Positions 1 through 64,000 of a DNA stretch of 64,000 nucleotides are shown piece after piece. The notes beneath the pieces were generated by a model, which saw only the letters and a list, made by a program, of their open reading frames with translations, searched no databases and was not told the DNA's origin. Origin of the DNA: Saururus chinensis (lineage: Eukaryota; Streptophyta; Magnoliopsida; Piperales; Saururaceae); assembly GCA_035235625.1 (NCBI GenBank), contig CP141148.1, positions 35,465,057-35,529,056 of the forward strand, read 5' to 3'. Every line of letters begins with the position of its first letter. Within the stretch, counting starts at the first letter, position 1. Both the position numbers and the translations under genes were made by a program.

Positions 1-3000
1 TGACTACGCCTGCTAGCAAGCTCTCATGGAAGTTGAAATGGGGAACCGCATCAAGCAAATTACACATGCAACGGATAGCAACATGTTTAAAATAAGGCTG
101 ACACTGCAAAACTTTTAACTTTTGCATGTATACCTAAAAAACAAAACAAAAACCAGATGTAAGTTGCAATCTAAATAAGAATCGAGTCTCTAAATTTTGC
201 AAAAATATCAATGAGAAGCAACTGATATAAAATGATCTGCCCAAATAAGATAATGTAATTGGTGATACAGTGGAATATAGTTATCCCTCTCATGAAATTG
301 CTCAAGAAACTATGTAAGCCTCAGGGTTGTGGATAAGCTGGCACCAGAACTAGTAGACTTTCTAAGACTAATTTCACCAAATTAAGAGATCAACTTGAGT
401 AAGCAGGAAACAGGATACCTGCTGTCGTTGAGTAGCAGACAGGTTCAGTTCTCCAAAACAGTCTCCAAACAGACTGTCAATTGACAGTATGAACTGCTAA
501 CACACTGGCTTTCAGTTGTATGGCACAGACGGGGTTCAAACAGCCGTAATTTAGGCTTATTACAGCCTGATTTCAAAGCAATACTCGATGGGCATAATGG
601 AGGAGTTTCAGAATCTACAAGAATTGGGAAATGCAAATTTTTATTGCATAACAAAACTGAACTACAGAACCAACAATTATTATGTTATATATGACTGTTG
701 GCACCCCTTAAACTTTACTAAACTTAGGTACACAGCCCAATCAAGCCCTATCCCAAATCCCAGTAAGAACACCAAAACAAACTTTAATACCTATTTTAAT
801 TGCACAAAAACTAATTAAAGCAGTAGTTTCCCAAAACTGAATATCTTCGGGGGCGCTATTGCCCCAAAAAGAACCACATAAAGCTTCAAATGTGGTCTTC
901 CAAATTCAATCTAAATTTGCTGGACACAGTTTTCTGGGGAATATGCAACTCATAGGACAACTTCTACAAATAACAAAAATACCTCCAAACTCTCAAAAAA
1001 TTCAATTTTGCACCTAACACCAAAACTGAATAGGAAACACTCTTCTAGCATGTTTCTGAAGCTATTTATTATGACCTGCGCCCTAGGGGTCAGGTCCACT
1101 TGTTTAATTAGGATTTGCTCAGTTACTAATTAGTGGTAATAAGGTAATTAATTAATTAGTCGAGCATTGTTTTCCTTTAATTATAATTAGCGGGCTTTAG
1201 GATTAATTGTTAGTAGGCTCATTATCATCACTGTAAGTATGTAGGGGTTATGCCCTAATTCAGTCAGTTATGAGAGATCAATGAAAAATAGAGATAATTA
1301 GTTTAGCTTAGTCTTTCCCTCAACCCTAATTCATGTCTTTTCTCCCATTTACCCAATGTTGAGCACTTGTGTATCACCGGGTCTACATCACTATTTTATT
1401 CCTCATTGCATAGGTTTCTTTTTGAATGCCCAATAGCTTCATATATCTCTTCTTCAATCAATTCATGTTGATGTATTACATCAGATATTAACAAGGCAGA
1501 ACCTTGCCACCTTTTAAGAAATAGTAGGGAAAAAGAAAATAAGTCTTTGGCCACATTTAAGTGAATCTTGATAAAAGAAGCATATAGACATGCCAACCTT
1601 ATATGAGCTTAGAAGAGTGGCTTCATAGAAACGCAGCTTTTTTACATCCTTGGAAACTTTCATTTGAAGCTCTTTCTCAGTAGGAAGCCTAATACGATAC
1701 CTGGTGCATCCATGAAAAAAAAAGGTTAATACTTGAAGTCATTATATAGTATATGCTGAAAAACAAGTTACTTTCACAAGTATATTACACAAAGAAAAAA
1801 AAACACGGTGAGAGAGAGACCCAGGTATAATGTCCTTAAATATGGCCAACATGGAGAGAAGCCCAAGTTTAACAATGTCACGGTCTTCATCTTCACACAA
1901 CTCTAGAAGCTCCTTCAAAGACTTAACATTTGCCTCAGGGTTTGCAAGCAGAGATGTTCCAATTTCTGCTAATTTAGCTTTCTTCTTGGTAAATGCCTCT
2001 TCAGCTGAAAGTTCTTTTCTCACTTCATCCTGGGGAAAAAATCATTGATGAAACCGTGCAGGAAAAAGGATAGGACAAGGCCTCACCAAATACAATAAAC
2101 AAACACAAAATTATATATAAAGATCAAATTGCACCAACACTCCAGTCTGCAATGTTTCTGGTGTCTGATCAGTGCCGACTTCTTCCTTTGCTTGCTTCTT
2201 TGCCTCTTTTCTACTTTTCTTCAATTTTGCCCTCTTTTCAGATTTTGTGAGTTTAACAATACTTTTGTCTTTATCATTATCATCACCAGCATCTTTAACA
2301 CCATCTGCTTCTGCTTCCCGTGAAGACTTTTTTAATCGATTTGACTCACCAGAAACTGTAATTGTTTTTAATATATCATTAGAACAATGAATAAAATATA
2401 TTGTAAAATGAATTTCAAATTTGATGTCCTGACAGGAATAACAGAACAAAAAAATGAAAAATTTTCCACAGCCCGAAATAAACGAAAATTGCATTCAAAG
2501 AATTAGCTACAACCTGTCCTATAGTACAATTGGCCATCTAATGTCTTTACAGGAAGTGCTTCAACGGGATCTACTTTGAAAGCTTCTTCTTCTTCAGCCT
2601 GCTTTTGGAGAGAGAGCTTTCTGTTTCTTTTCTCATACAGTAACTCCAATGCATCTTCTTTTTGATCAGCTACACGATTAACATGCCTAAAAATGCAAGA
2701 TTCAGTTTGAACTCATATATTCTTCCTTTACACATACTATATCAATCTTTCTTTCTCTGCATGATTTTTCTTTGTAAGATTACATCAAACAAGCAGTGCA
2801 CATTTATAGGACATTTCACAAACAAAAATAAGAATTTCAGGTACAAAAGTATTCTGGATTTGCAATGTCATCTCAAGATATAATAATTGCAACACTTTAA
2901 CATTTGCATACCCAGGAACCGTGCTAATCTACCTCAAACGATCCGATACTGCCATTACAACCAGAGTGGAGATGAACGGCAAAACAAAACCCGTCAAACA

Positions 3001-3830
3001 CCCCGGCTAACATGGACGATTCTAAATTTCCAATCGATGAATAATGGACGTTAATTGACAAGAGGGTACATTTATACCACGCCCATAAAGCACAAAATTG
3101 ACTCTATATTGGATATAAAGAGATTTTGAAATGATTAATTGAAAATTATCTTTGAACAATCGTAAGACTACAATTTTAGCATCCCTTAGTAAGAAAATTT
3201 ATCCTTTACCCCGATGAATTATAGAATTATATGCGGACAAAAAAAATAGAAGAATTTATTCGAGCTAACTATCCAAATAAAGAGTGTCTCAGCCTGGATC
3301 ATGCACCATAATTAAACTACCATGGAATAGTATGCATTACAAAAATCATTTCAATGTCACTGAGCAGAGTCAGCACTTGCCTTGATTCTCCAAAATTCTA
3401 AAAGTTCGAACAGGTAAAAGGAAATGCCTGAAGGTTAAAAAAAAATTCTAGCAAAAATAAACACCATGAACACATAACACATCAAAATACAATCTCCCTG
3501 CTTCAACCCCACCTAATAAAGCAACAGAAAAGGATCCATTTTTACTCCCAAGCATTTTTAGTTCAGTCTCAATCAAGACCTCAATCATTAACCAAAGCCT
3601 CAACCAAATACCATAAATGAAAGCAAAAAGACGGCAATCCAGCTCAAACATTCGAACCTGGTGATCGACTTCGTGTCGAGATTCTTAAGGAATCCGGCGT
3701 ATGACCGATTGGATTTGACGAACTCGATGTCCTCGTCGGAGACGTGCAACTCGTCGTCTGCCGTCTCCGGCGGGAGCAGCGGAGGAAGGATCACCTTGTT
3801 CTGCTTCTCCTTCCTCTTCTTCCCACCCAT
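1..3830 (-). CDS. NOC3: NOC3, nucleolar complex protein 3 homologue (5' part, partial)
   Basis: NOC3 pairs with NOC2 in the nucleolus/nucleoplasm and is needed for maturation and export of 60S pre-ribosomes; in yeast it is also linked to replication licensing. Coding exons read here are 3658-3830, 2514-2686, 2135-2355, 1821-2029 and 1598-1700. All have GT/AG borders and their phases join in frame to give 293 residues. The start MGGKKRKEKQNKVILPPLLP and the stretch SDEDIEFVKS...YAGFLKNLDTKSITR are family hallmarks, followed by a Lys/Glu-rich segment and the NOC3 domain (KKAKLAEIGTSLLANPEANV, FKDIIPG YRIRLPTEKEL). A further exon at about 1-100 reads PYFKHVAIRCMCNLLDAVPH, then leaves the window. 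The family has a short segment between the last two exons that I could not locate in 101-1597, so one small exon may be missed or lost. The 3' half lies outside the window. Confidence 0.93.
101..1597 (-). other. NOC3 intron region with one unresolved exon
   Basis: This 1.5 kb lies between two confident NOC3 exons. It begins with a good GT donor after SSYK. Homologues have about 15 residues (AYLQKL...-like) before the next exon, and I find no convincing match. The frame ending GELNLSATQRQQ before a GT at about 422 is open but does not resemble the family. The sequence is AT-rich and otherwise featureless. Confidence 0.5.
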
Positions 3831-3865
3831 TTTCGACTCAATAACCGAAACAAAACCCGCAGGAG

Positions 3866-3918
3866 TTGGGCTCTGCCTTCACGTCCCGCCGATCTCTGTT
3901 CGGCAGCATAAACCCTAA
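3866..3918 (-). promoter_or_regulatory. Telo-box and site II-like motif of NOC3
   Basis: A telo-box AAACCCTAA lies at 3910-3918, 80-88 bp upstream of the NOC3 start, and a TTGGGCT motif lies at 3866-3872. This pairing is typical of plant promoters for ribosomal-protein and ribosome-biogenesis genes. No TATA box is evident. Motif presence is observed; function is inferred. Confidence 0.6.
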
Positions 3919-4224
3919 AAACCCCGGCCAGGACAGAGACGGACTACGTGGAGAAGATTCGCGGGAAGATAGCGGGTCCATGAGGTGAAATCTGGACCGT
4001 TCATGTATTGGACCCATTTTTCCACATCTTTGTAGCTAAGACGGCTCGCATCCCCTAAATGGGGTTTGTGAGGGTGGTGATGTATTAACGGTTTTGAAAA
4101 AAAATTCTTTCATAGTAATAAATTTATTTAATTTAAATAATTTAATAATTAAAAAAGAGTATTATAAGCTTATTTTAAATTTTACTAAATATAACTATTG
4201 ATATGGAACAAAGTAACTATTATA

Positions 4225-4565
4225 TTCTCTTTGTTTCGTTATAAATAGTCTAATTAAAATGTATATTAATTTTATATTAATAACTTCATTTGACTTTGTT
4301 TAAATAATTGGATATTAAGAAAGTAATTTAAAGTTTATTTTTTATTCTTTTACTTGTGGATCTTATTATTTAATAAAAATTACTATTTTTATATATTAAA
4401 AAATTAATATGGGAAAGAAAAAGTATATTGAATAAAATAATTAAAATAATTTTTATTTCTTCTATTAACTCTTTTTATTCCGTCAACTAATTACTATGAC
4501 AAAACTAACTATTGATATGAGGCAATTTCTTTTAAAAAAATACCATTAAAATGGGATGGAGAGAC
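4225..4565. mobile_element. Stowaway-like MITE
   Basis: The left end TTCTCTTTGTTTCGTTATAA and the reverse-complemented right end GTCTCTCCATCCCATTTTAA are imperfect terminal inverted repeats of the CTCCCTCCGTCCC class. TA dinucleotides flank both ends, as expected for a Tc1/mariner-derived TA target duplication. The interior is AT-rich and non-coding. Confidence 0.6.
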
Positions 4566-5715
4566 TATTAAGTGCTAAAAAAACTCACTTAAGAGACATC
4601 CATTTGATTTGTATATCCTTTTTTTATGACTCAAATCCATGGACCATATCCGAAAATTTTTGTTATAGACAAAAAATAAGGCCTCTTATTGTAAGGCACT
4701 AAGGCCCACTCCTCCATGTCCACTCAATATCTAATGTAAAATTTAGTTGGACAAAAAAGTGTAGTAGGGTTATTATTATCTAGATAGATATGATTCATTG
4801 ATTGATTGATATATAAAGATATTATTTTAGGTATCAATCCTTAGTGCATGCCTTGCAAAATTTGTGTCCTTCGCAATTAATACTCACATGACATATCTGT
4901 TTTTTTGGCAAATATTCATATGTCATATCTTGTTCCCTTCCTTTTGGTGCATCTTAATTTTGTATTTACTAAATACAAAATATGTGTGACTGTGTGAGCC
5001 CAGCCATTGTGCATTGCGAGGGGACAGATTAGTTTCTGCCCCTTTAGAGCTCACCTCAAACGTATGTGAGCTTAAAAACTTCTTCCCTACAAAATTAATA
5101 TAGTAATTTTTTTTATAACTTCTTTCCTATGAAACTCCTAAATAACACATATTGGCCCCTTGTCTAATGCTTTTTCCCACCATTAATACTCACATGTCCC
5201 ATCCTTTCCTCTCAAATATTTATGTGATTTATATTGCAACCACAATTGATAGGATATCTGCATATCATTCATAATGCAAAATCATGGGGTAGTCATCATC
5301 GATTATGATTGCAGTTAAAAATATGAATTAGTCAAAATACTCAAGATCTGAATTCAATAGGACCAAATTCCAGAAAGCATAGCTTAGGTCTCATGTGGAA
5401 CTAATACAGATGCAAATCTTTGTTTTTTCACACACATCTGACTGCATGTCCGAAAAGTCTTAACAATTGTGTTCAAATTCATTACAAGTAAGGTTCAGAA
5501 GCTAAAAAACAAAGCAATTGAGTTCAATAACTAGCTTGACTTATATAGAGCAAAAAAAATTCATCAAATAATTTTTTTTATGAGTCATCACAAAAGGTTG
5601 ATCTGTTTGTAATTGCAATTAGTTAATAGGCAGTCTAGTTTCCCAATACCTAAACCTGAAATAGAATGAAAACTAATCAGTTCTCATGGTTAAAAATAGT
5701 CTACCTTTCTTAGAC
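4566..5715. other. AT-rich spacer
   Basis: I see no gene, RNA or clear repeat here. The sequence is AT-rich intergenic DNA between the MITE and the tandem duplication. Confidence 0.6.
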
Positions 5716-5949
5716 TTGGATGATGTTCCATGTCATCTTATCCTAAGTATACTGTTATTCTTGCACACCTACTTGGCCACCACAAAGAAAGAAACATGTT
5801 TTAAAGCACGTACTTTGTGGCCAAATGAAAACTTGGACGACATTGCATGTCATCTTATCCTAAGTATACTGTTATTCTTGCACACCTACTTGGCCACCAC
5901 AAAGAAAGAAACATGTTTTAAAGCACATACCTTGTTGCCAAATGAAAAC
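5716..5949. repeat. Two-copy tandem repeat, about 117 bp
   Basis: Two head-to-tail units begin near 5716 and 5832 and are nearly identical. Each contains the shared stretch CATCTTATCCTAAGTATACT and ends with CCAAATGAAAAC. One plus-strand frame stays open across both copies, so a repeated peptide (ATTKKETCFKA) appears. Nothing else suggests a gene. Confidence 0.85.
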
Positions 5950-6336
5950 AAAAAGTTTTAAAGTCCTTAGCAGTGATAATGGGTGCCCACCATGGTTGTA
6001 GTAGCAATGCCAATAATCAAATGGTATTTTTTTTTCACTTCTTTGTGGGTCATCCATGTAGAAGCTTTCAAATAGCAGCCACAGCTCGAAGTTTAAATGT
6101 CAGTACCCACATGATCTTCGTGTTTCTTGGATTCCAGTATATATTTGTATGGCTTCTTACATGGACGAGATGGACTCTAACATGGAAATGTCCACCCCTA
6201 CATCATTTTCAACCTGGTCATTGTCGTATGGTTCTGCCATTAATTGCATGCACTAAAAGGGTTGAATGCAATCTTCTACTGAAAGTGAATCCGGCATTTA
6301 CTTAGTCCATGATTTCCCTGTAGTGGAAAATTTTAC

Positions 6337-6503
6337 GGTCCTCCGGGACGATGTCCACCGTGATATCCTCCAAGGATGAGTTGTCGATTATAAGAATCAT
6401 TGGCGCATATGCTAGTGCACGTAAGTGATGTGCTAGCGCACATTAACTAATATACGCTAGCACACTGAAGTAGATATCCAGGTGGATACCAGACAGGAGG
6501 ACA
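6337..6503. mobile_element. Small MITE-like inverted-repeat element
   Basis: The left end GTCCTCCGGGACGATGTCCA and the reverse complement of the right end, GTCCTCCTGTCTGGTATCCA, form imperfect terminal inverted repeats of about 31 bp. The interior contains short self-complementary GCTAGTGCAC/GTGCTAGC stretches, so the whole 167 bp can fold back. No coding capacity. Confidence 0.55.
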
Positions 6504-8559
6504 AAAAAAAGAACTTCCCCAGTGTAGTATAAAACATTTGCACTACTGTAGTCCCCTCCCCTAATAGTTCAACTTTAATTGAATCACAGCTAACCTAAAT
6601 AAAGATAGAGAAGTGGGTCAAATATCCATGTCCATGCCACAGTCCAATAACTCTGAGATGGCCCATGGAGGTGTCTTGTCTTTTGCATCACTATCAGGAA
6701 GTTTTCACATGTAGAAGAAGGGGGAGGAAAGGAAACCCCTATTAATTGTTCTTCAACTAAGTCATGTTGAATCATCAAAAAAACAACCTAAAAGAGAGGC
6801 ATCCCCCATCACTGTCCCAGCTTTTAATTGTCTTCTTGAGGGGTAGCTAAACAAACACTTTGATTTCTCAAGTGCAGGCCACAAGGGAGGGTAGACATCA
6901 TCATCATTTCCAAACAAATAATAAATGGGTTAGAGATGGGTCGCTTGTTCGAGTGGGTCATGTGGATTAATTGTCCTAATAAATGAGTTAGCACAACTCT
7001 CCTGACTGGCCTTACTTAAAGGCTCTTTTCCTACATTAGGTCAAGTTAGATGAGAAGCATAACTACCTAACATGCTGAGCTCATAACCTCTCATGCTTAC
7101 CTGAATTTGGCTACAATTGGATAAGCTTCACCAAGTTTATTCCTTGGTCCTTTACATAAATTCTTATGCTATTTAATTCAAAACTCAACAGTGATGACAT
7201 ATTATGAATAGGAGATATCACGAAATAAAATCTTCCGTATTTTTCATGTATAAGCTCGATTGACTGAGAAATTATTAGGTAGGCTTGCGCGTATGTGGAA
7301 ATCGTGCTCATCACCAATGCGCTATGTACATGTGAAACAACCTCTACGACCAAAATAAAAATTGCTTGTACGTGTCCATCACTCAATGTCGATTCGCACA
7401 AATTTCCCGCACACTTGGTGTACCTAATAATTTATCCTGTTGAACTTGTGTTATATTAGTATATATCTAAGTCCATTGTACCTTGAATCTTTTAATTAAA
7501 TACCATATGTTATGTGGGTCTATCTATATGAACATTATTACAGACACTAGAAATGATTGACTTTCTCTATGTATTGGATTGCACACAGCTGGGGGACAAT
7601 AATGTTGCAATTTGACCATGGACTTTTCTTGGGAGCCATGATGAAGGGCTGAGATCGGCTGGCGGAGGAACAACTAGCAGGTTCAATTAATGTGCCGTGA
7701 GATGAACGGCTGAGATTGAACATTGGAGCATTAACTTAAAAGCTTGCAAAATTCATCACCCTCCCAAAGTCATTGAATGCATTCATTCATGGGAAAGACT
7801 TCATTACAACGCGTGACACGAACAATTGACACAATACCACATACGCTCCACATTAATTAGGGATTGAATCCAATTCATTCAAACTTTCCCCAACCAAAAA
7901 ACTTTCTCGATTTCAATGGCAATAAAGGCCACCCCCACAGACCCAACTCCGGTTCAATGAAGCAAGCATGCTATCATTCTTCATATCTTAATCTCCATTG
8001 GGACCGCCCCACAATTTGATTTGACCAGCTCAAAACATGCATTTACTCATCTGCATCCAAGCTTGTTCAACTGAACCGACATTTCAAGATCAACCCGGAT
8101 GAAAAGTATCGAGTGGAAATGATAGCCAATTTTGCTTTGCTCACTCACAGAATAAGACAATTTGAAAAGGAAACATTTTGCATAAGCATGGCTTACGTAC
8201 GACAATATGAGCCCAAACATCATAAGTCATCATCAGATTAAGATCCGCTTATAAAAAGGCAAAAATGTCATATTCAGATTTGACTGTAGAAGGGGCAAAA
8301 AATTAATCTGCTTGCTCTCTGAGCAATATTTATTGTTGAATTATAATTTGAAAGTTGATGACACTCATGAACCCTGGCTCATCCAAACATGATATTTAAG
8401 GTATTTTTAAAAATTGATCATATTATTTTAGAGATAGTTTTTAGATTATTTTGGGGGTTAATTATTTTTCAAATTAAACATAAGGGTAATTTTTAGTTAA
8501 TTGAAAAAATTCTCAGCCTCCCTTTGTCAAGAAAATCAAAATTAATTACTCATTGGACA
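6504..8559. other. Intergenic spacer, nothing recognised
   Basis: Two kilobases without a supported gene or RNA. Short open frames such as 7111-7401 on the minus strand have no recognisable motif or splice context. Composition is ordinary AT-rich spacer until the GC-rich island begins. Confidence 0.6.
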
Positions 8560-9130
8560 GAAATTAAGTAGGTATGACAGTCCCTGAACCTCCCGGATTA
8601 GTGAACATTTTCTACCCATGCCGGTTGAACCGGCTCCACCGATTTTGCATTTTTGGGTCGACCAGGTTTCCGGTGGGTCCCAGCGGGGGTGGGGTAAAAA
8701 ATCGAGCACGGGCAATAAATGAAGAGAAGGGTCCCGTCGTACATGAAGAGGAAAACGCCATGCGTGCGACGACGAGGGCGGCAATCAATGCTGCGCCCCC
8801 GCGGGCCGGGCCGACGTGGCGCGTCCGCCAGCTCCCCGCGGGGCCCACTCGGGACGGGGGTTCATTTAATGGCAAGCGCAGACCCGCATTTATTAGATGC
8901 GGGGGTGGGCCCGACCTCGGGAATCGGGGGGGGGCGCAGGACTTTTTTGGATGTTGGAGATCGGACGCCGTCGCGCACACGCCAGCGGCCGGCGGGCCAC
9001 CCGGGATCGAAATGTAATAAATGCAAAATTTTGGGTTTTTTTTATTAGCCGGAGGGGGAGCTGATGTCATCGCGGCCATGTTGGCGTCAGCTGACGGCAA
9101 TGTTAGCTGCGGTGGGTTCCGTAAGCATGA
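8560..9130. other. Isolated GC-rich, CpG-rich island
   Basis: About 570 bp of strikingly GC-rich sequence stands alone in AT-rich spacer. It holds many CpGs, mirrored GGGCCCAC and GTGGGCCC motifs, a GACGTGGC G-box-like motif, and TGACG-type motifs at its right end (TGATGTCATC, GCGTCAGCTGACG). Long frames are open on both strands, but that is expected of GC-rich DNA and none resembles a known protein. It looks more like an orphan promoter or regulatory block, or a GC-rich insertion, than a coding gene. Confidence 0.5.
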
Positions 9131-10494
9131 GCCTAGAACTCCGTTAACTGGCTGGGAGTAGGTTTCATTAAAATCCGAATTTGTCACAGCAGTAGTGCAT
9201 TGAAGCTTTTTATTTTGTCCCGAGTAAAATACACTGAACCTGATCAGTGGTAATTAAGCCGAGTTAAGTTTGTAGTAAGTTAATCCTCCATTTCATTGTG
9301 GGTAGGTTCCAAGTTAAAGCTCTCCAATTAATCTTCATTTACTGCAGCATTAATCTCTTATGTATTGATGACTAAGGGTTAAATACAAGAAACGTTGGAT
9401 GAATATGGGGAGAATTAAGCAGGTGTTCAAGTCGTTGAATTACAAGGTCACGGGCCGAGAGAAACAATGATTAGGTTTAATTAGCGAAAATGTTTTCATG
9501 ACCAGAGACTTGATATAGGGCTCCCAATATAATACATAAAGGGTAACTTTACATAAAGTACCGAGTTATCTTCCATGTACCATGTATAAAACCTATGTGA
9601 CGTGGTCACTAGGCTATAATTATGAAACCCGGTCAAGCTAGATGCGTCCTTTTTTTTGGTCTGTAAAAGTTCAACCAGCCCTGCCCTGCCTTGACTGCAA
9701 TGTTTTAGAAGACAATATTACATATAAGAATTTCATGTTGACAATAGCAACTAACTTATGTGTCATTATTTTTTGAAGCCGGAAAAATCTTGGTGCTTGT
9801 GTTCCTACAAACATTTGAACCGCCAATTAGATAAAAGTGAATGAAAAAACTAAGATGAACTTGCGGGAGTGGGAACATGGACTGACCTTCAACTAATGCA
9901 GGTCAATTTTTTACACAATACACATCAAAAATAAAATAAAATAAAATAAAATTGTTCCCTTGGTGTTGAAAGAGCTTTCTTTGCCAACCATCTTTGGGGT
10001 AACCATGGATTCAGCCCAGCCCTAAATCTAAACCAGACCGGTTGTAATACCCCCTATAACGATTTCAAATGAAAATCCAGCAATTAATTAGAGCATTCAT
10101 CCGCCGATCTTTAAAACGCACAACTTCAGCTAAAATTAGACAAAATTAAATGCATTCCATTGCGAAAATTAGATGATTTAACCATATCTACTTCTCATAA
10201 AAAAGTTATTGGCATCAATCTCAAAAAGGAACCATAATTCTATACTCATTCCAATCCTCCCCACTTTCCGCAATGCCACAATTCCCCCCACCTAAATCAT
10301 GTTGATAATTTGTATAATCACAAAAATGTAAGTAAATACCATATGAGTCCCTAAACCCTACTTAACCACCTATACTGAGAAATGCTCTATGTCATCCACT
10401 GTCTTTCCTTTACTCATTTACAAAATTAACAAACGGTAATTAAGAGAAAAAATAATTAATGGCATTTTCCGTTAAGCTCCGTTCCGTTCCGTTA
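9131..10494. other. Intergenic spacer and probable 3' region of the CFL1-like gene
   Basis: AT-rich sequence with a short AAAAT microsatellite near 9930-9950. The last few hundred bases before 10494 are downstream of the CFL1-like stop and should hold its 3' UTR. No other gene is seen. Confidence 0.55.
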
Positions 10495-11591
10495 CTAAAC
10501 GGCGACGTTAAGGTCGAGTTTTGGCCGCTTCGGGACCGGAGACGGCACGACCGTGTCGCACCGCGGGCATTTCGGGTTACGGCTCGAGATGAGCACGTAC
10601 AGCAGACACCCGGGACACCCCGCCGCGAACATACGCCCCTGGCCCTCCTGCTCCGCCTCCTCCGTCGAGGAGGCGGACGACCCCTCGGCGGAGGCCGGGC
10701 GTTTCCTCCCCGCGGAGGAAGACGATTCCCGCTCCGCCCGCTCCAGCGCCGACTTCACCTTCTCCAGCGTGCACACGCTCTGGCAGGCCCCGGGGGCGGC
10801 CGCGGACGGGACGAGCTTCAGATCGAGGGTCTCGTCAGGAAGGAGGGTTGAGGCGGAGGACGACGCCGCCGCCTGCGGGGGAAGGTTCAGATCCTGCAGC
10901 TGGCTGTGGTGGCGCCGCGGCGGCGGCGATTGCTTCGGATCGGAGGCGCGCGGCTCGAGGTAGATTTTTCCAGACTGGATACAGAAAAAGAGAGAATAAC
11001 TCTATTAATTATTTAATCAAAAAAGATAAAATAGATACTAAGAGATTTTTAGCGTGCAGAAGGGAGGATCGAACAATTTTTGAATCGATAATTTCGTATT
11101 GAATCCAATCGATTTGGAGGAAAACCAACCAAATTTGAAATTTGGAACTTATAAATGGAAGAGTAATTACAAGGAAAGGTGAATCAGGATGAACAGAGAA
11201 TTTTCCAGGAAGAAGATGGCAAGTGATGAGTGAAGTCAAAAACGGAAATTGAAATTTGGGGTCGGCCAAATCCATAGTTTTAACAAAAAAATACAATTTA
11301 TCAGAATTGGGATTGGAGGCAGACAAATCTTCGTGATTTCAAAGCAAAAAAGGGAGAATTAGAAGAGATTATGGAGGGGAAAAACAGGAGGCGACGGGAG
11401 CTTACCATCATGTCGAGGCGCTTCTCCCAGCCGGAGGGGACCTGGACGTCGAGATCGAGCTCCTGCTGGCCGAGCTTGGAGCATCCGCCAAGGAGGTCCC
11501 GGGTGATGAGAGCGGCCACCTTCCCGCCCCCCTCCTCGTCCTTCCCATACCCGCCCAGGATCCGCACCAGTGAGCTCACTTCCGCCGCCAT
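10495..11591 (-). CDS. CURLY FLAG LEAF1-like protein (WW-like motif, EAR repressor motif)
   Basis: Two coding exons, 11406-11591 and 10495-10974, joined by good GT/AG sites, encode 221 residues. ATG at 11591 fits the family start MAAEVSSLVRI; an in-frame TTG just upstream is not a start. Residues about 45-75 (LDLDVQVPSGWEKRL then SGKIYLEP) form the WW-like motif, with the second Trp not apparent. An LxLxL-type LQDLNLPP follows near residue 85. A CPGC...CPRC zinc-ribbon-like pair lies near 182-201, and the C-terminus is an EAR motif, KLDLNVAV. In rice and Arabidopsis, CFL1 proteins restrain cuticle formation through HD-ZIP IV factors, so a nuclear co-repressor role is likely. The exons are far more GC-rich than the surroundings. 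Confidence 0.9.
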
Positions 11592-11690
11592 CAACCAGCA
11601 AGAAAGACCACTTTTTTTCCGGCCGCAGATGAGGAGGCGGAGAGACTGTGAGTTGAAGCAGAGGAAGAGGGAGGAGGGGAGCTGGATGGG

Positions 11691-11700
11691 TTTATATAGA
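11691..11700 (-). promoter_or_regulatory. TATA box of the CFL1-like gene
   Basis: TCTATATAAA on the minus strand lies about 100 bp upstream of the ATG at 11591. The purine-rich plus strand between them (a CT-rich leader in the transcript) fits a plant 5' UTR. Confidence 0.6.
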
Positions 11701-11885
11701 GTGGCCGGGGGAGGGAGCGAGGACCGGAGGGGATGGTTTGAAGTTAAAATAGTAATAAATGAGGGTGCAAATGAGTAATTGGGATGAGTTAAGGGGGGCT
11801 AGTCCTGGGCCTGTCAGTAATTGCTGCAATTAATGCAGGGAAAAGTTGCCGCAGATTTTTTTTATATATAAAATGTAAAAAAATA

Positions 11886-11957
11886 CTCCCTCATGTTAAT
11901 AGTTTTATTTAAATTTTTAAAATAAATTTAAATTTAAATAAAACTACTAACTGATAT
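11886..11957. mobile_element. Stowaway-like MITE remnant
   Basis: A TA-flanked CTCCCTCATGTTAATAGTTT end of the same family as the copies at 12.3 and 14.5 kb is followed by a palindromic TTTAAATTTAAA core and a partial inverted end (AAACTACTAACTGATAT). Short and probably internally deleted. Confidence 0.45.
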
Positions 11958-12265
11958 ATTACACATATTAAAATGTAAACAGTATTTAATTTTGTTTACA
12001 CAATGTTATAATTTTAGTGTTATAGGGTTTCAGTACTGAATAGATAGGGCAAAGGGTAGTTGCGGTGCTAGTTAACAACCTTTGAAAAAATATAATTTTT
12101 TAAATATTTATTTTAAAAATTAATCTAAATTTATTTCTCTTGAAGATGTATGATTGTAGTGTGAAAAAATAGAAGATGATGAACTATGTTACATTAACAT
12201 CGAGTTTAATAGGTGGTGAAGCTATTTTATTATTTTAAAATAGATCATTAAAAATGTTTAATATA

Positions 12266-12453
12266 CACTTTTCACTTTAAATTAATAGCTTTAGTTAGCA
12301 AGAAATTTGTTTTATATTAATAACTCTATTTAAGTAATTAAGTACTTAAAAAAGATTATGATCAACTTACTTTACTTTTTTTTATGTAGGTTTCATTATT
12401 TAATAGAAAGTATGATGTTTTTAAATAAAATTACTAATATAAGACGAATGGGG
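12266..12453. mobile_element. Stowaway-like MITE
   Basis: Starts CACTTTTCACTTTAAATTAA after TA and ends AAGACGAATGGGG before TA, giving imperfect inverted ends. At 188 bp it matches the 14523-14720 copy in length and terminal pattern. Non-coding. Confidence 0.5.
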
Positions 12454-14522
12454 TATAAATAATGGTCGTGATAATATGATATAGCCATCATGTACAACAC
12501 TCAATGTTGCATAAATATTTTTACAGTGTATATAAGTTCTTATGAAAAATATGATAATTATAACATTAATTTAGAATGATTGGTGTATATATTTATACTT
12601 TTATTATTATAATAAAACTTAAATCCCATGTGTTTGATGCCCTAGTTAAATTTATCGTGGATTTTTTTATAATTGAATCAATTGCCTTTCTAAAAAATTT
12701 ACACAATTAATTAGTAAAAATATCTATATTATTTTAAATAGAAATATATGTTTTCATAGTACTTGCTTATCAATTTTGTCTTCCATAATCTTTATTTTAT
12801 CCTTTGATTGTGAAAGGTAGATTTAAACATTTCCTATCTTGACTTCTTCTTGTTGGAGTCTCATTCTTTTTTATATATTTTTTTCTTTGTTATTTTTTAT
12901 AAAGATAAACTCAATTGTCCTTCTCATGTTTCTTAAGACTTTTACTTCTTGTTTTTACTTGGCGAATTATAGAATTTTTTTTAATAATATTTTTATTATT
13001 TTTTTTATTAATTATTTCTTTTAATAGAATTGATAATGAAGGAATTATCTCTAATTGTGACTCAGTTCTAGCACTTCAGAAAAAATACCTACTCAACTTT
13101 TTTCTTTATTTTTATTAATTTTCTAAAACATAAATTTTGTTGCTCATATTGTTTTAAGATCTTGTTGATATTCTTTTAATGAAGCTTTTATTATAAAAAT
13201 TTTAAAAGCTTAATAAAAATAAGGATTATAGCCATACTATTACGAAAGTAACTTTCAAATTGGCTAAAGTTTATCTTGGAATCCACCTCTACACAATTGA
13301 ACTTTATGAGCTTTTATTATATGCAATGAGATCCTAATTCTGCAGTCTTAGTCATGTAGTATATGGTAAATACATTCAAAGCATATAAATATTTTTTTTT
13401 TACCATAAATCTTTCTATCTTCCTAATTTTAAATGTAAAAATAGTCTTGTGCTTTATAATTGAATTTAACTAGTGTGGTCGTGGGCCCCAAATACTTTTA
13501 TTTTTTTAATAAATATCCTATCTCCTCCTCACTTTATATTCCTTTTAAAACATGATTCTTCATCAACTAATGCCTACTGCCCCATCCACCATAAAATCCT
13601 ATTTTTATGGCTGCATTCTTAAATGGTATAGTGTACGGTGAAAACATTCAAAGCATACAAGGAAATATTTTTTTCCGCCCATAAAATCGATCTTTTTACA
13701 TGTAAAAATAGACTTGTTCTTTTTTATTGAATTTAACTACTTGGTTTTAAACGCAAAAAAGTTAGTCCACGCTGTTTTAGTTTTTTAAAAAAATATAAAT
13801 AAATTTAAAGTAAGAAACAAATTTTTAAAATTAAAAAAAATGTAATATGTTGCCTATATTTAAAAAGTCCCTTAATTAATTAGGGGAGATCCTCTAAAAA
13901 GGGGGAGGTGTCTCGTAAGAATGGTCATTAATGAGGGGAGAAGTTTTTGTTTTCATGGTAGAAAATCCGAGGGGAAATCATGAAGAGAGGGCCCAGCATT
14001 TAATGTGGGCTTTTTCTGATTCTATCTGTTTCTCTCACTCCAAACACTCTCTCTCTACATTGAAAAGTGAGAATCCGACTGAAAATCCGAGGAGATAGAA
14101 AATAGGTCTAGAACCTGTGAGTGTTTTAATGATCACATCGTATTATTATCTGTGGTCCCACGGATCAAAGGATTCTGTGATCCAGAGGGGGTGTGCAGCC
14201 CTGGAATTGGGATGGCTTACTATGGTTAAGCGAGTCATCTATATTTGTTAACCTGATTATAGTACCCAATCATGGAAGACCTCTACCTGTCTTATCATAG
14301 TACATGAATGTCTAATGTGGGCCAGATGGCCTGACAGATACTGGGCCATGGATCTTCAGCCTATGTGGCCCTACCCTCTCATCCAACTGCTTGAGATAAA
14401 AAGATAACAATAGGTACTACGTGAAGTAATTCTATTTTGTATATTTTTTAGTAACTTTTAATTAACAAGGGGTGTGAGGGGCAATACAAGCGGCCTCTTA
14501 GAGTTAGAGAAGTAAATTATTA
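12454..14522. other. Very AT-rich spacer
   Basis: Long T-rich and A-rich tracts without a supported gene. Frames at 12839-13118 are open only because of poly-T composition. A short GA/GG-rich patch at about 13880-14110 is unexplained and contains no ORF of note. Confidence 0.55.
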
Positions 14523-14720
14523 TCTCTCTGTCCTATGTTAATAGTTATATTTAAAAAATAATAATTTTTATTAAATAATAAAACTTACATTTAAAAGAAT
14601 AAAAAATAAAATTATAATATTTTTTAAAAATACTGGATAATTTAAATTTAATAAAATAAAACTATTAATATAAAATAAATTTTTTACCTAAATAGAGTTT
14701 TTAATTTAAGACGAAAAGTG
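14523..14720. mobile_element. Stowaway-like MITE
   Basis: TCTCTCTGTCCTATGTTAAT after TA at the left and a degenerate AAGACGAAAAGTG before TA at the right. It shares the terminal sequence AATTTAAGACGAA-type with the copy at 12266-12453. Non-coding, AT-rich interior. Confidence 0.5.
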
Positions 14721-14963
14721 TATCATTATTGTTTTGCCTATAAAATGTGCACACTTAGCATGGGTTAAGTTGGGATATTATCACAACCGGTGACCAACAT
14801 TAATAGACCTAGTTAAGATGGTTAGTTAGTAAATAAAAGTTGCTAATTCTTGACATGCTTGAGTCCCTTAGGTCAAAAATGCTAAGCATATATATATGTT
14901 TTATCTACGAGGTATTCCGCAAGATTCACATTGATCATAGATGTAATGCCACTAAACTCTATA

Positions 14964-15125
14964 TTCCCTCTATCCTATATGTCTGGATTTAAAAACAAAA
15001 TACTGTCACATATTAAATTGTCCTATTTCATATTATCATTCCTATAGTAAATAGTGAATGAAGTAAAAAAGTTAATAATTTGCCTTTTTTAAATAATATA
15101 TTTTTTAAATATGCGACTAAGGGAG
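14964..15125. mobile_element. Stowaway-like MITE
   Basis: Left end TTCCCTCTATCCTATATG and right end GCGACTAAGGGAG (reverse complement CTCCCTTAGTCGC) are inverted repeats of the classic Stowaway pattern, with TA on both sides. Length 162 bp. Confidence 0.65.
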
Positions 15126-18100
15126 TATTTGCTTGGGGGTGATATTTCGATCACCTTCCGTCTACTTATTTATTAGTACTTAACAATGAAGCGTGTCTTT
15201 TCATAAAAACAAAGAAAAAAACATAATAGTTTTATAAGCCTAGTTTACAATTTAATTAGCAAATGAAGTTGTACAATGCACATATTAATGGTTGATGTAG
15301 ATGCTCTTAAAACAAGTACCACAACAAATCCTTTCAAGTGGCACAATTGAATAATAATTAATGTTATATTCAACATAAATTACTAGCCATTAGTAGACAT
15401 AAATCCTCCCCATAAAAGCCATGAATGAGAGTTGATAATAAAGTTATGCTTTAACAAAGTCGTACTACAAATGAGTTTGCATGTACCGAAGCATAAAGCT
15501 AAACAGGATAATCTGATGCATTCACTCATAACTACTTTTTTGTTTATTCTGTTGTTAACCCAACCAATTCATGAAAAATTTTAAGCTATATATGTTGGCA
15601 TCGAAACATACAAAGCTTCTCTAGCTGGGATTGAGCTCAGTTAACAGAGAATACTAGTGGTGCACACCAAATTATTATACTATCTAGAAATTTAATGCAA
15701 CAATTTGATATTTATTTGGCTCGTTGTGCATGTATTTTATATTTATGAATTTTTTTTCCTTATAATGCCCTAGGCAAGAAATATGTGCATGCTTAACAGA
15801 AGAAGGGGAATGCGTAAGCCACTCGACTAATCCTATACAAGATGAGCGCACTTTCGTAGCATGAAGTCTTTTGGTATCATCATCTTTTTCAATTTGTGAC
15901 ATTATATTAAACCTGTGAGATTTTGACTTACGATTGCTACTTTTAAACATATTTGAGCTATTATACTACTCTATAATTATATATGTGTAATTTAATTACT
16001 TGAAAGCGTCACTCTAGTGCATTAGAAAAATCTTTGTTTCTTACATATTTTATCTTTAATTTATTTTATTTAATAAATAATTTAAATTGGTATACCTAAT
16101 CTGCATGAATTATTGTTAGCAAATATAAATAATGGTTATATTAAATGGCAAACTAAGCTATGTGTAGTGGGTGACTATGATCATTAGACCAAGCATTGAT
16201 GCCACAAGGACGTCATACGGTTAGAAGTCATTCTCTTAACAAGAAGATTTTTGCTACGTTACCTTCACGATATTACCAAATAGTGGGAAGCGTACCCAAA
16301 AACACCAGGAGACAACGTTTTCCCAAAAACATATGCATTCATCCTCAACAAATTCAAGGTTGACAAAAGCAGCTAACCAGACCTGCACAGCATGAATGAT
16401 GAAACCTGGTCATTCTACATTAATTTCGAAGCAGATACACTCCCAGTGGTGGAAAACAGGAATACCGGTCCACAAGCTTATTCAAGACAATTAAATGCCA
16501 TTAAATTTGGTTTTCAACTATTAGGTAACGCATAAATGATGTGTAACATAAGGCATTCAATACTTGTTTAATTTTCTTTGGGAAGTATGAGCCATGAAAC
16601 ACCTGGTCATAGCTCCGTAACTTTTCATTAATACTCACCTTCCTGCAACCCCGTAATTTAGATGGACAGGCACCGTCCCTTTTAATAGAAGGATGAAGAT
16701 GAAGACGACGATAGTAAAATGACCATATTGTTCTTATAGGCAAATGTCATGGTGACCCGGGTCTCCTGACTAGTCTTCAGTCCGACCTGGTTCTCTCCGT
16801 ACGCCAATAAAACTTGGCCTCACTAACTGGCATGTACAGGCTGCAGGAACCAGGGGCGGCTTTGATTGATTGGGTTTAACTGGAGACAGTTAGCTGGAAG
16901 CAGAATGACCGACGAATGATGCACTGCGGGCTTTCCATTTCGAGCTTTTACCCCGTTTTGGGTTAGGTTTGAAATCACATTGGCTTATATATAAATTATC
17001 AGAATGTCACTGTTTTTTTCCGGTCAACCGGCCGTCCGGGCCGGTTTGGTTCCACGGCGTTTTAGGAAGGAAAATGATGTTTATATTTTATTTTATTTAT
17101 ACAGTAAGCTTTATACCATCTTTTAATAGGTCCTATCTAAATAATAATTTTTTTTTCTTATTAAAAAATTATAGATAATGTAAAACTTATAAATATAAAC
17201 AAAGTGGTAGAGAAATATCATTATGAGAATAAGTAATTAAGACATTAAGAATGATGAGTCAAAATTTTATTTCATCGTTTAATAAGTGGGGCCTAGCTTT
17301 TTGGGTCTCATTTATTAATACGGTTGAAATGATAAAATAAAGTTTTGACTTATAATTCTTAACGTCACTTAAATATTTTTTTTTAGAAATTTAATATTTA
17401 TTATGTCATAATTAGAATTACCTTGGCACTCTCTTAAACAAATTTAAAATGCACAAATGCATAACCTTAAATCTGGAGCCTTTTTCAACACAAATAAATA
17501 AGTCCCGTTTATAAGCACGTACAATTAAGTTTGAGTGAGCTCAAACATTGCGCGTCATCAAATTTTGATCCTATAGTACATAATTTAGGGGTAGTAATTA
17601 CTCTAGTCGTGCTTTCATTAAAGGCCACATTTTTCATTTTTAAAGCCTAAACGATAAGTGATAAATATATAAACTACTCCCAGTTAAAAGTGAGAAACAT
17701 GGTGGTCGATGAAATATTGATTGTACAATAAGACAATTAGTTTTTCAACGACTCATGATGCCCATGGGAGTTTGCTACACCCAAGGATCTTACCGAAGTT
17801 ATATAATTTTATTTTCTAACAATGAATGCTCAGTTTACCAATTTGAAGAAAAAATATAAGCAACATTGATTTTTTAAAATGAAAATAGAAGCATGTCTAT
17901 AAAAAATGTCAAACAAAGCAACTTGACTAAATTCTACGAGTTAGTAGGTCCATGTCATTAATCAGATCAACCATATTCTAAACATAGTGGAAATTTCTTT
18001 TGTCAATTCAACATCATACCAATGCTGATGGAAGGACACAAAGGTTATATAAGATGACACATGAAATGACAAAAAAGGCCCACTATTTGGTAGGTGGATA

Positions 18101-20700
18101 CCCCCCGGTGAGATATGCTCAGTGTTTTTCCTTAGAATATTTACTTCTTCGTGTATGTATTATTTACCAACATAGATTTCTATGATAAATTTGGGAGGTA
18201 TTTTTAATGCTCCTAAGTGACAATGAGCCCAGTGTAATGAACACATAAGAGCCCTTGATATTTGAGATCGATGACGCACATATTTTGTACATGTACTCCA
18301 AAATTTGCTTGATAGTGCATATATTATAAGTTCCTCATCAGAACTTTGATTTGTGCATTCTTAAAAGCTCTTTATATATAATTTTTAATAATAAAATTTT
18401 ATATCTAAACTCGATATATAAATAAAAATATTATACTAAGAAGACCCATGGGTCAAGCTCACTTATATCCACGTGACCAAGTTTATAGAATTTAGAAAAA
18501 AAATTAGGTGTTATAGCCTATATGAGATATTTTGTATTAGTATAAAAGCTACCCCCCACCCCCTCCCCGACAATAGAAAAGACATAAAAAAAAATAACAT
18601 TATGAAAATTAAGAAAAAGCCAATGAAATCTCAAAATATGAAAAAATAAAAAAAAAAACCAAATCATTGAAAATGGAAATGGGCATAGAAATAGACAACA
18701 AAAGTAATATAATGTTTGTATTGATGCTTGTAAAGATTTCTTATTTAATGTAAATCAATAATCAAACAAAATGTAAGCATGAAAAAATTTCTCGACATAC
18801 TCATTTACTAAAATAGTGGAAGAAAAAAATTATTTTTGACTATATTATTCATTGATATTATGATATTGTCTTAATTGATCATGGTATAATTTTAAACTTT
18901 CAATAAAATGCATTAATATCTCTTTTCATTTAATTCTTTAGTCGAGTGGCTAATAAAATTATAGTACACTTATGTGAGAAACACATGGTTTATATTATCA
19001 AACTCGGATAATGTTTTCACAAATGACACGCTATAGTTAGACGCACTACGATTTCAACTTGATTCCAAAATTTTGATTATCCTTACAATTGATTTTTCAT
19101 TTGGTTTCAAATTGATTTAAAAATTTTTTCTCGTATTTTTTATCTTCTTTACCTTATTTTACTTTTGTCTATTTATAATAACAAAGAAGACAAATTTAAG
19201 TTATAAGTTCCTTAAAAAAACCTTAATTTATTTGAAGGAAGATAACTAACAAAGAGCTTAAAAAGAAAATCCAAGCTTAATTATTAAAAAAAATTATTGT
19301 TTTGGTTACTAATTGATTAATCTTATATTTACTTAAACATTTAAATTATACATTTACTTATTTCTTAGAATAGTATTATGCAAGTATGTTATTATTTATG
19401 ATGTGCAAGTTAATTGCATGTTCAAGACTATACCACATTGGAATTTATGAGATACAAATTAAGGGGTAAAGTCTTTGTCAGGATTGGATAATCTATCTAA
19501 ATATGATTATGTACTATTGAATTGTAATATTTATTTCTTTCAAATAATGGGTTTTAGGGTTTTGTCATAAAATAGCCAAATGAGAAAATTGTATGAACAT
19601 AAGTATCCTTATATTATATATTATTCTATTTTTATAATTAAAATAATGTTACAAATATGTATAATTTTGAGTCAGTTTAAGTGTGAAGATCATATTTTGA
19701 AGATTGAGTTAAAGGAAGATTCAAATTCGTATTTCGCAATGTAAAAACATACACACACTTCACATTTACATATTTTACGATAAAAGAGACATTTGGTAAA
19801 AAAATGAGTGAGAGATGAAGAATCTTTGAACAAAAATTAAATTTTTTTGTTCATAACGATTGATCGCTTAAAAGCATGATTGATTATCCTTGAATGTCCC
19901 AAGGTTCTCCTAAAATTTATTGATCAAATGCTCACTTAAATTTATCGATTGATTGGCAAGTTGAAAGCATATACTAAAAATTTAATCGAGACGAGAGCGA
20001 TTGATCGCTAGGTGAGAGCAATGGATCGCTGTGCAAAATTGAGAAAAAAATACAAGGAATTGATCGATTGCTTTGTAGACTGATTGATCATTGTAATGTA
20101 AAGTTGCCCAAATTAGACTTTTTTGGGTTGATTTAGATTCTTAGTTGAAGACACATTCTTTTTTAGACTTTGATATTTTTTTTAAAACTTAGGGAGTTTA
20201 TAAGAAAGGCTAGGAACGTGAAGAATTCATAGAGGAAGATTTAGAAAGTTTAGAAAACTTGTGTAGAGTTACTCTAATAGTTTTTAAAGAGAATTAGTCT
20301 TCTAGTTACTGGGCTTTATTTTTCTTAATTAAAAGAGTGATTAGAGGTAAAATTAGTACACAAAAAAATATGTATAAAATAGTATTTTATTTGCTGAGAA
20401 GTTAAAAGAGAAAGAATATTTATTTAATAAGAAGAGATAAAAGATCTAGATTAAATTAAGAGAACACGGAGGAGAGAAGATCAAACTTATGATGGTAAAC
20501 AACCAAGTAGTGGTTGATTTAGAATTAAAGTGATATAAAGAACCGATACTGTGGAGAAAAAAAATATTTATTTTTTATAAATAATAATTTTATAATCTTA
20601 AGCTTATATAATATATAGTTAATCTGGATAAAATATTATGTACTTTTTCCTTATTTAGGTTTTTTACTTAAAAATTCTTGTATATTTACTTGGTAATTTA
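15126..20700. other. Long AT-rich spacer, no gene recognised
   Basis: 5.6 kb with no supported coding exon on either strand. The short frames around 15.7-16.0, 16.5-16.7 and 18.0-18.2 kb lack family motifs and splice context. The motif GATTGATCGCT recurs several times between 19850 and 20100, without a fixed period. Possible decayed transposon sequence cannot be excluded. Confidence 0.5.
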
Positions 20701-22846
20701 TGCCTAAGAGCCAGCTGCAAAATCCTTGCTATACGCCGAACAGATGCAAGAGCTTCATAAGATGATTCTTGGATATCTATTGAGAAAATTTCAATAGCAG
20801 AGTCCCCAAGAAATTGAATATGTTTCAAGTTTGTGGGCTCCACAAACTTACAGTTAACAATAAAGGTTCTGTACAATTTACTTGAGATGGAGTCCAGACA
20901 TTCTATGCCTAATCCAAGAGCCATATCCCTTATTGCTAAAAATGAAGAAACTGACAATTTATCTCCTCCTGTGGCCCACAAGTGAACAGCAACCTGCATC
21001 AGCAATTAAAATTATCGGCTAATATAAAAGACAATTAAAATAGGCAAAAGGTAAAAAGAAACAATTGTTTTGCTCAACAAGCTCTATTTGAAAGAGAAAT
21101 ACATATCAATGTTACACTGAATGTATCATATCAGTCAATTAGCTTATCAATTATAAATGCAGAAAGATGTATCATTCCACTTGCTTTTTCGCTACCTTTT
21201 CGCATAGAAAGGTGATGCACCACTTAATTACTACTTTAAGTAATTTAGCTTCATCAGTTTTTTGCTTTTCATATAAATTGTCACAGTAAACGAAGCTACG
21301 TCAAAAAAGTAAATTCCAGATGTTGTCCAAGTAACAAGTTTGTAATTGAAAATATCCAAGGAATTTTTATTTCTTAGACAAGAAAAGAAAAAGACATGCA
21401 CAAGATAAACAGTCAATTATATGAGAGGTCAAATTACACATGATATGCTCAGTACTGAGACAGCCAATACTGGTTCCGCACTATCCACTTTTCTTTCATC
21501 TATCAACTTCACCTACAAAATGACTATCCTTTTTACATGAGTAGAAGAGTACCTTAATAAATTTTCTAAATAATGACGGGAAAGCAACAAAAACATACGA
21601 TAGAAGTTCTGAGACGAGATAAGGTGAACTCAAGTATCTGCCAATCCGTAGCTTGATGCAACAAATACAATGTACTCCTCAGGTACAACTTCAACAGTGG
21701 CTTGACAGTCATCCACTTAGACGAACTTTTCAACTCCAACATTATCTCCTTCTTGCAGGAAGTCTTAATTCCCAATAGTTTTCTAAATATACCATCCGAC
21801 TCACAAAGGACAAACATCAATATTTTACAGAAGGCCTTTTTATTTGGTATTTCCTGACATGAACTTTCATGTAGTCCATCAGATCCATAATTACAGGCAG
21901 CTTTGTACCCGTTTAGCAGATTAGGGAGTATAGACATATTCTGCTTCTCCATTACCAACTGACACCAAGCATCAACAGTAGAGCTCGTAAGGACCTTGCC
22001 ATCTTTAAAATTGGAGCTGCTGCTCATTGCCGATCCATGCTGCTCACTAATCTCATCTTCCTCATCAGAAGACTGCCATTTCACAAGAATATTTACTGGT
22101 ATTACGTTGAAGGTTTCATAAACAGACAAATTTATCACATGAAAAAAAACTAGCACAGCAAATATAGTCCCCAAAGCAGGTGACCATTTTGACCGTAGAT
22201 GGTACCCCTTTAAAGTCCCATTGCACCAGAAAACATGTCAGATGTGCACTGCAAGTCTAAATCTTGATTTAGTAGGCATCAATGAATAAAGATAACACTT
22301 TAGTTAACAACACCAATTCTTCCCATGCTTAAACTGTCAAAATTGGTAACAAAAGTAACTGACTTACAGACACATCACCTCGAAGCTCGTTAAGTTGTGA
22401 ACTGTGCGCTTCCAAGAACATTGAAAATTTTGGATCCTGAATAGTCCATTCATGTAATTAAATATCATTAAGAAGAGGTCAAATATGCTGAGAATGGCAG
22501 AACTGAAAACAGGAACAGCCTGATCCTATGAACTATGAAATTAGATTATAAAAAATGCATAAACATTTCTAAACAATTGAAAACACAATTCCAGAAGAGC
22601 TCCACATTTGTCAGGAATTTCCTAGCTTTCCAGGAAAAGATCTATAATCACAGATGACCAACCAATGATTTAAACAGCCATGATAAATGATGCCTTTACT
22701 GGCTGCCAAGGAAAGATCCGGTAAATACTAAAATGTCTCAGCATTATTTTCTAAAACAGATACTTTTACCATGAAATTTCTTCCAGTAATCTTTAGCTAT
22801 ACAAATCCCCTGATGTTGAGTGGAAAAGATGTCAACACTGAATCTA
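20701..22846 (-). pseudogene. Truncated segmental copy of NOC2 (exons 5-7)
   Basis: This block copies 27899-30050 of the intact NOC2 gene in the same orientation, introns included, at roughly 97% identity by eye. It carries equivalents of exon 5 (22368-22436), exon 6 (21553-22072) and most of exon 7 (20702-20993). Exon 6 is 520 bp against 519 bp in the intact gene: an extra base near 21580 shifts the frame after SRLRTSIV. There is no start exon, no exon 4 or earlier, and nothing beyond exon 7. The low-end break falls 13 bp inside the last bases of exon 7; the high-end break falls in intron 4. Retained introns exclude a processed copy. It cannot make NOC2. Confidence 0.92.
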
Positions 22847-22960
22847 ACGCTAAACAAATTTTAGTGTAAATAATACTAACGCTAATGCACGTTAGCATAT
22901 ATGTGATGTTGATGTTTAGATAAATGATACAGTAGAGATCAGAAGCTAGACTCCGTTGTC

Positions 22961-25110
<2,150 letters not shown>

Positions 25111-26092
25111 CGCCACTCTTTTCTCAGCTTAGTAAACAACGAAAATCTATATACCCATTGATCGGGGCAAAACTATATTTCCGAGTTTCTTTTTAGGATA
25201 CTTCAGTTCATCGATAATGAAACTTATGCCTCTACTATATACATGGCGTTTTCGATGTTTTGTTGGTTATGGCATACTGTTTTGTGTGAATTTGGATTGC
25301 GAACCAACTTGTAGCCAATTTCGATGTGTAAAACTATTTAGCTTTACTAAATCTGACGTTTGATGCTCTGACCTTTGAGTGCATGCACGCTAGTTCGCAA
25401 ACATAAGATGTTAGGAGGTTCCTCCCATACTCAATTGGGAGAATTATGTGGCATAGCATTCAAAGCTGGTTAGAAGAAATTTTGTTCTCTACAAGTGCCC
25501 CCACCTCGTACTATTTGGGTCCGGCAACTGTTCTTTCGATTGTCAATTCCATTAGATATGCCATTGTGCAAACAGAGCCCCGATCGTAAATGTGATCTCT
25601 TCTAAAATGTTGATCCATAACTCACTTTCATCAAGCAAAATTGCAATGTTCTTTTAATACAGCAAGAGCAAGTGGAACTACATTGGTACAAACTAGAAGA
25701 ATGAGATGGGCCATACAACCAACCCTCTTAAATTAAATAACAAGCTGATCCGCTTACAAATTGCCCACAAAATGAGAAAACAATCCAAGCAATAGCCACG
25801 GAAATCCGCGGATTTACAGCAAGAATCTCATTTGCCAGTTGAGACTGTCGTATAATATTCCCCAGCAGATGGACTATTATCAAATATCAGTGTTTTCGGA
25901 TATTCTTTCATTCGAGGTGATGTTTGATATATATCTCTCATGTCTTTCTTGTCACCCTTTGCCGCTTTCTTGTCCCTTCTAATTTACTGCAATAGCCAAT
26001 TAACGCAATTATTCCATATGACATTTGGCTTATTTCGAAATTTAACTTATTTGAAAGCAATTGACTGTTGGCTATTCAAAAAAAATAAACGC
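25111..26092. other. Convergent 3' regions of ubiquitin-RUB and NOC2
   Basis: About 980 bp between the two convergent stop codons. It must hold both 3' UTRs. Nothing else is recognised. Confidence 0.65.
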
Positions 26093-29000
26093 TCATTTGA
26101 AGTACTTTCGGTAACGGAGATTCCAACTACTGTACCTAATAGTCTTATTCATGAGTACATTTCTGGAGATCGACTTTTGTACGAGTCTCTCATAATACCG
26201 TGGGAAAGGAGCATTCTTGCCATTCTTCTCTAACTGCAGCCCACCAAATACAACCGGAATCAGAGCTTGTTCTTAACTTTGTAATGGAAGAAAAGAGACG
26301 CGAAATGCTGACCTGAAGAAAAGAATCAGCCAATGTTTGGTCTTTTGGTGAGAATGGAACATCTTCTCTTTTCTTCTGCACATATAGCACATTCTGCTCG
26401 ACCTGAATATAGAATAAAATGCATTGTTATAATGTAAACTTTATTAGAGGAAAAGTTGACACAAAAAAATGTTCCAAATTGATTGAGATACATCAGTTCA
26501 AATGTATTCATTGATTAGAAGAACCCACACAGTCCCAGAAGTTTTAAGATATTTACAGATCCTCCTTTTTAATCAACATATTCTCATTATGTAAAAACAA
26601 ATTGAGTATGATGCCAGCCAATTTTTTGAAGGTGATGAACCATAAAAAGGTCTCAGATCAAGCAGTAACGCTATAACATCAACTGACAATTTAATTCAAT
26701 ATATTTATATTTTAAACTAATACTGAAAAAAACAGTGAACCCATCAGCTATAACAAAAACTGGCTGTTCAATGGAAAAAAGAAACCTTATCCGGAACAAA
26801 AGTTAGCCCCCTGAACTAGGTCGCTAAAGTGTCCAACTAAAATAACTTCTGTTTGAAACACACAATATAAGAATTAGTATAAATTTGACCCATAAGGTAC
26901 ACCAGTACACAAAATGTAGCAGGCAATAGAGCACTATATCTCATAATCTATTAGTATCACAATTTGAAATCACATCATACTCCAATAATGCATGATATCT
27001 GGCAAAATTTCATCGACTGTAACTTCTTTCATACGAGATACTAATCATGGATTCATATCAAACTTCCTCATGCAAAACAAGTACCTGTTCAATTAAACGC
27101 TTCACGCGACAACGAAGACTTTCAACTGTTATCTTATTACAAAATGTCTTCAACCGAATGAGAGGAATAATTGCTAGTTCAGGAAAGGAAATATGATAGC
27201 TCCATTGAGCAAAGTGTGCTGACAGCAGCTCAACTGCAGAAATAATGCACTCTTCTTGGAAGCTTTGGGATTTTAGGAGATATTTCGGAACCTAATCAGG
27301 AAAAAGAAAAAAAGATTAAGCAAAATAAGACATGCAATTATTTGCAGCAGCAATAGATAGATAAATTAAGTAAGCACACAGGTCAAACCTTTAATACAGA
27401 TGAAAAGTTTAAAGGTGCCACAGGTCTTTCATTTGTTATCTTGCCACATTTGTATTCCAGTGAACAGAGTATCAAAGAAGCAATGGGAATGAAAACTCCA
27501 CTGGAACCAGAAAGCTGATTAAGCATTTGTATGCATTTAAGCCTCAGAGGTAGGTAGCGGGGACCAGTAAATAAGTGGGCAACTCCACTTATGATCTGAA
27601 TAACTAAGTAAAGCAGAGGTTGGAGATCATGATCCCGAATGTTTATAGAGATAAATTTAACCCACAGATCAATGCAGTTTATGTACTGCCAATTGTAAAT
27701 CTTCTTCAGAGCATCCTGCATCAATAAAAAGAAAAATAAACATGCTTAAATCCCACGTCTATTGCATAATTTATAATCTCAAATGCTATTCACTTTTGAG
27801 AAGACAAACATGCTTAAATCCCACGTCTATTGCATAATTTATAATCTCAAATGCTATTCACTTTTGAGAAGACTATCAGAACAACCTTTCTCTTTGTCCT
27901 AAGAGCCAGCTGCAAAATCCTTGCTATATGCCGAACAGATGCAAGAGCTTTCTTAGATGATACTTGGATATCTATTGAGAAAATTTCAATAGCAGAGTCC
28001 CCGAGAAATTGAATATGTTTCAAGTTTGTGGGCTCCACAAACTTACAGTTAACAATAAAGGTTCTGTACAATTTACTTGAGATGGAGTCCAGACATTCTA
28101 TGCCTAATCCAAGAGCCATATCCCTTATTGCTAAAAATGAAGAAACTGACAATTTATCTCCTCCTGTGGCCCACAAGTGAACAGCAACCTGCATCAGCAA
28201 TTAAAATTATCGGCTAATATAAAAGACAATTAAAATAGGCAAAAGGTAAAAAGAAACAATTGTCATTTTGCTCAACAAGCTCCATTTGAAAGAGAAATAC
28301 ATATCAATGTTACACTGAATGTATCATATCAGTCAATTAGTTTATCAATTATATATGCAGAAAAATGTATCATTTTACTTGCTTTTTCGCTACCTTTTCG
28401 CATAGAAAGGTGATGCACCACTTAATTACTACTTTAAGTAATTTAGCTTCATCAGTTTTTTGCTTTTCATACAAATTGTCATAGTAAACGAAGCTACGTC
28501 AAAAAGTAAATTCCAGATGTTGTCCAAGCAACAAGTTTGTAATTGAAAATATCCAAGGAATAAAAAATTCCATTTACAAGAAAAGAAAAGAAAAGAAAGA
28601 GACATGCACAAGATAAGCAGGCAATTATATGAGGTCAAATTACACATGATAGGCTCAGTAGTGAGACAGCCAATGCTGGTTCCACACTATCTACTTTTCT
28701 TTTATCTATCAACTTCACCTACAAAATGGCTATCCTTTACATGAGTAGAAGAGTACCTTGATAAATTTTCTCAATAATGACGGGAAAGCAGCAAAAAATA
28801 CAATAGAAGTTCTGAGACGAGATAAGGTGAACTCAAGTATCTGCCAATCCGTAGCTTGATGCAACAAATGCAATGTACACCTCAGGTACAACTTCAACAG
28901 TGGCTTGACAGTCATCCACTTAGACGAACTTTTCAACTCCAAGATTGTCTCCTTCTTGCAAGAAGTCTTAATTCCCAATATTTTTCTAAATATACCATCT

Positions 29001-31532
29001 GACTCATGAAGGACAAACATCAATATTTTACTGAAGGCCTTTTTATTTGGTATTTCCTGACATGAACTTTCATGAAGTCCATCAGACCCATAATTACAGG
29101 CAGCTTTGTACCCGTTTAGCAGATTAGGGAGTATAGACATATTCTGCTTCTCCATTACCAACTGACACCAAGCATCAACAGTAGAGCTCGTAAGGACCTT
29201 GCCATCTTTAAAATTGGAGCTACTGCTCATTGCCGATCCATGCTGCTCACTAATCTCATCTTCCTCATCAGAAGACTGCCATTTCACAAGAATATTTACT
29301 GGTATTACGTTGAAGGTTTCATAAACAGACAAATTTATCACATGAAAAAAAACTAGCACAGCAAATATAGTCCCCAAAGCAGGTGACCATTTTGACCGTA
29401 GATGGTACCCCTTTAAAGTCCCATTGTACCAGAAAACATGTCAGATGTGCACTGCAAGTCTAAATCTTGATTTAGTAGGCATCAATGAATAAAGATAACA
29501 CTTTAGTTAACAACACCAATTCTTCCCATGCTTAAACTGTCAAAATTGGTAACAAAAGTAACTGACTTACAGACACATCACCTCGAAGCTCGTTAAGTTG
29601 TGAACTGTGCGCCTCCAAGAACATTGAAAATTTTGGATCCTGAATAGTCCATTCATGTAATTAAATATCATTAAGAAGAGGTTAAATATGCTGAGAATGG
29701 CAGAACTGAAAACAGGAACAGCCTGATCCTATGAACTATGAAATTAGATTACAAAAAATGCATAAACATTTCTAAACAATTGAAAACACAATTCCAGAAG
29801 AGCTCCACATTTGTCAGGAATTTCCTAGCTTTCCAGGAAAAGATCTATAATCACAGATGACCAACCAATGATTTAAACAGCCATGATAAATGATGCCTTT
29901 ACTGGCTGCCAAGGAAAGATCCTGGAAAAACTAAAATGTCTCAACATTATTTTCTAAAACAGATACTTTTACCATGAAATTTCTTCCAGTAATCTTTAGC
30001 TATACAAATCTCCTGATGTTGAGTGGAAAAGATGTCAACACTGAATCTAATCTTCAAACAATATTTAAAAATATAACTATGGACGAAAAGTCACCTAATA
30101 GTCATTTGACAACACAAAAATCCTAAGGAGCATCCAATATGCACAACATATACCATTGGAAGGTTGGTGCAATCTCCAAAATTTTTGCATGTGTGCCATC
30201 CACCTAACATCAATGATATAGCTACGTAGTTAAATTCATTTCCCTAACCACCCCTTTCTTTTTACCTTTTTCTTCAGCCTCTCCAGTTTCTTTTTTAGAC
30301 TGTCAAGTTCCAAATGAGCCTCGCGATTCTGCCCTGTTAGTTCAGAAGAGCTGCCTATTTCTGGCCCAAAAAAAGTATCATAAGTCATGAAATGATTACA
30401 GCTTAAACAATTATACATCAGGATAGTGATGAGACTACCTTTGGAATTATCCTCATTGTCACTGCCAGCCAGGTAAGGACATTCTGCATCCTGACAATCA
30501 AAAGAAAGCCCAATATGAAAAAATAAAAACAGAAGAAAGATTTAAGGAGGTGATATGCTGAAACTTGTCATGGAAAAACCTCTGAAAGATATCCATCACT
30601 CTCAGAAGCATCATCTATTGATGAATCATCCTCTTCCTCGAAAAGGACATCTAGGGAAATGTCATCAGCTCCATCTGTAATTTGTCCTTCATAGTTACTA
30701 GAAGAATAACAAATAAAAGTCAAGACCTGCAACATTCAACATACCTAAAAAGATCTTGTAGTGGCATTTCAGACACTGAGAAGTCTAGAGCCAGACATAA
30801 TATGCAAAAGTTACGAACAAAATCTGAACTTTTTAAAAGAACTAACGATATTTCCAACATCCTAATATCTGCATACTAACTTCGTAAAGCAGAAGGAGTA
30901 TTATAAAAACGATGAAAATTATTGTTTTCATTCTTCAAATCTTTTAGACTTCTTCTCAAATACGTGCCCTTCAAATTAGCAAAACACTTGGGTTCCAGAT
31001 TACTATTTTCCCGGACTCACTATCTAATCTAGATAAAAACCGAGTAAACCTATAAAAAAGAAACCAATAAAGAACACTAGCCGTATAAAGAAACAATTAA
31101 ATGGTGAAAAAGAAACAAAACATATGTCTACCAACAGTAGCCAAAAGTAGATGAATCATACAATACGCTCATCAAACAAAAGTGCCGCCTTAAAAAAACA
31201 TAACCCCAGGGGCATAGCTCCTACCCAGTGTTAAATTTCCCAGATGCAGGCACCACATGGTCTTCAGAAGTGTCATTCTTCGCTCCTACATCAGCAGAGA
31301 AGATCTCATTCTAATCATACTAATCAACATGTATTGCTTAAGTAGAACCAATAAATCAAACGAAAGCACAACACAATTACCCAAAAGACGAAATGGGTCA
31401 TTTCAAACTCTCACCAGAAAGCCTTCTTCTTCTGGAAGAATCTCTCATAGACTTGAACTTGCGCCTCTGTCTCATAACTGACTGGAGGTTCTTCCGGGCA
31501 AACTTCCTGGCCTTCTTCCCCAGCTTCCCCAT
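26093..31532 (-). CDS. NOC2: NOC2, nucleolar complex protein 2 / REBELOTE-like
   Basis: Eleven coding exons with GT/AG borders and matching phases encode 671 residues: 31415-31532, 30580-30674, 30439-30490, 30266-30360, 29571-29639, 28757-29275, 27886-28188, 27389-27715, 27085-27291, 26313-26402 and 26093-26233. The basic N-terminus MGKLGKKARKFARKNLQSVM is the family start. An acidic stretch and a Lys-rich coiled coil follow. The Noc2 domain covers the rest (LTSSTVDAWCQLV, LHLLHQATDWQILEF, FFAAFPSLLRKFIK, GPRYLPLRLKCIQMLNQLS, HFAQWSYHISFPELA, FSPKDQTLADSFLQ). NOC2 forms dimers with NOC1 in early pre-ribosomes and with NOC3 in later 60S precursors; Arabidopsis REBELOTE also affects floral determinacy. 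The copy looks intact. Confidence 0.96.
27738..27873. repeat. Perfect 68-bp tandem duplication in NOC2 intron 7
   Basis: Two identical head-to-tail units (27738-27805 and 27806-27873), each containing CATGCTTAAATCCCACGTCT, lie in the intron just 12 bp past the exon 7 donor. Absence of differences suggests a very recent event. Confidence 0.95.
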
Positions 31533-31558
31533 TGTTAAACCCACTCCGAAAATGATCC

Positions 31559-31786
31559 CTACAAGCGAAAAAAGCTCCCAATCAATCAAAGGAAAGCTGA
31601 AAAAAGTACTAACACTAGTGGGAATGAGATTCCACACCAATTTGAATAGAAAGAAGACACTACAACAGCAGCTAACAGAAAAAATACATTGCCCGAAAGT
31701 AGAAATTCAAAGCAAAATGAATACAGCAACGGAAATTGATTGTAAAACAGCCAAATTTGGAATTGGGGGAATGAAAGAGATGGTAC
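31559..31786 (-). other. Probable 5' UTR intron of NOC2
   Basis: A donor AAAG|GTACCA at 31787/31786 and an acceptor TTGTAG|GGATC at 31559/31558 bracket 228 bp upstream of the NOC2 ATG at 31532. The intervening sequence has no ATG-initiated frame continuing into NOC2, so a leader intron is the simplest reading. Confidence 0.55.
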
Positions 31787-31822
31787 CTTTGCCGTGAGGT
31801 TTGAAGAGACAGAGGCTTCTTC

Positions 31823-31974
31823 TTAGGGTTTAGAGGGCTTTTTCTCAGAGCAGCGGGCGAGAGCGACCCATTTGTGTACAAAGCTATACCCGTTTGTCCG
31901 GATCACTTATCGTGAACTTGATATTCTTACATGGGCTTGCTGTTGGGTCTGGTGCTGCAGCAGGTCCGAAGCCC
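31823..31974 (-). promoter_or_regulatory. Telo-box and site II-like motifs of NOC2
   Basis: The telo-box AAACCCTAA (minus strand, 31823-31831) lies just upstream of the leader intron. ATGGGCTT (about 31931) and AAGCCCA (about 31968) lie 100-145 bp further out. The same combination is present at NOC3. Confidence 0.6.
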
Positions 31975-32166
31975 AGTGGCGCATCTCCAAATTATAATTT
32001 TTTATAAATAAAAAAATAAAATAAAATAAATATATTAAATTTTAATTTGCAGCAAATTTGTTGGAGATTTTGATCACAAATATAGTGTCATGTTAATGTG
32101 GATACCAATATGCTAAATGTTATCGCGAGCCTTTTCCCTCTACGCCATTACAACAATGGAAAAATT

Positions 32167-32362
32167 TTATATGAGCCCCGGCTCATATACGCTTACGTGA
32201 GCCCGGGCTCTATGGGCCGTTGGATTTATATCCGGCGGCCTATAATATTCATGGGTTTAAATCCATGAATATTACCCATAAAAATTATGAGCCGCTGGAT
32301 GTAAATTCGACAGCCTATGGAGCCTGGGCTCACCTAAGCATATATGAGCCCAGACTTATATA
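32167..32362. mobile_element. Palindromic MITE with long inverted repeats
   Basis: The left arm reads TGAGCCCCGGCTCATATACG and onwards. The right arm reverse-complements to a matching TCTGGGCTCATATATGCTTA with further pairing (GTGAGCCC.GGCTC, then GCC.GT.G.ATTTA.ATCC). Arms of about 80-90 bp close on a central ATTCATGGG...CCATGAAT loop. TTATA-like ends may be the target duplication. Non-coding. Confidence 0.75.
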
Positions 32363-32479
32363 AACAAGACTCTTACAACAATATATGCGCAGTTACAAAT
32401 GTCACGAGCACTGGTCCTTTTTGCTTTGTGAATGCTCCCCACAATGGCCAAATGGGGTGTGCCCCTATTACACTAATAT

Positions 32480-35030
32480 TATTTAATGTTTGAGATATAA
32501 TATAAATTTTAATAATAAACTAATTCTTAACAAATTAGGTTATTGAAAACTAATAATTACTTTACATGGTATTAGATGGAAGGACTTTGAATTTGAATCT
32601 AGTGGGAAGTAGTAAGGCCACCTCCTCCCCTCCTCCCTTGCCACATTGGCAATCTTAGACTCCTCTTTCCTTGTCATCATCATCGTCCATGTGTCACTAC
32701 ATCCTTTTTACATAAAAATATATACTTATATTTTCTGTGTATTCACCAATAAGAAATATATATGAGTATCTATAAACAGTTATATTATGTAATGAAATTC
32801 TATCTTTTCCATGGTATCATAGCTTCTGCCTAACGGCTTGTTCCTGCAACCGTTTGCCGGCAAGCTCTCTCTTCCGGCGAACTCTCCGGCGCCTTCCCTC
32901 AAGACCGATGCCCATATCCATTCGCCGGCCAACCTCCTTCCCCCTATCCTGTGCTCTCCCTGTCACCGGCCTTCCCCTTACTGCTGGCCCTGCTTGTCGG
33001 TCTCCCTTCCCACCGACGAGCTTCCTCTCATTCTGCCTGCTGGCCTCCTACTCCGGTTGTCGCCTCCCATCCAGATCCAGTTCGATCCCGTCCAGATCTG
33101 CCCGATCCGACGCCCCCCCCCTCCCAAATCCACTATAATCCCGTCTAGATCTGACCGATCCAGTGCCGCTTAGTCTAGCTCCACTCCGATCTGATGCCCC
33201 TGCTCGGATCTGCTCCGATCCAGCGCCCCCTAGTCCAGATCCGCTCTGATCCGGTGCTGCCCCAGTCCAGATCTGCTATGTCACAGGCACGACACCATCC
33301 CGGCCTCAGCCTAGATCTGCCCTTCCAGCCCATCACCATTCCAGCACACCTTCCCCTTTTTACCAGCCGCCCAAATCTGCCCTCCCCCCTCCGCACAGCC
33401 TCTCCCAGTCCCTCCTTATAGCCTCTCCTAACCACTCTATGACAACGTCCGGTCTAACCCTGAGCTCTCCCTCTTCCCCACCCTCTAAGACACTCAATGA
33501 CCTCTTCGCTCCCATGTTGGCGGTGGTTGGTTTCCTCAGCTCTCATCTCCCTCAACTTGTCACCTTACTTTGTGACTCCAACATCTTCCTCATTTGGCGG
33601 ATATAAGTCCGTGACCTCCTTGAGGGTTATGGTATTATGGGGTTTCTTAATGGCTCCACCCCGTGCCCAGCCACCAACAACCTTACTGCCCGCCCTATCG
33701 CCGCCCAATGGCGCTGCATTGATTGAGTATTTATCACTGTTGTTCGTGCCACCATCTCCCCTTCCTTGCTTGGCTACTTCATAGGCCTTGAGTCCGCCAC
33801 TGCCCTTTGGACCGCAGCTGAAGATCACTTCCTCTCTACCTCCCCGGCTCACATCCTCAATGTGAAAGAACGTCTTGTAGCACACGTCCAAGGCGATGGC
33901 ATTATGACCGCATATCTCAACGGCCTTAAAGCCTATGCAGATCAACTCGCCGCCGTAGGGGCTTCCATCTCAGACCTTGACCTCTTTCACAAGATATTAA
34001 ATGGTCTCTTTGGCACGTACGTTGTCTTCTCAGCCGCCCTCTGTGCTTGCGGTGTTACCATCCCTTTCCCGGAACTTTGGACGCTTCTCCTTGCCAAAGA
34101 AGCCACTCTCTCTCGCGCCCCCGCTGCCCCCACAATAGGCCTACCCCCGGTGACGACCCTCACTGTCCTCCACTCATGGCACCCATCTCTTCTAGCTAGC
34201 TATGGGCCCCTACCTTCGGCACCTCCCCCCACAGCCCCCGGCCCCTATGGGCTGCCTCCCGCCTCCCCTTATGGCCTCTCAACGGCTCCCCATGACGGCC
34301 TCACTATACTTGAACGTTCTTTCACATTGAGGATGTGAGCCAGGGAGGTAGATAAGAAGCGATCTTCAGCTACGGTCCAAAGGGCAGTGGTGGACTCAAG
34401 GCCTATGAAATAGTTGAGCAAGGAAGGGGAGATGGTGACACGAACGGCAATGAGAAGTACTTGATCAATGCAGTGCCATTGGGTGGCAGTAGGGCGGGCA
34501 GTAAGGTCACTAGTGGCCGGGCACGGGGTGGAGCCATCAAGGAACCCCATAACACCATAACCCTCAAGGAGGTTACAGACTTGAATCCGCCAAATGAGGA
34601 AGATGTTGGAGTTACAATGTATGGTGACAAGTTGAGGGAGATGAGTGCAGAGGAAGCCAACCACCACTGGCACGGGAGCGAAGAGGTCATCGAGTGTTGT
34701 AAAGGAGGGTGGGGAAGAGGGAAAGAGGGAGAGCCCAGGGTTAGACCGGACGTGGTCATAGTGGTTAGGAACTTAGGAGAGGCCATAAGGGGGGACCAGG
34801 AGAGGCCATAAGGGGGGACCAGGAGAGGCTGTGCAGAGGGGGGGAGGGCAAATCTGGGCGGCTGGTAAAAAGGGGAAGGTTATTTATGGGACATTTGTGT
34901 TCATATATAAAATATATTCGTGGGAGAATTAAGATATAAAAATAAATTCAATAAGAGCCAATTTCTTAATAACTTAAGCTAATTGGGATCAATAATTATT
35001 TTACACTTAACACCAAGGGAGAATGATAAT
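32480..35030. mobile_element. Ty1/copia-type retroelement fossil, rearranged
   Basis: A broken copia-like element. LTR-like stretches lie at about 32483-32600 and 34915-35020 in the same orientation. A tRNA-Met-type primer-binding-like site (TGGTATCATAGC) is at about 32813. A C-rich leader follows, then a gag-like (UBN2-type) coding remnant on the plus strand to about 34330. The leader-plus-gag segment is present a second time in inverse orientation (arms about 33349-33873 and 34313-34880, spacer about 440 bp). No integrase, RT or RNase H is seen. It has several breaks and looks old. Confidence 0.75.
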
Positions 35031-35723
35031 GCTACACTAAATATATTCAACAAACTCATACACCCCTGAGGTGGCGAGTATTTGTTGGACAATGAAAAAT
35101 GGGGCTTTGTGAGGTCCATTTTCACTACCATTCACAGCGTATGAATTTGGATACTTAAGTCCGGTTTATACTTAATTCGGAATGAGAAAGCACTGCCACT
35201 CATTCCAAACAGTTCCTGCCCAGCAGATTTCTATGCCTCATCCCTGATTCATCATGTGAAAGCCTTCCTTGCTTCTTAGACAGAAATGAGCGAACTGGAA
35301 TAGCTGGTCCTTGCCGAACACCTTTGCCACTGCCCACTAAGGAGGCCAAAGGACATTTCTAAGCTCTGGTGTAAATCTCCTTTTAATTATCTTTGCGGAC
35401 CAAAAAATACCATGAAAGCTGTAACTAGGCCTAGCTACTGGCACTGCATTTGTATCCCAAAAAAGCTTTATGAGGGAATCATGGTACATATTTCTGTTTT
35501 ACATCCTTTTTCAGCAAAAGATTACAAACTTATCACACCACAAATAATCAAATGTGCCTGTATGGATACATCATGCAAAAAAGTAAGAGGGCTCATCACC
35601 AAGAAGATTTCTCATTCCTTGACCCTTGTTCACCAAGTTTGATAGAGAGGAACATAGTTATTTTAATGTCAACGTAAACACTTTGAAAGGCTGCATAATT
35701 TTATGATAGGTTTCATTTCCACC
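35030..35723. other. Spacer and ADF 3' region
   Basis: About 700 bp between the retroelement fossil and the ADF stop. It contains no recognised gene. The part next to 35723 should be ADF 3' UTR. Confidence 0.5.
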
Positions 35724-37423
35724 TCAATTTGCTCGGTCTCTGAGCACTTCTAAGTCCATCTCAGATTGGTCAGTTGCCTGAATTTCGTAATGAATTCCGT
35801 CTAGCTCTCGGCGGAACCTGTCCTTTGAAGTTGCATACAGCATCTTGGGTCGGATTCGTGAGACAGATGGTGACCTGGGTACACAAATTACCATCTTCAA
35901 TGAAGTGCAAACCTGGCATACATGTGCAGAGGGGCAGGAAGAGGCCGCCTCTTCCACAATTATAACTTAATCAGGACTACCCAACTGTAAGATGCTCAAA
36001 AGAATTCATTCTTGGGACCGCAATCTCTTAGCTAAATCAGTACAAAAAACAACATTTTCTAATTGATGCTTGAGCAAAATCATCTGCTGAATTTTAGCAG
36101 TGTGACACAACCATTGAGTCATATGAAAGAAAATTTTGTTCCTCCATGAGTTTGAAGTGTAATGAACAAGCATACGACAAGATGTAGCTCAAAGAAGACA
36201 GAAGAGAATACAACATGCATTGCGATGATGATTGACCACATTTGCATCCATGTTTTTGAGAAGAAAACTCACCAAGCAATGAAGAAAATCTTGCTCTTCT
36301 GACAGTTCTCCTCAGTGACGAAATCAAAGTCATAGACAGCGTATCGGCAATCATTTTCGGGCAGAGCAGCCACAAAATCATCATAGCTTTCTGCAGGCCC
36401 ACCCATCTTCTCCACAACAACCTCCTTCTTTTTCTCATCAATTTTGAAAATCACATAACGATGAACCTTTTTTCTTTGCAGCTCAAGGAAGGTGTGCTTG
36501 CAATGGTCTGCAACTCCCATCCCAGAAGATGCATTTGACTGGGGGATTATGAGCAACCAAAGGCAAAACAGATAAAATCAGGAATTAACACATGCTATGG
36601 TGTAGGGGAATTCCTTTCTTATGTTGGACTAAAATGGTTTAATAGGTTTATTCTTGCTAGAGACACAAATGTGATTCTCATAATAATCTACAATATACAC
36701 CTGACCAGTATTAGACCCATGTAAACACCAGTCTTATCTCTGAAGTCAATTAGAGAGCACTTTTAGGTTTACCCACTTTCTCCTTTCGAGAAAGTAAAAT
36801 TACAGCTTACAGGAGTTGGATAATATATGCATCTTTATTGGCTGGGGATGAGCATATCAGCATCCTACTGGTCTGCTATTAAACGTCTCCCACAAATAAA
36901 AAATGTATACTGAAAAGAAACTTTGTAATAGCCATGAAAATGGCGGACCAAAATTTTACATCTATGAAAAGGGTCTCAAGAAACCCAGCAACTAAAAGAT
37001 AGAGTGCTCAAAACAACTGAATTAGCATTCAAAGGCAAAAAGAAAGCAAATTCTTTTGCAACCAAAAAAGAGCCAAATAACACGAGATGAAAATTTATGG
37101 GGTCTCCAAAGAAACAATATCAAAAGGAAAAAAGAAAAAATCAACTTTTTCACCGTGAACCAATTATATAAAAAACTTAATCACAAAAACATAGACATGT
37201 ATCTGAAAAATTCTGATAATGAGAAAATACCAAATACCATGAGTTTTCATCCAAGTGGTCCATCACATACTGTAACTTCTAACTGCAGCTCAAGCTATAA
37301 AAATAGAGAACTACCATAGGGGAATAGCCTCTATCACCAAGCACACAAATTTGCATGAAGAAATTAATCAACTAATTCAAATGCATGAGACTTTAAGAAA
37401 CATACTGATCTGATGAAAGACAT
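35724..37423 (-). CDS. ADF: Actin-depolymerising factor (ADF/cofilin)
   Basis: Three exons (37406-37423, 36273-36538, 35724-35874) encode 144 residues with an 18-bp first exon, MSFIRS, then [20 protein letters not shown]. The small first exon with an 870-bp intron is the usual plant ADF arrangement. The longer N-terminus plus [10 protein letters not shown] and the block [15 protein letters not shown] match the ADF6-like subgroup. The single ADF-H domain fills the protein: [37 protein letters not shown], then the actin-binding helix [20 protein letters not shown] and the ending EVLRDRAN. The product severs and depolymerises F-actin in the cytoplasm; an N-terminal Ser is the usual inhibitory phosphorylation site. 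It appears intact. Confidence 0.95.
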
Positions 37424-37839
37424 TGTAGGCTGGATTATGATTCCAGATGACCACCAAGAGGCAGAAGAACACCCAGATATTGGTGAAGGAAGATTTGAAC
37501 TTATTATGGACTATAAAATTAGTGGAGTGGGTACAAAGCAACAGTAGCCATTTAAATCACTTTCCCACTTAAAAGCAACGAGAAAAAGGAAAAGAAGTGG
37601 TGAAGAAAGGACATGCTTTCTCAGCTTTTGTGCTTTAGCTTGAATAATGAAAGGTTCGCCAAGAAAGAAAAAAGTTGGGAAAATTTGTGCTCCATGACCG
37701 TTTGGCGGTTATTTCTAGCTTGGTAGTGCCGTAGGGGCCACTGCTGCCTTTCCCAATCAAAGGTTCAGGAGATAAGCCCAGCACAGCTTGGGGCCTTTTC
37801 AAGCTTATTGACATGCACATGCAGGCCCAAGTCCCAACT

Positions 37840-38015
37840 GTAGATTAGGCCCAATGTTCAATGTTGGGTCAGTGGGTTATGTACCCACGAAACCGGGGAA
37901 TGAAATGAGTGAGAGACGTGAGACAGAATAGGTGGGCCCACTTGAAAGTTCGGTTGAGGACTTCACAGGGAATTAACGTGGGCCAGTTGCATGAATCGTG
38001 ATGGGCTGGTGAAAG
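37840..38015 (-). promoter_or_regulatory. GGGCC/site II-rich promoter region of ADF
   Basis: Several GGGCC-type motifs cluster upstream of the ADF first exon: TTAGGCCCAATG near 37845, GTGGGCCCAC near 37932, ACGTGGGCCA near 37977 and GATGGGCTGG near 38000. The region is less AT-rich than its surroundings. No clear TATA box was fixed. Confidence 0.5.
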
Positions 38016-39284
38016 CCAAAGGCCTATGATATCCTACCAAATCCTTCTCCTTCTTCTTATACTCTCTGTTAAAAGAAAAATTCCTTATCCGCCGTACCGC
38101 AAGTGAACAGGATTATTGTACGTACCCACGAAAAGAACTCACGTATAAGCGGGTCAAAACTAAAGTGTCAAAAGGTCATTCTCTATTAGACAGAGGTAAC
38201 TTTTCACTATATTTATTTACTTTTATTACATTTATTAATATATTTCACTCTTAAGTATATATTCTAATTTATTAATTTTATTTATTGCATCTATTACTAT
38301 GCTTTACAGAAAATTATATATTCTAATAAATACATTTAGTTCAATTTGATATAATACTTATAAATTATTTTACAAGTTGTTTATAGTAGTTGTCATATGC
38401 ATGGAGGAAATATGTCTTTATATTCCCCTTATATTCAGACAATATGACAATTTTTAAAATAGTCTAATTTTTTTATTTTATTTCATTGATAGGTAAAGCA
38501 CACACCCTCACACTATACGCACCACTTTGGGATTCAACCCTTGGACCTCACCCACAATCAAGAGAAATCCAACCAGCCTACCAAATGATGGATTGGCTCT
38601 GACAAGTTACTTAACTAGAACCATCTTTCCCTCTAGATTGTCTAAAACTCAAGCAAAAATGAGGGCCCACATTTGAGTTTTTGATTTGTAATTTTAATAT
38701 CAAGGTTAAAAAAATTATGTGTAAAGATGTTAGAATTCTTAATTTTTACTTGTTGATGTATTAGTTTTAAGAGAAATTTAGTGAGTTGCTAGGTTGAATA
38801 GACTAATATTAAACTCTCATAAATGAGGTCTCCACAAATTTGGTTCTTTTCCCCTTCCACTGAACTTTGACACACCCTTAATCTACCAATTTCTCTCAAA
38901 AATTGGAGAATTCATAGGATTAGGGTCAAGGTTTTGTCAAAAGTATTTATTTGAGAATCAGATAACCAAATTCTAGTGCATAATTGTCCATGAAACTACT
39001 TAGAATGACTTTTTCGTGTACTTTCATAATCCATTAGTAAAACTATTTTATGACCATTGATATGTAGAAGGTTGTCGACAATGTCTTTAGAACCTCATCG
39101 GTGAGTTGACTAACATGTTGAACCTTACCGACAGTGAAATACTGTTTCATTAATAAGTTCACTGATATGTTGGTGCTTCCAAACAATACTTTTTACTCTA
39201 AATTAAGATTAAACAAACTTCTTGCTTAACATTTTTTGGGTTTCATTCGAGCTGAGTATAGCCAAGTTAAAACAAGGGTATGCT
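38016..39284. other. AT-rich intergenic spacer
   Basis: No gene, RNA or clear repeat was recognised between the ADF promoter and the nested transposon block. Composition is ordinary spacer. Confidence 0.55.
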
Positions 39285-39623
39285 TAGAGGTGTTAAAGTA
39301 AGCTTGAAAGCTCGACTCGGCTCGATGTGCATTCGAGCTTGAATTTGAAGTTGGTCAAGCAAAACTCAAACATACTTGTGTTTGGCTCGGCTTGGCTTGA
39401 AGCTTGATAAAAACTTAAACTCACATTAAGAATATTATTTTTTTCAAATATACACGTGCATATATTACATACTATATGTAGATTTCATGTCTCCCAAGTT
39501 TTAACTCTTTCAATTTAATATATCACTTTTACTTTTTCATATATAAACTATATGAGGCTTTTTGTTAGAGGAATTATACAATATGTTTCATGAGATCTAG
39601 AACCATTTTTTTATGAAACTTTA

Positions 39624-39720
39624 CTCCCTCCATCATGTATTAATAGTCTAAATTAGAAAATCAAAATCAACAAATACTAGTTCATTTGAATTTTCTAATC
39701 TAACACATTTGACCACACTA
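39624..39720. mobile_element. Stowaway-like terminus inside the hAT-like element
   Basis: A TA-preceded CTCCCTCCATCATGTATTAA end with the AATAGTCTAAATTAGAAA subterminal pattern of the MITE family. The opposite end is not seen, so it is a fragment. Confidence 0.4.
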
Positions 39721-40516
39721 ACCATGCTTGTTTTAGTAATTTTTCTCTAAATATCTATGGGTCACCAATTACAAAACTAAGCAATGATCACAAGGCATAA
39801 CAACTCGACTTGACTTGGCTCTAACTCAACTTGAGCTAGAAATTGAAGTTTCAAGCTCAAGCTTTAGTGTCACGCCTTGACGCTACCCGACCTGAGCCAA
39901 ACTCGGTCCAGGGGCCGGTCAACACGTGGGGGCGACGAGGAAAAATTGAGATTCGGTTTAGCGGAAGACTTAACCCTAAATATGGGCAATCTAACAGAAA
40001 TTATGGAGTACATACATTCATTCGAGGAAGAGTAAATAAGTAGAAAAGAAAGAGAATCGCTTAATTCAAAATAAACGACTAGTCTCAAACCCACATGCTT
40101 AGTCAACCATAGCCCACTATGGCTAAAAAATAGGTCTTAGACAACATAACCGTATAAAGTAACATGAATCTAACAGAGAACCATACACAAAGGTTCTAAA
40201 CATAGAGTATAAACCAAAGAAAACAAGTCACATAAGGTCTCCACGATCACATCCAAGTCGTCTCTGATCTTTCCTCAAAGAGGAGATCCTATCCGTCGGT
40301 GTGTCGCACCACGCAACCCCAAAGCAAAAACATAAGAAAGAGGAGTGAGTTTAACAAACTCAGTAATGGTTTTTAATATAACTATCATCATTAGAAACAC
40401 GATAGCATAGCAATATAATCATTCAGATCAAAGATTGACAAGATGTATCATTTTTTGATCACAGATACACATCACCTAAACCTGCATCATAGTGCATAAT
40501 CCACATAGTGTCATTC

Positions 40517-41125
40517 ACATCATATCTACCTACATGAAATGTATCTCTAACATACATATCAAATCATGCCTCAACATCATATCAACCTGCGTAAAATGTA
40601 TCTCTAACATACATATTCAATCGTGCATCACAACACATCAACTTGCATGAAATGTATCTCTAACATACATATCAAATCGTGCCTCAACATCATATCAACC
40701 TGCATAAAATGTATCTCTAACATACATATTCAATCGTGCATCACATCACATCAACCTGCATAAAATGTATCTCTAACATACAAATCAAATCATGCCTCAA
40801 CATCATATCAACCTGCATGGAATATATCTCTAACATACATATCCAACTATGCATCACATCATATCAACCTGCATGAAATGTATCTCTAACATATATATCA
40901 ACCTGCATGAAATGTATCTCTAATATACATTTCTAATCATGCATCACATCATATTAACCTGCATGAAATATATCTCTCACATACATATCCAAACATGCAT
41001 CACATTATATCAACCTGCATGAAATATATCTCTCACATACATATCCAAACATGCATTATATCATATCAACCTGCATGAAATGTATATCTAACATACATAT
41101 CATATCATGCATCATATCATATCAA
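40517..41125. repeat. Minisatellite of about 56 bp, 10-11 units
   Basis: Units contain AACCTGCATGAAATGTATCT followed by CTAACATACATATC and ATGCATCACATCAT. Spacing of the CCTGCAT core is 55-58 bp except for one unit of 34 bp near 40868-40902. Units differ by scattered substitutions, so the array is not brand new. There are no unique spacers between repeats. Confidence 0.9.
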
Positions 41126-41128
41126 CCT

Positions 41129-41400
41129 CCATTAAGGAGTAATCACAATTTAATGTCACACAGACGGGAACACAGACAAGGCCACGAAGGCGTGTCATGG
41201 TCTCATGCAATCATATTACATAAACCACATTCACCCTACACGATAAACGTGTCAACCACATGATACACAATCATGCATAGCATTCATGATAGACATGCAT
41301 CAATACAAATAGTGAATGCCTCCATTAAGGAGTAAACATAAGCATTGCCACACAGGCAAGAACACAGTCAAGGCCACGAAGGCGATAACATGGTCAAATT
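41129..41400. repeat. Two diverged copies of a short unit, 193 bp apart
   Basis: CTCCATTAAGGAGTAA...GGCCACGAAGGCG...CATGGTC occurs at about 41129-41203 and again at about 41322-41396, inside the TG...CA element and just after the 56-bp array. Confidence 0.7.
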
Positions 41401-43957
41401 TCTACACAAGAAATGAAAAAGGGTCGGGGTTGTCAATCCCTAAAGTTGTTCGTCCTGGACGATCCTGACCAAGGATGCCTCATTCTTACACAGATAATCT
41501 AGAGTAGGGGTGTTCGCCCAGGGACATCTCATGCGGAGGGGAGAGCCCGAATTCCCACATAGGGAACCCTAGAACACGTGGTAGCGGGTGTACATGGTAT
41601 ACCACATTGGATTCTCAGGGTCCAGATGACACTTATAATAATAATCTCAAATCCGCAAGACGAGTACACAACTCGTCCCCACATAATTCCATTTCTGTAG
41701 ACTCAATCCGGGGAGTGCACTCGTTCCACACAGGAACTCAAATCAATACATGTCCTTTCGGACCAATCAAGTTTTGATTAAGCCACGACCGATCAATCCG
41801 GCACGCAATTTCACCATATTGCATCCAATCGATCAAATTCAATTAACCTCGATAAAGCCTCAATTGGAAATCCAATTTCATGATGCATGCAACATGGTAC
41901 ATAAGTGGGCAAGGCATACATGAATCCTAATTCATGATAAGTGCTCTCATCAACCCCTAATGCATCATTCATAATTATAATATCAAACTTCAACATCATT
42001 ATTAAACCCCACATGTGTGTGTACCTAGTATAAACACTTCACTCAATGCATATCAATATGCTTGAAATTAACTCACTACTACACTACACATGTGAATTAA
42101 CATCTAATCATAAATTCCAACGGAATCATAGAAGAAGAATCATTGAAATCATAACTCAAATCAAAGCTCAACCACAAGCTAAACACATATAAGATCATTC
42201 ACTTCATCCTTAAGCCATGAGGTTCACTAACATTCACACATCAATTAACCACATTATATCATGACATATCAGTCCGTTAGTATGCTATAACTCTACTGAA
42301 AATACCCATAATCATAGAAAATCAACCATTTATAACTTTAAGATGGTAATTCCGACATCATATAACCAACCACAGTCATTCCACATAACTTTAAATATAT
42401 ATACCACAACTTCTAACATCAATAGAATGCTCTTCAAGTAGCTTATTATAGATCGAAACACTATACATAAACATAAAAATGATATTTTGAAGTAGATATG
42501 TCGAAATAAGCAACATACATAAAATTGTCAAATCCTGCAGTGTAGCCGTTCGAATACACTGCAGGGCCGTTCGATCGGCTAAATAGGAAAAATGCCAAAA
42601 CTGCAGTGTTGCCGTTCGAACGCCATGCATGGCCGTTCGAATGCCCATAAGGCAGATTCAACCTTCTTCTTCCTTTCGCATTTTCAAACCGAAACTCCAT
42701 TGATAAAACTCAAAATCACCATCTAACAACCTAAATGCCATTAAAAGTCAACCATAACTTCCAGAATGCTAATCCACATCATAATAAGATAAAATCCTAT
42801 GAAATCCGAATTAAAGATTACCATTTACTAATTATGCCATTAGAACACTAAATCAAGTAACTCTATTTAAAATAAACCACAAAATTAAGAGTTTTATCAT
42901 AGGAAGACTGAAATTTCGAAAGTCAATTACCTTATCCCTTGATTAGGCTTAGATTTGATGGTCAACCTTCTTGAAAACCTTACAAAGACATAGAGTTTGA
43001 ATTAAACTCTATTAAAACCGATTTAAGAGAGAAAACCCTAATCAAAAACTTAGATCTAGGGCTTGTTGAACATAAAAATTGAATTTTTAGAGCTAGGGTT
43101 TGAAGTAAAGATGTAAATAAGTAGTTTTGATATTTAAAAATGAATTAAAACAAAGGAGAAATGGTAGATTTAGAAGTGATTAAGAGAAAAGCTAAGATTT
43201 GGTGCTTAATTAGAATGAACTTACCTTAAACACCTTCTAATCCGAGTCTAATTGAGGATTAGGCCTAACCTCTCCTTCTCAGCTTATTCCCCAAAATGGG
43301 AATAACTCGGGTCTGACCTTTTATAGTAAGTTTTTGGGGTGTGTATGGGTAAATTGTGGGGTATGAATAGAAAAATAGGCTAAAAATGAGTAATTTAGTT
43401 ATTTGAGCACTAATAAAACCTAAAAAATTATGAAATTTTTTGTAAAGTCTTGTGTTGATGTCTGGGTTCATTTGGTCTAAAAACCAAAATTTTGACGGTG
43501 GGGCCTACAGGAGTTCCCGCTAAACACTAATTTTTAGAAAAATAGTAAAAATTCAAAAAAATTTCAAAAATTCACATTTGATTCAAAATAACTTAAAACC
43601 ACTAATAAAAAAGTTAATTTTGATTAAACCATTATAAATATCATTTATTTATGAAACCACCGAATTAATAAAAAAATGAGTTAAACAAGCAATAACTAAT
43701 AATTAAAGTGAAACGAAAACCGGTTTAAGATCAGAGATCTTACATTTACCATTCTAAAGCTCGATAATATTCGGCTCGTTAACACCCCTAGGTATACTTA
43801 AACTCAGCTCGAGCATATTTGAGCTTGAATCTAGTTCAAGTTGAGCCTAATTTGAATCAAGCTTAGTTTAAGCCGAACTGAGCAGAGCAAGACATGCTTG
43901 ATGAGTCGGCTTGGCTCGTTAACAACCCTATGCATGCCTCAAGAGCCTTGGGACTAC

Positions 43958-44823
43958 TAGGGTTGTCAACAGGTACCTATTTACTCGGCTCACCTGACCA
44001 CCCAAATGAAGTTAGTGGGCAAGTAATTTATAAATGGGAAATGGGTAAAATACACAAGTAATTTTAGTCGCTTGTTTATTAACCCGAAAGGGTATGGGTA
44101 TCCCCTCATCTGTAATTGTTACCTGATTCATTTAATACACTACTTTACCCATTCAACCATTCTATTCTCTTTAACCTAACCCAATTGTTAATGACAACTA
44201 TCTCTATGCCAAAGTTGTAAATTTTATTAAAAATAAATCAAAATTATATGAGGATAAATCCCAAACTTGAGTGATATACTTGGGGATGTGGATATAGCAA
44301 AGGAGGTTGTTGAAGTGACATCCATAGAAGTATTTTGTGAGCATAAAATTAGCTTTGGTTGTTAGGTCTTTTTGTATCATCATTTCTTTTATTATTTCTC
44401 ATCTATAAAGTTGTGATTTTTCGTTGATGAACTTGTTAAATGTCTAAGAGTTTGTCTAATGAGTAATGGACCTATCAGAATACAAAAAAAAACTATATGA
44501 ATGTCTTGTTACAAAGATGAATGTCATTGTTCTAAAATTGGCTTTTCTAATAAGTGAAGTTGTTGGTGTTTTTTTGTTTATTTATTATGATGAAGGTTCA
44601 TGAGCAATCATTGATTTCAAACTATGCAATTAGCTCTTAACTCAAGTTGTTCAATTGCATATTTACTTTTTAACCACTTGTTTGACTGACCGATAGGTAA
44701 TGGGGGATAACATGTAAAGTATGACTAATGATAGGAGAAATAAGTAATTTATAGGGTATGAGTAAATTTTTTGGAAGCGAATAAAGCCTTACATGACCCA
44801 TACCCTACCCTTTGACAGCCCTA
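43958..44823. mobile_element. hAT-like non-autonomous element (866 bp)
   Basis: Termini TAGGGTTGTCAACAGGTACC and, reverse-complemented, TAGGGCTGTCAAAGGGTAGG are inverted repeats of the hAT type. They are flanked by 8-bp duplications GGGACTAC (43950-43957) and GCGACTAC (44824-44831), 7 of 8 matching. Subterminal TACCCATACCC-like motifs occur near both ends. No transposase frame. Confidence 0.8.
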
Positions 44824-44831
44824 GCGACTAC

Positions 44832-46679
44832 ATGATTTTAATAATGCTATTTACACCCATAATACAAGGAGCACATGTATTTATTATCCTACCCGCCCTC
44901 CAAAATTAGGCATTGTCAGATTCAATTTGACAGCTCACAATGCACCCCAACCACATTCAAATATGAGTCAATGTGCACTTTAACTAGTTCTATAGTAAAA
45001 TCAGAGTTGAATATTCTTACATGATTATATTGTTTAAATTTGTAAATGAGTATTTTAGTTATTGGAGTTTTATGGCTTTTAAAGTTTGACTCGTATGATT
45101 TTTGAAGTCAATTATGAAGTCATTTTAATTTTGTGTCACTCAGACAACTAAGTAGGAATGAGGGGAGTTTAATGGAGTTTTAATACTATGGTTTAACCCA
45201 CTCAAATTATATTAAATTAAATAATAGTTTGTTCTCTTCTTTTCCAAGGTTGTTTGCAACTTGCAAGATCAAGATAAATGTGGCACCGTGCGTGATTAAT
45301 TAATATTTACTTTATGAGATACAAGCATTGACCATGATGTGGCCCCTCATTTAATTGTTTCCTTCATTTGTATCTATCGTATCATGGTTGGTGTTTCATA
45401 CTATCTTTTCAATCAAAACGTTAGTTTTGGTCAACTCGGCTTAACAAATTTATTCGATTTTGTTCATTATCATTGCGGCAGCCTCCACAAATGATCAGGG
45501 CTTGGTGCTAAGAAGATAGAAAAAAATGTCATATCGTGTTTGATAACACAATTTCACAAATGAACTTTATTTTATTTTGTTTAAGTCAATTGATTTTTTA
45601 CCATATTGTTTTTGTTTGCATCAAAAGTACTTGTAATAAAGAAATCAAGTATAATTCCCGGCTTGAAGGGTACATTTGGTTAGCAGGAGGTGAAAAGGTT
45701 GTTTATGAAGATTAAAACTTAATGACTTGTTTGGTAACACATTGAAGAACAAAGAAGAAACCTTTAAATGTTAAAGGGCCGTTCCTCCTCCCCCACAAAG
45801 TGATTATTTTTGGAAGCACATCTTTTTTTTATGATGTGATGTTTTATACTCAGTAGAAAAATTATTTTGAAAACGTGGCATAAATGAGAGGTGATAATAA
45901 GCGCCTACGCCAACTGGTGTGCACCCATTGTTTTTGGGTAGTGTGCATGATTCAATAATTTGGATGACCTTTTAAATAAGAAGGCAGACATGTTTTTATT
46001 AATCACCCTCCTCACAAAATGTGCGCTGTAGTGTTAGGAAAATACTAATTGTCTTTTTGCTCCACAAGAAAGTTGATATTTAAATTTTATTTTATTTATA
46101 TTAAAAATTTACTCCGGATAATTGGATTAAGAAAAGTGAATCTCCATATTGTTGGGTCTGACATATTTTTTTTATTTAATTAGCTTCATTGTCTTTAAAG
46201 TAGGTGAGCTAATTTAAATGGGCGAGCAGGTATGGTTGATCGCCATTTGCTCTCCACTTTGTTTATATGGAGGAAATGAAGAATAAACTAAGAGAGGATG
46301 ATGGCAACTACATCATTAGTGGTGAAAAAGTAGTAAAACTAAGGTTCTACGATGTTACATAACTACATAGCATGATCCTTAGTATGGTTACTCAGGGACA
46401 GAATTGAGTTATGATAGTAGGGCCCACGGCCCCTTTGTAGTTTGGAGCTTGTTTTATATATCTAATGTATATGTCTTGGATGGCGCATGCTAAGCCTCTA
46501 TACCATACTTAGTACTCCTATTTAGGGTTGAAACAGGGTCAGGGATTAGTGAGGTCTGAGCTGGGCCCGGGCCCTAGCTTGCCAACTTAACTTAAGTTTG
46601 GAGCCCAACCAAACCCAAGGTAGTCTTCTAACATTTCGGCCCTGACTTGACCCTTAGCTCACTCGGGGCTTTTTCCTAT
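44832..46679. other. AT-rich spacer
   Basis: No supported gene between the hAT-like element and the Mutator-like element. A GGGCCCGGGCCC-containing patch near 46560-46600 is the only compositional change and has no clear meaning. Confidence 0.55.
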
Positions 46680-46815
46680 TTAAATTTTGAACGGTGCTAT
46701 TTGAACCCCGTTTTTCTCCCTGTGTCCCCCGTTACTTGTACACCCCAAATGCAAAACTTAAAACTGCTCACTTAAACCCCACTTCCACAAAATATTCTAA
46801 AACAACTTTATCAAT

Positions 46816-48414
46816 GTGTATACCCCGCCCTTTCCTCCCTCCAGGCTTCACCACTTAAACCCCTCTTCGGCTTCTCCGGTCTCCCCCAACGGCGCCGGTC
46901 TCCCCCAGCAGCTCCGGTCTCCCCCAGCGGCTCAAATCTTCGTCTCCACCAGATTGGATATGCGTGATAATCCAATTTCCCTGTCAGAGCCTCAAGCTTC
47001 CCCTATTTCGCAACTCCGCCGGAACACTTAATTGTTTTTGCGCCGCTACCAGCGCCTCCAGCTCCAGATCTCCCGGTCTAGCACCTCTACCAGTGCCTCC
47101 AGGTCTAGATCTCCCGCTCTAGCACCTCCACCAGCGACTCCAGATCCAGCATTTGCCCCTGCCATTAAAAAGGTCAGTTTTTTATTTTCCCTCTGTTTTG
47201 CTACAATAGTTGGATTCACATACTAGTGGTTTTTGTGTTTGTTCATTTTCCAATTTTAATTCTCGTTTGCCACTCTTACAAGCTTAATTGGTAATTAGGG
47301 AATATGTGTTGTGTTTAAACCGGAGACTGTGTTTTGTGTGGAGTTAAAGGAGCTGTTTGACATTTATGATTATTGACTATGATTTTTTTTAATTTCTATT
47401 TCCTATGCCGCTTTTTGGTAAATGGAGAAATATAACTTCTGTTTTATATCTTCTTGACATTAAGACAGGCATTTTTAGATCTTAGTTGGAGTTGGAGAGG
47501 TACAAGTAAGATGAAGATTTGAGTTGAGACATTGAGGATGAGGATCCTCCGAAGCAGTAATTTGAATGGCAAAATATGATTTTATCTCAACAAATGTGTT
47601 CTCCAGTTCAATGTTATTGCTCTTTTTATGATACTTTTCCCGTGTGTCTAGCTGCATATTTTATATGAATTGATGGGTTGATCATTTTGGCAATCTCATC
47701 ATGTAAATAGTTGTTTGTATTTGTCATAACATTTCTTCAAAAAAGGCTCTATCTGGGCATTACTTTAAGTTCGCTGTCCATAATTTAGTAAGGGTAAATT
47801 GCCTTAAGACGTGATATATGATGAATGATACAGAAGAAGGTTGAATTTTTAGTTTATTTGTATGTTTAAGGCTAGGAAGCATGGATATAGATATCTAAGT
47901 TTATTGTGGTTGAAATATTTATTTGAGTGTCTATGGAAACATATTAAAATACAGGTACTTTTGCTGAATGGTTCACATGATAGAGAAACTGCTGTATTAA
48001 ATGCATCTTATTTTGTAACTGCCATCATAGATGCACTTAATCGAACTCTTGGTGACCCTCATAATTCTCTCAGCAACCTTGTAACTAAACAGGGATACTT
48101 CAATGCAGGTCAAATATTTAATTCATTCTAATGCTCTGAGCTACTAAAATAATCTTTTGTTTTGCACAACCTAATGACTATGTAAATGCTTTGTTGGTGC
48201 CAAGAAAGCTCATGTGACCAAATCTCATTCTTATTGCACGATTCATGTTGTGTTTATTTTGAGTGTTCTAATTCTTATTGCAGTGGTATTATGGGGTTTA
48301 TGCATATATTTTGAGTGTTCTAATTCTTATTGCATTATGGTATTATGGGCTAACCTTTGCTTTGATTCTCCATACACTAGGTGTTGAGGATACACCCAAC
48401 AGCATCAAATAGAG
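46816..48414 (+). CDS. Gene-like structure inside the MULE, unknown product
   Basis: I do not recognise this product. A proline- and serine-rich frame (46816-47031, then 47041-47174 ending in AAAAAG|GTCAGT) is followed by an exon at 47955-48108 bordered by ACAG and AG|GTCAAA. It reads VLLLNGSHDRETAVLNASYF, then VTAIIDALNRTLGDPHNSLS and NLVTKQGYFNA. A third segment after ..CTAG|GTGTTGAGG near 48380 continues in phase as GVEDTPNSIK and stops. The middle exon has clean borders and good codon structure, so it may be a captured host exon (Pack-MULE) or a MULE accessory gene. The first frame carries an in-frame stop at 47029-47031, so the upstream model is uncertain. Confidence 0.4.
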
Positions 48415-48770
48415 GCGACGAACTGAAGCAAAAGATGGAGTTGCTGATGATGATCAATTTTAGTCTTAGAGACCTTTAAATTTCATGTACGGAGACATTT
48501 TCTGCAGCTATTTTTATTTGTGTAAGGAACTTCAGATATTTGAAAACAGTGGACGCGTTATTTGTATAAGATTAATTGTTGTGCTGCTATAGTTTAGTTG
48601 TATGGCGAAAACAGGTGATTGAAAAGTTATGTTGAACAGGATGAAAAATGTGCACCAGTTTAGTTGTATACGATTAATTGTTGTGATGCTACAGGATGAA
48701 GATTATGCATGGTGTTTCACAAAAGAACCCTTGCAACCTACCTCACAAAAGAACCCCCCATTAATCACTT

Positions 48771-49167
48771 GAAGATGTTATTGTTTTCGCGTTGACGGGG
48801 GGTACCCCCCGCCATTTCAAAGACAATAACTGGAAGATGTTACTGTCTTTGCGTTGACGGGGGGTACCCCCTGCCAAATTGTGTATGAAGTGGCGGGGGC
48901 CACCCCGTGCCCGTAACATTCTTTGCAAATAGACGGGGGGTGCCCCCGCCACGAAAATGACAGTAAGTCGAAGATGTTACTGTCTTTGCATTGACGGGGG
49001 GTACCCCCCGCCACTCCAAAGACAGTAACTGGAAGATGTTACTGTCTTCGCGTTGACAGGGGGTACCCACCGCCACTTTGTGTATGAAGTGGCGGGTGGG
49101 TCTTGGCCCCCGTCTGATTCTTTGCAACGCGGTGGGGGGTGGCCCCTGCCACGATACAAACAGTAAC
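48771..49167. repeat. Dimeric palindromic minisatellite in the MULE
   Basis: Four units start at GAAGATGTTA-like sites 48771, 48833, 48970 and 49032, giving lengths 62, 137, 62 and about 136 bp: a 199-bp short-long dimer present twice. Each unit carries GGGGGGTACCCCCC-type palindromes (GACGGGGGGTACCCCCCGCC). Unit junctions form a second hairpin, AAAGACAGTAAC-(8 nt)-GTTACTGTCTTT. Long units add GGCGGGGGCCACCCCG and GGGGGGTGCCCCCGCC modules. A related AGCAGGGGCTAGCCCCTGCC hairpin recurs alone near 50142-50170. Confidence 0.9.
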
Positions 49168-49334
49168 TCTAAGAACTATTCAACCATTGAGTAACTATTT
49201 GAAGTGAATTAACTCATCTAGTACATATATAGAAATTTTCCAATTGCATCCAAAATATCATTAATATCTATCCGTAAACACTTTTAATACATCCCATCTT
49301 TATTTAGGATTCCACTGTCGGCTCTCCAAAACTA

Positions 49335-49847
49335 TCACATAGTGAAACCATGCCTCATACAAATTTCTTTGGCCCATTTTATTAAAGCGTCTCGTGATGA
49401 GAACACCTGCAAGTTGATAAACATATATTATTCTTGACATTTCTTCAATTAATATGACATATTGTCACAACATTCATGATTTTACCTTATCATCAGAAAA
49501 TGCAAAAGATATATCCATATTTAAGATGTCGCCCTCGCTTTGGCCTTCTCTTTCATATACATCCTGTTAACAAAGAGTTGTATGATAAGATTTTCATTTC
49601 ACAACATTAGAAAATACCATAATTCTTTGTGTTGCCTTATATTTTTCTTTTTAGATAGAAAAATGGTCTATACCTCTTTCGAAGACTGGTTTTCTACCTC
49701 ACCATATGTTTCATTCGCCTCTATTTGTTTCAATGAACATGGAACAATCTCGTCTATTTCCTCGTTTGAAGCAATACACCCATTATTCTTGATAATAGAT
49801 GACATCAAATACATAAAAGACGAAGATTCACCAGCAAGATGCTTCAT
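49335..49847 (-). CDS. MULE/FAR1-type N-terminal protein, truncated
   Basis: Three exons (49674-49847, 49486-49563, 49335-49406) with GT/AG borders and phase-0 junctions encode 107 residues starting MKHLAGESSSFMYLMSSIIK. The last exon reads VFSSRDALIKWAKEICMRHG-FTM and stops. The F.SRDALIKWAKE...HGF pattern is the start of the FAR1-like zinc-binding region found at the N-terminus of many plant MULE transposases; the expected continuation (IVIKRSD-like and the DDE core) is missing. The reading is inferred from motif and splice signals. It is a degenerate transposase remnant or a small accessory protein. Confidence 0.6.
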
Positions 49848-50649
49848 TCTTGATTGACTTAATCAATAAGCTATAGTCACCTATGATAACACAAATTAAG
49901 AGTAATGAAATTCTAGGACGATCATAAACAAACAAACAATACTTGGCAAGAACTAACAAAAGTTTTTAGCTCATCAATATACATTATTGTACTTATAAGT
50001 GGGTTATCCCCATGTAGATATAATCACATTGTTGCATAGTTTACCCTCCGCAAGTATACTAATTTAAGCTCTGCAAGTATACTATTTGAAGTTTTTACTT
50101 AGTTAATATGTGGTAGGGGGTGGTCCCCGTGAAGTGAAGAACAATGTAGCAGGGGCTAGCCCCTGCCAAAAAAATAATAGAAGGTTGCATCTGTAAACGT
50201 TCTAGCAGAAAAAAATCTGAAAAACTTGTATCTGGAAGTGTAAAGACGGTCTCTGGAAGTGTAAAAACGTCATTGATGAACAAAGGAAGAAAACTTACAA
50301 AAAAGGTAGGTCGCCGGAGCTTTTCTACCCACCACCGGAGTTTTTAAATCGTTGCCGGAGCTAAGGTGTATGTCGATGACAATAATATTCTCTGATCGCC
50401 GGCGGCTACAGTGCTTGCCGGCGGCCTTGAGGAAGAGGAGAGTAAAAAATCTATTTCATTAGGTTAACTTCTCAAGTAAAAACGTGGGGGAAAAAAGAGT
50501 AAGTCATAAAAAGGTAGATGGGGGATAAATGAGTAAATTAGGGAGGGGGAAAGCGGGGTATAAAAGTAATAAAATATTCAGACTTTTCACTTTCATTTGG
50601 GGGATAGTGGAAAAAAATAGCGGTTTAAATAGCCAGCTTCTTAAATTTT

Positions 50650-52429
50650 TCATTAAAATTATTAAATTTTAGCCTTTAGGTGGGGTCCCACCCGTGTGCC
50701 TCTGGCTTTTTGGGTTGGGTAATTTGTGGCAAAGATGAGAGTTTGGAAGTTTTGCAACTTTTAAATAAGTAACTTCTTCCATGAATCCATCTATCTCTTA
50801 GCGATGTGAGACTATCTACTACCAAAGAAAATTATTTCCTACAATTTAAGCTGGGCCAGCGGACTTACATGCTTTTTATAGTTGGACCCAAACAGGACCC
50901 TGTTTACAACAATTCTAAAAGTTTCAGGCTTGACCCACATATGGGCTTTGAAAATATCATGTTCGAGCCTAACGGCTGGACTGAGTGACCAAGCAACCTA
51001 TGTTTCATTTCTACTCGTATGTACCATTATCATGGGCTTGGTCATTAAGCCCAACAGGAAATCATTTTCCTAAAATCAATTAGTGTTGATTACTGTGTTG
51101 TCCTTATGGTATATACACCCTAATTAAGCTGCTTTTGAAAGTATGCATGCTAAAGTCGCTCTTATGTGGAGTTGTGATCAGACAGTGAAACATTGCCCGC
51201 CGTTGATCATAAAAAAACGACAATGCATACATAAGTACAGAAACTCCATATAAGGTTTGTATATTTTTTGTGAACTTAATATGTGCGCCATCAATTTCTC
51301 ATTATGGGCGTCCGACAAAGAGCTGATCACAACTCTTTATGCTAAGTACAGTTGAGTTTGTCCCCGTGACAATTAGTGTAATAGCTTCAACCCAATAATT
51401 ATTTTTTATTACTAAGTATAAAATCATTGTTTGACCTTGTTAACATACATTTAGAATAAACAACAACTTCGCACTATGTTTTTCAACCATGGCTGCAACT
51501 TGGAGCAGCAAGGTGGTTGATTTACTTCTTGCTCACCCACTTGGACTAAGTAACAATAGATTGACCCAACGTCCATTTGATGTGTTTACTTGTAGACATT
51601 GACAAAATTGCCGTCAATTTAAATGTACTATCAGTTTGCCTGTGGTGGGTAGTTGTTACTTCTTTCCATTTTTTTATCATTACAACACAACTGATCCGGG
51701 ACTTCAACATTTCACCAAGTTGTCTTCAAGTCAAAGAAATGGGTCAAAAACCTAAGTTGCAGTTTTTTTTGGTAAGTTACAGTCCTTTTAAAACACGACA
51801 AAAAAACCCCATGAAATACCTTAAAGTATTTAATTAAACAAGCCTTACTAAGATTTTATTAATAGAGGGCCAGATTTTATTATTACTTCTCATTTTTTTG
51901 TGTTCAAGTACGTAGGGCATGACTAGAAAGGGCATGATAACCCGCCTCTTAGAGCACTATATCATGCCGCCAATCTCATTGGATATGTAAAGGGCCTAAT
52001 TGCCATCATATGCACAAGGTAAATTAGGGTAGCCAAATAGAGTAGGGGCTCGAACTCAAGACCTTTGCTGTAGGAAGATAACCATATATGAGCAACATGT
52101 TTGAGTGAAAACTGGGGTTTTACTTTATCCATAATGCTTGAAATGATTCATGGTCTTTTCTACTGCTTGTCTTTACTTCAACGACACCTTAAAACAAAAA
52201 ACTGAACTCCTAATTCAAGTTACCCAAAAAATCATTTTAGTTAAAGGGATAGTTAATTAATAATAATTGTTCTAAAACATGAGTTCTGCAACTGATGTAA
52301 GAGGTTTACGCTTAATGTCCTTTCTCAATTGGCATCAACAGCTAGAAAAGATCAGATAGATTCACATAACTAGTTAGATGCTCATCATAAAAATAAACGC
52401 TTAATGACCTTTCTTAATTGGCCGTAAAA
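50650..52429. other. Intergenic spacer, nothing recognised
   Basis: No gene is supported. Short frames near 50.8-51.1 and 51.6-51.8 kb lack motifs. The sequence TTTACGCTTAATGTCCTTTC near 52307 is repeated nearly exactly at about 52398, next to the CACTA terminus. Confidence 0.5.
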
Positions 52430-52621
52430 TGAAAACTTTAGCGATGACTGCAGCCATCGCTAAAGCCAAACAAACCATCACCGTAGATTCAATAGCAACA
52501 AGGGGGCAAGGATTTTCAGTGTGGCCATGACCATCGCTAATGGTTTTTGCGATGCCATTTTCAGCGATGGAGTGTTGACCGCCGCTAATAACCGTCGCTG
52601 AAAGACAATTTTTTTGTAGTG
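52430..52621 (-). mobile_element. CACTA (En/Spm) transposon terminus
   Basis: Read on the minus strand from 52621 it begins CACTACAAAAAAATTGTCTT, followed by repeated AGCGACGG/AGCGATGG subterminal motifs in both orientations (TTTCAGCGACGG, TTAGCGATGG, CATCGCTAAAG). That is a typical CACTA end with subterminal binding repeats. The opposite CACTA end and any transposase are not visible nearby, so this is a fragment or a very short derivative. Confidence 0.75.
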
Positions 52622-53269
52622 AGCATATTACTTTTGTGAATTTATGTAACTTATGCAACTTGATTTGGTTGGGATTAAGCAGCGACAATGAAATAAGATC
52701 ATAATAAATCAAAGAACTAGTTAAATGGTTACAACTTATGTAATTATGTTTAGAAACTTCTGATATTTATTTGGGATTTATCATTAGCAGTTTCACAATG
52801 TCATAAAAATTTAAATTCTCATCTGAGTTCTCTTTTGTTTCAGCTACTAGCCGGGAGGAAATTGTTTTGTGGTATTTCAGTTTGTAATTAAAAGTAACAA
52901 AGACAGACTGTAAGTATCAGATATGATCTTTCCAACTTTGTTATCAAAATATAATAGAACAGCTTATAGCAACTTGAACTTTTCCGCTTCCTTTTCTTTT
53001 GGATTTATATACTCATTCATACAGATCATAGAATAATCATGGCCTGATACCTAACTTGAGCGAGGCGTTAATATTAAAACCGTTTATGGTCAATAATGTG
53101 ACTGCTTTGTATACAAAAACTATCAAATGCATCCTCTTTTGAGGTATTTTTAATTTGTGTGGGTGATGATCCCCTAATTGTCTATCAACAATTGGTTGAC
53201 TGTGATGACATACTCTATATAACCTATAAGTTGGACTCTTTTGGTCCAGAACCAATTAGACCATGATAT

Positions 53270-55379
53270 CTAAAAGCAAATGGGAGAAGAAGGATGCATT
53301 TGAAAATAAGCTACAATGGGGTCAACATCCAGCTCTAGTGTTCCATCATAGGCAGGAGAAAAGTCATGTGGCTCATCTGGACCTGCGGTTAAACTTGATT
53401 GGTTCTCTTCACTGAAAACCTTCAATTCAAGATCGAACTCTAAGTCCATTAGCCACCTTTTTTGTTCATAATCTTCTTTTGATTCTTCTTCCTCTTTGGC
53501 AGCATTTTGAGCCTCAAGCTCCGTCTCCTGCCCCACACAGTTAACCATGATTTCTGGAGCATTGCCTTCCAGCATGTCCCATAAGTCAATATTGTATTCA
53601 TTTGGCAAAATTATTATCTCATCAGAGTTGTCATGATCCTTGTCTCCAAACAGTACTGAATCCTCATCAGCTAATTGACTGAGACATGAGCCAGTACTAC
53701 ATGAATTGTTGGTTGAACTGGTGGAGGATGTTGGGGAGGAGCTCAATGATGGCTTAGGCTCATTACCACAGTGATTGATCTCTTTGGACGTAAACTGCTT
53801 GTTCAAGCTTGTGTTACATGTGCTATCGACCTCTGTGAGTTGAGGCCTCACAGGGAGAGGTGATTCATAATCCAACAAGTCCCAAAAGTCCATGTTAGGC
53901 TCAAGTGGAATTTCAATCGGATCCTTTAATGGCTCGTCCTTCTTCTCCACCTCTATTAATTCTTCCGCCTCCTCCAACGAATGGCCAAGATCGAATATCG
54001 AATTAATCGGTTCTTCGTCTCCGATCCCATCTCCTTGATTGAGACTTGACAAAGCTGAGTCTGAGGAAGAAGTTGAAATTGAGTTCTCCTTAGTTTCCTC
54101 TTTAGAAGTGACAGGAGTAGGTTCTTTCTTTGACAATTTCTTCTTGAGATGTGTGTTCCAGACATTCTTGATCTCGTTATCAGTTCTCCCTGGTAGTTGA
54201 GACGCAATTTTTGACCACCTGCTTAGATGCAACCCATTAACAAATAACAACTCCAGTCATTTAGAGACAATAAAAACACATTACCAAACAGTTTGTGTAT
54301 ATGTCCAAATATGTTTGCCATCTACACTAATTAAGTGAAATGTCGTACTTATTCCCAAGTAAACCATGCAGCCTAATTATGGTATCCTCCTCCTCTTGGG
54401 TGAAGTTACCACGCTTGATGTCCGGCCGGAGGTAGTTAATCCATCTTAGTCTGCAGCTCTTTCCACACCTCAACAAACCTGCAAATAGTAGGAAAACACA
54501 CTAGTCAAATTCCAATGTACTTTTGAGCCCCTTCTGTGGTTGGTCTAAAAGAATTTGAACATTCTTCTTTACACACTGCATTTGTCAAGAAGTCATGACA
54601 TTCCCAGTACTGTACGAAGACATTATGACCTCACATGTTACTTTTAGTCAATATGATCAATATAACATAGAATTGAAGTGATCCATTATGTAATTCTTAA
54701 TTTCTTACTAAATGCGATGTTTCACTGAGTGTACCACGAGAACAGATGTTTAACATATACAAAAAGATATCATAGTTTGAAAATTACACCAAAAAAACTT
54801 CTATCCACGTACTTTGTTATGCATAATTTAATAATATAATTCAAAACGAGAGATCGTATATTGATATGCAGTGTAAATATATATTTTTAGCGGCTTAAGC
54901 ATTTGGTGTCCAATACAATAGAGAGGCCGTTTATCCATTAAACTTGCCATGTGTTTGCGCTCTTGTGCACAGTCTAATGGATCACGATATGCAGGTGATA
55001 TATGATAATCAAAGTAATTCTAGAGTGCGTAAGTATATCGATCTCCTTATTGGAACTGGCACTTTGTTAGCTTCATACATCTGTAACTACTTCCATTCAG
55101 ATACTTCGATGAATGCTCCTATTGTCTTGTCTTATGGTATTTGGTTTCGTTATATGGATTGTTTGAGAGAGAGAGAAAGAGAGAGAGAGAGAGGGAGAGA
55201 GAGAGAGAGAGGGAGGGACAGAGAGAGAGAGAGAAGCGACCTGCTTGTTTAGGAAGAGCTCTCCAGTTGCCATGCCCAAATTTGTGAATATAGGCTACCA
55301 ACCTCATGTCTTCTGCTGGTGTCCATGGACCTCTCTTCAAGCCAACTTTCTCACAGCATGGAGCTCTCCCCTTCCCCAT
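53270..55379 (-). CDS. R2R3-MYB transcription factor
   Basis: Three exons (55241-55379, 54349-54478, 53270-54218) encode 405 residues. The first two have the 139- and 130-bp sizes typical of many R2R3-MYB genes. Residues 1-19 are [20 protein letters not shown]2 runs to NYLRPD and R3 to WNTHLKKKL, with the DNA-recognition segments [18 protein letters not shown] and [20 protein letters not shown]. The C-terminus is acidic and Ser-rich, with repeated acidic Trp motifs ([34 protein letters not shown]) that look like activation modules. The MYB domain resembles subgroups 2/3 (MYB14/15, MYB58/63), which act in stress phenolics or lignin; subgroup placement is uncertain. The gene looks complete. Confidence 0.95.
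55169..55235. repeat. GA microsatellite abutting the MYB exon 1 donor
   Basis: An impure (GA)n tract of about 65 bp, broken by GGGA and GACA, starts about 5 bp inside intron 1 of the MYB gene. In the transcript it is a (CT)n tract directly after the splice donor. Confidence 0.95.
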
Positions 55380-55442
55380 TTCTTTTCTCTTTCTGAATCT
55401 CCTCGAGATCGGCAGCTTACAAAGAATCTTCCTGCTGAACCC

Positions 55443-55450
55443 CTTATATA
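55443..55450 (-). promoter_or_regulatory. TATA box of the MYB gene
   Basis: TATATAAG on the minus strand lies about 64 bp upstream of the ATG at 55379, implying a leader of only about 35 bases. Confidence 0.6.
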
Positions 55451-55499
55451 GGATGAAGAGAGAAGAGAGAGAGGTTAAATGCCTTGTCATCGAATAATT

Positions 55500-56130
55500 C
55501 AACATGAAGGGTCATTCCCCCCTTGCCCTTAGATCCCTTCTTACCAAACACTTAAAATAAATACAGAAATAAGAAAGCACTGCAACAAGTCCCTATCATT
55601 TCATTATTCTTAATTGCTTGAGTTAAACAGTTCACCAATGAGCTAAATACATATTAACTGCCCCAAACAACCCACTTTATCACTAACAAGAATAATATGC
55701 TTCAAGAGTTTTCTGTACGAAGGTTGATCTGGTGCAAGGGCTCACCAAATTTTGGCACAAAGCGAACCAGGCCCCATGCATATACATAATACGAGTACTC
55801 CCCCACATGCAACAATAAGTTTGGCCCAGATAATTTTACTGGGAAAAACAAGCCAGAGAGCTGCAGCTCACTACAGCTCTGGCTCCCTGGCCATCAGATC
55901 ATGGTTATGGACCATGGTATGATAGCTAGAGAGAGAGAGCTAGTTACAGCTCTGGTTAGACATCCTCATTTACTAATATATTGACACTGAAAACTTTGAT
56001 GTTTAGTTGTAGCATTGTTCATGCCTTCTTAACAACATTTAATATTGACTTTTGTTTGTTTTCTTTTGGAAGAGTTTAAGTCATTAAATTTTCATCAGTG
56101 TTTGATTTGCCCACTTTGTATAATAGATTC
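55500..56130. other. Upstream spacer of the MYB gene
   Basis: Distal promoter and spacer. A GAGAGAGAGAG patch sits near 55930. No gene is seen. Confidence 0.5.
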
Positions 56131-56143
56131 TTTTTAATGAGCA

Positions 56144-56336
56144 GGCTTTGGGAAGTAAAACTTGTACAGTTGTGGGCCTACTCTTACTTAAAGTTTACTT
56201 ATTTTACAATTCAGACACTATTTCAAGGACGGGGGAATATATAACAAGTGAAAAGGGACGGCCCCATTTACATTTTATAACTAAGCCTCCTAACAATATG
56301 GACAATTCAGTGCCTGATGAGTACTTAAGACTGTAA
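56144..56336 (+). other. Unassigned exon-like frame
   Basis: After an acceptor-like GAGCAG the frame reads ALGSKTCTVVGLLLLKVYLF and continues to SVPDEYLRL then a stop. It is open with normal-looking composition, but I do not recognise a family. It could be the last exon of a decayed gene, or chance. Confidence 0.25.
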
Positions 56337-56893
56337 TGGCCTTAGCAATTTAATTGGTCACACTGTCCATTTTCTTCCACGAATCTTTGATAATATTCAT
56401 ATTTCATAGCCTATGTCATATCAAGCCCTTAACGTAACCCAGTCATACGTTTTAGGTAAACAATCGTTTGAAAATAAACCAAGTATTTAATGCATCTCTC
56501 CCTCTCTCCATGTATTAGCTTTTGTTAGTCCATGTTAGACCCGGAACTAAATTTGTGTCTTGAGCACTGGCAAGTCTGAGTTAGGGTAACTACCATAAAA
56601 TACCTTTATAACCATATGGGTACCTAACTTTTGACTTGTTTCTTAGGTAAGTAGAAGCTCACTTGCCTTGGAAGACTTTTGAGGACCACTCCAAGTTCAA
56701 ATTCTTGATTTGCTATGGAGTTTACACCTGCTTGAAGACCATGTAGTCCAATTGAAATGTTTTATTTTTGAGTTCACACCTGTATAATATTGACATTTCA
56801 GCTGCCATGCGTGTCTTTTGCATGAGATTCGGTGTATAAACAAGAAGTTGTGGATTTTTCTGTATTATTAACACGTAAAGCAGATGCCATTGT

Positions 56894-57513
56894 GTGTTCA
56901 GAAAAATTCAGCTGTACCACCGGGCGTTCAACAACATTATGCTATACATCATGTGGATGATGAGAGAGAAGACGTACCGGAATCTGAGAACAAATGCTGA
57001 TGGTTGTTTTGCAACACATCATTTGTTTAAGCTTTGCCTTTACAATCGTCGAATGACTCCGTATTTCCTTTTGCAAATCTTATATGACAGCTCGCTCTAC
57101 TCTACTCTTTTGTTTCTTGTACTAATCTCTACTTATAAAGATTCTCTTCATGCATTAAAATGGATAAAAAAGAATAATGAAAGTGCAGTTGGTAGTTTTA
57201 CTGGCTTTGTAGCCAACCAAACTTTCTCAGTACCACTGGTGACTTGAGGGCCCAGAATGGACAACTTGTGATGTCTATAAAGTGTGTGTCTGATCATATC
57301 AAACTCACATGGAACCCATCTATTTTTCTGTTTTTTTTAAGGAACATGTTGTGGGCGCCGACAAATTCGATACCATTGTTTTTAATATATAAGGGGCATT
57401 ATTTTATGTTGCCTGTATTGGAGGAATCTTCACTGTTTGGATCTTCAGTCCGAAATACCCAGGATACTTCCTCCTACATAAAAATTTTCTTGGAAGTTCT
57501 TCCTGAACCATGA
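56894..57513 (+). other. Unassigned open frames, possible decayed gene
   Basis: Two successive plus-strand frames (56894-57247 and 57244-57513) are open across 620 bp in AT-rich DNA, overlapping at a TGA/ATG-like boundary in different phases. Hydrophobic runs are present, but no family motif or consistent splice structure was identified. A shifted frame at 57340-57500 (KEHVVGADKFDTIVF, YFLLHKNFLG) is equally plausible. It may be a broken insertion. Confidence 0.25.
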
Positions 57514-58404
57514 TGAGCTATATTGTTAGCATCTTTAATAGAAAAAATATAGATTTTTTCGCATGGGACAATCTATATGGGAAATGATTTCCTTACACCG
57601 AATCTGTCCTATAAAAATTTCCAATTAGGTATTGTTCGGACAGAGAAAAATGGAGTGAACAATAGGGGGTTCAATATTCTCTAACCTAGTTGAAGGGTTT
57701 TTGTCACAAATTCAGTGAAAGGGCTTTTTTGGACAAATTCGGTGTACGATTATCAATACCTGTCTATATTTCCCGTAATTAATTTTTACATGGAGAGGTG
57801 TTTGTACTATTTGGGAGTATCAATTACTTATGGCTAAAGAATCGTTAAATCCTCAAGCAATACACACGCACTGGAAAACAACTTCATTTTTTATCATTCA
57901 TTGTAAGTTATCATTTTTCTATGCCCTGCTCTAGTTTTTTTGGACTTGTCTGACGGGTTTTTATGACCAAGGTAAAATACCGATAATGGGAGGCTGCTGC
58001 ATCACCTGAAAATAGTGAGAGAAAAGTATGAAACTGATCCAACAGTTCACATGTTTCCCCCTTCCACATGAACATTGATCATGTAATATGGTAATGGAAA
58101 CTGGTCCGAGGACCCATCATTTTACCAATGTGCATGGCGATCTCCAATTCACCTTATTTGTAGGAAATATTTTGAATTTTTTTATTACTTTATTACCCCG
58201 TGTATGTATCTCCCATTGATTCTACCACATATTACCCCACAGCATTATACCCCCACTTTGCCAGGTGTTGCTACCAACAACTTTATGGTTTGGCTCTGGG
58301 AGGCTCCACCTTTGTCACCTCCTCCACCTTAAAGACAATTATATTTCCTAAAAACTTGAGCTGTTAAGAAAGAAATATTTTATTTATTAATATTATATTC
58401 TAAC
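57514..58404. other. Intergenic spacer
   Basis: No supported feature. Short sequences near 57620-57720 resemble low-copy repeats but could not be assigned. Confidence 0.5.
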
Positions 58405-58820
58405 ACCCTAATATAAAGCATTTGAGTTTTTAGGAAACTTATTTATCTTATATGGTATAAGAGTTCTAGGTTTTTAGATATTTTAGGTTATTAAGTCTCG
58501 TTGGAGGTATTTAATTTATACCTTAATCATATTCTAGGTGGGATGGTTGAATATAAATAAAATATGCAAGATTTTTCCTTCCTAATGGTTTGAGCTTTTG
58601 AAAAACATAATTCCCTTACATAGCATTAGAGCTTCAAGTTTTGGGAGTCTTGGGTTCAAGTCACATTGGAGGTATTTATAATTTAATTGTGTTCTATGTG
58701 CCGCGTGTAATAGACGCTTAATTATAAGTGAGGGAGAGGGGGGGGGGTTTGACTATAAAATTAATAAATAAAAATTTTCCTTCCTAATAACTAAGTTTTT
58801 AGGAAACTTGGCCATCTTAC
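58405..58820. repeat. Tandem LTR-end-like repeat, about 200 bp, two units
   Basis: Two diverged head-to-tail units share TTTTCCTTCCTAAT, GCATTAGAGCTTCAAG / GTATAAGAGTTCTAGG and TTGGAGGTATTTA. The pattern of a short TTTGAG..GGAAAC stretch followed by a GGTATAAGAG-like site recalls LTR ends and primer sites of copia elements. No coding remains; an old, degenerate fossil. A G-run (about 10 G) lies near 58740. Confidence 0.45.
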
Positions 58821-59261
58821 CCATCTTCCTTCCTCCTCATTTCAATAGTGCACTGGAGCTAAGGCAACCAAGCAAATTGAGAAAATTTTAATTATTTGAC
58901 AACATAAAATAACCAAAATTGGTCTAGCTAGTGTGCATTTGTTGCGGTCAACATGACTCTTGTTTTAGCTAGAAAGAGGAGGAGGAAGTAGGGATGAGTT
59001 GCGCCAACACTATCACTAGCACTACCATTAAAAGGAGAGGTTTTTCTTTTTTTTGGGTCCATGTAGCCATCTTCTTGTTTTACAATCATTTATTATAACA
59101 TGACCAAATTTTATCTATTTTAACATAACCACATATAAACTATAGAAAAAATAACTAAAAAATCTTTAGTCATCTAATTAATATTTTAGGTTTGCTGAAT
59201 AAATGTTACAGGTTAAACTAATGGGAAATGGTTCTGGCACATTACTTTCTTTTTATTACAA

Positions 59262-59420
59262 TCTATATATATTTTTTGATAAGTAAAAATTTCATTAGGC
59301 ACCAAGCGACAAGAGGAGATACAAAATTACATCCAGAAAGAAACTCCCCAAACAGATCAGCTTTCAAAAGACAGCCATCCCCCACAAAAACATAGAACAA
59401 ACAGAACAATCTATATTGAC
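59262..59420 (-). mobile_element. LINE 3'-end fragment
   Basis: On the minus strand the sequence ends AATGAAATTTTTACTTATCA followed by A-rich sequence, the common tail of plant LINE-type elements. The preceding 130 bp are less AT-rich than the flanks. It is 5'-truncated, as usual for LINE copies. Confidence 0.45.
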
Positions 59421-60010
59421 CTCATTATTAATTGCATGTTGAGACTGTCTTCAAATTGACAATACGCAATGCATGACTCCAGCTAACTTCAAAGATGAGT
59501 AGATGATAAACAAAGACCTTGGCCATATTATAGAAGTTTGATTGCTGTCTGAGGACAACTGCACATGGTCGCATGGATTCGTTTGGCATCTTCACTCCCC
59601 ACGTTGTTTTGAATCAATACTTGATTCTGTACTGAAAGACATGTTCTGCCTATGAACGTAATCTTGTTGACGTCATGTTGGTTAGCTGTACTAATTCATG
59701 TACTCATAAGGATTTGTCTAATTCATATTCATATACATCTCCGAAACCGAAATGCCATTTAAGTGCATGTTCAAATCAAGAGTAGATAAGAATGCAATAA
59801 TATAAAAAATACGCGAACCACAAGCAAACTGATAAATAGGAACTAAATAAGTTTAGAGAGTAGATATATAAATGAAAATTAAAATTTTAGGCTTCTTAAA
59901 CCTTGATAGGAAAGGGAAAGTGACGAATCAGACAAATGTATATATGGTGGGTAATCATCAAAACAAAAGCTGAGAACTATTTCAATGTTAGCTCCTGTTC
60001 AAAACAAATA

Positions 60011-60153
60011 CTCCATTTGCCTAACATCAATAGCTCCATTTGGTTTTTAAAATGAACTAATATTCTATTTGGTTTTCCAAAATGAAGTAAAATATTAATT
60101 TATTATTTTAGTTCATCATGAAAAACCAAATGGTGCTTGTGGGACATATGGAG
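60011..60153. mobile_element. Stowaway-like MITE (143 bp)
   Basis: Left end CTCCATTTGCCTAACATCAA and right end, reverse-complemented, CTCCATATGTCCCACAAGCA are flanked by TA on both sides. Further pairing continues through CCATTTGGTTTTT / AAAAACCAAATGG. A related single end (GTGGGACATGGGTGATGG) lies at 60317-60335, so a second copy may be nested. Confidence 0.75.
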
Positions 60154-60356
60154 TACTTGTCAATTTCTTTTTTATACATATCATATGATAGTTGTCCTTT
60201 CATTTATTTTTTCCGTTTTATTTAATGGAAACAACCTCTTCTCTTCTCCAGAATTTAATATCTAGCCATGAACTTATTTTAGTTCAATTTGAAAAACAAA
60301 ATAGAGATATTAATGTGGGACATGGGTGATGGAATAAAATATAATGACATTAGGCT

Positions 60357-62433
60357 TACCTATAGCCATTAGTTCTTGAACAAAGTTTTATCCCCTTAAA
60401 TAAAGCTTTTACGTTGTTAATCTTTTACAAATCCTCATAATATGTTTCTGATTTAAAACTTGATTGATATTAATTTTTGCTTAAGGAACTGTATTAGGAT
60501 AACTAATAGTGTATTTATAACTAAACCATGACACCATTATTAAGAACCATAAAATCTTGACCCTCCATCCAGAGGTTAGGCAACGGTCTAGATCACTACT
60601 AAAACCACAGCTTAATGTGTATTTTGACTTGGGCCTATTACCTAGACACTTTTGAAAGCCTAAAATATATGCCAATTGAGACAGTTGGGACATCTTCTAT
60701 TTTAATTTAAAATAAGCACCACATTATCCCACTTGACACAACTTCTCAATTGAGCCATAGAAATAAAATCTTCCGCTTAGTTCAATTAAACTAAATTTGA
60801 GAAAAAAATTATTTAAAATAATGACTAAGTGGGTAATGGGAAAATTTGAAATGACGTTCGTATGCACATATTATTTTAAAAAAAACAATACCATTCGAAT
60901 TGTATGTGGTAACTTTATACTCTTACAAAATGTTATAACTGTACGAATCATGGTGGTTATGTCCTCACAGGAGAACATTCTCATCCATGTATCACAATGC
61001 AACTATGTTTGAGTGCTATATGTAGTAAAAAATATATAAATATGAGTGAAGACATGCTCCCACTCATTGTCCAAACATTGCCTCATACTTAAGTACATAT
61101 AAAATGAGAACACGAGAAAAGAAAATATAATTGCTATGATAAATGAATAAAGTCCAAAAGCATATAAGCGTAATCAAATGCACAATGAGCTAATAAAACC
61201 CATATGATCCACATGACTCTTAAACAGAGAAGGCGGCAAGCCCTTAGTCATTAGATCAGCAACCATCAGTTCAGTACCTATATGCTCAATAACAACCATC
61301 CCTTCTTAAACATGATTTTGAACAACAAGATACTTGATGTCGATGTGCTTATTCCAACTTCCACTTTTGTTGTTCTTTGTGAAGAACAAAACAACACTGT
61401 TATCACAGAATATCTTTAAAGTCTTATATATGGAATCCATAATAGTAAGCCTTGCGAAAAAGTTCATCAGCCAGGTAGCATGTGATGTGCCCTCATAACA
61501 AGCAAGAAACTCTGCCTCGATAGTCGACGATGCTACAAGAGTTTGCTTGATATTTTTCTAAGAGATAGTACCACCTCCTAAAAGGAAAATGTAACCTGAT
61601 GTTGACTTTTTTGAGTTAACGTAAGTAGCAAAGTCTGTATCTGTATACCCAACCAACTCCAAATGATTAGAATGTCTATATATAAGCATGTAATCCTTTG
61701 TTCATTGTAGATACATTATAATCTTCTTTGTAGCTCTTCAATGATCCAACCCCAAATTTTTCTGGTATTTACCTAACATTCCTACAACAAAGATAATGTC
61801 TAGTATTGTGCAGACCTCTAAGTACATCATGCTACAAATAACCAATGTAAAAGGAATTTCCTTCATGCTTTACAACTCTAAAGAATTATTCGGACATTAA
61901 AACAAGCTAAATTTGTCACCATTCACAATAGGAGCTGCACGTGGCAAGCACTTTTTCATATAAAATCGTTTCAGAACTTTTTTGATATAGGCTTGTTGAG
62001 ACAACCCAAAGATCATTCTAGATCTATCACAATAGATCTCAATCCCTATGACATAACTTATTTATAGCCATTAGTGTTTGAACAAAGCTTTATCCCCATT
62101 AATGAAGATTTTTATCTGCTAATCTTCTATAAATCCTTACAATGTATTTCTAGTTTAGAATTTAACTGAGATTAATTCTCGCTTAAGGCACCGTATTAGG
62201 ATGAATATGGTGTATTTATAACTAAACAAGAACACCATTGTTAAGAACCTTAAAATCTTGACCCTCCATCTAGAGATTAGGTAACGGTCCAGATTCGCCA
62301 TTAAAACCACAACTTTAGTGAGTATTTTGACTCAGGACCAATACCCAGACAGTTTTGAAAGCCCAAAATATGTATCAATTGAGACAGTTGGGCCACCTTT
62401 TGTTTTAACTTAAAACAAGCCCAACAAGAGGAA
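60357..62433 (-). mobile_element. Ty1/copia fossil with two LTR-like repeats
   Basis: Two direct repeats of about 365 bp (about 60357-60720 and 62058-62433) flank a copia remnant on the minus strand. The repeats contain a TATAAATA box in that orientation, consistent with LTRs. Between them, about 61160-62040 carries the end of reverse transcriptase and the RNase H region, recognised by copia-type motifs such as STIEAEFLA and HIDIKY. The 5' half of the internal region (gag, protease, integrase, most of RT) is gone. Broken, with several defects; LTR divergence indicates an old insertion. Confidence 0.8.
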
Positions 62434-62979
62434 GTACTTTATAATTTATTTTATATACTTATCATCTAATAGTTGTCCTCTCATTTCTTTTCCCTTTTTA
62501 TTTGATGGATATAGCCTTCTCCGAAGTTTAATATCTTTCCATGACTTTATTCCATATTGAAACTAATGCACTTGACTTTTTTTAGCATCGATTATCTATC
62601 CAACAAAATTATACTTGGTTCTTGATTGGACTAAAAAGTGGCTCTCATAAAATAAGAAGAGGTCCACTTTTTTTATCCAAGAAAATCTAGGTGTAAGGCT
62701 TTGTTGGACAAGTTTTTGTGTAGGAAAGTCATTTTTTTCTTTTTTCTTCTTCAATTACAGTTGGTTTGGAATAGTACGTCCCTACCTTAAAGTAACATAG
62801 TATGTGCCACACACTAGATATGTTACTTAGGTACGCTGTTATAAACAAACAAAAAATTAACATGAAAACGTAATTTCAGGGTGTACCATTGTGTACAATA
62901 CACGATAAACTAGTTTTTCTCTCTCTTTCTGTAACACGAGAGAATTTTCTAAATTTGTTAAACTTGGCTACGTGAAAAT
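62434..62979. other. Spacer with a partial repeat
   Basis: 62445-62570 resembles 60165-60285 (ATAGTTGTCCTCTCATTTCT versus ATAGTTGTCCTTTCATTTAT), so part of the flank of the copia fossil is repeated on its other side. No gene. Confidence 0.5.
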
Positions 62980-63520
62980 TACTGAGTTTGATCCTTAGGT
63001 CTTCTCAATAAAATAATTTTCTTTGTAAATATAATTTAGAAATAAAATTTTAGTACTAAAAAATAGACAAAAAGAGCTTCAAAGTGCCACTAAGAAATAC
63101 AAATTGAATATGGATGAGAAAGTTATAGTAGATGTAATATTGGGAATTTTCTGAGTCCACGTGAAAAATATTGAATATGAGCCTTGGACATTCTTAGTAT
63201 AATAACTTATTCATTAATTATATTTTCAATATGAAACTTTGGCGATACAAACTTAACATAGATATTTTCAAAACACTACTAAAAATTTATGAATCAGAGT
63301 TAAGATAAAGAAATTATAATAATTTAAAGATGAACCTAAAGCGTTGTTGACACCTAAAGATATGAACCTTTGATCTTTTTAATATCATAACTTTTTCTAT
63401 AGATAGGGTTTGATTTGAAATTTAGGTTATAAAGTAGACATAAATATATTCACAATGCTACTAACATATAAATTAGAGTTTAGATGAGAGAGATATAATT
63501 GTTCAAAGTCAAACTATTTT
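62980..63520. repeat. Diverged tandem repeat, period about 187 bp
   Basis: About 2.8 units are aligned by GATCCTTAGGTCTTCTCAAT (about 62990), GAGCCTTGGACATTCTTAGT (about 63180) and GAACCTTTGATCTTTTTAAT (about 63365). Each is followed by ATAA..TTTTCT, an AGACATAAA-type stretch, CACTACTAA and GATGAGAAAG/GATGAGAGAG. Units are strongly diverged from one another, so the array is old. Confidence 0.75.
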
Positions 63521-63530
63521 TTACTGACAC

Positions 63531-64000
63531 TGTAACGCCAGAGATTTTTCACACATTTTCCTTAAAATTCAAGGAAATTTTTTGCAATATAACGTCCGTA
63601 AATCGGAGGAAAAATGACGAAATCAAAACCTGATAAAACAGTTTATAATTTAAAACAGTAAACATCCATTTTCCATCTAAATATTTTCATCATACGGTCA
63701 AACATCGTACGGCCAAAGCAAATATCATCAGGCGCTACTCAAAAACACACGTACGACTAAATTGCTATGATCATAGACTTTAAATACAAATCTCTCCCAG
63801 GCATCCCTGAGTACAAGTCCCATAATAGTCCACAGACTAATCTAAATGAAAGTCCAGAATATAAACATCTTAAAGTCTCGTCTCACCCAATACATTGGAT
63901 CATGACACAAATAAACTCGCAGTGAGTGAAGCATATACCTGAGTCAACGGGAATCAATCCACCGTTGAAATGAGCGTCCATCTCCAGGAGCTCTCCGTAC
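63531..64000 (+). mobile_element. Start of a TG-type repetitive element, cut by window end
   Basis: Begins TGTAACGCCAGAGATTTTTC immediately after the 187-bp array. Like the 39868 end of the 3.9 kb element (TGTCACGCC...), it starts TGTNACGCC and leads into an A-rich AATATAAACA-type region and a CAGTGAGTGAAG motif (compare GAGTGAGTTTAACAAACTCA at 40342). It is probably the terminus of a related LTR-type fossil; the rest lies outside. Confidence 0.4.

Follow-up and report, generated by a model that had tools for sequence, protein, structure and literature searches.

A GC-rich palindromic array in a degenerate and probably Mutator-like plant transposon: probable origin by a small local duplication

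In the maize element MuDR, the stretch separating the two genes reportedly carries hairpin-forming repeats; the available portions of PMC8224964 and PMC2686159 hold nothing on this intergenic region. Mutator-like elements (MULEs) in general are described as generating target site duplications of 8–11 bp and as carrying terminal inverted repeats of 14–500 bp, with some MULEs lacking such repeats (excerpts of PMC6446971), and the accessible part of a study of grapevine MULEs gives a duplication of 9 bp wherever one was found (PMC2528002). For plant MULEs in which the terminal repeats themselves are duplicated, slippage of a repeated motif is one of the causes proposed, the authors calling the cause unclear in the excerpts available (PMC3310237). 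Among the literature matches listed (titles and abstract openings, with most subscription papers outside this scope) there was no description of an array such as the one reported here.

We analysed an array of GC-rich palindromes located at positions 48771–49168 of a 64,000-nucleotide stretch of Saururus chinensis DNA (henceforth the window, to which all coordinates refer). The array is a genuine and statistically strong feature, yet an ordinary one. Our preferred reading, to which we assign a probability of roughly 70%, is that a GC-rich palindromic module was duplicated in tandem, locally and on a small scale, in a degenerate, probably Mutator-like plant transposon.

Ends and coding capacity of the host element

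The array lies inside a segment with the following boundaries:

46680–46688, no strand: left target site duplication TTAAATTTT, an exact 9-bp match to 50641–50649
46689–46730, plus strand: imperfect terminal inverted repeat of the left end, about 42 bp
46689–50640, no strand: probable Mutator-like element of 3952 bp, delimited from its ends and the 9-bp duplication
50599–50640, minus strand: imperfect terminal inverted repeat of the right end, about 42 bp
50641–50649, no strand: right target site duplication TTAAATTTT, an exact 9-bp match to the left copy

An end-anchored 45-bp alignment of the left against the right end scored 28, the highest score among 2000 shuffles being 14. When the same type of alignment was applied to all pairs of identical 9-mers spaced 1.5–6 kb apart in the window, the element ends ranked first among the 3133 pairs, and ranks 2 to 5 were taken by AT-rich stretches (4–9% GC); under 22-bp ungapped matching the ends ranked second, behind one of these AT-rich pairs. 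The original prediction had labelled the element as Mutator-like, and this label is supported by the combination of the 9-bp duplication and the imperfect inverted ends: TTAAATTTT is present exactly on both sides, at a length within the 8–11 bp typical of MULEs, and the terminal repeats, although short for the group, fall within its range of 14–500 bp. We read the element as an old, degenerate and probably Mutator-like DNA transposon; its classification as a probable non-autonomous member of this group was made from the ends and the duplication alone.

Coding capacity was assessed with Pfam for 69 of the 78 listed open frames, i.e., those of at least 30 amino acids lying wholly within the element (the other 9 lay outside it or crossed its ends and were left out). 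None of the 69 had a transposase domain, and the two matches that did appear were at chance level (the ribosomal bL9m_N, E = 0.023, and IL33_bt, E = 0.058). Seven peptides of the element scanned separately for transposase likewise gave none. Because the DDE-domain transposase that marks an autonomous MULE was found in none of the 69 frames, the element was not classed as autonomous. There are, nonetheless, two groups of coding-like pieces on either side of the array, with splice-like borders judged by eye:

47853–48412, plus strand: left coding-like pieces (frames 47853–48131 and 48272–48412), with splice-like borders and without Pfam match
49335–49862, minus strand: right coding-like pieces (49862–49668, 49566–49474 and 49427–49335), with splice-like borders

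Joined together, the right-hand pieces had PF25669 as their best Pfam match (E = 0.15, under the cut-off of that family), and the joined coding-like pieces matched nothing in NCBIfam (a prokaryote library) or PDB. The minus-strand piece at 49335–49427 may resemble the beginning of plant proteins of the Mutator/FAR1 type, a likeness for which Pfam gave no support at E-values up to 10, where most matches above about 0.1 are dropped by the program. A coding role for the array itself was considered and rejected: its 111-amino-acid minus-strand frame (48840–49175) had no Pfam match and was taken as a by-product of the repeats.

Several other features of the window were recorded alongside the element. 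Two direct repeats of about 2.15 kb (20703–22847 and 27898–30050; 96.5% identical, starts 7.2 kb apart) have the appearance of retrotransposon long terminal repeats. An inverted repeat with 82% identity (33348–33873 and 34314–34880) overlaps a Copia-type gag fragment at 33766–34338 (Pfam Retrotran_gag_2, E = 4.3e-9), and a tandem array of units of about 56–57 bp (CATGAAATGTATCTCTAACATACATATC...), roughly 80–90% alike, occupies 40515–41135. To the right of the element, positions 52430–52621 hold a CACTA-like transposon of which one end was seen, with CACTACAA on the minus strand at 52621–52614, a palindromic block at 52436–52465 and a left limit set by eye. Part of a gene for a Myb DNA-binding protein follows on the minus strand at 53270–54250 (Pfam Myb_DNA-binding, E = 2.2e-8), about 2.6 kb beyond the right end of the Mutator-like element.

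Layout and likely origin of the array

The array consists of four units with lengths of 62, 137, 62 and 137 bp, i.e., of two 199-bp dimers, and Tandem Repeats Finder described it with a period of 199 bp, a copy number of 1.9 and 82% matches:

48771–48832, plus strand: unit A1, 62 bp, with a palindrome at 48777–48830
48833–48969, plus strand: unit B1, 137 bp, with GC palindrome centres at 48856–48876, 48891–48911 and 48932–48951
48970–49031, plus strand: unit A2, 62 bp, with a palindrome at 48976–49029
49032–49168, plus strand: unit B2, 137 bp, with GC palindrome centres at 49055–49075, 49090–49114 and 49130–49151

The opening 44 bp varies little from unit to unit, with 40 to 42 positions identical in each of the six pairwise comparisons. 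Over their full lengths, A1 and A2 agree at 55 of 62 positions, and B1 and B2 at 107 of 136 aligned bases. Each of the two short units forms a single imperfect 54-bp palindrome centred on GGGGGGTACCCCCC, with Watson-Crick pairing at 21 and 24 of 27 possible positions. The original prediction had described an alternation of 62- and 137-bp units built from perfect GC palindromes. The units do exist at these sizes, but the alternation runs through just two rounds; similarly, the palindromes are present, but of the eight centres (chosen by eye) two contain the exact 14-mer GGGGGGTACCCCCC and three are perfect over at least 12 bp. The second hairpin type that had been proposed was recovered, its arms GTTACTGTCTTT and AAAGACAGTAAC being able to pair either inside a unit or over a junction (pairings listed as I3, I4, I6 and I7). 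Given that the dimers are ordered and diverged (82%), we judged it unlikely that the array is an assembly collapse of unrelated repeats.

How could two unit lengths have come to alternate? In B1, two copies of the palindrome occur at a distance of 76 bp and form direct repeats. Taking out 75 bp between these copies (the best cut tried) leaves a sequence identical to A2 at 55 of 62 positions, equal to the count between A1 and A2; the same removal from B2 gives a weaker fit, the best match being to A1 with 46 of 62. The alternation had been held to be beyond the reach of simple slippage, a claim we could not uphold: one 75-bp insertion or deletion between direct repeats and one duplication of the dimer suffice, with a good fit for B1 and a poorer one for B2, and the alternation therefore needs no special cause. 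We infer the following order of events. One copy of the 137-bp module would have lost 75 bp between its direct repeats and so given rise to the neighbouring 62-bp unit (alternatively, a 62-bp unit would have gained the 75 bp), and the pair of 62 and 137 bp would then have been duplicated once to yield the four-unit array. Palindromes stall replication and favour strand switching, and a palindromic module may therefore be prone to duplication of this kind. Besides the poorer fit of B2, three observations count against this reading, namely that the 54-bp palindromes are still well paired (21 and 24 of 27) in dimers that differ by about 18%, that one base pair differing between A1 and A2 has changed in both arms yet still pairs, and that the array is placed between inward-pointing coding-like pieces, which is perhaps not due to chance.

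It is quite unlikely, in our assessment, that the array is instead a separate small element (a foldback element or a CACTA-type end) nested in the Mutator-like one. The CACTA-like end at 52430–52621 does show that such a sequence with a palindromic block occurs in the window. However, a search for 7- to 10-bp direct repeats shared by 48700–48790 and 49120–49260 (CACTA elements make a target duplication of 3 bp) gave a single case, TTGCAAC at 48731 and 49122, off the array edges, and the array is not accompanied by CACTA termini, the closest occurrences of CACTAC or GTAGTG being at 46028 and 52616.

A further set of hairpins lies elsewhere in the element:

50111–50168, no strand: separate double GC hairpin (50111–50131 and 50147–50168), with a perfect 18-bp palindrome at 50149–50166

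For the fold of 50100–50175, the plus strand gave z = −4.8 (none of 200 shuffles as good) and the minus strand z = −3.1 (2 of 200). The double hairpin had been predicted as a stray relative of the array. Its existence is clear, but its likeness to the array is weak: the best local score was 28 on the same strand and 31 on the reverse strand, and 2 of 500 shuffles attained the latter value. When 60-base windows outside the array were scanned, a score of 32 was obtained with starts at 18061 and 18081, and a score of 28 with starts at 34481, 34501, 50121 and 50141. This likeness does not establish kinship with the array nor, consequently, the suggested movement of the module inside the element.

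Folding of the array and tests for function

The palindromes depart strongly from chance expectation. Specifically, the array contains three perfect palindromes of at least 12 bp with at least 70% GC, whereas 300 dinucleotide shuffles averaged 0.06 and never reached three; for the whole 3952-bp element the count was four, against a mean of 0.01 and a maximum of 1 in 200 shuffles. Computing the folding energy, as had been proposed, showed the array to be far more stable than its shuffles, both as RNA (−227.4 kcal/mol over 411 nt, z = −14.7) and as DNA (−119.3 over 411 nt, z = −13.9), with 0 of 100 shuffles as stable in either case. Among 639 windows of 200 nt, the minimum in raw fold energy was at 48801–49000 (−99.6), closely followed by the GC-rich 10501–10700 (−99.5); once GC content was corrected for linearly, 48801–49000 came second and 32201–32400 first. 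Considering this second rank and the near-tie, the array is among the most structured sites of the window, not a unique one. The top GC-adjusted position is overlapped by a palindrome of about 200 bp at 32166–32364 (self-complementary at 78%).

Stems under selection are expected to show arms that change together. We compared the pairing of each hairpin with its own arm to a null in which right arms were re-dealt among hairpins. For ten hairpins, own-arm pairing was 72 of 90 against a re-dealt mean of 74.6 (17984 of 20000 shuffles at least as high as observed), and for the eight hairpins of the array it was 58 of 72 against 62.0 (20000 of 20000); with so few sequences, these negative results represent an absence of evidence and do not disprove a function. 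An earlier signal of co-variation (68 of 90, reached by 6 of 20000 shuffles) was rejected because the pairing register had been picked on the hairpins' own arms. A1 and A2 differ at six pairs; in one of these, both bases have changed and still pair. The array has no G-quadruplex motif (G3+N1-7) on either strand. The 21-base palindrome core had no exact match in the viral and prokaryotic collections viral_contigs and genome_contigs, and the array had none in the plasmids collection, so a bacterial or viral origin was set aside; these viral, prokaryotic and plasmid collections are, by their descriptions, free of plant nuclear genomes and hence uninformative on other plant copies.

The original prediction had offered regulation, transposase binding or hairpin RNA as possible roles, and positive evidence emerged for none of these, the test for arm co-variation being negative. 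Processing of a hairpin RNA from the array into small RNAs seems extremely unlikely: single units do fold strongly (z = −6.9 for A2), but the A2 stem is broken by a 3 × 3 internal loop, and Rfam at gathering thresholds gave no match to a known structured RNA anywhere in the window. There is equally little probability that the palindromes would serve as binding sites for the transposase of the element or for a host factor, by analogy with the subterminal repeats of other DNA transposons. The array has eight GC palindrome centres that resemble one another, with another two at 50111–50168, about 470 bp from the right end, as might be expected of such sites; the array, however, is not subterminal, its distance being about 2.1 kb to the left end and 1.5 kb to the right one, and among the listed perfect GC palindromes of at least 10 bp none falls inside the element to the left of the array.

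The position of the array invites a further explanation. Since the flanking coding-like pieces point inward, the array may mark the meeting point of two transcripts, and it could be a working intergenic hairpin block that ends convergent transcripts, prevents read-through and thereby limits double-stranded RNA and silencing. The array does sit between the downstream ends of these pieces, its fold is very stable, and an AATAAA is found on the minus strand at 49304, downstream of the pieces on that strand; in addition, MuDR carries two genes transcribed in opposite directions and an extra reverse gene is present in some Abermu MULEs (PMC9168764, in the parts available), and inverted repeats are enriched near yeast poly(A) sites (excerpts of PMC6420913). 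By contrast, the coding-like pieces match no family, the plus strand at 48413–48780 has no AATAAA and, among the motifs scanned, just TTGTATA-type motifs at 48562 and 48664, co-variation of the arms was not found, and the yeast repeats near poly(A) sites are AT-rich whereas those of the array are GC-rich. On balance we regard such a role as unlikely, and we think it very unlikely that a MULE would keep a GC-hairpin array between its two convergent genes specifically as a barrier to transcription from both sides, protecting itself against read-through double-stranded RNA and silencing.

Returning to local tandem duplication as the preferred reading, the array is most likely without function in this copy today. 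Had it a role in the parent element, the likeliest would be that of a hairpin-forming spacer at the ends of two inward-facing transcripts. As it stands, the array documents the multiplication of palindromic DNA in small steps within a transposon and carries little weight; were it conserved between convergent genes of intact copies, it would point to a transposon's means of separating transcripts and escaping silencing.

Comparison with known Mutator-like elements

Within the parts of the sources available, three systems resemble the present element to different degrees. The Abermu elements and maize MuDR share with it the 9-bp duplication and have opposite genes within the element, an arrangement suspected here (PMC9168764). 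They differ in having a recognisable transposase, none having been found in the present element, and the ends of Hvu_Abermu measure 138–145 bp compared with about 42 bp here; the main text of PMC9168764 contains none of the terms hairpin, palindrom and tandem repeat. Tm1, a foldback-like Mutator element of root-knot nematodes, likewise combines a 9-bp duplication with blocks of repeats inside the element, but in Tm1 the tandem repeats build the terminal inverted repeats, whereas the present array is internal (PMC3169594). Finally, the plant MULEs with tandem terminal repeats have Mutator-type ends and a tandem duplication within the element for which slippage has been considered, as has the element described here, and they were recognised by target duplications of 9–11 bp, compared with 9 bp in our case (PMC3310237). 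What those elements duplicate is the terminal repeat; the present element, with its short and imperfect ends, has duplicated an internal palindromic block.
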